Under the pieces are notes generated by a model. It had not been told where the DNA came from. It did no database searches and saw only the letters and a program-made list of their open reading frames with translations. Shown one piece after another: positions 1 through 64,000 of a stretch of 64,000 nt of DNA. The stretch's first letter is position 1; every line of letters begins with the position of its first letter. The translations under genes were made by a program, and so were the position numbers. Origin of the DNA: Megalonaias nervosa (Eukaryota; Mollusca; Bivalvia; Unionida; Unionidae). The DNA lies in NCBI GenBank assembly GCA_016617855.1, contig JAECUM010016780.1:1-64000 (forward strand), read 5' to 3'.

Positions 1-356
1 CTTTACTATCCATTTAAATTAAATCATTAATGAACTTTTTAATTAGTAGTGACAGTTACAACAATGTGATTATTTTATTAATACTATGTATACTCTTATT
101 TTGATATTTTGTTGCAAACTGTTATAAAATATCTTGAAAATATTTTTGAAAAATTATAGCATTGATACTTTGTTCATTGTAAATAATATTTCAATGAAGA
201 AGTTGCAATTAATTGTCATATACAAATCTGCAACATTACCAAATTCAAAGTGTGACTTTTGTCGTATTTGACTCTCATAAAAGTGAACATTCACATTGTG
301 ACTTTCTATATAGTGACTTTTTGTCCTGCAACTTTCCACATAACACACAACATAAT
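1..356. other. AT-rich DNA, no gene seen
   Basis: Low-complexity AT-rich sequence leading into the minisatellite. No coding or RNA signal is seen. Confidence 0.6.
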
Positions 357-890
357 CTGCCCAGGACTTTGCCCACACAACACAATATTATCATCTGCCC
401 AGGGCGTTGCCCACACCACACAATGTTATCTTCTGCCCAGGGCTTTGCCCACACAACACAATATTATCTTCTGCCAGGGCTTTGCACACACAACACAATA
501 TTATATTCTGCCCAGGGCTTGGCCCACACCACACAATATTATCTCCTGCCCAGGGCTTTGCCCACACAACACAATATTATCATCTGCCAGGGTTTTGCAC
601 ACACAACACAATATTATACTCTGCCCAGGGCTTGGCTCACATCACACAATATTATCTCCTGCCCAGGGCTTTTCCCACATCACCACAATATTATCTTATG
701 CCCAGGGCTTTGCCCACACCACACAATATTATCATCTGCCAGGGCTTTGCCCACACAACACAAAATTATATTCTGCCCAGGGCTTGGCCCACACCACACA
801 ATATTATCATCTGCACAGGGCTTTGCCCACACCACACAAATATTATCTTCTTCCCACACCACACAATATTATCTTCTGCCCACACCACAA
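357..890. repeat. 38-bp minisatellite, about 14 copies
   Basis: The unit is about 38 bp. It carries the core CTGCCCAGGGCTTTGCCCA followed by CACAACACAATATTATC. About 14 imperfect copies can be counted. Variants (GGCTTTG, GGCTTGG, CTGCCAGGG with three bases missing) recur in a partly regular order, which suggests that multi-unit blocks were themselves duplicated. Long open frames exist in all three forward frames only because the unit lacks stops; they are not genes. Confidence 0.95.
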
Positions 891-1228
891 TCCATCCCAA
901 GCTCAAGTTGATTAATTTTACTGTTGATTTTACTTTGTGCATTGTAAAACCTCAAGTTTGCTTCTTTTTTTCCTTATTATTATATAGCCTGGCAATTTGC
1001 ATTCCTTCTTTATAAATACTCATTCAACAGATCTTTATCATCCAATTAGTTAGAGATATCGATTTTAATAAAAAAAACTAGGAATTTATTGCATTAGTAC
1101 GTTATCAATGAACTTAATAATTCACAAGAATGGATTCCAAAAGATCATCAGGAAGGAAAACAAAATACAGATATGAATTATATGAAGGCCTCAATGTAGA
1201 TTAGAGGTATCCTTCTTAAATAAAGTCT
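891..1228. other. AT-rich spacer, no gene seen
   Basis: Plain AT-rich DNA between two tandem arrays. Nothing recognisable. Confidence 0.6.
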
Positions 1229-1285
1229 TTATTATTATTATTATTATTAATATTATTATTATTATTATCATTATTATTATTATTA

Positions 1286-1355
<70 letters not shown>

Positions 1356-1391
1356 TTGTTTAATATTATTATTATATTATTATTATTATTA

Positions 1392-1431
<40 letters not shown>

Positions 1432-1463
1432 TTTTTTATATTATATTATTATTATTATTATTA

Positions 1464-1500
<37 letters not shown>

Positions 1501-1512
1501 TTATTATTATTA

Positions 1513-1565
<53 letters not shown>
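1229..1565. repeat. (TTA)n microsatellite, about 335 bp
   Basis: Almost uninterrupted ATT/TTA trinucleotide repeat with a few TTTTA and AATT interruptions. Such tracts mutate by slippage, so length here may be an assembly approximation. Confidence 0.97.
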
Positions 1566-1568
<3 letters not shown>

Positions 1569-4500
1569 AGTATGAACAATATTCAACAATACTAAAAAAA
1601 TGTTTTAAACAGATTTCACATTTATCCAGGACAGTTGAACTTGAATTGACAGAATGATATGCAATTTCAGCCCCCATACCCACAACAGGAAAATTTGTGT
1701 CCTGGATGACCAGAGGTGGTTTCTACTCTGCTCACCTACTGTTACTTTTTCCATCTTTACAAGATATTTCTTCCTGAAACCCTTGAACTGCCATACCACA
1801 TTATATTTAAACCTGGAAGGCTAGACGTTGCAATCATTGCATTTGTGTGAAACATATTTCTCTTTAGCACATTACAATATATACTACACTGTAAGAAAAA
1901 TGCATTCCACAAAATTAGATTTCATGATATTGAAGAAACATTTTTTCAAATTATTTTAAATAAAGTGATTTTGACCCTCCCTGGGTTTCATTGATTGGTG
2001 ACATAAGATTTACACTTGAGACCAATGGAAGACTTGTATATCTTTTCTGTAATTATGTCAAAGTGTTTCCTGTAAAAAATATTTTTAAAAAAATTAAAAA
2101 CATTAAAACTCTTCAAGCTAAGCTCCGTAACTTTTCAAGGAGTGTTCAAGGTTTTGCAAGGAGTATTTTGTCAGGTAAACAAAGTCACAGGACAAGGAAG
2201 TCACAAATACACATAGAACAGAAAGTCACATGACAGTAAGTCACAAATACACATAGAACAGAAAGTCACAGGGCAGTAAGTCATAACTGAATTTTGCCAG
2301 AAAATAAGTCACAATTTGAAATTGTTTAGCAACTGAAATTTTAATGAAAAATTGCAAAATAAACATATGACACTGAGATCACAGAGGTTTATTTAAGGCT
2401 TCCATCTGACAAGAAAATTGCCAAACAAACATATAACATTGTTTAAATTCAGCCAATTTTATCTACAATTTATTTAAGGCTTCTGTTTCAAAGAAAATGG
2501 TAGTTTTGTTAAGAATATACATAAATATAAATTAAAGCTGTTGGGAAACGTGAAGAACAATTAAAAAAAATACCATGAATATACAGTTGATCATAGATTT
2601 CATCAACTGAAAAAGATATATAGGGGCAATGATTCTATTCAATCAGAATAAAGCATTGACAGAATAAGGAATGAATAAAGAACAAATTTACAAACAATGT
2701 CCTTAAACATTTTGGTTTTAAAAATAACTTCTGTAAATGGATAACAGAATATAAAAGCGTATACTAAAAAGTATTGATCAATGGTAAAATAACAAAACGT
2801 TTTCTACTATTATTATATATACTCTTTAAATTTCATTATTTATAAAAACAGTAGAAGAGAGATAAAAAGACTGATATAAAGAACTGATACATCTTGGCCA
2901 GTTCAGAAGACAAAATACATATGGGATAATAGCACAGCAAGGCACCACAACTCTTTCCACACATAAAATGAAGAAATATTGATCCCCGGCAAGGGACACA
3001 AGATCACCAAAAGAAGTGAGGAAACCAGTTGTATGGTGTAATACTTGACGAGGTGAGTACAAGCCAGTTTTTCTGAATTAATCTAGAGGCTATGAAACAA
3101 AATGAATGGAAACCTGATAACAGGAATCAAAACAAGTATGTTCCCATCCAAACAAAACAAAAGGAAAGAAACCCTAGTTAAAAATATCAAATAAACTGTC
3201 AGGATAAAAATTTGTTTTGATTTTTTATTGGGAAAAATCCTACAACAGCAGATGGGGGGAGGGCACTTACAGAAATAAAATCCTTTGAGACATTCAGACA
3301 AGAGCGGATAACCACCTATGATTACTTTTTAAACAAGTACATAAATAAAATGAAACCTTTGATATATAAGAATATAAAATAAAATTTTGGTGTCAATCTC
3401 TAATTATATTTTAAACAAGTATGTAGATAAAATGAAACCCTTATGAAATGGCTTCACTTTCCACGGCTTCAAATATGAGCATATGAGCAAAGAAACACAA
3501 ACAAAAACAACATCATATGTTTTAAGAGAATACAAAAAGCAATGTTCAAGAAATCATTCCATAATGGAAATCATCAAAAGCAACAAAGGTGGCTTTAAAC
3601 TCAGCTTTGAAGGTTACCTGTATACTAGTCATATTACAGAGGACACATCAAAGGTGAAAGTGTACACTTAGGTTCATCACTGTGTGTAGAGGTAGTTTGT
3701 CCACAGACTCTGCAATACCAAAATCCAGTTCAAAGCCAGTCCCATAATCATGCCCCTGATGAAACAACCATTAAACTAGCAAAAACATTGAACAACATGA
3801 AGAGAAATCTTTGACAAGCCATGATGCATACAGTCAGATTTTTGCAGAAGGTATATCAGCTAAACTCATGGTAATTAGGGCAAGAAGACCATTATAAAGT
3901 TCTTCATGGCATTCCACTCTTTGTCACACATATTAACAAGAGTGTAATTATTTGTTGCATTTTAGTTTTACACAAATTTACATGTTCATGTCAGCCCTCA
4001 TGGCAGACAACAGTAGACTTTTGAAAATTTTGAAACACCTGGACTGAGGAGTGCTCCAACACTCAGACAGAACTTGCAATTTCATATCTCAGCAACAAAC
4101 AACTGGGGAATTGGATTGCTGTTTACTTCTTGCCATCTTCAGATTAAAATTTTCATCCCAACCAAGTAATGATTACTTATAGACTGTTGTGTACATTTAA
4201 GGTCAATGACAACTCTGGGAAAATTAAAGTGCTATCTTTCCAATGTTCATAATTATTAATTACCGTAAGAAATTTATCTGATTGTCCATTATTACAGTGA
4301 ATAGCCAATTATCAAATCACAGAGAGAGGCTTTGACTATTTGCTTGATATTTTACTTTCCTAATGCTCTCAGAAATGTGTTGCTACTTTTATTGGAAATA
4401 AAGCTTCAATAGTACATATTGCTCTAACAATGCCAACAGTGGAAAGTGAAAATTCCGTTCGATGCAATATGTCATACAATTTAGTATATGGACCACTCAG

Positions 4501-4739
4501 CACAGCAGTTTAATTCCTTAATCTGTTTTGCTAGTCAGGAAGCCAGGATTACAAGCTATTATGACTGAAGTTCAAGGCAGTTCAACACCCAGCTAACAGA
4601 AATTTACCATTTCATGATTGTTTTGTCAGATGAGGGTGTTGAAATCTTTAGATTTTATAACTATAGTTAAATATATGGAAAAGAATAATATTTATGTTCA
4701 TAAAAAGAATGTCCAACAGGAGGATGGATTTTGTAATCA
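1566..4739. other. Anonymous AT-rich DNA
   Basis: About 3.2 kb with no convincing exon, RNA gene or transposon core on either strand. The longest open frames are about 80 codons or less and have no recognisable motif. It contains the short tandem block listed at 2182-2283. Confidence 0.5.
2182..2283. repeat. Short ~40-bp tandem duplication
   Basis: The segment with AGTCACAAATACACATAGA then ACAGAAAGTCACA occurs at 2199 and again at 2239. Further AAGTCACA words lie on either side. It looks like a small decayed tandem array. Confidence 0.8.
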
Positions 4740-4975
4740 GTCATTAACAAGGACTTCCAGTGGCCTGATACATACATAGATGGGCTTCCAGATGCCTGGT
4801 ACAGATAGAGAAGGGCTTCTAGAGGCAGATATAGACATAGAAGGGCTTCCAGAGGCCTTGTATAGATATAGGTCTTCTAGAGGCATGATACAAGCACAGA
4901 GGGGCCTACAGAAGCCTGATACATACAGAGAAGGGCTTCCAAAGACCTGATGTATACACAGAAGGGCTTCAGAAA
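4740..4975. repeat. Imperfect ~35-40-bp minisatellite
   Basis: Repeated words GGGCTTCCAGAGGCCTGAT and ATACATAGA recur about six times with substitutions and small gaps. Example starts lie near 4783, 4814, 4847, 4932 and 4963. Confidence 0.75.
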
Positions 4976-5635
4976 TTTATTAGCCATTACCGCATGAACT
5001 TTCAAAAAAAATTAATTTAGCCATTGGATGTTGATGAAATTTATTATAAAACACTAAAATCATAAATAATAACAAAATGCTGTAATAATGCATGAACTGA
5101 TGTACCAGTACAGACTCTTACCATACAAAATTATTTTATATTTTTCTTACAATTTTAACAATTTCAAAATTATTTCTCAGCAGACAACTAAGGTCTTGAA
5201 ATACACAACACCTAGCAGGCATATTTGTTCATGTCTGACAGTGAACTCCCTCCCAAAATAGTATTTTTGTGGTAAATAATCAAGGCTTTTCTTCCTTCAG
5301 TTCCAATTCATCTTCATTTCTCTAAGGTCTAGTACATGTAATGATGCTGACACATCACATGACACATCACATGTTGGAAGGGCATGATGTCAGGATTAGG
5401 GTCACTGAAGTAATTGGCCAAGGGCAATCATTTGTTTCTACATTCTGACACAGATTAGGAGGCAGACTTTCACACCTGCATTATGGTTTGGGGCCAAAGT
5501 GTGTATAAATGATTAGAAACATATAATTGCTAAAAATAATTGTATGGAATTATTACATAAGACATGCAGAGTTAGTGACCAGTCATTTTAGATTATCATT
5601 CGGACAAGACCAGCAAAACTGCATTTTGGTAACTG
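4976..5635. other. Anonymous DNA
   Basis: No gene or repeat is recognised. The word ACATCACATG is duplicated at about 5350. Confidence 0.5.
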
Positions 5636-5712
5636 ATACATACATACATACATACCATACATACATACATACATACATACATGTTGAAGGGCTGGATCTG
5701 TATGTGTATATA

Positions 5713-5786
<74 letters not shown>
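5636..5786. repeat. (CATA)n followed by (TA)n microsatellite
   Basis: About 47 bp of CATA repeat, a 17-bp spacer, then about 87 bp of TA/TG alternation. Short open frames encoding IYIYIY on both strands are artefacts of this tract. Confidence 0.95.
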
Positions 5787-5791
<5 letters not shown>

Positions 5792-5811
5792 AACAACACC
5801 AACATGTACAA

Positions 5812-5846
5812 TGTGTGACCGGTTTCGCTTTATTGCTTCATCAGAC
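5812..5846 (-). ncRNA. Hammerhead-ribozyme-like core of a Penelope-type element
   Basis: Read on the minus strand, the segment gives CTGATGA at 5844-5838, a short spacer, then GAAAC and the palindrome ACCGGT followed by C. These are the conserved C3-A9 and G12-A14 core blocks and the minimal helix III with a GUC cleavage site of the type I hammerheads known from Penelope-like elements. Cleavage would fall between 5817 and 5816. Helix II is weak (AGC against AGC with an A opposite C) and only about two pairs of helix I form, so it is probably decayed. It lies antisense to the reverse transcriptase fragment that follows. Confidence 0.55.
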
Positions 5847-6060
5847 TGAATTCAAACTGAATTCAATATCACTGCTTAAGTCATTAAATATATTCTGTTT
5901 CTAAGTCATCAATGATATAAACAATATGACATAAACAAGATGACATCATAGCTTACATTTTGAACCTAATTGTTTTATTCTTGGACATGGAAATATGTAT
6001 ATACTGTACAGATAAATGATATTTTAATACATAAAAATACATAAGACTGGATCTTAGAAA

Positions 6061-7165
6061 CTGAAAATTTGAAAATGACTTTCTAAATAAATGCCTCTCA
6101 AAACAAGATTTTTGGATGATATATTTATGGTTTGGAGTTATTCATTAGAAGACCTTTATTATTTTACAGACTGTTTAAACAATTTACATCCAACAATAAA
6201 ATTTACGTTCAATGTGTCTTCAGCTAAAATATCATTTTTGGACGTAAAGGTCGTGAAAAATGAAAACAATGACATCACAACCATGGTTCATGTTAAAAAC
6301 TGAATATTCATCAATATGTTGAATATTCTTCATGTCATCCCAAATCATGTAAAAGCAGGATACCATATAATCAAGCAAAAAGATACAGAAAAATTATTTC
6401 GGATGACACTGTTTTTAAATCATCTTTGACAGAGTTAGGTCATCATTTTTTAAATAGAAATTACCCTATTGACACATTAACATTGCTTTCCAAAAAGTAT
6501 CTTCTCTTACACAACTTGAATCTTTACAATGTAAAATCAAAAACAGAAATGAAGATATCATTACTTTTGCTATTGACTATAATCCAACTTTGCCTAATAT
6601 AGGTAAAATCAATAAATATTGGGATTTATTAAAATTATCATGTAAAGAAAGTGTTAAATTGCTACATGAAAGCAAACCCACACTTGCTTATAAAAGGACT
6701 AAAAATCTTAAATACTTCCTAATTAATTCTAAACTAGAAAAAACATCATATAAAAAGGGATCATTAACTAAATGTAATAGACCAAGATGTTCGCACTGTT
6801 CTTTTATTAATGAAAATACTTCTTTCAATAGCAATAATACAAAAGAAGCATTTATTATGCATTGTGATACTAATTGTGCAACATCAAATGTTATTTATTT
6901 GATCACATGCAAAAAATGTGGAATCCAATATATTGGACAAATCAGTCAACAAATATCTAAACTTATGAACCAACATAGATCAGACATAAAAAATTATATT
7001 GATCAATCATTTTCATCTCATGTTGCCGCACATTTTAACAAGAGTTCCCATACTTTGCAAGATTTCTCCTTTCAACCTATTGTTATAGCTGATTCTGAGA
7101 TGGAACGTCTACTAAAGGAAACCTACTGGATTCACCATCTTAATACGGTATATGAAAAGGTCTAA
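6061..7165 (+). pseudogene. Penelope-like element: reverse transcriptase end plus GIY-YIG endonuclease
   Basis: This is a 5'-truncated retroelement gene. Translation from 6091 gives the catalytic RT block FLDDIFMVW, then LHPTIKFTF and ISFLDV, which are typical of Penelope-like RTs. A stop follows at 6301-6303. The reading continues in other frames with SCHPKSCKS and FLNRNYPIDTL. The stretch 6590-7165 is open for 191 codons. It has a CxRxxCxHC metal-binding linker, VIYLITCKKCGIQYIGQ (the GIY-YIG start with its CxxC insertion), the Q-H-R helix and the C-terminal ERLLKETYWIHHLNT. Only the last third of a full element (usually 700-900 codons) is present. Several frameshifts make it non-functional. 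The antisense hammerhead-like core about 230 bp upstream is probably part of the same insertion. Confidence 0.9.
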
Positions 7166-7600
7166 ATTACAAAACTCTATATGACATTCATTAATCAAAC
7201 TATTTTTTTTTTAAATTATGTCCCCTGTTTACAATTAGTTAAGAATATTTATATATTAATTTAATTTACAGAATAACTTAACTAGTGAAAGTATAAACTA
7301 ATATCATAAAAATAAGTTTACTAATTCTTTAAAAATCAAAGGGCATTTTAAAATTAATTCTCAATATATTATGAATTATTATTTGTAAAATACTTATTTA
7401 TTTTATGATCATAAGTATTATGCAGACTATAATTTTTATTATATAATTTGAGTTTTGATGAAATACTGAACATTTGCCAATAATATATCAAGGTATAATA
7501 TATCATATTTTTTTAAAAAAGATTCTGTGTTATCACAATAATGGATTATACAAAGATTCCTAGGATTTTACTAGGATTTATAGATCTCACAGGTAGAAAG
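7166..7600. other. Very AT-rich spacer
   Basis: AT-rich tail or flank between the Penelope fragment and the LINE. No coding signal; the exact 3' end of the Penelope insertion is not visible. Confidence 0.5.
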
Positions 7601-7739
7601 TAGTATTAGTATTAGTATTCACTTTGTTGGGAAATTATTTTGTTTGTGTAGTGATAAACCCTGTTTTGTGTTTTACACAATTTCATTTCTGGTGCAATTT
7701 ATCTTGGCACACTAACAGTGGGCAATTCTTCTAGCAAAG

Positions 7740-9124
7740 ATGGCCATCGCATTTGCCAAGATGGACAAATTGCAAGGAGGGAAAATCAAAACCTACTTTC
7801 CTACTGAAATGAAGTTAACTAATCAGGGAAGAATGTTACTGGCGTACAGAAGGCCAGGAGTGCAAGTTCTGGACTTATCTAACTTTACGGATACAGAAAG
7901 GCCCAGGCCTGCGGAAATTCTACAGAGGTTAGTAGCGAAGGGACTGAAACCAGAAAATATAGAGGGTTTGCAGAACGGAGGGCGAGGGCTATTCTTTATT
8001 TTCCCTCATGGAGAGAAACCCTTGTACAAAACTGGACAACTCCTTGAAATCAAAGGGAAAGAAGCGAAAATTTACACTCCACCACCCCTAATAAAGAAAT
8101 TAGGGGAGAAATCAATTGACGTTCACATATCTGGACTTCCTCTAGAAGTGCCAACTAAAAAGCTACTAGAAAAAATAGAGCGAAAATTTGGGGTACAATC
8201 CATGGGACAGCAAATGGCCACGTACTGTGGTTTTCCCAAAGTTCTTCCTGGAATAAGAACAATTACCCTGTCGGAATTGGATGCCAGGAAGATACCTGCA
8301 AATTTTTATGTTATGGGCTTCCTAGTGAAAACATGGTACAAAGGCTGCCAATATGCGAGAGAGTGTTACAAATGCGGTAACACAGGCCATCTGCAGAGAG
8401 ATTGCTCGCATCAGGGAGTGACGCAAGGCCCCAAAATGAACACATATGCCGCGGCAATCCAAAAATGCAAGATACTGCAGCTAAAGATGTGCCAGAACCA
8501 GTGGAAATGATAGTGGATGCAGAACCTGAGAAAAAAAACTCAGACAAACAATCAAGACACGAATATAGAAAAGGTGGTAGAAGGTAAATCCACAACCCTG
8601 ACTGACAGTGTGGACTCAAGTCTGGATATTTCATCCAAAAATACAGAAGACTGGAAGGATGCAAGCCAGACGAGTTCGGCGGAAAAAAAAAAAGAGCCAA
8701 AGCAAGAGCGAGGAAAATACAGAGAGAAAAGGAAATGAAGATCAAAGAAAGCCAACAAGTGAAAAATAAAACAAACTCTTTTGAATCCGAAGAACAAAAC
8801 TCGGGGAAAGAAATTTTGGACAACTCAGATAGTATGACATCCCAAACTAATAAAACAATAGAAGAATCAGTGACAATGGATTCGCCGCCGAAAATGCAGG
8901 AAGAAGTGGAGAAAGATTCCTCAACTCCATTTCTCCCTTTAAAAAGAAAGAGATCAGCCTCAACTCCGAGGACACCATCCGAACCGGAAATCATGGATCT
9001 AATCAAGGAGGCAAGGAACGAAAAGGAAAAAAGGGCAATATCTCTGACCAGAGAATCGCAAAGAAAAGAATCACAACGAAAAGCAATCAGCCTGGATTAC
9101 AGAGCTAAAAGAATTGCCCACTGA
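7740..9124 (+). pseudogene. LINE ORF1, gag-like protein with zinc knuckle
   Basis: The reading starts at ATG 7740 and is open to 8510 (256 codons). It includes a CCHC zinc knuckle, CYKCGNTGHLQRDC, at 8364-8405, the nucleic-acid-binding motif of ORF1 proteins in Tx1-type and related LINEs. The conceptual protein then changes frame three times: near the A5 run at 8461-8465, at the A8 run at 8531-8538 and at the A11 run at 8683-8693. It ends at 9124. The part after the knuckle is rich in K, E, S and T and looks disordered. The role in the family is to bind element RNA and form the ribonucleoprotein. The breaks make this copy dead. Each shift sits in a homopolymer, so either slippage mutation or sequencing error could be the cause. 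Confidence 0.85.
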
Positions 9125-9190
9125 TAGAAAATTTCTAATATTAATGAAATTTATAAATCAAAAGAAAATTAACACTTATACATAGCCAAG

Positions 9191-11452
9191 ATGGAGGGTT
9201 TGAACCTTCAAATCTTGACTATGAATATTAATGGAATAAAAAATAAAGTAGAAAAATTAATAGCAATAGCCAAATTGTATGATATTATTTTGTTACAAGA
9301 GACACATGGGTTGGTCGAAGACATAGTGAAAAAACTAGAGCAAGATTTGGATGCCATAGTTATCACTAGTAACCACCCTGCAAAAAAACATAGCAGGGGT
9401 GGCAACAATTGTCCGGCGATCCGCCAAAGATTTAAACTTTGAAGATAAAACCAAAAAAAAAGAATTACAGGGAAGGTTAATATATATTGTTTTAAACAAC
9501 TGGAATATATTTCATGTATATATGCCTGCTGGAGGAATTAGTCCCAAGAAAATTAACTTTATTACGACAGTAAACCAATATATACAACATTTTGCAACGG
9601 AGCCTGTTCTAATAGGAGGAGATTTTAATTGGGTTTATAACGAACTTGATAAAAGCAAAAATTTGTCAGATTCAGATGGAGCAATGAGTAAATGGGTTAA
9701 GACCTTTTTAAAAACAAATAATGTAATAGATACATACAGGTGGATAAATAAAGATGCCAAAATCTATACATATATCTACGATAAAACCAAAGGCAGCAGA
9801 TTAGACACCTTTTATATCTCAGAAAATCATATTTCAACAGTACAAAACTGTAAGATACTTGAGGATGCTTTGGCAGACCACAAACCCGTGCTTTTGGAAA
9901 TAAAGACAGTAAACAGAGTTAAATGGGGATTAGGGATATGAAAGTTAAACAATACTCACCTACTAGATGCAGATTATGTCGAGACTATAAAAATACACTT
10001 GAATAGATTTAAAGAAGGAAAACGAGGGGACATAATTAATGATTGGGAAGTGCTGAAAAAGGAAATTAAACGATTAACTAAGTACCATAGCAAAACAAAG
10101 AGTATACAAAAACATTGGCTTCATAAAACATATATAGAAATACAAAAGAAGGAAAGGCCACTTTTAGAAGAGGATGATAAAATTATAAGACAATGGGAAG
10201 GAATGGAAAAAGATAAAACAGAAGGATGTAAAATAAGGGTGGGGAAATTTGGAAATTTATATAAAAAAAGGGAGGGGACTATATAGAAGGCTAGAGATTA
10301 AAAGGGGGGAACATAAGAAAACTGAAGAGATGAGAATAGGAAATATGATTTATAATGACAAAATGAATATTTTAAGCAATATACAGCAATACTATGCAAA
10401 CATTTTTAAATCACAAAATATAAATAGGGACATAGTTCTCAAATACGTTCCAGAGACGAATTATAACCAAATTTTGCCGAACCAAAGGGAAAACTGTGAT
10501 GCTTTTATCACTGCTGAAGAAATTATAAATGCAATAAACGATCTAAAAAAAGGAACATCACCAGACTCTGATGGGTTAACATCTAATTTCTACATTAATT
10601 TTAAAAGAGAAATAGTAGATATATTAGAACTACTGTATAATAATATTCTACTCTATGGAGACATGCCTAAAACCCTAAGAGAAGGTATTATTACGCTTAT
10701 TTTTAAAGGAAAAGGGGATAGAATAGATATCAAAAACTGGAGACCTATTAAGTTATTGAACACCGACTATAAAATCTTAAGATAATCACTAATAGAATAA
10801 GAAAATGTTTAAATAATATAATATATTTGAACCAAAGCTGTGGAGGACTAGGGAGGAAAATTTTAAATAATACGCTCTCGATTGAGGCAATCATAGAACT
10901 TTTAAAAAATAAAAATGAAAGAGGAGTTATGTACCTATTCGACCAAGAAAAGGCCTTCAATAAAATTGAACATGACTTTATTTTTACAGTTTTAAAAAAA
11001 TGCGGGTTTGGGAACAATATTATAAATTGGGATAAAGCAATGTACAAAAACATCACTTCCAAAATAACAATTAATGGAGCTCTCTCAAAAGAATTTACTT
11101 TACACCTCTCAGTCAGGCAGGGCTGCCCCCTGTCTATGATTTTATATGTTATTGCAATTGAAGCCCTGAATATAAATATTAAAAATAACAACCACATTCA
11201 AGGGATTAAAATACCTAATATGAAGGAAGAATTAAAAACTATACTTCATGCAGACAACTGCACAAACTTTACCAGAGACGAATTCTCTTTTAAACACTTA
11301 CAAGACGAATTCACTAAATTTTGAAAGGCCTCTGGCTCAGTAATTAATCATGATAAGACAGAAATTTTATTAATAGGTAAATGGAGGGGAAATCACCCTG
11401 GTCTCCCCCCAAATCTGATCAAAACTCAGGTCAAAGCACTAGGAATTTTCTT
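9191..11452 (+). pseudogene. LINE ORF2, AP-like endonuclease and reverse transcriptase
   Basis: ATG at 9191 starts an exonuclease-endonuclease-phosphatase domain. Its blocks are MNINGIK, LLQETH, GGDFNWV, GSRLDTFYIS and ADHKPV, which carry the expected N, E, D/N, D and H residues. A frameshift falls in the A7 run at 9382-9388. A TGA at 9939-9941 sits where the family has tryptophan. A second A7 run at 10263-10269 shifts frame again. The RT follows from about 10450, with LRxxxITLIFKGKG, NWRPIKLLNTDYKIL and RQGCPLS. The catalytic YADD box is altered to HADN at 11247-11258. Another TGA for W lies at 11322-11324. The gene is therefore both frame-broken and catalytically mutated. Confidence 0.88.
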
Positions 11453-12353
11453 CCGGCCGCTCCAGATCTCCCCCCAAACACACACATCCATATCTACTCT
11501 ACACTCTCTCTACTTTAACTATCTTTCCTCAAACACACACTAAAACGAGAAAGGGTCCAAAACCGGGAAGTCAGTATCGATCCTAGATCACAACTGATTT
11601 CCCGAGTGAAGGATCCACTAAAGGTAAATAATAACTACGGAGAAATTTGACCTATCTTGCCAGCCCTCACAAAAACACAAATACTAGCGTACAGAACAAA
11701 TAGCAAATACACATAACACACACAGGGCACCATAGATCCTTGGCAAGGATCACCAAAAATTAAATAGACTCCAAATCCAGCAACGGAGAAGGAGTCTTTG
11801 TATCTACACACTAGAATAAGGACTGTGTTTAATCCCTAGACAAAATTTACAAAACTGAAATTTATAAAATGAACACATATTGCACATACACTTTGGGAAA
11901 AAAAAATAAACATAAAAACCCGTTAACTTTTGGCACTACAGGGTTCCTCAGATGATGCTAATCCTGAGAGGGACCACACCAATAATATATATTTTTTTAA
12001 AAATGTGCATTATACATAATAAAAATGTTAATAAAACTGTTTATCTCTATTTATTCATAAATAGTATAGTAAACAGCCTTAGGGTAGGTGTTGAATCATC
12101 ACAGAGTGGTCAAACCTGGCAGACTTTAGAGCATAAGGCAACGTTATTAAAGATTTCAATGATTGTGAGTTCATCGAGATAGTTCCCGAATGTCATCATC
12201 AGCTGCCATATTTGTGGTTAGCTGGCAGATTTACCATTGACTTTATATGGTGTAAGGAAGCTGAAATAAATTCATTGAATCTCAAGATACTTTTACAAAA
12301 ATTACATATATAAACAGAATGCAAATCAAGCTTTCTGTTAGTATCTATATATG
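11453..12353. other. Non-coding DNA, perhaps other element remains
   Basis: From about 11453 the sequence turns abruptly richer in C, with many CACACA words, and no longer matches LINE coding. No ORF or known motif is recognised. The abrupt junction suggests another repeat or a rearrangement replaced the LINE 3' end. Confidence 0.45.
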
Positions 12354-12647
12354 CATGGGCACCTGCAGGATTTTTTGCAGGGGGGGGGTCAGGACTTTGT
12401 GCAGGGGAGGTCAGGATTTTCGGGGGTGGGGTCAGTCAGTCACAGCTGGCAGAGTTAGTATAAAAAGCAATCTGAAACTAAAAAGCTAATATTTATTAAG
12501 CATTTTGAACAGAATCTTGTGACATATTTTCAGCTTCATTTGCATGATGAAACTTGTTGGATTTTATATATATATATATTTGCAGTATGATTTCCGGAGG
12601 TGGGGGGATCACGTGACCCCCCTTGACCCATGCTGCAGGCGCCCATG
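12354..12647. mobile_element. hAT-type MITE, 294 bp, copy 1
   Basis: The element begins CATGGGCACCTGCAG and ends with the inverted partner CTGCAGGCGCCCATG. It is flanked by a perfect 8-bp target duplication TATATATG at 12346-12353 and 12648-12655. An 8-bp duplication is the signature of hAT superfamily transposition. It has no coding capacity, so it depends on a transposase in trans. G-rich and C-rich subterminal blocks and a CACGTG near the 3' end are shared with copy 2 at 20604-20858. Confidence 0.9.
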
Positions 12648-12655
12648 TATATATG

Positions 12656-14365
12656 TGATTTATAAGTTGACTTTGCTTCAGTGTGCTTTATTAAAAATGG
12701 TAAATTTTGTGATCACATATAGGAGAAACTGCCAGGTTGCCCATCGTTTAGGTAATAACTGCAGAATATCATCTGTTAGTGACCTTATCGAGAAGCATCT
12801 GTAAGGATATAGCTTCTTTATTTTGTTTATTTCTGCATTCAAACATGAAATATGTGGCCTTGGCAAGCTTGCATTCTACTTTGGTAACAAATGCTGCTCC
12901 CAAATTTCAATCAGCACTTAATTTTGGTTTACAATAAAAAAAAAATCATCCACCTCCGATTTCTCCATAATTTTCAGATATGATTTACGTGTGATGAGAA
13001 TTAAAACTGAATTAATTAATAATTAATTAAGAATTAATTAATAATTAAAAATTAAAAACCTTTTAGCATTATATTTAATCAAGGGTTTCTGCCCTAAAAT
13101 CTTTTACAATTTGTTGTTGTAGAGTGTAACAGATGTGGGCAACACATGATGAAATGTTCAAAATGAAACAGTTCATGTAAGTTCAGTCTTTAACAATTAC
13201 ATGATGCATGTAGAAAACTATTACAAATAAGGTAAATACTTTAAATGTCTACATATAAGATCTGATCATCAAGATGGGCAGAATGAGGGAAGAAGAAAAA
13301 GAAGGAGAGAAAAAGAACAATAAATTAAGTCTTAATATGAAAATATGGTTCCAGACTGTGCCACTATGATCATTTGAATATAATACACAAACCCAAGTCT
13401 GGTTCCAAACCTTGATTTGACTGTTAAGAAATCCAGTACCACCTATGTATATCACATAGTTTCAGCACCAACCAAACAGATTTTCTGTGCAAGACTGGTT
13501 TTGGAATTAAACAAAATCAACAATGTAGATTGAGCCAACCAAATGTCTTTCAGGCATTCTTGGTTTTGCATTTGTGTCAATAATTAATTTTGTAACAATG
13601 AAAATAAACACATTCTTATTCATGCTGTCTTTAACATAAAGTGAAAATGTCTACCATTTATAGATTTTTCTTCACTGGTTTCCACAAAAATGGCTGAGTA
13701 ATTTCCAAGAGATTTTCTAAACCTACCTTTTGGATGCCAAAGCTGAGTTAAAAAAAACAAATACTGTACAAAGGAGTCTCAATCATAAATATCAACACTC
13801 ATTTAAGAAGGCAATATGGAGCTGACATTACCACTATGTCATTAGAATATGGCTCAAAATTATTATCAACAGGCAGGTACCCAAGTACCCAGGTACCCAT
13901 TTACATTTTTACTGCTTACAGATTGTTTATATATGCTTTAATTATTGGCATATGTCACAGTGTCAAAAAAAGGTCTCCATCCAACTCTCGTCTTTACATT
14001 TATTCAAAATTGTGTTTTTATTCTAAGCTGGAGGTTATCAAAGTAACAAATTCTAATTTTGTTGTGACATGCTGTGATATGGCCAGTATGCCATTTGATG
14101 TAAACAAGGATTACTATTTATAGGCCACCAAATTTGTCTTTTCAGTAATAAAACCACAAGAAAAACCATCAACATTATGATAGCACAAGTAAGTGTTATC
14201 ATGTGGAATTGGTGTTATTTCATGTACGTGCCTTCCCAATACCAGAATGCTACATTACACCATGTCACACAAAAAAATACATGAATTAAAACTGCCAAAC
14301 ATTCAGGCATAATTGTAATCTGCAAAACCCAAATTCCTAAATATCTAAGCATGACAATAGGGACA
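12656..14365. other. Anonymous AT-rich DNA
   Basis: No exon, RNA gene or transposon core recognised. It includes an AT-only palindromic stretch (AATTAATTAATAATTAATTA) at about 13013-13050. Confidence 0.5.
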
Positions 14366-14538
14366 GAGTGCATCATCAAACACATGTAAAATACAGTCCA
14401 TTTTGAAAGAATGCATCATCAAATACATGTAAAATACAGTCCATTTCAAAAGAGTGCATCATTAAATACATGTAAAATACAGTCCATTTCGAAAGAGTGC
14501 ATCATCAAACACATGTAAAATACAATCCATTTGAAAAG
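14366..14538. repeat. 43-bp tandem repeat, 4 copies
   Basis: Four copies of a unit starting GAGTGCATCATCAAACACAT and ending in ACAGTCCATTT, with few substitutions. The spacing is regular at about 43 bp. Confidence 0.92.
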
Positions 14539-14578
14539 ATAATCCTGTTTTGGGAAAGCATCTATAGCATAATGTCTT

Positions 14579-14646
14579 CATCTTTGCTAGCCAAGGTTCT
14601 GATGTGTTAACCCTACAGTGTCTCCAAACCTTGGCTAGCAAAGATG
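14579..14646. repeat. Perfect 20-bp inverted repeat (hairpin)
   Basis: The left arm CATCTTTGCTAGCCAAGGTT at 14579-14598 is the exact reverse complement of 14627-14646, with a 28-bp loop. It has no TA-dinucleotide target signature and no tail, so it is not an obvious MITE. Confidence 0.9.
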
Positions 14647-14959
14647 TAATGCCTTGAGCAAAGGAGTTACAAGTACTTAAAAGTCTTATTACAAACTGTA
14701 TCAATTAGAATATGTAAGAAAAATTGTTGAAAGCACATATGTGTACTGGAGAAACCATGTCTTTTTATTCAGAACAGTTTGCAATTTGCTCATCCACAAA
14801 AAAAATGGATTTCAGAGAAAATATCCAGAACTTACAACTGTGTAGAAATTGGGCATTTCTCTGTTGAACAATAGTATGGTGAGTAGCAAATTGTATGCCA
14901 CACCACACCCATTTAATCATTCCTCAAAACAGTTAACCTATATTTTCTGCACTGAAACC
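14647..14959. other. Anonymous DNA
   Basis: Short spacer between the hairpin and the ~140-bp tandem array. No gene seen. Confidence 0.5.
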
Positions 14960-15639
14960 ATTGTTTCTTCATTCATTCTGAATGACCTTGACCTTTGCCC
15001 TTTTCACCCCAATATCAATAGACTTGAGCCTTACCCAACATTAAAACCACCAATAAAGTCTGGGTCATGTCTGTGATGCAGGGCTACTGTGTAGTATAAA
15101 GACCATTTTTCAGCAGTCCTTGACCTTTGCTATTTTGACCCCACAAAAATCAATAGCATACTTCATTACTCCAGTTGCATGCCATCCACAATTTCCATTG
15201 AGATCTGTCATGTAAAACTGATGTTATTGTGCAAAACCATTTTGTTATTATTTCAGCCATGGTGACCTTGACCATCACCCTGTTGACCCCAAAATCAACA
15301 TCCTTATCCTAAAATAAAGCAATCCACAAAGATTGGACTTGGTCTGTGATGTAGAACTACTTTTATTGTGCATAAACTTAAATTTTCTTACTTAAGTGAC
15401 CTGACCTTTCATATTTTGACCTTAAAATGAATAGCCTTCTTCCTAACCCCCAATTGCAACCCATCTGCAAAGTTTTATTAAGGTATGTCATGTAGAACAG
15501 CTGTTTTATGCTGAAAACATTTTTTGATCCTTTCAGTAATATTGACTTTGACCTGTGACCTTTAGAATCAATAATGTTGTTCATTAACCAATTACAAGCC
15601 ATTCCCGCGGACTGGAAACCAAAGATGGAGAACAATTTG
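14960..15639. repeat. ~140-bp degenerate tandem repeat, left part
   Basis: Units start with variants of GACCTTGACCTTTG, continue with TTTTGACCCCAAAATCAATA and contain CATCCACAAAG and GTCTGTGATGTAGAACT. Starts lie near 14985, 15118, 15262, 15400 and 15540. The array stops at 15639 and the same repeat resumes at 20094, so the element between was inserted into it. Confidence 0.8.
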
Positions 15640-16095
15640 TGTCAGGCATCAGGTCACAATTAGTACTTTCAGTTCAGTACCCATGAATGTAGTTCTAGTC
15701 TATTTTGAAAACATTTCTTCCTCTCTCATTTTGGTGGTAATAGAAAAGTTTTATTGGTACATTTTTGGTAGGGATTTAAAGGTAATTGTTTGTTCTTGAG
15801 AATATGAGCTTATGGTGTGGTTGTCTGTGTGTATTTCGGCAACAGTGCACAGTGAGTAATAAGGCCTTGGTGATGATCCGGAAGTGAAATCTGTGTTCCA
15901 TTGCATGGTGCTTTGTTTACAATCCAGTCTCTCAATAAAATGCAGGTCAACTTTGGACAAGAACTTCACCGTGAAGTCATCTTTGAAGGTATTTTTGATT
16001 AACATATGGTTTGTATTGATTGTCGCATAGTGGAAAGTTCAGTACTGAGAAACAAATGTAGAGAATATATAGTAAAATTAATTGTGTTCTATGGC
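15640..16095. repeat. Left direct repeat (456 bp) of the composite insert
   Basis: It starts TGTCAGGCATC and ends GTGTTCTATGGC. The same sequence recurs in the same orientation at 19639-20093 with a few percent of differences by eye. The two copies bracket a Mutator-like transposase gene, and both outer edges meet the ~140-bp array. A minus-strand open frame of 84 codons (15751-16005) is kept in both copies. A diverged relative lies at 44850-45062. Confidence 0.9.
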
Positions 16096-16443
16096 CTGTC
16101 AGGGCAGTATTGACTAAACTTTAAATTGCTATAAAAATTTTATTATTAATGATAGACACATGAAATTTTCACACCTTGTGTATATTGACTGTAACAATTA
16201 GAAAATGTAATTAAAATTTTTAAAATGTAATTTAAATTTTTTTTATTAATTTAAAAAAAAATAAAAAATGAATTTTTTTTCCATAAATTCACAAAAATGG
16301 TATCTGTTGGAGATGACATTCATTATTATTAGCAGCAATGTATTCCTATACCATATACAAGTTACAATAGAGGATTTTTTCAAAGCCTGTTCGCGAAAAT
16401 ATCTTTAAACTCAGTGCCAGCACATAATAGTGATCGTAGAATA

Positions 16444-16633
16444 TGGATGGATGGATGGATGGATGGATGGATGGATGGATGGATGGATGTGTGTAGTAAG
16501 AAGGAGAAAAGAAAGAAAGTGGTCTTTATTTTAGTAGACCATACTGGTATGACAGTGATGTCTTAAATACATTCCTTCCTTCCTTCCTTCCTTCCTTCCT
16601 TCCATCCATCCATTCATTCATTCATTCATTCTC
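16444..16633. repeat. Tetranucleotide microsatellites (GGAT)n and (CCTT)n
   Basis: (GGAT)n runs at 16444-16488. A (CCTT)n tract at 16572-16602 passes into (CCAT)n and (CATT)n up to 16633. Confidence 0.95.
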
Positions 16634-16922
16634 TCAGCTAGTAAGTAATTTCATGTTATTTTATTTTAAAATTTATTTATTTTGGTTTTTAATTTCTTTA
16701 TTTGTGTCTTCATATTCAGAGAAAACTGTTTTGACCTCTCCATAGGTCTCATCAGGTGGTAGTAAGTAACACAACTGCTTATAACATGCATTGTGTTACC
16801 TAAGGATTTCCCCACTAGTTTTCCCTTCTGTATCACGTGTTCTTCATGTTGTCTTTGAGCACTGTCATTTTGCATATGGAATTAAGATAATCTTTTCTAT
16901 CTACAGTGTCCATTGGCTCCTG

Positions 16923-18905
16923 CTAAACCTGTGCATAGGAGTGATCGCCCTTGGTGTCTAGCAGTCCTTTGCAATAGTCAGACTTCCTACTGCCTTGCTG
17001 AGTCCTGTACCTCAGATGGGTCTGTATCATATTTCCTCGTCTTGCTAGAATGCGTTGCCTGGTTTGTGGATGCTTTTTATACAGCTGATGGTAAGTGCAG
17101 TCTTTATCCATTGTCTCCAGTGATCTCAGAGTTCTTGTTGAAAGTTTCCCTCCCAAGTGTGTCACTTTTGTTTTCAGTGATGATCCCAGGCTGTTATTGA
17201 GTCTATGTATTGTTGAATGCACTCTTGCCTCAAAGTTTCTGGAATAGTTCACATTTTTAGGTAATGAAATACTGACTGATCTGTTCACAGCCTCACATTT
17301 TTATGTGTTTGTGTTCAGCCGCAGTCAACATCACAGGAGAGTTTCATTTTCAGAACTTCTAGCAGGATATTCTTATCATTTTCTGTCATGTTAAGATGAG
17401 TCACTTGATGAGGGCCCAGGTATGCTGATCACATCCACCAGCTGTTAGTACTTCCTCCCCCACATACATTTGAATAATGCCATCATTTTGAGCAGTCCCC
17501 TGAATAACAGCACAGAGTGGCATCTTGGGGAAGTTGACATTTTATTTTTGTAACATCACCACTATTGTCCTCCATCAGTTGCTTGAAGATCAAACTGCAG
17601 CGTGCTTTAATGTCTTGGCTGAAAATTTTCTGTTTGAACCTTTTTCCTTCTCTTGTTCTTATTCCTGGAAACATGTTTTCACTAAATATTGCAGAATTAC
17701 ACCGTTTGAACTGTAAATGACCCAAATGGACAGGGTCCGACAGTCTTTCTACTTTCCACATTGGATGCAGAATGTTGTAAGCATCTTGGAAGCCAGCAGC
17801 AGCCTGTGCATCTCCATCTGTTTTTGCATGTCTAATGAGAATCTCTTGCAGCACAAACTTTTTTCCCCATTTCTCTTGCCATTTCACACTCTGAATGTGG
17901 TGCAGCTGGTGACAGATTTGCTGTGCAGTGAACATGGCCTACTGGACATTGCACATCAAAACCTTTCCCTTTCAGCCATGCTCCAGTCCAACACAGCTTG
18001 TTTTCTACTGTAGTCCCCACAATGTATTGCTTCTCTGTAAGAGTTTTGCAGGCAATTCCAACAGCTTGTGATGCTCTTTGACCAGGTTTCTTTTCATATC
18101 CAAATCTAATGGCATTGTATCTTGCGTCAAAAGCAACATTTATTTGCTCCAGACGCTGAACACCACGCATGACATTAAACTGTCTGACTAGTTTCAGCCT
18201 GTCTATCATGTCCATTTCATTGAGCTCCACAGTTGCTTTGCCTACAGTGTTGGAGGCCCTTTGCATAGATGTTCTGCTAGGTGGCGGAATGTCAGTGGCT
18301 GTAAGCAAGTATCTAGCCCTGGTGTTGCCCATTGGTGTATCTTGTAGTCCAGCTTGAAACATATTTACAGCAGCAGGATTAGGCACAGGTTTATTTGTTT
18401 TTATCTCCTCATACAACTTATACTCTGGTGACTTAAAGCTGCAGTTTTTGCACATCATAGTATGCTTCCAAGCAAGTCCCCTTTTTCTTTCATTAGCAAT
18501 TTGGAATTCTGGTCTGTCACATACGTTGACTTGGTTACCATGGCGATGAATGATATCATTCCACATCTCAACATTTTTTTTCATGCAGATGATATGTGTC
18601 CCATCGTGCTCATCCAATTCTGTCTCTTTCAGGTCCAGTTTTGCTTTGGATGATGGTCGTAGAATTCTTGCAGACCCAGGTGTGCCTTTACAGTCTGGTG
18701 CCTGAACTGACTGGAGACCCCCATTTGTCAGCTTTGTCACTGCTATGAGAGAGAACTTGTCTGCATCCATTCTCCTGGTCACTGGAACAGATGCAGCACT
18801 GGAACTTGGTAGAGTATCATCAGTCAGATATCTGACTCCTTTATTATGTGGAATATATCCAGGTTTAAAAAAAATTTGTCTTCCTCTTCTTGTACCCTTT
18901 AATGG
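16923..18905 (-). pseudogene. Mutator-like transposase (degenerate)
   Basis: Three minus-strand frames join into one protein of roughly 600 residues: 18782-17832, 17935-17483 and 17288-16923. Readable sequence extends upstream to about 18905, where a TTTTACTTGCAG acceptor-like site sits at about 18930. A CxxC pair (MCKNCSF) is followed by INVAFDARYNA, which holds a likely first catalytic aspartate. Then come KKPGQRASQAVGIACKTL, a cysteine/histidine cluster around FDVQCPVGHVHC, and KTDGDAQAAAG with MWKVERLSDPVHL, holding a likely second aspartate. C-terminal blocks are SQDIKARCSLIFKQL and NRSVSISLPKNVNYS. This layout matches, from memory, the animal proteins annotated as Mutator-like transposase domain. 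A shift at about 17832-17935 and stops between 17483 and 17288 break the gene. Such proteins cut and paste DNA in the nucleus. Confidence 0.65.
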
Positions 18906-19638
18906 TTTCCATTACAATAACTGCAAGTAAAATACAAGAAGTATCCTCTCTCTCTCTCACTTATATAACTAGGAAAAGGCATGCTAGCTTGGTTTCAGAA
19001 AACTACATCAACTCTTCAATACTACTGGAAGCCAAAGACATGAGGGCTCCTCCCCTTCATGGGTAGAAATGATGTCATGTACTTGGTTAGTACCCCTAGC
19101 TTGCATATTTAGATGCTACCAGATTTCAGGTGTTACCTTTGATTGACAGGCCCTGGTTTAATTACTTCACACCTGATAAGAAAAACCATTGATGTTCATG
19201 ATAAAGGAATGGCGAGACTTTGCCACAGAATAAAATTTGTCAACTTCAGGTTTTACATTTTCATTAAAATTTAAGTTAAATTTAAATTTTCATATAAAAT
19301 TATGTATCATTTTTTAAAATTGAATTTTCTAGAAAAGTTTAACAGTCAAGTTTAATTTCTAGTACTTTCCAGATTATTGTTAGGACTGAAAACTAATCAC
19401 AATTTATTTGAAGTGTTTATTTTGATTAGCAAAATCACAATTAAACTTTAAGTTTTGTGAATTTTTGACATTTGGCCATTTGGAATTGGCTTGTGCTTGT
19501 GTTACAGTGGTGTCAGATAAAAGCCTGTAACTGTCCTATTCATGGATGAAATTCCTTGAAACTTTGCAGCAGTATTTAAGAGACATTGATTTAATCACGG
19601 ATGGAAGTTTCGTCTGTGGAGGTGAAACTGTCTGACCC

Positions 19639-20093
19639 TGTCAGGCATCGGGTCACAATTAGTACTTCCAGTTCAGTACTCATGAATGTAGTTCTAGTCC
19701 ATTTTCAGAACATTTCTTCCTCTCTCATTTTGGTGGTGATAGAAGAGTTTATTGGTACATTTTTGGTAGGAATTTAAAGGTAATTGTTTGTTCTTGAGAA
19801 TATGAGCTTATGGTGTGGTTGTCTGTGTGTATTTCGGCAACAGTGCACAATGAGTAATAAGGCCTTGGTGATGATCTGGAAGTGAAATCTGTGTTCCATT
19901 GCATGGTGCTTTGTTTACAATCCAGCCTCTCAATAAAATGCAGGTCAACCTTTGACAAGAACTTCACTATGAAGTTATCTTTGAAGGTATTTTTGATTAA
20001 CATATGATTTGTATTGATTGTCGCACAGTGGAAAGTTCAGTACTGAGAAACAAATGTAGAGAATATATAGTAAAATTAATTGTGTTCTATGGC
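19639..20093. repeat. Right direct repeat (455 bp) of the composite insert
   Basis: Near-identical copy of 15640-16095 in the same orientation. It carries the same minus-strand 84-codon open frame (19749-20003), with conserved WNTDFTS and PYYSLCTVAEIHTD. It joins the resumed tandem array directly at 20094. Confidence 0.9.
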
Positions 20094-20345
20094 TGTGTGG
20101 AAAACTGTTTTCTTCTTTCATAGTGGCCTTGATCTTAGTTTTTTGAAGCCCCAAATCAATAAGATTCTGCCTTACTCCATGTGCAAGTTTGGTAATTGTA
20201 CATGGTGGACAACATTAATCATTCTGGTATTTCTCTCTTTTACTCACCATGACTTCGACTTTTAAGCCCAAAATTGATACCCCAAGTGCAAGTCATATCC
20301 ACAAAGTTTGATAACTGTAGACAGTGCAGAAGTAAAGTCATTGTG
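20094..20345. repeat. ~140-bp degenerate tandem repeat, right part
   Basis: It resumes with GTGGCCTTGATC, then GCCCCAAATCAATAAGATTC and CATATCCACAAAGTTTGATAA, the same word order as in 14960-15639. This marks the far side of the inserted element. Confidence 0.75.
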
Positions 20346-20462
20346 TGTAAATCAAATTGATAAAAACAGACAAATGGATGGATGGACAGATAGACATTAC
20401 AACATACATATAGTGTTTTGCTTTTTGGCAGGTAAATAAAAAAAAGTCCAACATACCAAATT

Positions 20463-21057
20463 TGTGTGTGTGTGTGTGTGTGTGTGATTTGGGTTTATAA
20501 CATAGCTTTAAAAAAATTTCAGTCATATCACTACAATATCTGCAGTGTGAAAGTTTATAGTGAGGTCTAGCACTGAGGCATCATGCCACAGACATGCAGC
20601 TTCCATGGGCGTCTGCAGGATTTTTTTGCGGGGGGGGGCAGGATTTTTTGCAGAGGGGGGTCAGTCAGTCACGGCCAGGGGAGTTAGTACAGTAAGCAGT
20701 TTGAAACTAAAGCTAATATTTACTAAGTGTTTTGAACAGAATAATGTGACATATTTTCAGCTTCATTTGCATGATTGAACTTGTCGGAATTTATATATAT
20801 ATTTGCAGTATGATTTCCAGGGGGGTCACGTGACCCCCCGTTTGACCTGTGCTGCATGGTAGCATCATGTCCCACCCAGTCACATTATCCTGACACTAGG
20901 CCAACCAGTCCTAACACTAACCTCTTAATGCTGATTGCCAAGTGAGGCAACTGCAAGTACCGTTTTTATGAGTCTTTGGTATGACTCAGCCAGGGTTAGA
21001 ACCCACATTCTTCCGCATCTGAGGTGGACACTCTAACCACTATGCCACTGGAGCAGT
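20463..21057 (-). mobile_element. tRNA-derived SINE, interrupted by a MITE
   Basis: Read on the minus strand it begins near 21057 with a tRNA-like head (A box about 21040, B box GGGTTCTAACCC at about 20995). It continues through the body word CAGGATAATGTGACTGGGTG and ends with a (CA)n tail at 20463-20487. The element at 20604-20858 splits it. The flanks of the break match uninterrupted copies at 24594 and 50034. The MITE is therefore younger than this SINE. Confidence 0.88.
20604..20858. mobile_element. hAT-type MITE, 255 bp, copy 2, nested in a SINE
   Basis: It begins CATGGGCGTCTGCAGG and ends in CTGCATG. The flanking 8-mers GCAGCTTC (20596-20603) and GTAGCATC (20859-20866) resemble the intact SINE target GTAGCATG. 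The interior matches copy 1 closely (AGTCAGTCAC, TTTTCAGCTTCATTTGCATGA). A perfect 20-bp palindrome with CACGTG at its centre lies at 20820-20839. Confidence 0.88.
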
Positions 21058-21359
21058 CCCCAAATTTGGTAACACAAATACTTTCTTATTGTCAAACTTA
21101 ACAAGTTCACAAGATACCTCAAGTGATATAATTGACAGAAAATTACAGAAATTGTTTCAAGATCAAAACATACCACATAGTTTGGTTCAATCCATAAGTA
21201 ATAAAGAGGGGTGGGTGTCAAACTTATTTAAAGGACATCATTCAAAGCATTCTTCTAATATATCCTCAAACTGGGTTTGATAACAATTCATTCATACTTG
21301 TTTTTATCCTTCTTACAAGCCCAAACAGCTAAAAACCATTTTTTAAGGACAAAGAGACT
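21058..21359. other. Anonymous DNA
   Basis: Spacer between the SINE and the degenerate ~190-bp repeats. No gene seen. Confidence 0.5.
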
Positions 21360-22135
21360 TCTTAAATTGACTCCCAAGGTGGCAATGCTGGATGTTTGAA
21401 ATCTATGTCAATATGACCATCTGTTCAGGAGTTGTAATAACAACACTTTTTAGATTCCCCTAGTGCCAACAATATTTGATGTAATATTGGCACCAATTTC
21501 ATTGCAGACCAAGTAGACAGCATAAGAAGTCTCTCACTGAATACCCCAATATGACCATCCATTTACAAGAAGAACAATAAGACTTTCAAGACAGCCTACA
21601 CAGTGGCCATACTGGATGTCAAAGGGGCATCATTTTCATTTATCACATCTCCTTGTCAATATGATCATGTGCTCAAAAATAGAGATACAAGATTTTAAAT
21701 GCTGGCCACTGTGGCAGCCAATTACCGAATGTCCAAGGAGCTCTATTTTCATTTCAGACAAACTACACATCATAAGAAATCTTTTATTGAAAAACCCATG
21801 TTTATACCATGCATTCAAGAGCAGTAGCAAAAACAACATTTTGATGGTGGTTGTCATGGTAGTCATAATGAATGTCATAATGGCACCATTTCCAGTTAGG
21901 ACCAACTAGATATCACAAGAAGTCTGCAAGTGAAAACCTGATGTCGATATAACCATTCATTCAGGAGTAGTAGCAATAAAAAAATGTCAAGATGACCACC
22001 ACAACAGCTACACTGGATGTCTGAGGGACACCAGTTTCATTCAGAACTAACTAGACCTTGGGATGAATGTGCATGTCTGATGTTTCATGGTGATCCTGCC
22101 AGTAGTTTAGGACTGTCAGTGATATGGGGCCAACA
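21360..22135. repeat. ~190-bp degenerate tandem repeat
   Basis: Four or so diverged units share the order CATACTGGATGTC, GGGGCATCATTTTCATTT, GACCAACTAGA, CATAAGAAGTCT, AATATGACCAT and CAAGAGCAGTAGCAA. Related single units lie at 28480-28810 and 61920-62045, so the family is dispersed as well as tandem. Confidence 0.75.
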
Positions 22136-23551
22136 GTCCAGCTATATTTTTCTAATGTACAATCTTTTACATGGGTATATACATATTCTGTAATATAGAA
22201 AAATATTTTCTTTTGTAGGGGGTAATTTTATACCATATAGTTTAAAGTGCTGAATGTAACATTAAAACACTCTTCGAGTCAAATCACTGCGTGATAGCCA
22301 TCTGCACTCTTCCTATATTCAATCAAAGGAACTACCTACCATACAGCTTGCATTAAACTTAGATCTTTATGATGGACTGCCTGCAAATGATGGTTAACTG
22401 TACTACAGAGAAAGTATAAAAAAAATTGTGTCCATCATTTTTATACTGAATAAAGTTGCTCCTGTGCCAGCCAGTAACGAGTATATAATAATTACTACTG
22501 ATAAGCTTTTTACTTAATGTTGTAAAGATCTAAAGACATGTATGCAAGAACCAGTATGAAAATCTTAAAATTACCACCAATATTGCACTGCCTATACAAG
22601 ACCAAGTTTTTACCATGGTCATATCAAGTCATAAATGTAGTTCCTTTAAACTTTATTATCACTTGAATATTTTTCTGAAAGTTCATATTTTGGGGTTCCA
22701 GTGGTAGACTGGATGAAAGGAGGGAGCACGTTCAGTTTGGATAGCATGACTTTGTTTTATTAATTTGTGCAATTTCCCATGAACAAAAGTCTTCCACATG
22801 TTCAGAAATCACCTCTCCTGATGGTATTTGTTGGCATGTGGACTGTAACTGGTTCATGTTTACTGCTATGAAATATGAAGCTTCTAGCTAAGGTAGTGTA
22901 ACCAGTCAATAAAATCAGTCTGTTGATAAAAACTTCATCTATAAAATGGTTATCCCTGTTCAAGGATACCAGTAACGTGACCAGTGCAGAGACACAAGAA
23001 ACTTGTGCCAATTAATTTAACACCACACTGTCTTTCAAGCTTTATTCCACCATCAATAATTTCATTGTACTTGGTAACAAAAACTGCCTTAGCATGATCT
23101 CTCCTGTTCATTTGCAAAACATAACATAACCATATAAGTAAGGTACATTTAAGAGATTATTTAATAGGAATTGTACTGTAAAGGCAACAGCCACTCTGGC
23201 AAATAAAGAATCAACTACAAGCAGCTGATATGGTGAAACATGCAATCAATCTGCCACAACAAATCATCTTGTTACAAGCCAGGTCTCAAGCTGTCACTGT
23301 TACTATTACAACCTATCTACATCAGGTTGTGTCCTTTCAATCTGATAATGCACAAAATTTTAACTGCTGAAAAAAATGGAAATGCCAAATTGTTGCTCTG
23401 GTTTCTTCTAATATTTGATTAAAAACAAACAAAAAAAACCTTATGGTTTAAGCCATGAAATGTTTCCCATATCCACGTTTTTGAGGTGTTGAGGAGAAAT
23501 TACAGAGATTAAGCTGTTGTCTGTAGAATATTATTAACGCTCATGAAGCAG
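22136..23551. other. Anonymous AT-rich DNA
   Basis: No convincing exon or repeat. Open frames of 60-70 codons carry no recognisable motif. Confidence 0.5.
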
Positions 23552-23657
23552 TTTACTTTTTGGCTTAGAACTAAAACTGGGTCTTGTAAATTTTCAACAG
23601 CGTATTTTGGTTTAGAACTAAAACTGGGACTTGTAAATTTTCAACAGAGTATTTTGA
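23552..23657. repeat. ~50-bp tandem duplication
   Basis: The segment TTAGAACTAAAACTGGG plus CTTGTAAATTTTCAACAG occurs twice in a row with two or three changes. Confidence 0.9.
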
Positions 23658-24593
23658 GAGTGCCACATCATCATGTCTTGTAATGATGCAAGACTGAATC
23701 CTGATCTAGTCACGTATTATTAACTTTGAGAATGTGTCAAATGACTGCACAGTCAGGATGACCAACTTCTCAGGTGACCACTTCTAGACAGTCCAATGAG
23801 TGGTTGCTATTTGGGTTTTATCGTTGGTTTTTTTCCCCAATATTCTACACTTGTAGAATAATGAGGTACAGTCTATAAACATCCTTATGTAAATAAAAAG
23901 ACCATGTTCAAGCCAGGCTAGAAAGCAATTCATGACCTGAAAATCAATGTTTCACCAGCTAAAATTGAAGTACTTAAGACATCAACTAGCACAAGTACCA
24001 CTTACGATCCTGAGAGAAAACATGTTATTTCAGCAGTAATGTTACATGAACATAGGCAATTTTAGCCTATAAGATTATAATCAACTTCACTAATATTCTT
24101 ATAAATGTCAAAATTTACACAAAAAAGTTAAGATTCCCAAGATCAGTCACTTCTGTATAGTACAATGACTGAAAATATGTATGAGATTTCCCAGAACATT
24201 ACTTTCAGCCAGAAATATATCAAAGATTTCAACCTCAGTGTTGCACCTTGAGCACAGAATCTCAAGTTTCCCACATTTTTGTCCCATGTTCCACAAATCT
24301 TGACTCCTGTGCACCCCAAATGCTATTTCATCAGGGAAAAATCTAAAAATCTGTCGATTTTTCTTCTGGTGCAATTTCTCCACATCTTTGTTAGTGCATG
24401 CATTGGCCAAAATCACCAAAGGCAATAAAAACCATTTTACATTGTTAATATACCCACTCCCCTTCTACAAATTAACACCATATGATTAACTTAAACATGA
24501 CTTAAATTAGCCCCCAAAACCAATACCATGCTAAATTTGTACCTATCAGCATTTTCAGCCACTGATAACATAGATCTACAGAAGGATTATGTG
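23658..24593. other. Anonymous DNA
   Basis: Nothing recognised. A 92-codon minus-strand open frame at 24147-24425 has no motif I can name and is probably chance. Confidence 0.45.
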
Positions 24594-24895
24594 ATTATGA
24601 TTTTTTTTAAATGTAGCTTTAACAATTTTTCAGTCATATCGCTACAATGTCTGCAGTGTGGCAGTTTATAGTGATGTCTAGCACTGGGGCATCATGCCAC
24701 AGACATGTAGCATGATGTCCCACCCAGTCACATTATCCTGACACCAGGCCGACCAGTCCTAACACTGACCTCTTAATGCTGAGCACCAAGCGAGGTACCA
24801 TTTTTGTAAGTCTTTGGTAAAACTCGACCGGAAATCGAACCCATGACCTCTCGCATCCGAGGCGAACACTCTAACCACTAGGCCACCGGAGCAGT
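24594..24895 (-). mobile_element. tRNA-derived SINE, near full length
   Basis: Minus-strand element whose 5' end, at 24895, reads ACTGCTCCGGTGGCCTAGTG. The B-box-like GGGTTCGATTTCC and the body word GGTGTCAGGATAATGTGAC follow. The 3' end contains GACATTGTAGCGATATGACT. The head has A and B boxes (internal RNA polymerase III promoter). The anticodon loop reads CTCGGAT, which would be CGG, but the tRNA parent is uncertain. Confidence 0.9.
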
Positions 24896-24943
24896 TATCT
24901 ACATAAGGAGATATTCCAAACATGTTCCCCATAAATGATCTAA

Positions 24944-25585
24944 GTACTGTACTGATCATTTACTACTGCACTAATTTAAGAACTGTACTGAACATTTACT
25001 ACTGTACTAATTTAAGTACTGTACTGATCATTTACTACTGTACTGTACTAATTTAAATATGTACTGATCATTTACTACTCTACTAATTTAATTATGTACT
25101 GATTATTTACTACTGTACTAATTTAATTATGTACTGATTATTTATTACTGTCGTAACTTAAATATGTACTGACCATTTACTACTTTACTAATGTAAGTAC
25201 GTAATGATCATTTACTACTGTACTAACTTAATTACTGTATTGATCATTTACTACTATCCTAATGTAGGTCATGTACTGATCATTTACTACTGTACTAATT
25301 TAAGTACTGTACTGAACATCTACTGTAATAATTTAAGTACTGATCATTTACTACTGTACTGATCATTTACTACTGTACTAATTTAAGTATGTACTTATTA
25401 TTTACTACTGTCATCACTCAAGTATGTACTGACCATTTACTACTTTACTAATATAAGTACATACTGATCATTTACTACTGTACTAACTTAATTACTGTAC
25501 TGATCATTTACTACTATCCAAATTTAGGTACTGTACTGATCATTTACTACTGTACTAATTTAAGTACTGTACTGATCATTTAATA
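24944..25585. repeat. ~36-bp minisatellite, about 18 copies
   Basis: The unit reads GTACTGATCATTTACTACTG then TACTAATTTAAGTACT. It contains the palindromes TGATCA and TTAA and partial internal repeats of GTACTG. Copies vary by point changes and short deletions. A longer period shows where words such as CATTTACTACTTTACTAA recur after about 250 bp. Confidence 0.95.
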
Positions 25586-26998
25586 GCCACTATTTAAAAA
25601 TATATTTCTATGCATGGATTCCATGCTCTGCAAAATAAAAATTCCAGTCTTTTCTGGTGAAATTGTTTTTTGTTTTTTCCAGGATCATTTGTGACCCTTT
25701 ACTGAAATGAATAAAAACCATTTTTTAATTCAAAAGGATTTTCTATTTTGAGACTGTCCCATAACACCTGAATGAGATTCATGACCATATACCAAAACAC
25801 AGGATGTATTACTAAAAACAAGTATAACTTTTAAATCCATGTAAATTTACATGTAACTCATTATAATGTACAGAAAAAATGTCAACATTGACTCTTCTTA
25901 ACTGCACATGCTGGTATGAAGGAAATCTTTTAGGCAAGGGTTGGTTTAAATTGAGACAAAAAAACCTTAAAAGTTATATACCTTGGGAATAAAAGAAGGA
26001 CTGCATTTTATTTCTTTAAATTGTGTTTACTTCTAGCTGGTTGCCTAACATTTACTTTCAATTTAATCTGACAATGGACTGTATATTTAATGCAGTCAAT
26101 ATCAAGGTCACAAAGAGCATTGGATTCTGCATTAAAAATTGCCCCAGTAGTTGATGCATTTCTAAGCACCTGGATGATTCTGTAATACTAACAGGAGCTG
26201 CCTGGCAGAATTTCTGTTCTGAAATACTAGTCCAAACATATGTATGTACATCTTTCCTGTAAGAACCTTTACCTCATTCCAATCAGCTTTTAAGTGCAAT
26301 TTAATCATAAGAAGCTATGGTTCAAACTGAACTCCAATAGTTTGTCAAAGTTACTCGACTCTAGTCACAATTGGGCAGAGAAGTAAAAATAATAGAAAGA
26401 AGCACTGTACAAAGTTAAGATTAGTCATTTAAAAATATTGCTTTTGCACATTTTCCTGACAGATGTTTAAAATGCTGATGAGATACTATTAGAAGTTTAT
26501 AAAAACTAGTACAACTTAACTTATATTGCTTCAATACAATTGTTGTATAGTGTACGACTGGGCTACAAAAATTCAATTTTTCACTTGTTTTTCATGAATT
26601 ATGTGTGAATTTTCAGCAGAAATTCCACAGAAAGTAATGTAATTTCTGGTTTTTAAGATCATCAAATCAGCACCAAATTGACTAAAGAACATAAAAATTC
26701 TTTTCCTACATTTTGCACCTGCCAAAAAAATAAAAAAATTTCCCAATCTGAAATTTTAGGTGTAAAAATCCAAACTCCATGGACCCCAGATACCATTTTG
26801 AAATGGTACCAAAATAAATGGCATGGTGACTGCAGATGTCAATTTGTGATTTTGTTGTGACTTCAACTTTTCCTGCAAGACTTAATACACTTTCTCTCAT
26901 GCTGAAAATGTCAATAACTCTGTCATATGTCTTTGTGTTGATTTCTTTATAAGCTAAAACCAAACTGTAAACTGGGATCAACCTCCATTTTAAACATT
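25586..26998. other. Anonymous AT-rich DNA
   Basis: No exon, RNA gene or element recognised on either strand. Confidence 0.5.
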
Positions 26999-27090
26999 GT
27001 AAAGTGGCCCATTCCTAGTTGTCTCACTTGTAAAGTGGCCCATTCCTAGTTGCCTCACTTGTAAAGTGGCCCATTCCTAGTTGTCTCACA
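26999..27090. repeat. 31-bp tandem repeat, 3 copies
   Basis: Three near-perfect copies of GTAAAGTGGCCCATTCCTAG plus TTGTCTCACTT at 26999, 27030 and 27061. Only one or two bases differ, so the array is young. Confidence 0.95.
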
Positions 27091-27744
27091 TTTCTTACTG
27101 AATTAGTCATTCATCTACAGCTGTGTAGGATGCCATTAAAGCTAACGAGATGAAACTCACCTGGCCACCACTTGTGTTACATGTTCTTTGATCCACCCAG
27201 TTTTATCCCATTTACATGATTTAGGCATCATTTGGACAAACTGAAGTAGCTTTTGGCAAAAATTCAGGAAATGTTTCAGGGAATTCAAGGCCTTTTCAAG
27301 GATAAAAACAACTTTCTTAAAATTCAAGTTTTCAAGCTAACTCTTCAAATACAAGCATTTTTCAAAACTGTTTGAATTTGTACGGGAATAAAGTTTCATG
27401 GTGCATCCAGTGCAAAGCAAAAGACTTGAGATTCTAAAATGGCACATCTGATAAAGTTTATGTGATCAGTTTTTGGACAATCAAATTTTGAAAAGCTGCA
27501 ACTCCTGATGATCCAGCTATCCATTTTGGGACAAAAATCAATGTACACATCTATATACTGTGATTTGGTTATTCTATTTCACACATTCATAATGCAACAC
27601 ACAAGCTGTGACACTATGCAACCTGTACAATATGAATCCAAACAAAAATCAAATCATCCACAGCTAACATGGTGTCCAATCATACAGAATGCTAATAAGA
27701 CTTTTGGTCTGTTTTGGTGTTTTACAGCACAGCAACACAAGTAG
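27091..27744. other. Anonymous DNA
   Basis: No gene or repeat recognised. Confidence 0.5.
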
Positions 27745-27892
27745 GTTATTTAATACCAAGGCAATTGAAGTAAAGTGTTTTGCCCAAGGACACACTATGC
27801 AAGCTAACCCAGGCTGGTCCAATGGTAGGATTCGAACCCACACCCTTTCAGATGCGAGTCTGGCACACTAACCACTAAGTCACTGACACTCA
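27745..27892 (-). mobile_element. Second tRNA-related SINE family, fragment
   Basis: On the minus strand, TAGTGGTTAGTGTGCCAGAC and GGGTTCGAATCC give A- and B-box-like words. TCCTTGGGCAAAACACTTTA follows, a word seen in several aquatic-animal SINEs. The body differs from the SINE at 24594, so it is another family or subfamily. Confidence 0.75.
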
Positions 27893-30809
27893 CACTTGTT
27901 AGGAAAATCCAGGGAATACTGTTTCATCAAACTTGTAATCCTGCACAAAAGTGTGAAACTCCTAGGTAGAACCTTGAGATGAATTTCAACACTTTTCTTG
28001 TCCATATGATAATGGATGAATTTCTAAATAAAAGGGTGCATTAATATTGATGCATGGAAACAGCATGTCTTTTGGAAGCATTGTTTGTGAAAAGGTTCCT
28101 GCTTGTGGTAAAGGATTCACCCAAATAAACATTTAAAGATTCAAGGGGAAAAAAAAGAATTGTACTATTCATACATTTTCTAAGAAATACATGAAAATAC
28201 AATGAAATTTCAGGACTTCCAAAATACTAGTATACGAAGAACTAGTCAACCTTTGTGCCCTATGAATTTTGACCCCTATGATCTTTGCTATCCCAGTTGA
28301 ATCTATAAGGGAACCATCATAGTTTTGTTGGTGGATTGTCAAACTCATAATCCAGTATGTATGAGCATATTTTTGGGAAGGGCATTAACTCATTTCCTCT
28401 GCATGGAATAGCGGCCATGTGTTGAAAATAGCCGTTTCCACCAACAATAACCAATCTATGAATTTACTAGTACCTATCAGAACTAACTGTTGCATGTTTC
28501 ATGCTCCAATATTGGATGTATGAGGGAAACAAGTTTCCTTTAGGATGAACTAGAAATAATTGTCTTTTAATCAAAATCCCACATCAGTACAACCATACAT
28601 TGAGAAAAATATAACCATAACAAATGTTTTCAAGTTGACTGCAAAATCAGCTACAATGATGTCAGACTGGCACCATTTCAATTAGGCAAAATAAGTCTTG
28701 CAGTGAAATCCTCATGCTGATAGGGACATTTGAGAGCTGTACTGACAAGATTTATAAGATGGCTGCCATGGTGGCCATACTGGATGTCTGTGGGGCACCA
28801 TTTTCCTTTCTGACGATCCTTACAATAGGATAATGTCTTCATAAATTTTTATAGCAATACTCACCTTAGGATTTGTGATCAGAAACTTGCTAATAGACAA
28901 TGGACATCAGATGAAAGGCCATCAAATAAAAATTAGGTCATAGCAACAAGTAACAATTACAAGAATAGATTACCAGACCTACTTTGTAATTTTCTTTCTT
29001 TTGTTTGCAACCAAACAATAAAATTTCCAAGCTTTTTGAAATACTAATACTTGGGACCTTTTATTATTCAATCTTGATGAGGTACACAAAAAAAGAGCCC
29101 CCACCTACACACCCACGTTTCAATGCTAAAATCCATACATACCTTAGTTTACTGTCTGTAAAAATTCTTAAAATCAACTGAATTAGCACATCACTGACAC
29201 AAGAACTCCTGTTCGAATATAATTATACACACCCACATCTTTGCTTAGGAGAGTAGCATTATTAAGTTAATTCCTTTCTCAAAGTATGTATAGATCCAAT
29301 TTACAGATCCAATGTGAAAGCACTAGTAAAATAAACACAGGCTGACAACAAATGCTTATAGTGCACATTATACAACATCACACATTGATTTAGTGAAAAC
29401 AATGATACAAATTTCTCTGAACTACAGTATTTGCCATTAAACAACATCTTTGTAAACAGAACCATTCATGAGCAACATTTTACTGCATTGTTTCTTTGTC
29501 ATCATAGGTCCTACAATGTCATAGTTGTATATCTGGTTTCATTCTTGCTTTATTTCCTCATGTAGTTGTATCTACCAGTAAGAAAAATATCACTACAGTC
29601 CAGTTATGATGTACTGACACTGCCCGATACATTCAACAAAGACATGTACAAACTGAATCCCATCAATATAGGAAACACACCAAATTAAACAATCACAATC
29701 TGAGTGAGGTATGGTGCATATATTATAATGACTGTCAGTTGGCAGTAAGCCTAGCAGGTAGAAAGGGAAAAATTTAAATTCAAAATCATTGAAATTAAAG
29801 AACATTGTTTCAGTTATCATCAACCACGCACACAGTTAGACCTTCTCATGAATATTACAGCTTTAGCCGTAGCCCCAAATGTCAGCAACCAATGTCAGAC
29901 TGACCTCAAATTTGCAAATGGGGCCATCATTTAACATAAATTTCTGGCCCATACTATTTGTACTATTGCAATGTGCTTCAACTGAAAATGACTATTCGCA
30001 CAACTGCCATGTACATGATCTGCAGAAGGCTATTCACACAAACTGTTGCATATATAATTTCCTTATAGATATGTGCATATCTGCTATGTACCCGATTGGA
30101 TTTTTTTAGCAAGTTATTGTAGACAAAACTGGAACAATCAATGGTGCGAACCAAAGTGAGAAGATGTTTTAAGGCACCCCACCAGCCCCTGCCCTGGCAG
30201 GGTGTGTAGGAGAGAGGGTACCAATGGGGTTTCTATGAGGGGTGTGTGGGCTGCTTTTTAATTGCTCTAGGGCTGCCTACCATCTTAATCCAGACTTGGC
30301 TACTGTTATGACTCAATGGTCTTCAACAATGCAACAGAACAAAGCAAAACCAACAAGAAATTATTTCCCTAGAAAGAAAGTGAAAATTCTGAAGACACTG
30401 TATTGTGAATTAAACCCCAAATAATCTGGAATGTTCTTTCAAGAAGTCCAAAGTACAGAATGTTCCAAACAATTTTGAAGTCTTGAATGTGTTGATGTAC
30501 CAAGTTTTGATGTACAACAATAATATAGCCCAGAATGTCTTTGAACGAGTCGTCAATGACCCCAAAGTAGCGTACTGGTCCATAAGTCAACTAGCACTTT
30601 GAAATTCCAATTAATAGTTTTAATAAATGATTCCTCTCAAATTATATCTGAACACAAGAGTAAATTATTCCAAAGACTGAACTTAAAGTATGAATGGATA
30701 ATTATTTACCTAGTCTCCTTGATATTGTTATGTATATATTTTCTGCATTGTTTGTTTGCTAGGTTTTTTTGTTTTTTTATTTCTTTATATGCTATGGATA
30801 ATTGTATTT
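27893..30809. other. Anonymous DNA with two ~190-bp repeat units
   Basis: About 2.9 kb with no gene seen. The stretch 28480-28810 holds two units of the degenerate ~190-bp family (AAGATGGCTGCCATGGTGG, CATACTGGATGTCTGTGGGG). A short palindrome CCCTGCCCTGGCAGGG lies at about 30187. Confidence 0.5.
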
Positions 30810-31606
30810 TGGACTTGACCTGAGCTGAATCATTTTTTTTTTAATTCTGCAAACAATAACAATCTAAAATTTTCTCTGTGAGAATGGGTTTAATATTAGG
30901 ATTATTATTAAAAGAACTAAACATATTTATCATGGTCTGAGTTAAGGACATTGCGTTTTACATGTTCTTTATTATAATTTTAGTAACAGACCTAATTATA
31001 ATTGATTCTATCTTGAAAATATTTGGAAACTTCCAGAATGAAATTTTCCATTAGGTAATAGTTTTTTTTTTTAAAATGCTAATTGTGACCTGAGGTCAGG
31101 TAGAAGACAATATAATCTTGTTACTCAAAAAATTATTTATTTGTGCTTTAAGATCTGACCAGAAACATTTTTATTATTGTTGTGTCTAGTATCTCTTTTG
31201 GGCTTGAATTTATTTATTCAAATTATTCAATTACAAACTGCTAAAAAATATCATTTTTAGAAACAGAGGCTTGGATTTATAGTGAAATTAAAATAAGGAC
31301 ATCTTCTTGGATTGTATTATAGTGATGCAACAAAAACTGCTGGCACATCACCATGACACAAGCCACCACAGGCACATCAACACTTGCAGCATTGGACTGT
31401 TTATTTTGGAATATCACTAAAGTTTATTCATAATTTAAATAGTAGGACTTGTGTTAGAATACTAGGACTTTTGTTAGAAATTCTAGGATTATTTATTATC
31501 CAATTTGCATTTTTCACATTGTATTCAAGGGAAATAAATTATTTGTTTAATTTTATAAAGCTTGTTGCTTTTCACTCTTTTCTATTACATACGACAGAGT
31601 TGTAAT
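30810..31606 (+). mobile_element. LTR-like segment, copy A
   Basis: It matches the other copies by TTCTAGGATTATTTATTATC, a CAAGGGAAATAAATTATTTG polyadenylation-like block, then CACTCTTTTCTATTAC. Ordered words match the reverse complement of 43113-43980. No gag or pol lies nearby, so it is a solo or non-autonomous LTR candidate. The 5' edge is uncertain. Confidence 0.5.
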
Positions 31607-32439
31607 AATATATATGTATATATACCGTCTCCTCTCCTATGATGAAATAGCGTTTTCTGGAAAACTACTCATTTTTAATGGAAATATTCACTAATTTGTA
31701 AACAAGATCAGGTCTTGAGCATAAATTCAAGTAAACATCATCACAAAAATCAGGTAGGCACAACCTCAGCCATGACAATTTTCAGGTAGGCCAAAACTCT
31801 ACCCTCAGTCATGGACAAAGGTCAAGCACAATATAAATCAAATATATGGAACAGTACAATGTTACACTTTTACTTCTTCACCCCCTGCAGTACAGGGTTC
31901 TATTACCAGACATATCTATAATCTCATGTAGAAAATTACCCACAATGACTTGCAATAAAATGGACAATTTTCACGTTAACTGTCATTTGCATTATTTCTA
32001 ACTCAACCAGTTGCTACACAAATCTTTAGTATTAACCTTCACTGTCTTTGTTAACAAAATTAATGCACAGTAAATAAAACAATAATGAAATAATTTTTAT
32101 GGTGTTTTGTAATCAGATAAATCGGCCCCCAAATTTGTTTGGTATTTATGTGTAACCATACCCATTAATATTGTTATGCATATTTGTGTCCTTAACATTT
32201 GTCCATGATTGCAAGTTCTTGATAGTGTAAACATGTTTAAACACCTAACTTTGTCCATCAGCGTAAGTTGCAAATAATATGTTTACTAACATCTGAGTTC
32301 AGAATACTCTAGAAGCAGACTTGTTTACAATTTGATTGGAATTTTCCATTGAAATAACTTGCATCTAGGTCAACTTAAAATGTGTTATTAGGCAATTGAT
32401 AAACAAATAATTCATTCCTGTTTGGTCAGTCCGTGGAAA
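31607..32439. other. Anonymous DNA, perhaps upstream part of LTR-like copy B
   Basis: AT-rich sequence with no coding signal. It may hold the diverged 5' part of the following LTR-like copy. Confidence 0.4.
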
Positions 32440-32785
32440 TCCCTTTTGATCAGAATCAACAGTTGTGTTTTAGATATAAATTGAGAGCAATTATTTGTTT
32501 AAATTATTCATTGAAACGACTAAGTGTTCACTGCATCTGGATATACACTACTTTCGAATTATTGTGAACTCACTCATTCAAAGACATTCTGGGTTGCATC
32601 ATTGTGGCACATCTGGACTTCAAATACCACTGGAATTCATTTAGAACATTCTATATTTTTGGACTTGTGATAGGACATTTAGGATTATTTGCGATTTAAT
32701 TTGTAATACTGTGTCTGAAATTTTAGTTTTGTGACGTAGATAAATAAATTGTTGATTTTACTAAAATTGTTGGTTTAACTTCTTT
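32440..32785 (+). mobile_element. LTR-like segment, copy B, truncated
   Basis: TTTAGGATTATTTGCGATTT and AAATAAATTGTTGATTTTAC correspond to the equivalent words of the other copies. The copy stops within the CTTCTTTC word, where the SINE fragment at 32786 begins. Confidence 0.45.
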
Positions 32786-32861
32786 CTGCAGACATCGTAG
32801 CGATATGACTGAATAATTTTTAAAAGCTAGATTAAAAATCCAAACCACACATACACACACC
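32786..32861 (+). mobile_element. SINE 3' end, 5'-truncated
   Basis: CTGCAGACATCGTAGCGATA followed by AAATCCAAACCACACATACA matches the last 70-80 bp of the SINE at 61580-61884, including the CA-rich tail. Confidence 0.8.
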
Positions 32862-32880
32862 TTAAAAAGGTAAAGGTACA

Positions 32881-33147
32881 CAGCACCAGCCTTAGCAAAC
32901 GCGGAGCCCGATTTGGATCATTTTGGCGGGCGCCTGGATTAACGCGCTGGGACCCCTTAGAGTACGGAATTTGGAAATAAACTTTAAAACGAGTTTGATA
33001 CGATACTGAACTTAACATTTTCTTCCATCGCTTTAAAATTACTTTCTCGCTATTGATATATTTTCAAAAATTGCTAACGCGCTGGGCCCCTGTGAGCGCG
33101 ATGCCCGATTGGACGAAATCGGTCCAATCGGCCTAAGGCCGGCCCTG
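32881..33147. mobile_element. hAT-type MITE, 267 bp, with perfect target duplication
   Basis: The ends CAGCACCAGCCTTAG and CTAAGGCCGGCCCTG are imperfect inverted repeats. The perfect 8-bp duplication AAGGTACA flanks at 32873-32880 and 33148-33155. Internal words TTAGCAAACGCGGAGCCCGA and GCGCTGGG recur near both ends. There is no ORF. It is a different family from the CATGGGCG elements and lies at the CpG-composition boundary. Confidence 0.92.
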
Positions 33148-33155
33148 AAGGTACA

Positions 33156-34056
33156 GTTCCAACTACTTGAGCGGTACTAAAGGTATAGTGCACTGCGTAT
33201 CCCTGGCCTGAGTAACAGTGTTAAGTTTATACCATAATAAAATCAACTTTCCTCCATCAAATAAAAACAAGAATAAATAAAAACTATTCACTCCCGCAAT
33301 TTATTTCTAAACATCAAAATAATCAAACGCCATGTCCTTACCTACAACATTAGAACGATTCTTCCCGCCATATTTCCATCCCACAAACCACCGTACTCGA
33401 ATCCTCTGTCCCTTATCTAATGCCAGTTTACACACAGTAAATAAATAAAATGGGCCTAAACGATGCATTAGACCCTTCCGTTATCTTCCAAGTTTTACAC
33501 CCTACATCATAACACGGATCAAAGTTATGGCAGAAGAAAGAACTGGCAACCTGTTACTTCTCTCGCAACTTCACGGGTGTTTGTTGTTGCACGTGTCTGG
33601 CTGAACGCTGATTAACCAATTTGATGACAGAAACGTCACCTATGAGCATATATATGTTGTTATTGTTGTTCTGGGTTTAACACCATTTTTCAGCTCATGA
33701 AAGGCTTTACATAGCGGCCAGTATATCTTTTGGAGGAAGAAACTGAAAAATGCCAGGAAAGAACGTTCGACCCACACAAAGCTACTTTCTCACGTCTCCA
33801 AGCTGGCCGTCTGAGAGTCAAACCCACGCAGACAGAGATGACATGTCGATGAGAGAGACAGAGAGATTGTTTAATTCCACGTACATATTCCTGTTTTAAA
33901 CCAAGTAAATTTCCACATTGCGAACGCCCACTTAAGAACAAACTTTTCCTTGTATTCTCTTGCTTCTTGCGTCGTTTTTGCAAACTGCGTTGTTTTGTTC
34001 TTGTGTAAGCGTCCCGTGAAGCGTTGTACATTTGTAAAAGGAGTCAGTTGATTCCG
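33156..34056. other. Non-coding DNA with a SINE-like piece
   Basis: CpG is normal here. The segment 33668-33855, read on the minus strand, has a B-box-like GGGTTTGACTC and ends in GGTGTTAAACCCAGAAC, resembling mollusc SINE tails. No exon is recognised. Confidence 0.4.
33590..33656 (+). promoter_or_regulatory. Promoter-like cluster (E-box, CCAAT, TATA)
   Basis: CACGTG at about 33591, ACCAAT at about 33615, AACGTCAC at about 33632 and CATATATATG at about 33648 occur in promoter order. No gene is seen downstream, so this may be chance or part of a repeat. Confidence 0.2.
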
Positions 34057-34089
34057 AAACCGATTCTTGCGGTGTGCAAGAATCGGTTT
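34057..34089. repeat. Perfect 14-bp hairpin with 5-nt loop
   Basis: AAACCGATTCTTGC at 34057-34070 is the exact reverse complement of 34076-34089. The loop is GGTGT. It lies 24 bp before the (TA)n/(GA)n tract. Confidence 0.9.
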
Positions 34090-34110
34090 TGTATTGCTAA
34101 ATGTCAGTTT

Positions 34111-34112
<2 letters not shown>

Positions 34113-34188
<76 letters not shown>
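34113..34188. repeat. (TA)n then (GA)n microsatellite
   Basis: About 42 bp of TA followed directly by about 34 bp of GA. Confidence 0.97.
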
Positions 34189-34189
<1 letters not shown>

Positions 34190-34195
34190 GTACGA

Positions 34196-34345
34196 GTGGG
34201 TGGGTGTCGAATAACAGTCCCTTTAAGTGCACTGGATAGAGCAACGGAGCATGTGTCTCAGGGATTAACAGTGGGTGGGTGTCGAATAACAGTCCCTTTA
34301 AGTGCACTGGATAGAGCAACGGAGCATGTGTCTCAGAGATTAACT
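34196..34345. repeat. 75-bp tandem duplication
   Basis: Two nearly identical copies begin GTGGGTGGGTGTCGAATAAC at 34196 and 34271. The unit holds GGATAGAGCAACGGAGCATG and TCTCAGGGATTAAC. The parallel open frames seen here reflect the duplication. Confidence 0.95.
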
Positions 34346-36829
34346 ATAATAATTTAATTTTCTTGTATGACATCGAACATTGCAACTAATCTGAGAACTT
34401 TCGACTTTCAGAGTGTTTATCGAAAGCACAAGTACAAAATAGACAAGTCAAACAACCAACACAGAGAACGAAGTTTAATTTGTACATATTACGTAAGAGT
34501 TTAGATAGTTGTATTAATTTATATTGGTTATCATTTTTCCTTCGAAGTCCAAACCAATATGGCAGTATATCCACAACTTGTAAATAATGCTTCCATTAAA
34601 TTCATAATCATGTAAAATTGTGTAAATTACAAGTTTCTTTTGTGCATATTGTTCTTCTCGGTTTTTTTTTTTTTTTGGTTTTTTTTTTGTTTGTCTGTTT
34701 TGTCATGTTGCCTTGGACAAAGATTAAATTAAAGCCGAAAAACACTCAGGCTATTTTCAAAGTAGTTTTGCGATGTGTGCTGTCATTTTGAAGAAAAACA
34801 AATACAGTTTGAGAGTTATAGTTTTTTCCATACAGAAATCGAACCCATGCCGTGAGTAATTATCGCCAACTCTCTTGCACCAGCGCCCCATCCCTCACAG
34901 ATCCCTCATACAACACTTATTTACCTATTAACAGTTCTGATGATTATTAAAGTTCTCATTAGATTGTAGTACGTTTATTTATTTATGTTATTTTTTTATT
35001 TTGCATCTGGTATCATGCCTTATAAAGACTGAGTACAAGTGAAAGTATGTGTTTAAATCAATGTTGAGGCGCGGGGGGTGGGAGTGGATTGACCCCTTGC
35101 ACCAGGTGAAGGGGGGGGGGCTCAGTCGGAAGCTTTTTTGGTCTTGGTTGATATTTTCATAGTAGTTCACCTCACCGTAGTGTTGCGGGGGCAATTCTTG
35201 ACAAAACTTATATTTAGGGCAAGGGGTGGGGTGGTGAGGGAGGTTGGCAGCTGAGAAGGAAGGCCACTAAAGAACTACCTCCGGGCGCCTCGGTAGGGGC
35301 GCCACTAAAGAACATTGCCTCGAACCCTTTCGCCGCCACTGGATTTAATGGGGGTATGTGATAATGCTCCTTATTTTTATTACATTCTATTGTAATGTAC
35401 ATTTTTAATAGCAAGGATATGTGTTTACCCTATTTTTTTCTTTTGACGGCCATATGAACATAACATCTTTCTAAATATATGTCATTCAATAAAACCATCA
35501 TCGTCGTCGTCATCATCATCATCATCACCATCGTCATCATTAGTAGTAGTAGTACAGAGTAATGGAGTGAAGAGTATTATATCTGAGGGTGAATCATCTA
35601 GAATTTTTTTTTAAACCAGAGACCTGCATTATATATGTCTCTGCTTTCGAAATATGATGAGTAAATACTTTCAGCATCTTCATTTATATAAGTAATATGT
35701 TCCACATTACTGTGCAAAAGGTATATTAGTAATATGATATCCACACGCGGCCAAGCAGGCGCACACACAGAGAATGAAAGTCAACAGATTTCCGTGGATC
35801 GTATTTAATGTGCGGACCCATCATATTTCTAAGACATTTTGCCTAATATCACATATAAACGCAAAAAATATTTTCCACTTTTCCGGTGCTTCGTTAAAAT
35901 CTCCGGATCGATCGAAAAGTAAAACCGAAATTGTAAATTTAAATTTGCGAGCCTGAAGATCTGAATTGTTACTGTTTTAAGTTCCGAGTCATGCATTTGT
36001 TTTCCATCTAAGTGTGCTTTAAGCATTAAAATCTGCCGATTTTAAATTGTTCTAAATGTATTCTATCATTGTCGAAAATATCATCCGCAATGAAATTTTT
36101 GTATATTTCCGTACCTTGGCTGAAAAAGTTAATTAAAGTGATTTAAAGAAATTCACTTTTCATTTTCTTTGAGAACTGAGTATTCATATCTTTTCTGTCC
36201 TTATTTTATTGTTTTTCTAACTTGAATTAAATATTGTTTTATTTATTTTGCTACTGGTTTCTTTTCTAAGCATGCACATGCAGTCCGATACATAAGCCCA
36301 AAAACATATCAGTACTTGATAGGGGGCTAATTTATCAAACAGGCTAACATGTCATGTATCTATTAAATGCACTGCATAACTATGAAAGGTCGGCATCTGA
36401 CTTCTGAGATGACTTTAAAATAAAACACTCATTAAAGTAATAAAGTAGAGTTCGGATGGATGGGATCGAAAGATAAAGTCTATATTTAGGATAAATTAAT
36501 GCAAACTTATTGTATCTTTAGCTCAAATTTGTGTCATTTAAACAGCTTTACTGGTTGATAATTAAAAACTGTAAAATGTCTCGCAGACAAACCCAAAATA
36601 CATTGTAACATCGTTTATCTTGTTCTTTTCTTTTTTTGTATCTGACCATATGTATAACAAATTCATTAAAATTTGGTGATCCACTCTCGTTCAATCCAGC
36701 TGTCATTATCTGAGTGTTTTTCGTACCCAGAGGATTTCGAATGCACTAGATTGTATTACGTAGCTATCAGTTCGTCTGAGATGTTGGTGGCTGTGCGTTA
36801 CATATAGTCAATTCAATATTAGCTCTCTA
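34346..36829. other. Anonymous DNA, simple repeats, possible MITE remnant
   Basis: No gene seen. 35050-35345 has G runs, a duplicated CCACTAAAGAAC and an end TTTCGCCGCCACTGG that recalls hAT MITE termini, but no matching left end was found. 35497-35540 is a mixed (CGT)n/(CAT)n tract. Confidence 0.4.
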
Positions 36830-37770
36830 ACTGTTTAGAGAATTCTCCAAATGAAATATAGGGATCTACAATCCAATTAGAGACCTCTATCAATTAGAGT
36901 TAGAGACCTCTCGAATTCAATTATAGCCCGCAATATTTTGTTTTCGGATTTGTAGACCTCTATAATAGAATTAGAGACCTCTGTGATAGAATTACAGACT
37001 TCTTATTCAACTGGAGAGATCTCACTTGAGGTAGTAATTCGACATTCATTGTTTTCGGCGAATAACGATTTTCTCCCTCTGCATCATCGGAAAATAATTC
37101 AGTATTGAGATTTTTTCTTTTTTTGTTTTTTTTTTGTGCGCTATTACAATGATGGCATGCATTAACGGTCTTCAAAATGGTGTTTCTACTGCCGTTCAAA
37201 AGATTTATGTTTAAGATTTTATGGAAGCCAGTCGCACACATGCAGTTTTACTGGAAAAAAATCGCGTATCACACAGTTTCTAGTACGAAGTCCCTCGAAT
37301 GAACCTGGTTTTTAAATCGTAACCAATCTAACGCTTACCACCACGCGCACTTCAATGAATTGAAAGAACAGTTACTATTTTATTTTAAGGAAGTTAGGCT
37401 TGGTCGCCTATAGACTCTATTTAGAGACGTCTTCAAATAAACAAGAGAGCTCTGTACTTGATTTTAAGGGGTCTCTAATTTATTTGAAGAGTTTTAAATT
37501 ACTTCATAGATTTTTTTTTTAACTAATGCTGAATTAGAGAGGTTTCTAATTCTGTCAGATATCTCTACAACTGAATGAATGTCGTATCTTATTCATTTGT
37601 ACAGATCTCCAATTAAATTAGCGATGTCTGCAATTCAAGTCTAGACATCAACAATTATTAATTGATAGTAATCACAGAATTAGGGGGATCTCTAATTGAT
37701 TTAGAGATCTCTAACTGATGTAAAGCTCTCTATTTAAAGTGTAGGGCTCTCTGTTTAATCTGGACCGCTC
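36830..37770. repeat. Degenerate satellite built on AATTAGAGACCTCT
   Basis: Words such as AATTAGAGACCTCT, GTAGACCTCTATAATAGAAT, GGGATCTCTAATTGATTTAG and its complement AGAGAGGTTTCTAATTC recur at roughly 20-35 bp steps. They occur in both orientations in two blocks (36835-37020 and 37420-37770), separated by about 400 bp of other sequence. No protein frame explains the pattern. Confidence 0.6.
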
Positions 37771-40700
37771 TTTAAAAAAATAGCGAGTTCAGTATTAAAT
37801 TTAATACTTGCAAAAATGCACGCCCATATGACTGCGTTATATCAGGTTAACTGACGAGACTTGGATTTTACACTTATTACTACTGACGAGCTGGTTTTTA
37901 TGTTGGGTCGCCATATGTCATCTTTTTTACGGACACGTCATCCTTTCCGGACCTTAATCTATATAGATATATGATGCGGATACACTCACTCTCCGGAGTG
38001 TCCTTTCTTTTAAAGTTCACATATGGTAATTTTAATTTATGACGAAGTTTTATCCAGGTGCCTGTATGTGTGTGTTTATTTTTATGCAGACAAGATACCA
38101 GAAACTTGTTTTTCTTTCGATTCATTCAGTCACAGACTAACACAGTTGCAGGGTTTGGAGGTTGTGACTCTAATATATGTTTCTGACAAGACCAATTGCG
38201 TCCCCTCATGTGCAGAAATGCTGCAAATGGTTTGAAAATATTATGTGCTCTTCTTCCTTGAGGTACATTTCCGTCAATCTACCCCCACCCCAAAACCCTA
38301 GCCAAACCACCACGATAGCGCACCATTGGTTTCAATGTGTATGTGATTCACGACGGTGAAAACATTATGCATACCCCAAGTAGACTGACATGTAATGAAT
38401 GAATCACCTTACATACCTAAATCATTGGACCAAAATTTCATCGTTATTGTGTTTGCGAGTGTTTTAGCTGACATTCATAGTTATAAAGACGATTATTTAA
38501 AGTGCTTGTTGTAGCAATTACCTCCCTTGCACCGATCCCGACCTCCTCCTCCCCCTCCCCCCCCCCGCCAAAAAACCCAAACAAAAAACCACAATTAGCC
38601 CATGAAGATCAAGTCTTCTTTGGGAGACTAATAAACCACACAGTAACTCATTTCTACATAAAACAAAATCATTTTTTATATCTGGATCACAAATTAAGCA
38701 TTTGTGTTTTCAAAGTGATTTTGATCTTAAGATTACTGGGGAGGATGATTTATTTCTAACAATTCGTTTCGATAAGGAGATGGAAATAAACATAGTAGCA
38801 CTAAATTAAGTTTAGCCTAATAATCAGAGGGTAAAAAATAACATAGACAAAAGCAATGCTGAGGCGTGTTCTTAAAGGCTATTCGTTGTTCTTGTTTTGT
38901 TGTTGTCTTTTTTTGTTTCCTTGGGGGTTTTGTGTGTTTTGTTTTGTTCTTCAAACGTCTGCCGTTTACAACAGGAAAGCCAGCCAAGTAGTCGCTGCAG
39001 GTTTTGTATATGTACAAATGTGATTTTTTAAGGCCTTGTCTTGCTAATATAAAGTCCATTTCAAACTCGGTTAATGAAGAGTTTACTTGAAGTCCACCCT
39101 TTAAAATTTACTGTTTACCAGTTTCAATTACATTTGAGATCTGTAAAGGTTGTAAGATTGTACAGTTAGTTTGCTTTGTACGTATGCCATAGGCACGGCT
39201 TTCGACCTCTTGGACTCAATGTTGTTGAGCTCTGAAAAGACTGATGTTTTCTTTTCATTTTGTTGAGTTACAGTTAGCAATTACACCAGTTCGTAAGCGA
39301 CATAGCAAACATAAGCAGCAAAACAATTGTATATGGAGAGGATCTCAAGCTATATTTCCATCTTCTTTATTCTTTTAGCCATTTATCTTCTGTCTGATTT
39401 GCTCTTACGTTCCTTTGCATCTTTTCCTCCATTTGTTGACGATGACGGTCTGTTGTTGTTTGTTTTTTTTTTAATTATGTTTGCTTTATCTTTTATAAAG
39501 TGAATGTTTAAACTGTATTATATATCCTTAGTTTAACAGAGAAATTGTTTACTTTTTAATGTTGACCTTTCAATTTTCTTGGTCTTTTTATCAGTGAGTT
39601 GCATAACTCTTCTGCAATGTATTCTGGCTCCGGTTGTTGCATTTTAAACCATGCCGTGCTCTACAAGTTTTCCCTCGGCTCTCTCTCTCTCTCTCTGCAA
39701 ACAATCTAAGTCACACCGGCCAAGTCTCTAAAAGTGTGTTAACGCCACCCACTTCGTTAAGCTGTTCCGCTTTTTTCATGTTAAGGTAAATTCCACGTGT
39801 CCTGTGCAATGTCGAGACAACAGAGATACTGTTTTTGGAATACTGACTTTTTAGGCAGTGAACAAAGTAACTCACAGATTTATCATCATTTGTAGTTGGC
39901 TGTCACTAACATTCACAGAATGTTACTAAGTACTGCCCAAAAGTCACTTAATATCATTGAGTCTGGAAAAAGGCAGGATAGGAAAATCAAATGTAGAAGA
40001 TAAAGACATACATTACACGATGACATTGTTGAGTATGCATTCTGCATATGTCGGAGACAAATGCATACTAAATATCGTATACAATACATCCTTAGATGCA
40101 GTTATAACAGTTTTCGTACATATTTTTCCAAAACCTAATCAAAGACAAGATAGGAGCACTATCTAAATTCTCTTTCGACCAGTTGTTTAAATCGTCACTG
40201 AGTTGATTTTTGTACTAGCTTACAAAGCAGTATTTAACAGTGTAAAGTTGATTTGTTCCAGATAAAAATTGCGCCTTTGGTAAAATACACAGGCTCGTGC
40301 TTTGTCAGTGTCCTTCTGTTTCTGGACTGTTTCATGCTTTACGAAATGTCCATGATATTGTGTAATTCAGGTTGCATTCTACTGATGTAACTTTGTAAGC
40401 TCGTTTAAAGCATTAGTTGTGTATAATGTTTCTATGCTGCCAGCTGAAATAATTGCAACTGTTTCCATATTTGCATAGACAGATACATATTGCCTTGTGC
40501 AGTCATCCAGTAACGCAATTTCATTACAGGCAAATTAGCTATACATACCCACAACTGAACCAAGTCGTCGAAGTGTCTCAATGATGATCTTCAAATATGG
40601 TTTAATATTACTGAATTCATATAAAATTTATAGTTACCACCTTAAAATCTGTTCTCATTCAAAGATTTACATCAGTAATCTCTTAACCTTTCATTGACAA

Positions 40701-40904
40701 ATCTGTTTAAATTTTGTTTATTCATCATCACTAATTCCATTCAAGTTTGAACACATATTAAGGGAGTCTGATTTTAATCTCACTTTTTTTCTTCCTTTTT
40801 TTTCTGATGTTGTCAAGTATTCATGTGCTCATTTTAAAGTATTTAGCTTGAAATATTTAGCTATTTTACAAGGCTATGCATTTCAGTGTTTTACTTAATC
40901 TTGT
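37771..40904. other. Anonymous DNA
   Basis: About 3.1 kb with no exon or transposon core recognised. A short (CT)n tract is at about 39678-39697. Confidence 0.45.
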
Positions 40905-40965
40905 ATTGTGTATACGTACGTCACTGCTTATTGTGTATGCGTACGTCACTGCTTATTGTGTACAA
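40905..40965. repeat. 25-bp tandem repeat, about 2.4 copies
   Basis: ATTGTGTATACGTACGTCAC plus TGCTT occurs at 40905 and, with one change, at 40930. A partial third copy follows. The unit contains the palindrome ACGTACGT. Confidence 0.9.
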
Positions 40966-42312
40966 GTCTTAATGGTTCTTCATTTCTGGATCTATCTATC
41001 ACATCTCATGATTCAGACTTAATTACCTATTCCTTATTTATCTTGCAAAGTTCTTTTATATAGTAAACGATTTTTTTTTCTCTCCTGAGATCGATTCACA
41101 AACCTTTAGATCTTAGTTCATATGCGCTACGACTACACCACGAGGTTCTACTTATTAAACCATGTACGACATACAGCATAATCTGACTGGTCTGGTGATG
41201 TTTAACCTTGATTTTTAACGGCTACAGAGAAAAATATAAGTGGTGAAGTGATTTTTGATGATTTTCCAAATACCACCAAGTTAAAAAATATGAGTTTGTT
41301 TAATCTGAATTATTAGTGTTCTGGTAACTTCAATACGAGACGGTGAATCACAAAAATATTGGTGGTCGAATATCTGACTTACTATTCTAGTTCTTTCAGC
41401 TTCTTTCATATGTTTTCTTTGTGCATGAAATAGCTTTACCGGTTTCGTTATGCTTCCTTTTGCACGGAAAATATAAGACAATAATATAACAAAATCCCAC
41501 ACGCTTTTACTAGTTTGAAAATTCTCAGTATTGTTGAAATACCAAGTTATTACGATATTAAAATAATTATTAGGAAGGAGAAAAAAACCCACTATATTAG
41601 AATTTACCAAATCAAGGGAAAATTTGACAACTGTAATAAATGTTGTCACCCAAGGTTACTCGTGCGGTTATATTAATCGGCGATATTTTAAATTTGATTA
41701 CATTACCTACTTGCATGATTCTTTTTAGACCAGAAAGAAATGCTCTCACTCCGAAAGAAAAGCCCTAGACTCGACTCATTACTCAAATGAAGATGGTGTA
41801 CATTTATATTTGAAGGAAAAACTGCTTTTATGATTTCTCGCTTAAATTAGACAGTAAAATGGAGGAATGCATCATATTTCAGAAAAAGATGCGATGGAAG
41901 ATTCCGATTTATTCGAAGTCGCTTAATCGTAAATATTTAGCAAATTGTCAGAGGAAAACAGCAGTCATAAAAGGCATACATGCTGAATGATTTTCAAGGA
42001 GTAAACTATTTTTTTTAGTGATTTAAGTATCGGACATTCATAAAGGAGTTTACTACAGATAGATTTGACGATGTGTACAAGTGGTACTCTTCAAATACCA
42101 TATATATCAGAGAGCCGAACACCTACCTAACTGCTAATAACGTGGCTTATATTATACAGATCTGCCCTCAAACACTCTGCCGGCAGATCAGGACTATACG
42201 ATGCATGATTGCTGTCGTACGTAGAACCAGCGACGGATGATCAGTTTGAAAGGAGTTAAAGCATGGTTTCAGAATTGGTCCTTGAGAATATGACTCGGTG
42301 ATTAGAGTGTTA
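40966..42312. other. Anonymous DNA
   Basis: No gene recognised. A 122-codon minus-strand open frame at 41281-41649 shows no known motif and is probably not a gene. Confidence 0.4.
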
Positions 42313-42320
42313 GTCCTACT

Positions 42321-42501
42321 CTGGGGCGCAGGCAGAATTAATTTTTTGGGGACGGGATGGGGGGGGGGGGCAAACATGTAGTGGTCAGCTATTAAGTCTT
42401 ACGGATGTAGGCCAAAACATGTTAAGAGGTAAATCCAGGGGATGGAGGGGAGGGGGGGGGGGAGTAGCAAGTGTCAACGCCCCTATGTGCGGGTTCCCAT
42501 G
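42321..42501 (-). mobile_element. hAT-type MITE, ~181 bp, family 2
   Basis: Homologous to 46273-46405 in reverse: TGGCCTACATCCGTAAGACT on the minus strand matches TGGCCTGCATCCGTGAAACT there. The ends CTGGGGCGCAGGC and GCGGGTTCCCATG are imperfect inverted repeats. The flanking 8-mers GTCCTACT and GTTCTACC look like a decayed target duplication. Confidence 0.75.
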
Positions 42502-42509
42502 GTTCTACC

Positions 42510-43112
42510 GCAGGACAACCTCAGGTCGGTCACCGTGACATGTTCTTTGGCACGGAACGTCACTCCAATTGCGTCAAAATGATGTAACCTTCACGTGTTG
42601 CTGGGCCGTGAAACACCAAACCAGTGAAGAATCTGAACCGAACATTTATTATCAGAAAAATAGTCGAAGGCTTTTTCGTAGCATTTTTTTACCGGCTTGG
42701 GAGCAAATTGTCATATTTTTCAAACTGCAAGGAGAAGTTGTTAAACTACGAAATGTAACTTCCTACTGAAGAAGAAATTTGAGTCTCTTCAATCTTACTG
42801 TCAGTTTTGCTTTTTGTTTCAAACTTGAACATCACTATTTAACTACACCAGGCATGTGCAATTTCCTCCAGGGCGCGACCCGGATAAGCGCTTGTTAAAG
42901 TCACACTATAAATAAGCGGATGAAACCAGGTCGTATGTTGCATATGTTTGCACTACACAAATATCAGTCATCTGTAGAAAACAATGTCCATGTTGTGCAG
43001 CTAGTGCTGTACCCCAGACAAATTCAAGGCTAACATATAGGTTTTGTATACTGTTCGTGGGACAACTTAGGACAACCTAAAGATGCTTTCGGTGGAAAAT
43101 CTTAAATGCAAT
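42510..43112. other. Non-coding DNA with a SINE-like 3' end
   Basis: GTTGCTGGGCCGTGAAACAC at about 42597 resembles SINE tails of mollusc type. Otherwise no gene or repeat is seen. Confidence 0.4.
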
Positions 43113-43980
43113 TGTTACGAGTCTATGCTCTTGAAATAAGTAACAGAAAAGAGTGAAGACAACAGACTTTGTAAAATTTAACAAATAATTTATTTCCCTA
43201 AAACACAAAGTGAAAAGTTAAGAAAAAAGAACTTACGGTTTTACGAATTAAATCCAGAAATAATCCAAGAGTTAAAAAATAGAAGTCCTGGTAATAAAAA
43301 GTTCTGAATGAAACTGAGTTCGAGTCCCGATGAAATCCAAAATGGAAGGCGATGAAGTCTGTTATGGTCAGCGAAGTGCTGCTGTGTCAACAGTCCTTCG
43401 TTGAATTACAGAAAATATTATTCCAGTTTTGAATTCAGTACAACTTCCAATAAATGTCTTGATCCAAGAATTATGTAGGAGCACTTATGTATTTCCAGGG
43501 AATAGAATCACTTGAATTCTATAATCTGAAGAAAATAAAAATTCAACCCAAACTGGTCACAACATAATAACTTAACGTGTCAATTGTTTGGAGCCCAACT
43601 GACAAACTTCTATCAAAAACAACAGTTATATGCTAATTAAGACGCAAAACAGATTCCCGGATGAGGGTCAAAAGTTCATTCTTCTAGAAAAAATAGAAGT
43701 TTGTAACAATTGATACATGTTACTTGTCACGTAATCCAGGTATGACATTGACTTAACTTAATGATTCTTACTCTGAGAAAGATAAAAAAATAAAATAAAA
43801 AAGTTCTTTACCAAAACTGTCACTGACTTTGAAACGAGGTCAGCAACTACATACAGTGTTTCTATTATTATTTGTTTACGTCAATGAAATCAAAAATAAA
43901 AATGTCTATCAGGTCAAACAGAACTGAACTCAGTTTTGGATAAGATCAAGTCCAGTAAACAATGTTACATTACAATAACA
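43113..43980 (-). mobile_element. LTR-like segment, copy C
   Basis: On the minus strand it ends GAGCATAGACTCGTAACA and carries AGGGAAATAAATTATTTGTT, a polyadenylation-signal-like block, about 80 bp before that end. Upstream is GGATTATTTCTGGATTTAAT followed by ACCGTAAGTTC, a donor-like word. The same word order appears in copies A, B and D. No coding region adjoins. The TG start is uncertain and no target duplication could be fixed. Confidence 0.6.
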
Positions 43981-44849
43981 TGTAATGGAATTAAAAATTG
44001 TTAAAACTAACAAACAAATAATTAAATTAAATATACATAACACAATGTCGTTGTTGGAACATAATCACTATCAACATCACCACCAACAGCAACAATAACA
44101 ACACTCGCCGGTTCATGAGACGTACTTCAAGGTGGTATAGTATTAGTTTCTTTCTTATCAAATATAACTCGACTGTAGACTTAACTTGCAGAATGCGCTT
44201 TGGAAAGCTCAGATGTCGCGATCGGAACACCGGTTGGCCATTTATATCAGGTCGTGCAATAATCTCGGAAATAGTTGTAGGAATACATATCAATTCATTG
44301 TGCTTGGTGACCCGCCTCTAGTGCAGTGCACCGCATATGTCACGACAGCAAAGGATGAGATTTTCCGATTGTCTCCTTCTGCCGTCATATTGTTCCAGGT
44401 GAACAAAAGTAGATCAGAATCTAGTTCTCAATGCGACGAATTACATCCAAGGCTTCTTTCTCCACTTGACGGAAAAGGCTGAGGATGTTCCGATTGCATA
44501 TTTTGGCATAACGTGGTCTGTCTTTAATTTCCAAATAAGCGGAGAACCCGGTGGAAACCACCGATCTTAGGGAGGCGATCACTTACCTTAGCAAGTATCT
44601 GAACTATCAGGCTGAATTATTGCCGTTTGGCTTTCTTTAGTGCCTTGCCCAAGAGCACACTGCATCAACTGATTCGGAACTACCTTGGCTATTTCTGCAT
44701 GACAAAACTATGTCTCAGATATACGTAGGCGCAGTAATAGTCTGATCATTCCTAATTTTCTCAGTCAATTTTTGTTTCGTAAATAACCGAAGTAGTTGGA
44801 ATCAGATAACAATTATTAGTTCCGCCCCAGTCTATTTTTAGAGTATTTT
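43981..44849. other. Anonymous DNA with a SINE-like fragment
   Basis: GTGCCTTGCCCAAGAGCACAC at about 44641 recalls the minus strand of the SINE at 27745. Nothing else is recognised. Confidence 0.4.
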
Positions 44850-45062
44850 TTCCTGTCTCCTTATGGTGGTGATACAAGAGCGAGATTTAGGCATTCTTGG
44901 TATGGATCAAAATACATTTGATTGTTCTTTAGAATACGAGATTATGGTGTTGTTGTCTGTGTGTATTTCGGAGACAGTACACAGTGAGTAATAAGGCTTT
45001 TGTGATGATACGGAAGCGAAATATGTGTTCCATTGCACATTGTCAATTGCGAAAGCCACCAG
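44850..45062. repeat. Diverged relative of the 455-bp direct repeat
   Basis: It matches the core of 15640-16095 in the same orientation (TGTCTGTGTGTATTTCGG, CAGTGAGTAATAAGGC, GTGTTCCATTGCA). The minus-strand reading PYYSLCTVSEIHTDN is kept. No transposase gene lies beside it. Confidence 0.85.
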
Positions 45063-45826
45063 AAAACAACAACCGTCCATATTGAATCTATTGGTTCTTG
45101 ACAAGTACGGTAATCATGTGTTCTAACTCTTAAATATCATAATTGGACATTATCAGACGACAAACTGGTTAACCGATTTGTTACAGTTATAGCCATTTTA
45201 AGAAGATATAGATTCTATTTGAAAACATAGTGTACGGCCATTATTTGGAAACAGTGATATTCATGGGTGTATTTTTAAAGTAGTGTACTCGTCGGCAATT
45301 CCGAGATTTTACGGAAATGAACCGGTGATGCAGAACTAGTAACTTATGGTCATGTAGTGTATATAAGATAAGTACACGGTAGGTGGCTCTATGCAGAAAA
45401 ATACCGAAAATTTTGAATACCGCGATACCATAGAACCCACGATATGGTAAGAAGCTATCACTGTAAAGACTTCCAAAATAAACCTCCTGTATTCAAACGA
45501 AAACGGACAATTGCATTCACGTTCATATTGCATTCAAATTCATCGAGTTAAACAAGTGGGACCTCCAGGTTAGAAGAATTAACATCGTCGTCGTCGTCGT
45601 TACCACATCTCCACTGCAGCAGCACCACCATCATCATCTTATAGCAAGGACGAATGAACAAACAGTACGTAATCTCACACCTGTGACGTGCAGTTTATAT
45701 GGATTTCATGGAAATGGTTAACGTTTGTCTTGCCTTGAATTGTCTTTTCGCTGCAACCATACCCAGTTGAATAACAAGACTGCAGTTGCACAAAACCTTG
45801 TTTTACTTGACTCAAAATTCTCAGGG
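45063..45826. other. Anonymous DNA, short (GTC)n
   Basis: No gene recognised. A (GTC)n tract at about 45584-45600 and short (CAT)n nearby. Confidence 0.45.
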
Positions 45827-45992
45827 ATCATAAATCGAAGATGTCGCTCCAATACGTCACTTACAATTCGAGGATCATAAATTAGAGATGTCGCTCCTAT
45901 ACACCTATAATGCGAGGATCATAAATTGGAGATCTCGCTCCAGTTCGAGGAGGATGAATCGGAGAAAATGTTCCAATGCATGCAAACCCATA

Positions 45993-46049
<57 letters not shown>
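45827..46049. repeat. ~45-bp minisatellite followed by (TA)n
   Basis: Units with GGATCATAAATTGGAGAT then TCGCTCC start at about 45827, 45872 and 45917, with a decayed fourth copy at about 45952. A TA tract of about 55 bp follows at 45995-46049. Confidence 0.88.
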
Positions 46050-46052
<3 letters not shown>

Positions 46053-46272
46053 AAAAAAAACTTTGCCCGTAATCTCTGTCATTGAAAAATAAGATCACAA
46101 ATTCGATATTTGATCATTTTCTAAGGTTTCTAGGGGAAGAAGCATAAATTACAGCCTTAGTAGAACTGTTCACAACGTGGGAAAATATGCCACCTAATGG
46201 GCGTAATTTTACCCAAAAGGTATATTTGCAAATAAAGTACGGTAGACAGATGTACGAACGATCACATACAGG

Positions 46273-46405
46273 CATGGGCGCCCGCACATAGGGGCAAGGT
46301 GGATTTCATCTCTAAAAATGTTTTGGCCTGCATCCGTGAAACTTAATAATTGACCTCTATATGTAGGGTCCCCTCGCCCTGAAAATAATTATGCGGACTC
46401 CCCAG
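46273..46405 (+). mobile_element. hAT-type MITE, 133 bp, family 2
   Basis: It begins CATGGGCGCCCGCAC and ends ATGCGGACTCCCCAG. The flanking 8-mers CATACAGG (46265-46272) and CATAAAGG (46406-46413) differ at one base. The interior matches 42321-42501 in reverse. Confidence 0.8.
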
Positions 46406-46413
46406 CATAAAGG

Positions 46414-49400
46414 AGGCGGTGGGATAAAGCTAAAATACTGTAATATCTAACTCAACAAACCAAAATACTAGGCACTATTAAGAACTACATTCCTTTTCCA
46501 ATAATAAAGCTAATAATGGTAATGTAAAAAACATGAAACAACGTCCGAAAACATGATGCAGTTCACTATGTTGTAATACCTTAATGGTATTGTGAATGGA
46601 CTTTTGCATGCATAAACGCTGTCCAATTAATGTGTGAAGATTATTTGATGTTAAACGTTGAGATGTGAGATGATGTTTGACCTACGAGACTTTGGCAAAT
46701 TTGATCATGTAATTTTTGTCTGTTACTGAAAACGTCTACCATGTGTGACTTTCCTGAACGTATGCCACCCACCCACCATTGTTTAGATCGCCGTCTGCAT
46801 CTCTTACAAATGTGTACTCTGTGTTTTATACTAAATGTGAGTATAAAACCTTGCTCTGGTCCTCGTAATATCACGCTCTCGTCACGAGTATTAATGAATT
46901 CGTCAAGGAATTCATCTAAAAGTCAAAAACAGTGCCACAAGCCCTGGGACATCAACATTAAGTGGAAATAAGTTCGCATGTTAACAGTTATCGTGCCCTA
47001 TTAATTTCCATGTTGGACCATGCGTGTGTCATGCTGGAATTTCACATGAATAGTTTAGAAAATAAATTATCTTATCTTCCATAATTTTTGGAATAACAAA
47101 GCCAGAAACATAATGTTAGTCCATAAATTAGTGACTTCAACCACCCGGTGAGTTTTGTTACTGGAACAGCGGAGATGCAGGATAATGATCGAATCAATGT
47201 GCCCAGCTGAAGAATCACATTTCTCTTGTCAGACTTTTGTTGAACAATAACTTAGAACAAATGTTACTGTTTATTGTTGTAAGTTCTTGGTTATGTAGAA
47301 CTTGTTATTTTACTTTAATGTGCAAAATAGTATGCACTTGATAGGGACTATTTCTAACCGTATTACGACTCATTGCATCACCAGTACGTTGTACTCTCGC
47401 TCGATTCGCATCGAAATTCACTTTTCCGTTTCGTTCAGCAACTGTTCGTAACTGCAGGTATGAATATACAAATAAGGTTAAAAGTAAATACGCACACCAC
47501 GGACATTGAGAGGACAACTTAATTCTGTCTAAATTTTGTGTTCAGAGGGATTTTTCCATGCAGTTTGAACAGTTGACTTGGTTACTGAGAAGGACAAACA
47601 TTGATTGGCTAACTAAGGTCATGTGACGTGAATAGGAGTCTATAAATTTGAGTGCAAGACAGTGCACTGGCAGATAGCTGTCAGAGCGGCAAAGTATGAA
47701 TATCTAAGTAGAAAAGGATTTTGGCCACATATTCTAAATCCAATCGAAAACCATAATTTGTATTTTTTTGCATAACCAATATTAACTTTGGCACTTTAAA
47801 ATCCCAAAACTGAATCATATTGTTAAGAGAAATTTTAAGTAGATTTATTACATGATTGCTATTGAATTTAAATGCCTTATAATTCTTTATAAAGCCGCTC
47901 CTATCTCCCACCACACTGCTCAAGTACACTTGTACTAAAATTATTATTTCTTTTCATTGAATTCACGCTATCATGTCAGAATGTGTTACAGTCAGTCTAA
48001 TAAATTTAGCTGTTAATATACACAGGAATATTATTGATAGCATTGTGATAGACACTGTGTTTATGTAAAGCCACTATGCGAGACTGAAAAGCATGTTCTA
48101 TCTCACCTTTTTATTTATAAAAATCATTTTTAAGTTCTGAACTCTGGTCTTTTCGATATTTAACACACGCGGTGTTACAATACCAATTAGCAAATCCGTT
48201 TTGAAGTCGGCTTTACAGGAATTTCTGTTTCTGGTGCTCATTTAGTCTATGTTGAAGATTTCCTCCCATTCTAATTGACCATAATAAATATAGTTCTAAA
48301 AATGAATGGTTGGGAAGACGTGTCCTAATTTTGTGTGTCATCACTGGAAGCAAGCTAGCAGTTAATTCAATAATCGTATATTGTATAACCCATCATTCTT
48401 GTTGATTTCTCTGCTTGACTTTTATTTATTAGTACTGATTTGTCAATTTTCTAGGAAAGCACTCATTACTGCTGGCCACTTTGATTGCCATTTCCTCAAT
48501 ATTCACGCACCATTTCTCAACCGTCCAGACAGTACACGCATGCTTTTGATTTTGAAGCAGACGATTTTGAACGGGCAGATTCTCATTAAGATTCCCCAGT
48601 ATCAGGCATGGGACACATTTTAATCTGCACAGTTCATTTGGAAGTGATTTTTGGACCCAGCCCAAGATTGATTACATGATTTCTCGGGGCTGTTTATTCA
48701 GGTCGACAAGTTTCTGATCTAGGGCAACACATTGCACTATATTGCAAAGATCGTACTGATGTAACAAAATCTATACCTGCATAGTAATAAAGTACGTTCC
48801 GTTTCTTACACTTTCAACCTAATATGGGATGTTGAATTCGTTGTCAAATACCTCGCTGGTTCCTATTTGTGGTTTGATCTTGTTTTCTCAGAGTTTTTCG
48901 AAGAAATACTCGTGTTTTCAAGGTGACGCTGCTCGATTATGGAAGATGAATAAATTCATTTTCATTACATCTCTTAAATAAAACACAATGTATTCAGTAT
49001 TTAATATTGATATGTTACATTTCTATGAAGCGCAGTAGATGTAAAAGACAGTTTTAACCTCAGGCGACTTAATGTAAATCGTGGGTTTGTCTCGGATGAC
49101 TTAGCGGCTTGGCCCAACCTCATACCCACCCACCCCCAAAGAGGGCTGGGACTATATGAGACCTTTAAAGGGCTGCCTTGCTCCATTTAGTCCACCCTAT
49201 TAAGCCACTTGGTTTTATCGTACTGATGTATGCTGGACATATCTGCGTGTAGTCCTAAAAGGAATCCATTTAGCTATACAAGCAGAACTGCCAGTTTTTA
49301 AGGTTATAGATTACCTAATGTACATATGTAAAGGCTACGAGTTTCAACACGCAACTGTCATTTACTCGGTCTGTCAAGCGTGTAACCGGAAGCCCATGTT

Positions 49401-50033
49401 ACTGATGTTAATCAATGCATTGCTTATCGAATTGAATTACGGGACATTGAAGTACTGCAAACATTTTTTTTTAACTTTCTGCTTGTTAGGGAGCGGGATC
49501 TTTTATTTAAAGAAATATAAAAAAAGGGTATAACATTTCACGCAGACACCTCATTTTAAGGCAAAGGTACACGCACTTGGCTGAGACAAGGAAAAGGAAG
49601 AGTAGAAAAAACTTTTGTTGAATATTGTGACCTGCCTAAGTAGAGTTCAGCAGAGAATGTAGAATGAACCCATGATGGTAATGTGGTACTGGAACATGGG
49701 CCATTGATTGGATATGTGCTAGTTGTTGTGGTTTTCGTGCAGCAAGAGAGGCGAAGATTGCAGAAAACGAGTATTTCATCAAAAATTATTTGTGACTTTC
49801 AGTCAAAGTAAAAATCAGTCAGATAATAGGGAGCATAAGCATAAAGCTTACTTCAAGCACAACAAAATAAAATCCATTTAGATAACAAGGAATTAGGGGT
49901 ATAAAACTTAAGCGCAAGAAAATAAAATCTATTTCGAAATTAGGGTTGATATGTATAAAGCTTGACCAAGGACAGCACTATGTCTAATATCACATGTCTG
50001 AGCGAGCTGCTCCAGAAAGGGCAGATAATCCAG
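46414..50033. other. Anonymous DNA
   Basis: About 3.6 kb without recognised gene or element. Open frames of 60-82 codons occur on both strands but none has a known motif. Confidence 0.4.
47604..47647 (+). promoter_or_regulatory. Promoter-like cluster (CCAAT, CRE-like, TATA)
   Basis: ATTGGC (inverted CCAAT) at 47604, TGACGTGA at 47624 and TATAAAT at 47641 have RNA polymerase II promoter spacing and would predict a start near 47670. No downstream gene is recognised. Confidence 0.2.
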
Positions 50034-50280
50034 TGTGGGTGTGTGATTTGGATTTTTAACGTAGCTTGAATAATTTATCAGCCATATAGCTACGATGTCT
50101 GCAGTGTGGCAGTTTATAGTGATGTCTAGCACTGGGGCATCATGCCGCAGACATTTAGCATGCTGTCCCACCCAGTCACATTATCCTGACACCAGACCGA
50201 CCAATCCTAACACTAACCTCTTAATGCTGATCGTCAAGCGAGGCAGCCGCGTGTACCATTTTTATAAGTCTTTGGTATGA
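50034..50280 (-). mobile_element. tRNA-derived SINE, head missing
   Basis: It matches the body and 3' end of the SINE at 24594 (CAGGATAATGTGACTGGGTG on the minus strand, GT-rich start at 50034). The tRNA-like head is absent after 50280, where the GC-richer Polinton-like block begins. Confidence 0.85.
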
Positions 50281-50289
50281 ATAGTTCGG

Positions 50290-50760
50290 CGGGTATGAGC
50301 TGGGACGCCCTCCTAAAGAAAGCGTGAACTTCTGATAGACATCGAGATGTAACTGTTTATCGATAAGGGAATCCGTGGTGGCATTTTGAAGGTGATCCAC
50401 CTTCATGCAAAAGCGAGCAACCCAATGCGCCCAAACTCTGACAGCCAAAAGCCAAACAACTGGATAGCCAACCTTGACTTCAACAACAACGTCTGATTGC
50501 CAACCTGCTGTTTCAGACGCGAAAAAGTTTAGTGACAACAATGTTGCTGTTCATTCCACAAAAGTCAACCTGAAGTTAAAAAGATGGTCCTAGTGATAAG
50601 CACACTCCCCATGTACGACGTTTACTACGACCATATCCGGGCGCGCTAAAATAGAAAGGTGGCCCTCTAAATAGACGGACACCGAAAGCCTGCTGCTGTA
50701 GACTGAAACTGCCAATGTCCATCGCGACATGGCTCAACACTAACAATCGATCGCCTTAGA
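50290..50760 (+). pseudogene. Protein-primed DNA polymerase B relic
   Basis: Frame 1 shows a block ending in GIRGG (50368-50382), followed after about 20 codons by an aspartate-centred motif of the polymerase palm. This combination is characteristic of family B polymerases of Polinton-like elements. MYDVYYDHI at 50611 precedes a frame change. DTES at 50678-50689 then stands for the DTDS metal-binding motif (D to E at the third position). The spacing between the two palm blocks is only about 100 codons, where intact enzymes have clearly more, so an internal deletion is likely. Several stops interrupt both frames. The rest of the enzyme was not found. The family copies the element genome from a protein primer. 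This copy is dead. Confidence 0.6.
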
Positions 50761-51014
50761 CGACATCACAACGCTGGGATATGGCCACAACTGTACAGCA
50801 CTGCTGGAGGATCAACAACACACACTGGCCTTGGGGGTCTCTTAGTACCTCAACGAGCTGTTTGGCTTCGTCGAGCGGTGCGATGGGTAAGGACACCAGA
50901 TAGTGGTAGCTGATTATCTTCAGGCATAATCCAAAGTTCCTCACGAACGAAGATTATGTACGGAACACCAATGTGATAAAGATGTGCGGCGTTGCCTCCT
51001 TCCAGCTCTCAGGG

Positions 51015-51810
51015 TTCTTACGACACTATGATCTTAAAGTAGGCAATAAAAAAGAGCGAAAACCAACTAGTTTTGTAAAATTCAACAAATAATTTATTTC
51101 CCTTGAATACAAGTGAAAATTTAAAAGAACTTACAGTAATGCGAGTTAAATTCCAAATAGTCAAAAATATTTAATCACCATTCCTAATGAATAGAGTTCT
51201 GATTAAATTCCACCTGTATTCCAAAAAAAGATCCACGCTGAAGGTGTTAATGTGCCTGTAGTCTCGAATGTACTAATATAACAATGGCCTGAAGTGTGAT
51301 GATGTGCCAACAGTCTTTTGATGAATCACAATAATACAAGATAACCTTTTCTGAATTCGCTACAATTCAAAATTAATGTCTCTGTCCAAGAATATTACTG
51401 AGCACTTTGTAATTTCAGAGAATAATATTTTGAATAAAAAATTCCAGCCCAAATGAAATACTGAGCAGAACGATAAGACTGATTTCTGCTTCAGATGTTA
51501 TTTCATTAATAAATAATTTTTCCGGTAAACAAGATTATAAAACCATCTACTTGACCTAGGTTACAATTAGCTTTTTCTAAAAAAATCACCTATTACTTAA
51601 TAGAAGCTTCCATTCTAAAAGATTCTGTTACTAATATTATACTTTAAAAAAGCATGGCAATCACAATGTCCTTGACTCAGACCAAGATAATGGTCCTAAT
51701 GTTTAACCCACACTCTTATAAAAATATTAACAATGTATTATTTGTTTACCAAACTAAAAACATCAGTGTCTCTAGTTAGAAACATGAACTTGACTTTGGA
51801 CACCAATATT
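51015..51810 (-). mobile_element. LTR-like segment, copy D, inside the Polinton-like block
   Basis: It matches copy C: AACAAATAATTTATTTCCC, then GAACTTACAGTAATGCGAGT (donor-like word reversed) and a closing TTGACTTTGGACA. Its AT-rich composition contrasts with the GC-richer DNA on both sides. It inserted into the polymerase-containing element and is therefore the younger of the two. Confidence 0.6.
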
Positions 51811-51869
51811 TTCTTAAGAAGGAGGTTCTAAAACTATTCAGATGTTTTCCTCGGTTCCTCGAAGAGTAT

Positions 51870-52860
51870 GGCTGTCAGCTTCATACCTTTCGCTGGTGGG
51901 TTTAGGTTAATATTCGACCTGGTTTCACTCTTGTTTTGTTCAGCTCTGCTGTGGCGCATCACTCTGGCTTGCGATATAGCCATACGTACTATCTACTACT
52001 GCTTAGCCATGCGTTCGTGCTCTGCGTGGGTCACGACTTCGAACTCCAAAGAGATACCGCGGATGGTGTGGATCATCTGTCTGTTAGCTACATCATTAAC
52101 GGTGCTGATGATCACCACCCGTAGACGCTGAAAGTCAACACAAACGTGAGACTGTCCAAGGGGCCAGGCTGGTAGCATGACATTTGGTCACATAGCATTC
52201 GAGTGGCATGATAGATTGATTCCCAGACACTATAGCGACATACGTGTCGGGCTGAGTGACAGCAATGGCATAGCCAGCGCCGACACGTATAGTGGCAGTA
52301 TTTGCGTTCTGTATATTCTGGTAGAGCCCCCGTTGGTCCTGTCAGTCAGCAAAAAAATCTTTCTAAGCGCCCCAAATATCGTCGTAGTCGATGCTGACTT
52401 CGAGATTGACGCGTATCTTCTTGACAGTGGCACGGTCCAGATCTTAATGATCACCGTTGGAATCAGTCTCAGCTCCTGAGCCGATGCTCAAAGCAATTTT
52501 GAATCCCAGCCTGACTATGCCAGGTAAAAAACATCTTTGCCACAGAGGCTGTGAAATTTGACAGTTGGCACTTGGTATTGGTCTATGATGTTTTGGATTG
52601 TTGGTCACAACAATTGTGCTCAGTGTCCCTTTGCACCAAGCGCGTGGTGGATGAGTCGAGTTTGTTCCGATATTGCGGCATGCTTGCTGTTCAGCTGTCT
52701 ATTGGACTTCCCATGCCCTCTCATCAACAAGCGAGCATCGATACTGTTCCAATATGGCTCAATGAGGCTTTGACTTGGAAATGACCGGCCATGGGGACGC
52801 TGACATAACAATGACTGACTTTGATATCTTGGTTGAATAGCAAAGATTTCATTCACATTC
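51870..52860 (-). pseudogene. Virus-like structural ORF relic, minus strand
   Basis: Read on the minus strand from about 52856 to 51996, protein-like sequence continues through stops and at least two frame changes. The clearest part, about 52440-52200, contains EVSIDYDDIWGA and a long beta-rich stretch with RVGAGYAIAVTQPDTYVA. The last part (52178-51996) includes NDVANRQMIHTIRGIS. I do not recognise the family. Its beta-rich character and place in the block suggest a capsid or other structural protein. Open frames in the plus direction over the same bases look like shadows. Confidence 0.4.
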
Positions 52861-53535
52861 TGACTCTGACAAAATATGCAGGATTTGGAAAGCCGGCTAC
52901 GGACTCCATGGATATGAATTTAAAGCAGATCAGAATAAAATCCGCGACGAGAAGGTGAACTAATCTTTTCTAAAGCAAAACGGCCTAATAACAAAGCCGG
53001 TCAATGCCAACCATACTATGAAGCAAAAATAGACTGAGTATAGTCGCAAAGGAAACGCTGTGCCAAACGTCACTTTCTGGCCAGAAAAGTAACATGGCTG
53101 GGCCATATGAAATTATTTGACGACCGTACATCCTTGAAATATTGTTGGTCACGCGACAGCACAAAATCTTTAAAATGTACGAACGAGGTGCGGCGGATAC
53201 GAGGGTGTACAGATGCCAAGCTTTTCAAGGACTTGGTTCGCAGGACATAGCAGTCAAGGATGTGACGGTGCAGGAACTAGATTATCTGCCGATGCCGGAG
53301 CTCCTGTGCATTAATAAGACACTGCAAACTCCAAAAGGTGCGCTTGCAAACAATGTTGCCAAAAGAAATAATAAACTACACAGACGTGTTAAAACAAAAC
53401 TGCTGAAAGATCCAAGATGAAACAAAGCACAAGCAGTTGATAACACAGCTCGCGGTCAAGAAGAGGAAACTCAATGGCCTTTCCAAGGAGGCCGACGCGT
53501 TACGAGGAAGGTTCCGCAGATAATTTACCGTTATC
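52861..53535 (+). pseudogene. Unidentified ORF relic, plus strand
   Basis: A 92-codon open frame at 53142-53420 (first residues MLVTRQHKIFKMYERG) is basic at its C-terminus (RNNKLHRRVKTKLLK). Flanking sequence stays GC-rich and partly open. The family is not recognised. It could be a small nucleic-acid-binding protein of the element or chance. Confidence 0.3.
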
Positions 53536-53589
53536 CGGGAACGTTAATGACCATATTGTCCAGGATGATTTAATCCTTTGCGAAAAGGT

Positions 53590-54620
53590 GCGAACCGTCT
53601 AATGCAGTTTTATTGGCTTCGTGGTAATCAGCCTTTTCGACTCCTGTACTGTTTGCATGGTGCTCGCATGAGTGCTGGTTTTTGTCGTTTCCGCGTCTTG
53701 AGCGGGCGGGTCAACACCGACTTCAACATTCTTACATGGTTGCGGTTGTTGACGTGTACTTTGTTCCTGATCGGCGGGCAGTTGTGCGATCATCCTTATC
53801 GAATTAATATCAACAACTGGTGCCTACCGCCACATTGTCGTCCGCTCTAAGAGGCTTGATTTTAGACTCCACATAGGTGCCAACAGTACGGTACATGTCA
53901 GTTGTGATGATATTGAGGTCTCCCTCAGCGACGTAATTTAGCTTCATTTGGTGAACAACGACTTGTGCATATTTAACATATTGGGGGAGTTCTCAGCTTG
54001 GCCGGTCATATATTGTACATTTGAAAAAAATGTTTTTGTACATTAAAGGCATTTTCTGCCCCCACAACCTAGGTAAGCATTCGGTTTGTGAGTCCAGGAT
54101 TGCCTAAGCGTACGGGTAACACGCTTTCGTTGATACTCTCTATCCGGCATGGTAAAGTCTTGCGACATGTTGAGCATAAAATACGCAAAACCATGGTTAG
54201 ATTCGCTGCCCTGTTTAAAATAGTCAGCTTTGTGTTTTCTTTGTGTCCCATATACTGACTGGTAGCCGTTGTTGACACTTTAGTTGTACATAGTATCGAC
54301 ACTTTAGTTGTACATAGTATCTATGCCTTCTTGCAAAAGCACTTGTAGGCAACTGTGTTGATCTTGCTTTTAAGTACGTTCAATCATGTTTGGACAGGAA
54401 AGGCAAACCGCAGCTGTGTGAGTATCCTTCTTATATGGTAATATACATGGAACCGATAAAAGCTAGGTGTCATCTTAGGCAATCTTGCAGTTTCTGTTCA
54501 GCAGCTGAAACGACGAGCAACAGGTGATCACGAACGCTGATACACAACTGGTGGTCGCGCACCAAATAGCTAAGTTTATCCTATTTTGCCAAAATTTCAT
54601 CTCGCCGCCTGCGGTTCCTG
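53590..54620 (-). pseudogene. Capsid-like ORF relic, minus strand
   Basis: Minus-strand sequence is readable from about 54620 down to 53850 in shifting frames. The start has WQNRINLAIWCATTSC and RFHVYYHIRRILTQ. The middle has GFAYFMLNMSQDF and SVLPVRLGNPGLTN. A later block has NYVAEGDLNIITTDMYRTVG. The composition (aromatic, beta-rich, no signal peptide) and position fit the major capsid protein of a Polinton/adintovirus-like element, but this rests on recollection. A 24-bp direct duplication around 54285-54320 (ACACTTTAGTTGTACATAGT twice) adds a local break. Confidence 0.35.
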
Positions 54621-54621
54621 A

Positions 54622-56110
54622 GAACTAATGTCCACCATATTCACCTCGACCAAAGGCAACACACACTTACAGACTATGTCAACAAATTAGGTCCGGAAGG
54701 AAACACCACCCCGCACATACACGTCGAGGCTAAAAAGCAGTTCGTGGATCTGCCTCTCGAAGTACTTGAAGCAAAACCATCGCTCCCCATTAATGTTCGA
54801 ACAAGTGCTGAGAATGTATGTTGTATTGACCAATCCTCTATTTGGACCTGTGCCTCCAGAAAAGGTGATGTGCACCGACTGAGATTCGCGTGTGGCACTC
54901 TGGGAAACTTCGTACCGAAAAGTTTGATTCAGCATTTAGGATGCGCTTGGCAGAAAGTTTTGTGCTGCTGACCTAGCGAAGGGACTGCCGATCGAGAGAA
55001 GCGGAATAACCCGCCAGCTGGATATCATAACCTATCTCGAATGGTATTACAAGAGATAAAAGCTAGAAAAAACCAATACAAGTTACCATACCTGGATTTA
55101 CTGCAGACTGATACCAAACAGCTGGGCGGATCAGCATCGTAGTCTCCGATGACAACCTTTTACTATGTATTGAACTGTTGCTAACCAACATTTTAGGATT
55201 CGGCGACGTCACGGATTTTGCAGGAGGCACACTAATAACGACAGCACCTAATCCAATGGCATTCATCAACGTCGCACAGATTTATGTCTGCCTCGATCAA
55301 ATTAACGCAACTGGGAGAATACTTGATGAGATAAACAGCACCCAGTTACAAGTTATTCCTGTGGGTGGTGAGTCCAACAGGGACACGCTTACTGTCTCAT
55401 TTGGAAAGCTACATTGATGCAGATTACATGAAGGCGACATCTATGAGCTCTAGTTACGTATTTTAGATGAAGAAAAAATCCACACACTAATTAATATGCT
55501 TGGGTGCACAATAACCCTTTAAATTAAGAACTAATGCTCGCACACCATGAACCTATGTGGTTCTGGATTCCTTGATAGCGGCACTGCCAATATCGCAGGG
55601 CCATCTCTTCCATTTAGTGGCGACACCCTCCCCATGGGCCTCGAAGCGGGTGGTGACAGCTACCTGGACACAACGGAGGCAGAGTATGTGACATATGAAG
55701 AGCTGGAGGCCTTCTCGAGCCTTGCATGCGCTGATGGATATTGCGTATTAAACGGCTGACTGAATCACGTCAGTTGGCGGGGTTACAGCAATAAATGCAC
55801 CCGATGGATTTGCACTCAAGAACGATAACGACACTGTCACCGGCCTGGCCGCCGGTTTTTATTTCATGAATATCAACGGGAGTCACGGTGATGGAAAGTG
55901 GGCATCGCTTTCAATTCGTGTTAACGGGGTCTTAATGGTACAAAGTGGCAGTACTGCCGATCTGGCCAATACCTGAAACGAAAGCCTTACAACTAACTTT
56001 CCTTCTAAATTTTCAGCCAGAGACACTAATAGGTGCGAGGGGCTCAACGTCAACGCACAACCAACGGGGTTTTCAGGAACTCGTCATGGCTGCATTTGAG
56101 CAGCAATTAC
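54622..56110 (+). pseudogene. Virus-like structural ORFs, plus strand
   Basis: Divergent from the capsid-like relic and starting close to it. One stretch (about 54630-54970) contains HIHVEAKKQFVDLPLEVL. A second (about 55070-55417) has VTIPGFTAD, a stop, then IELLLTNILGFGDVTDFAGG and INVAQIYVCLDQINATG. A third (55547-55759) is acidic (DTTEAEYVTYEELEAF). A fourth (about 55775-55975) has AAGFYFMNINGSHGDGKWAS and SIRVNGVLMVQSGS, a beta-sandwich-like pattern. Stops and shifts separate them. Minor capsid, fibre or other virion proteins are the likeliest roles; the family is not named with confidence. Confidence 0.4.
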
Positions 56111-56159
56111 AAATTTCTATCAAATTAAAGTGGAGTATTGGAATAGCTCGCAAAACAAA

Positions 56160-56960
56160 TGCCTAACATAGACAAGGAAAGCAAACAACTTCTAGAAGAG
56201 TATTTCGTCAACTTGAGGTTGACACGTCCCGGTTGAGATTGGGATGAAATGAGGATGCCAAGCAGATATACATTGAACACTAGGGGTATACAGTGCACCC
56301 TGAGTCAACCCGTGCTCAGCTCGGTGATATTGAGCTTTCGCTGCAAAAGAAACAAAACCCAAAGGTACTGCCACATCACGGTAATTGGACAGAAAAACAA
56401 AGAGTCGGTGAACCTGTGAACAAAAGGCAAGCTATTTGTAACGATAAGCGTGTTGGCGGGCGTGATGCCTTGCACTCACGTTAACGGGCTGTTCAGAGGC
56501 AAAAAATCATTTTGCCATCTTGTCTAATTCAGCTTTGCATACACCATGGAGTTATCATAGGAGCTATTAGCACGTAGTCACGCGGCGGCACGCAATAAAA
56601 CATTCCATTGGTTTCCTCTATCTGACCATAACAACCAATTATTTACTATAGACATGGGGCAAACTGCAGCAGAAATGAAGTGGCTTAAGTGCAAAATATC
56701 GCTCCCAAACTCCATGTGGGCTGATATACGCACGCTACAAAATATGGGGTGTTCACTAATAGCCTGCTCGTTAGAATATTCGTATACTTTCGGGAGTGCA
56801 TTATCAGTTTGTGGTAAACATTGTAGTTTCCTCAACATGTTTTGCTTCAGAGCCTCGCAAAGAACAACGACATCCTCACGTGTCATCACCATCCTTCGGT
56901 ACCGTTTTAGCTGCAGTAGCAGATCACGTGCCATCAATATTAGTTATTATTAATGGCAGC
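56160..56960. pseudogene. Two small unidentified ORFs at the block edge
   Basis: On the plus strand, 56162-56480 begins MPNIDKESKQLLEEYF but shifts frame near 56240. On the minus strand, 56937-56578 is open for 119 codons (start MMARDLLLQLKRYRR) and is the cleanest frame in the block. Neither is recognised. After about 56960 the sequence returns to AT-rich anonymous DNA. Confidence 0.3.
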
Positions 56961-58058
56961 ATCTTTATTTGGCCCCAGGCACTAAAAAATATTCAGCCCT
57001 AACAAAAATAAACATTGCAACTGTCAACACATTCAGTAACACGTCTATAAGAAAGCAACCCGTACACATTTTACCTCACCAATATTAAATAAGAGACGTT
57101 TATAAATCAAAACAGGTAAAGGTGTTTACTTGTGGCAATGTCCTCGCTAGTAATTCAGTAAGCAATCCATTAACGTTAATAAGACCGGTCTAAGGTTACA
57201 CGCTTTACAGACACAGTAAATGACAGTCACCTGCTGACAAGAACAAAAAGTACATTTAGATAACATATATGTTTAAACATTTTGGCAGTTTCGGTTTTTA
57301 TAGTCAAATGGATTTCTATGAGGACTATCATATACAACTGCATTATAAAACCAAGTGATTCAGTGGGGTAGCTTGGCTGGAGCAAGACAGTACATTAAAG
57401 GTCTCTGATGGACCTAGCCATCTGAGGGATGATAGGGTCTATGCAAAATTGTCATTTGCATCTACTAGCTTTAGCGTTGATGTGGAAATTGGTTCAAACG
57501 GTTATATAGTATTACCTTTCCGATTGGAAATGAACTTTGATTCTATGATACGAAGTCATCTTTGTCCAGGCACGCGGAACTACTTACCCACCAAAACATT
57601 CATGTTATAGCCAGGTACAGAACGATGACCACACCAAACCTCCTACCCACGCGGGCTCGTAGGTGTAGAATAAATCTGACGCCCCCACCCCCGCCCCTCC
57701 TCTGGACGTCTTCAGTGGAATTTAATATGTATCCCATAATGACGTTCCTGCTGTGAAGGTCATTAATTTCATTATCTTTGTTTTGTACGACTTTTTGAGA
57801 TACCTAAAATAACTTGATACTTTATAGCCATAAGTATTCTGATGTGCATATTCGTCCAAGATTGGATTCAAGACGTGTAACATCGCACGAAAACCCTATC
57901 CCTCCAAGGTTAACTTATCTTTTTTTTTTTTCTTTTACTAGACTTACATTAAATCAGCACATGCTCCTAAGAACATAATATACTTTTTCAAATCTTTTAA
58001 AACTTGCTATCATTGTGCAGCCAGAAAACGAACATTTACTGCAGTCGCCAGATTGTTA
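56961..58058. other. Anonymous DNA
   Basis: No gene or repeat recognised. C-rich patch at about 57680-57700. Confidence 0.45.
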
Positions 58059-58296
58059 TAAGTGCCGGATTAAGGGGGAAGGTGGGCACGTGCACCTGTC
58101 CCCCCACTCCGGGTGCCGTGGATAAAACCGAATGTGTTTAAATAAACCGTATGTAGGTCTAAATCATCAAATACAAAGCCTAATATAGCTATAACAATTA
58201 AGCACAGATAAAAGACAATTTAAGGACTGTTTACGGGTGTATTTGTATATCTCTTAGCCCCCCCCCCCTTCCGAAAAAAGCCTTAATCCGGCCTTG
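58059..58296. mobile_element. MITE with GCCGGATTAAGG inverted ends
   Basis: The left end AAGTGCCGGATTAAGGGGG and right end CCTTAATCCGGCCTTG are inverted repeats differing by one inserted base. Long C and G runs lie just inside. The TIR type (CAAGGCCGGATTAAGG) is hAT-like from memory. No clear 8-bp duplication was found. Confidence 0.75.
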
Positions 58297-59119
58297 ATTT
58301 TTAGTGACACATTCTAACTGCATCCTTGATCACTGACCGCGTGCCCCGGTCATTGTTCTTGGTAATGTGTCCACAAACGCTAACAACGAAAATTTTATTT
58401 GAATAAATAAGAGGATAAAGAAAGATTTAATTGGTGAAATATATATTTCTTTACTAATGGCTATATATTCATTGCACTGATGTTTTGAACATTTTGCATG
58501 ATAAATTTTCCGATTTAAACAAATCAAAATATTTGTTCTTGGGTAAGGTTTAAAGACCTACTTTAAAGGTCATATTTAGCAAGCTTTATAATAACTGCTA
58601 GGATTAGAGCAATACTTTCATTTCCTGATGTATTTCCAAATAAACTCGAATGCATTTGACCATTACTGTAAGATTACGAGCTGCTACTGAGGGTTGGGGG
58701 ACAATTAATAAAGTTTTGTGTCAATTGAACATATCGAAGGTGCAGATATTATAGAAAATAGGACAAATATGTTAACGAAAGTATGTCAACGAATGAGATT
58801 TAAAAGAAGACTAAGCAACAACGTAACTGTACAATTAAAACAGAGTTAATATTTCAATTCCAGTGATCAGTTTATTTGTTATCCTTGTGGGAAATAAGGG
58901 AATCATGTGATTCTGCGCACTTTTCTGATTTCTAGATATTAATAAGAAATGGTTTACGCCTATCAGTCAAAAAGTAATAAATTACTGATTATAGTGACGA
59001 ATGTCACGTTAGGGATTTGTTGATAATGGGAATCAGAACATTCCATCCGTTTCGTGCTCTCACTAACAATATTGCATCTAACCCAAATCATGTAAAATAA
59101 TACTTCATTACATGCTGAT
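58297..59119. other. Anonymous DNA
   Basis: No gene seen. Confidence 0.45.
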
Positions 59120-59185
59120 CAATTTTAGATCAAAGGCAGTGAATTACACGCTCAATTTCAGATCAAAGGCAGCGATTTACACGCT
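59120..59185. repeat. 33-bp tandem duplication
   Basis: CAATTTTAGATCAAAGGCAG and TGAATTACACGCT are repeated immediately with three changes. Confidence 0.9.
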
Positions 59186-59189
59186 CTTA

Positions 59190-59651
59190 AAGCTATCGCC
59201 GAGGATCGCTGTAAGGGTGCCACTGAGAGGACCATTTTTATCGTCCATATCATATGTGTGCATCCTTGATTTGCAAACTGGTATATAGCCAGACCCGGCT
59301 GGTTGCGTGTGCGAAGTGCGCGATGCACACAGGCGCCGCCGCCGAATAATACGTGTCAACCTTCTGACATCTGTGGAAATTTTCGATAATATCTTGAATA
59401 AACAAAACGTTAAACAAAACTTCGGGATGAATATCGATCCTGTTGGTAGATGCCACTAGCAAATGAGCCATGGTGCGTAAAAAATACCCAAAAACATACG
59501 GATCGATAAAAATTCGACCCAACGCACCGGCGTGTATCTGGCGTGTTTCCTGTTCGTTTTATTCGCAATTTATTTGAAAAAAAAAATTGGAAAAGCGCCA
59601 AACATTCATCGCACACACAGGAAAAACGCGCCGGGCCTGTATACAGCTAAT
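59190..59651. other. CpG-rich stretch with a 90-codon minus-strand open frame
   Basis: The minus-strand frame 59522-59250 (MGRIFIDPYVFGYFLRTMAH at its start) is open for 90 codons over a CpG-rich segment. I recognise no domain; it could be part of an exon or chance. Confidence 0.3.
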
Positions 59652-59733
59652 ACATGTAGAAGGCGATCGCCTGGAGTTGGCATTTATCCAAATCAAGAGT
59701 AATTCCAGGACATGCTGTTTGTTTAAAGGTCAC
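59652..59733. repeat. ~82-bp dispersed repeat, copy 1
   Basis: ACATGTAGAAGGCGATCGCC then TGGAGTTGG, GAGTAATTCCAGGACA and GTTTGTTT recur in the same orientation at 62425. The unit contains the palindrome AGGCGATCGCCT. Confidence 0.88.
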
Positions 59734-60033
59734 CGGCCATACTCCAACATTTTTCTTTTTGCATCAGATTTGCATCACGTGATTTAATAGTAGTTATACT
59801 CGCAAAAAATAATTTCAAAAGTTTTCAAGTATAAAGAAGAAATAATTTAATTACTCGAAATAGAAGTATACAACGCTGTTACTTCCCCTTAGCTACGATT
59901 TCCCACCTATAGAGGACGCCAACTGGAAATGACGTACATTTATCCCCACGAGACCACGTACATGCTTCTTGTTGTCGAATCATTATCTATACCACTTTAA
60001 AAAGTGCGCTGAATTCTAAAATGTGCCAATCTA
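59734..60033. other. Anonymous DNA
   Basis: Spacer with no recognised feature. Confidence 0.45.
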
Positions 60034-60089
60034 ATTAAAATCAGATCTCCACTATACTATGTGAATAACAGTGGAAATCTGATTTTAAT
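60034..60089. repeat. 19-bp inverted repeat (hairpin), one mismatch
   Basis: ATTAAAATCAGATCTCCAC at 60034-60052 pairs with GTGGAAATCTGATTTTAAT at 60071-60089 across an 18-base loop, with one mismatch. Confidence 0.9.
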
Positions 60090-60761
60090 CGGACTGAATG
60101 TGCACTCACCCACATCTTTATCTGCGATAAGCATCCCGTTACCATAGATGACACGTCACGCTGACTGGGATTAATATCGATATAATCCAAATCCCTATGA
60201 GCAATCAAAACCGAACTTCGTCTTCACTTGTATCGAATTGTTTGACCCCACATTGTGTGCTCGTTGAATGGAGAGCAAAAATGAGCAGAAGGTCCGTTTG
60301 GTTGACTATGAAAGCGGCATTAGGCGATTACATGTATGTGTGTGCAGGTGTATGTGCGCGCATGTATGTGACCCCTCCACATCAAGGTCGGTTCACTGAG
60401 AAATCAAGAGCATCACAATGTATTTTTTCCTCTTTTATCTTTAATTGTTTCACTTTTAATCATATTGTCTATACACAGTAACATTTATGGAACACTGATA
60501 GCTATAGGCTGCAACTCCAAAATGCATGGAACAAAACCAGACCATCCGTTTACAAAATAAGAACGCGACAATTTTCATTACTCAGGTTACAATCCACCCA
60601 CAAGAAATTCAGGAGATTTATTTTAAAATGAAAACGTTGATGGAAATAAAATGTCGTTAAATTATAATTATCGTCTGATTTAGTTACAATTGCAACGCAA
60701 ACAAAACTGTTATTCAGCCAGATTGTTGTTTAATGGAATGATAAGAAATAACATAGATGAA

Positions 60762-60765
<4 letters not shown>
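60090..60765. other. Anonymous DNA
   Basis: No gene seen. A 94-codon plus-strand open frame at 60197-60481 has no recognised motif. Confidence 0.4.

Positions 60766-60796
<31 letters not shown>
60766..60796. repeat. (GA)n microsatellite
   Basis: About 30 bp of GA repeat. Confidence 0.95.
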
Positions 60797-60799
<3 letters not shown>

Positions 60800-61080
60800 A
60801 AATGATTAGGTTAACAATGCGAACCTATCGTCCCGATATGGCAGTTTATACACACCAATGACGTCTTTGCCAAAACACGAATTCAGTTGCCAACTACACT
60901 TTTCTTTGTTAATATCGCCCAGAAAAAAGTAAACACACTGACGGGATGAGAAACCTAAAATTGCAGGGCAAAACGATTGCCGATAGTGGCGTTGAGATGA
61001 TGCAAGGTAGGAGAGACGGACTACAAAGACAATGAAATACACTCATTTTTAATTAGAAATTCACCAAAAATTAAAGCTAG

Positions 61081-61174
61081 TTCACTGTGACCTACTTTTA
61101 ATTAAATGACGTACAACTTGCAAATATATTGTATATCCACATAAGTGTAGGCGTGATAAATAGGTCACAGTGAA
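61081..61174. mobile_element. 94-bp palindromic element (mini-MITE)
   Basis: The perfect 14-bp inverted ends TTCACTGTGACCTA and TAGGTCACAGTGAA flank AT-rich DNA. No obvious target duplication is seen, so transposition is inferred only from the shape. Confidence 0.55.
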
Positions 61175-61579
61175 ATATTTTTGCACCATATCAAGCTCCT
61201 AAACTTAAAGACATGTATCGAGTTTGACGACACCAGAAACGCCGGTTTCATATAGGTGGTGATGTAATAACAGACAATGCAGCACAGTCATGTGTAATTG
61301 TAGTTGGGTCTATCTAATTCGAGTTCAGTTAGATACAGAATGTTTAGAATACTCGTGATGTACATCGTTTATTTTATAATCTCCTACCTTTATGTTCAGT
61401 TGGTGCTGGGCCTTATTCAGTTAATATATTTGTAAATAATCAAAGAAAATTTAGATCTTGTGTGGTCCTGCACACTCCCTAACAGGAAAATTATGAAAAG
61501 AAGGTGGCATTGACCTAATTTTGATCAGGTGTTGTAGGGCTCACGAATGTATATAGACATGTCAAGTCTGACATTACCG
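61175..61579. other. Anonymous DNA
   Basis: Spacer without recognised gene. Confidence 0.45.
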
Positions 61580-61884
61580 ACCGCTCCGGTGGCCTAAGTG
61601 GTTAGAGCGTTCGCCTCGGAAGCGGGAGTCCGCGGGTTGAACCCCGGCCTAGGCATACCAAAGATTTATAAAAATTGTACTATCAGCTGCCTCGCTTGGC
61701 GAACAGCATTAAGAGGTTAGTGCTTGGACAGGTCGGCCTGGTGTCAGGATAATATGACTTGGTGGGACACGATGCTACATGTCTGCAGCATGATGCTACA
61801 CCTCAAACATCGTACCGATATGAATGAAACTTTTTTAAAGCTACGATAAAAATCCAAATCACACACACACACACACACACACAC
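61580..61884 (+). mobile_element. tRNA-derived SINE, full length with (CA)n tail
   Basis: The tRNA-like head GCTCCGGTGGCCTAAGTGG has an A box. The B-box-like GCGGGTTGAACCCCGG follows about 55 bp in. The body contains TGGTGTCAGGATAATATGAC and the 3' part CATCGTACCGATATGAATGA. It ends in a (CA)n tail at 61859-61884. It is the reference copy for the fragments at 20463, 24594, 32786 and 50034. RNA polymerase III would transcribe it; mobilisation needs a LINE in trans. Confidence 0.93.
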
Positions 61885-62424
61885 TGACATTCCCTACACA
61901 GGGGATCGTAATTAAAAAGCCCATCTGTCACACATCATCAAGATTTGTGTGATGGCCGCTATGCTGGAGATTAGATATTCAACAATTTCATTTATGACCA
62001 ACTAGATAGCAGAAGTGTCAGTATGTTCGTTCAGGAGGAGAAATGATAACAAGCAATTTCAGTGATTTTGTGTCCCCGTCCTACTAGCGTGAGGTCACCA
62101 AAAGTGAACAGTTACGAAATCTCGCTCTGACCCATGCTACTGTGTCCTAGTTGAAATGTCAGGAGAAATAACCAAGATTCATGTCTCGATCTCGAACAGC
62201 ATTAAAGCAAAAGTGCAGAAAAGATAAAGAAATGTATCAGTTACCATGACCGTGAAGACGACACCTTGACTGTGATATATTAAAATGCTATCAAATAGCG
62301 AAACATTGAGTGTGCCACGGTTCGTTCTTGAAGCTACGTCTTTAAAAATATAAAACAGAAACAAAAGAAACAACACAATATATACTCGCAACATGGACAT
62401 TGAAGAAACTGATATGTAGTTAAC
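61885..62424. other. Anonymous DNA with one ~190-bp repeat unit
   Basis: 61920-62045 matches the degenerate family of 21360-22135 (GTGATGGCCGCTATGCTGG, TTATGACCAACTAGATAGCA). The rest shows nothing. Confidence 0.55.
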
Positions 62425-62505
62425 ACATGTAGAAGGCGATCGCCTGGAGTTGGAATTTACCCAAATAAAAAGAGTAATTCCAGGACACGCCGTTTGTTTG
62501 AGGAT
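62425..62505. repeat. ~82-bp dispersed repeat, copy 2
   Basis: Direct repeat of 59652-59733 with a handful of changes, about 2.8 kb away. Confidence 0.88.
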
Positions 62506-63078
62506 CAGTCGATTTCAATAAGGGTTGTTGTCTCCCCCTAGTAGGAACTCTTCAGTGCATCTTTTGCGCATGCGTTTGCTGCCGCTTCAACTTCCGTGGG
62601 CTACCCATTCAGGAATCACGGTAATAATTCAGTTCCCATAGTAAACCTATGCAAACACCATGATATTAAAAATTCATTAACTTAAAATTTTTGAGTGCTC
62701 ATGACCAAACCTTTATTTATCAGTATAGATGCAACCTGGAAGTCAGCTTCTGTGCAGAGGAAAGGATATGAGCCGCGGCATTTTCTGGACCTGCAGCTGT
62801 TTGAAACATGTGCTTTCAATTCCGCACCAGAGTCAGGTGCTAATTTTAGTAATGAGTGTTCCAAACTCAAGACTGTTAAAGGACTGAAATTCCATCAATA
62901 AAACAATGTCTCTAAAAAAAAATTTCACTTTCAACTGGGATAAGGTCTCAAAAGATTCTTTTTCCTAAAACATAACTTACATTATTAACCAATCCTGGTC
63001 AGCCAAACCCGTATATGATCTTTTTAATGTTCACCCATTTCTAGGCTGGTTCCCGTTTTTCAATACCGTTAGTACCGT
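62506..63078. other. 5' flank of the THAP gene
   Basis: Contains the CpG-rich TTTTGCGCATGCGTTTGCTG at about 62561-62580, which might be a promoter, and a 68-codon frame (62695-62901) of unknown meaning. No clear TATA box. Confidence 0.35.
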
Positions 63079-63367
63079 GTGTCCTTCACTAGCTGTCAAA
63101 GAATGCCTGTGACAAAAACCCGCAAGTATTGTTGCATTTGTAGCAATTTCAGAGGGAAGGAAGTAGATGGGAAAACAATATCATTGCACAGATTTCCTGC
63201 AATATGTAAACTACGTAGAGTTTGGCTTCAGCGGTCACGGCTAGTACGGAAAGATTTCACTTACACAGCTAACAGCCAAATGTGTTCGATCATTTTGTGA
63301 ACAGAAGTGGGCCGTCAAAAAAGCATCCAGTGCTTTAATTTTCCCGAACAAGGTGTTTCAAACGTCG
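63079..63367 (+). pseudogene. THAP-type zinc-finger exon
   Basis: From ATG 63079 (or the second ATG, MPVTKTRKYCC) the frame gives KYCCICSN (first cysteine pair), ISLHRFPA and RRVWLQRSRL, the core of the C2CH THAP DNA-binding finger. Then comes MCS, where the second metal-binding half begins. A one-base loss near 63290 throws the frame into a stop at 63298-63300. The histidine-containing continuation DHFVNRSGPSKKHP lies in another frame. GTAAGT at 63368-63373 is a perfect splice donor just after FQTS-like coding. In animals, THAP fingers are fused to P-element and PIF/Harbinger-type transposases; the transposase-like frame starting 96 bp downstream fits that. Confidence 0.75.
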
Positions 63368-63462
63368 GTAAGTGGCTACATTGAGTACTATTATGCTCCA
63401 TCCATTTTAAACGAGATGCGGGGTAGGATTTATTCTTATTCTGTGGTTTTAATCAGCTGTAA

Positions 63463-64000
63463 TCAATTGCACAAGATTGGTGTGGACCAATAAATTTAAA
63501 AGATATTGCCGCCAGTCATATTAACAACCAATCAACACAAACCAATACCTTACTGAGGATAGATGTTTCTACACAGTGTGATTTTAATGAAATGTCACCT
63601 GAGTATGGCACCCCTGTTAACAAAGTGACAACTGTAGATTGTAGGATACAGGTTAATTCCCCTGTTTTAACATTTGAGGATATTGAAAATGATGACCAAA
63701 AAATGCTATTTTATACTGGAGTTCCAAATTCAGCTATTTTCAAGGCATTATTTGATGAAATTAAAGATGATGCTACAAGTCAGACAGCTCGTTATGGTGC
63801 TACAAGTGGAAAGGGACATCCAAGACATTTGCGTCTGATAGATGAATTCTTTCTTGTCTTGATGCGATTGAGACTAGGCTTGTTACTGGAAGATTTAGCA
63901 GATCGATTTAACATTGGAATGTCGACATGTGGAATAATTTTTAATAAGTGGATTGATTATTTGTATATACAGTTAGATTTTCTAATCCAATGGCCTTCAA
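63463..64000 (+). CDS. PIF/Harbinger-type transposase, N-terminal part (runs off window)
   Basis: The frame follows a TAA at 63460-63462 and stays open for 179 codons to the window end, with no initiator required if it is a second exon. After a variable start, RHLRLIDEFFLVLMRLRLGL and LEDLADRFNIGMSTCGIIF form the helix-turn-helix that precedes DDE_Tnp_4 catalytic domains, ending near IQWPS. The catalytic DDE residues would lie beyond 64000. No frameshift is visible in this part. None of the three frames is open from the nearest AG (63456), so the splice acceptor is unclear. With the THAP exon upstream it forms a THAP-transposase gene of transposon or domesticated origin. Confidence 0.75.

Follow-up and report, generated by a model that had tools for sequence, protein, structure and literature searches.

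The stretch of Megalonaias nervosa DNA analysed here (the window) comprises the first 64,000 bases of a 68,657-base contig, in an assembly of 2.19 Gb and 54,709 contigs. Between a pair of inverted repeats it holds a remnant of a DNA polymerase B, the tail of an integrase on the opposite strand, two dispersed repeats and a GC-rich block whose gene content is not recognised (Table 1). The integrase tail, the terminal inverted repeats and the two later inserts are additional to what a preliminary description of this DNA had listed.

Table 1. Features of the locus, in window coordinates.
Feature	Position	Strand	Basis
Left terminal inverted repeat (possible AG-start at 49140)	49135..49510	+	Local alignment to right arm
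Later insertion, SINE-like dispersed repeat	50033..50280	+	Self-BLAST, host sample
Polymerase B remnant, C-terminal half, six pieces	50281..50842	+	L016 tblastn, HMM, shuffles
Integrase C-terminal tail (matched part 50951-50889)	50853..51008	-	L016 integrase match
Later insertion, AT-rich dispersed repeat	51015..51830		Self-BLAST, host sample
GC-rich remnant, gene content unrecognised	51840..57084		Excess of open frames of at least 60 aa, both strands
Right terminal inverted repeat	57085..57428	-	Same local alignment

Polymerase and integrase remnants

The polymerase B signature named in the preliminary description, a GIRGG and a DTES pattern, stood up well: in a six-frame motif scan of the 64 kb each has a single match, at 50368 (+) and 50678 (+) respectively, and both motifs fall within a collinear polymerase-B fragment. 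Three parts of this fragment (50371-50487, 50587-50631 and 50675-50740) are matched in order by tblastn with the polymerase of a viral contig (L001/L002) retrieved with a short polymerase motif. In addition, a search of 5.8 billion proteins found 5414 polymerase homologues, and a profile HMM built from 120 of them, run against the 3421 stop-to-stop pieces of the window, gave its best match at 50353-50493 (26 bits, E 3.5e-7), so the profile search proposed earlier for polymerase B was also positive. Five of the top eight HMM matches lie at 50268-50842, in model order, with the four further pieces weak singly (E 0.25 to 7.5). The other three are weak and lie elsewhere, at 34389-34595 (minus), 29610-29774 (plus) and 30709-30840 (minus), and their presence among the top eight is counted against the identification proposed below.

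The top scorer on a 54-residue segment of the remnant is L016 (JANQFH010000027.1), a 5112-bp contig labelled as an Oligoflexia MAG, which is identical at 31 of 54 residues (57%) over 50326-50487, with one internal stop. Next comes L006 with 27/54, in a ranking that took in 119 proteins (P0002-P0120) and 16 further loci and left out P0001, L013 and L015. L016 is also identical at 11 of 13 residues over 50283-50321, and its tblastn matches over the polymerase pieces reach a linked E of 9e-15. The six pieces correspond to L016 residues 313-325 and 340-384 in one frame and 115-141, 145-166, 178-196 and 319-342 in the next; five of them score above all 500 shuffles, and the piece at 50536-50646 is equalled by 18/500. 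Set against L016, the remnant has lost about 190 residues between 50487 and 50504 and a further 120 or so between 50731 and 50750, and the polymerase front (the region of the OTU-like domain) was not found in the window element. The protein-primed DNA polymerase B by which Polintons/Mavericks are recognised is present at the locus.

The L016 integrase, a protein bearing PF00665 (rve), has a minus-strand match at 50951-50889: across its residues 270-290, 14 of 21 positions are identical (E 0.004). The next best of ten matches of this integrase to the whole window has E 1.0, and none of 500 shuffles equals the piece. Tail and polymerase converge in the window just as they do in L016, where thirteen bases lie between the polymerase stop and the opposite-strand integrase stop, and both integrases have the same FVREELL-type tail. 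The retrovirus-type (rve) integrase of Polintons/Mavericks is represented here by the 21-residue tail only, its catalytic core not being seen, and this dependence of the call on 21 residues is likewise counted against the identification. A dispersed repeat starts at 51015, beside the tail.

L016 differs from the dead copy in the window in being nearly open, with its polymerase in three overlapping frames and its integrase running off the contig; it showed no virion gene for comparison. By its content, L016 is read as a misbinned eukaryotic Polinton-class contig. A profile scan of genome contigs with the polymerase alignment picked up 15 loci in 12 prokaryote MAGs, L016 being the best, and all 15 are read as eukaryotic or viral contigs in wrong bins. 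Scans of viral contigs with the L016 polymerase, the L010 polymerase and the L016 integrase found no relative, and PF21738 matched in none of the four genomes holding L016, L006, L014 and L007, where the control likewise matched nowhere, so that this absence is uninformative. Among the sequences compared, the branch of the fossil is represented by one other contig, L016.

Inverted repeats and later insertions

The ends of the element are placed at about 49135 and 57428 because the terminal inverted repeats sit there, and its extent is thus 8.3 kb, or about 7.2 kb without the two later inserts. The extent of 50281-56960 given in the preliminary description has to be abandoned, its left edge being the junction of the SINE-like insert. 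The two arms (49135-49510 and 57428-57085) align locally with a score of 216; among 282 pairs drawn at random from window positions up to 45.6 kb the highest score was 72, and among 300 shuffles 45. The arms differ at 82 of 333 ungapped sites (41 transitions, 41 transversions; K2P 0.30), and at E 1e-3 neither has a match other than its partner in a 274-kb sample of host DNA made up of the window and 33 stretches (209,931 bases, some overlapping, most picked around polymerase copies). The arm ends read AGAGGG at 49140 and AGATGG at 57423. In the part of PMC8097293 drawn on here, AG-repeat ends are one common Maverick type and Maverick inverted repeats have a mean of 402 bp. Terminal inverted repeats, another mark of Polintons/Mavericks, are therefore found here, as the preliminary description had suggested one should look for, but the 6-bp target-site duplication that was to accompany them is found neither at 49140/57423 nor at 49135/57428; since the repeats are about 25% diverged, its loss is likely. 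The longest inverted-repeat pair reported, 50137-50289/61644-61796, is the SINE-like repeat and does not mark the element ends.

The SINE-like repeat has 10 matches in five sources of the host sample, with further copies at 24590-24819, 20474-20984 and 61654-61872 and in L055, and a tRNA-Pro-like gene lies beside one copy. The AT-rich repeat has 11 matches in three sources, with copies at 31592-31026, 43112-43504 and others. Both inserts adjoin the missing polymerase front and create an AT-rich dip. K2P distances to the compared copies are 0.09 and 0.17 for two copies of the SINE-like repeat and 0.25 for one copy of the AT-rich repeat; they are below the 0.30 of the arms, which fits insertion after the arrival of the element, although K2P is not a clock.

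The GC-rich block

The preliminary description had reported a block clearly GC-richer than its surroundings. The enrichment is real, with GC of 0.450 at 51830-57085 and 0.484 at 50281-51014 against 0.352 in the window outside 49135-57428, but the block is not unbroken, since the AT-rich insert at 51015-51829 has 0.301. Several long structural reading tracks had been claimed as well. The longest stretch without a stop in 51830-57085 measures 133 codons, a length expected by chance (over 500 first-order Markov shuffles the longest run averages 133.3, and 45.6% of the shuffles reach 133), whereas runs of at least 60 codons are in excess, with 39 observed against a shuffle mean of 24.5 (p 0.002; 1/500 shuffles). 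Because these runs outnumber expectation, some coding ancestry of 51830-57085 is likely, with no single track standing out.

No search result supports the capsid, penton and hexon assignments once made for these tracks. Proteins of L002 (9), L004 (11), L005-L019 (92 frames) and L049-L054 (39 frames) reached at best E 0.11 in 51840-57085. Better scores fall outside the element at unrelated places, such as that of the L002 minor capsid protein at 38215 (E 0.017), and for this reason the assignments are unproven. A minor capsid (penton) tail at 55112-55414, suggested by eye and aligned with L002 and L004, has no statistical support: profiles of 25 and 95 relatives left it unreported up to E 100, phmmer against 120 relatives (of 229 found with a query profile that included the window piece itself) gave at best E 1.3, and minor-capsid scores were equalled by 124-177 of 200 shuffles. 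The AlphaFold model of this piece alone had a mean pLDDT of 39 and was set aside. The L002 MCP matches 55172-55405 with 29% identity over 79 residues (E 0.25), a score equalled by 1/200 shuffles, and a profile of 47 L002-MCP relatives gives the same piece just 0.9 bits; the scores of the L054 and L004 MCPs are equalled by 55/200 and 39/200 shuffles, respectively. In summary, major and minor capsid genes have no supported match in the block, where decay may hide them, and packaging ATPase and protease gave chance-level matches only.

Pfam and PHROGs were scanned with 97 pieces picked by hand (43 plus, 54 minus) rather than with all pieces. The sole Pfam match below E 0.05 was Hairy_orange (E 0.041), and the only PHROGs below 0.02 were 21997 (52230-52487, minus; E 0.0026) and 30102 (E 0.017). 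All three are taken as chance, as are PHROG 37391 (E 0.073) and TAF1C_C for 54570-54968 (E 0.06), given the many pieces. A C1q-like reading considered for 55764-55973 was also dropped: up to E 10 Pfam gave nothing, and the PDB only flagellin at E 0.52. At the DNA level, 51840-57085 has no match in the 274-kb host sample.

Relatives, identity and history

A protein search of the 2.19-Gb genome returned 26,926 loose first-look candidates, of which 90 polymerases were scored; these are the best-scoring and not a fair sample of the candidates, and the window copy is not among them. All 90 stand at E 1.3e-131 or better, and 75 have no stop in the matched part. The search for copies elsewhere in the genome, another proposal of the preliminary description, thus yielded many better-preserved Polinton-class polymerases, but these are more distant from the fossil, whose 54-residue segment (53 in one case) shares only 41-44% of its residues with the nine loci compared (the plus-strand ones of 20 fetched loci, the 11 minus-strand loci being outside the comparison). 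This abundant family (polymerase loci L029-L048 and neighbouring stretches L049-L054) shares the polymerase superfamily of the fossil. In L054, one of these stretches, a DJR-like MCP (PF21738) occurs together with an rve integrase that has a fused PLA2-like domain, and an adenovirus protease is matched weakly, below the cut-off. Across the 39 frames of L049-L054 the best match to the GC-rich block has E 0.96, so that none reaches E 0.5.

Taken together, the locus is very probably an old element of the Polinton class (Maverick/adintovirus-like), integrated into a eukaryotic genome and now dead. Its polymerase B, its terminal inverted repeats and the integrase tail convergent with the polymerase support the preliminary description on this central point. 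We make this call because seven pieces (six polymerase, one integrase) follow L016 in strict order and orientation, convergent 3' ends included, with six of the seven above all 500 shuffles and the seventh equalled by 18/500; because the polymerase matches the HMM and inverted repeats enclose the whole; because the two inserts, each a dispersed repeat, differ less from their compared copies than the inverted repeats differ from each other; and because many polymerases of the same superfamily occur in the same genome. As far as the part of PMC8097293 drawn on here describes them, vertebrate Polintons/Mavericks resemble the fossil in polymerase B, retrovirus-type integrase, inverted-repeat size class, AG-starting ends and a mostly degraded state (96% of 3,511 loci). 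Unlike them, the fossil is without a recognised MCP, minor capsid protein, ATPase, protease or target-site duplication, and at 8.3 kb, or some 7.2 kb once the inserts are subtracted, it is shorter than intact vertebrate Mavericks, which span 12.7-24.6 kb in the same part of that source; these differences are counted against the call. Fossils of this kind are already known, and the locus is a further example in a known class.

It is far less probable that a Polinton polymerase/integrase fragment lies in unrelated GC-rich host DNA, with the repeats a chance host foldback and 51840-57085 no part of the element. The missing target-site duplication and the block without a supported virion-protein match would fit such a fragment, whereas the inverted repeats have no further copy in the 274-kb host sample, bracket the GC-rich block and fit Maverick repeats in size (mean 402 bp in the portion of PMC8097293 used), and the DNA to either side of the insert has a GC of 0.45-0.48. 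That the pieces are short and interrupted by stops might also suggest chance resemblance or a host gene with no viral element at all, a reading that the linked E of 9e-15, the seven collinear pieces, the convergent integrase and the polymerase HMM already refute and that retains a negligible probability.

Within the preferred Polinton-class reading, an adintovirus in the narrow sense, with an OTU-bearing polymerase and an adenovirus-like hexon, is unlikely. The definition, as given in the part of PMC11071296 drawn on here, calls for an OTU-like domain at the polymerase front, a BLASTp-recognisable hexon and an integrase with a C-terminal chromodomain. The polymerase and integrase superfamily fits, and so does the weak L002 MCP match at 55172-55405, but the polymerase front domain is missing. 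Of the integrase just the last residues were found, and the MCPs of L002, L004 and L054 gave nothing firm. The 0.9 bits from the MCP profile argue against the adintovirus reading too, and with the L002 minor capsid protein scoring better at an unrelated place, E 0.25 means little.

Stops, frameshifts, the two losses within the polymerase and the absence of its front mark the decay of the element, which is dead and non-functional. A working protein from it is unlikely, neutral evolution is most likely, and nothing observed at the locus shows a sign of present function. Judging from its family, the ancestor would have used a retrovirus-type integrase, which acts on the inverted repeats, for integration and a protein-primed polymerase B for its own replication. 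Today polymerase and integrase are reduced to broken 3' parts, lying end to end between diverged inverted repeats; the SINE-like repeat and the second dispersed repeat sit inside the element; and the right-hand 5.2 kb most likely once carried virion genes.

A bolder proposal, which we consider improbable, is that the fossil is the first trace of an extinct Polinton-class branch shared with L016, with virion proteins unlike the comparable capsid sets, which invaded this host before the now-abundant family. As a layered fossil, with two later insertions lying within an old element, the locus enlarges the record of large DNA elements known from eukaryotes, and its host genome is rich in another Polinton-class family. 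Should its branch be a separate one, distinct Polinton-class lineages may have invaded one host in succession.

Polinton-class polymerases in the host genome

Polinton-class polymerases are very numerous in the mussel's own assembly, as seen in a protein search that gave 26,926 candidates at a loose first look (for example, the polymerase loci and neighbouring stretches L029-L054). The 90 best-scoring of these candidates all have E-values of 1.3e-131 or better, and by our count the matched part is without a stop in 75 of these 90.

Other features of the window and a joined frame

Parts of other mobile elements lie in the same window as the fossil, and the GIY-YIG stretch is perhaps a Penelope-type element. 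Elsewhere, two distant elements each have a PLA2-like domain (PF08398) and an rve integrase core (PF00665) within a single open frame; one of these elements is in a stretch of the host assembly next to a polymerase locus (L054) and the other in a contig from a prokaryote MAG (L010).

Features located in the window and in two other elements
Feature	Position	Strand	Details
GIY-YIG domain	6473-7162	plus	slightly under Pfam cut-off (20.6 vs 22.6 bits)
Non-LTR retrotransposon pieces	7716-11321	plus	zinc knuckle, endonuclease (below cut-off), reverse transcriptase
Mutator-like transposase, PF20700	17486-18911	minus	two frames, E 1.9e-41 and 7.1e-15
Perfect 24-base tandem duplication	54274-54321		within GC-rich remnant of fossil
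HTH_Tnp_4 of DDE transposase	63463-63999	plus	extends up to window end
PF08398 + PF00665 frame	L054:4294-5181
PF08398 + PF00665 frame	L010:897-2117

Polinton-class contigs in prokaryote MAGs

In the GTDB species collection, 15 contigs with a Polinton-class polymerase (L005-L019) are spread over 12 prokaryote MAGs, and these contigs are probably misbinned eukaryotic or viral DNA.
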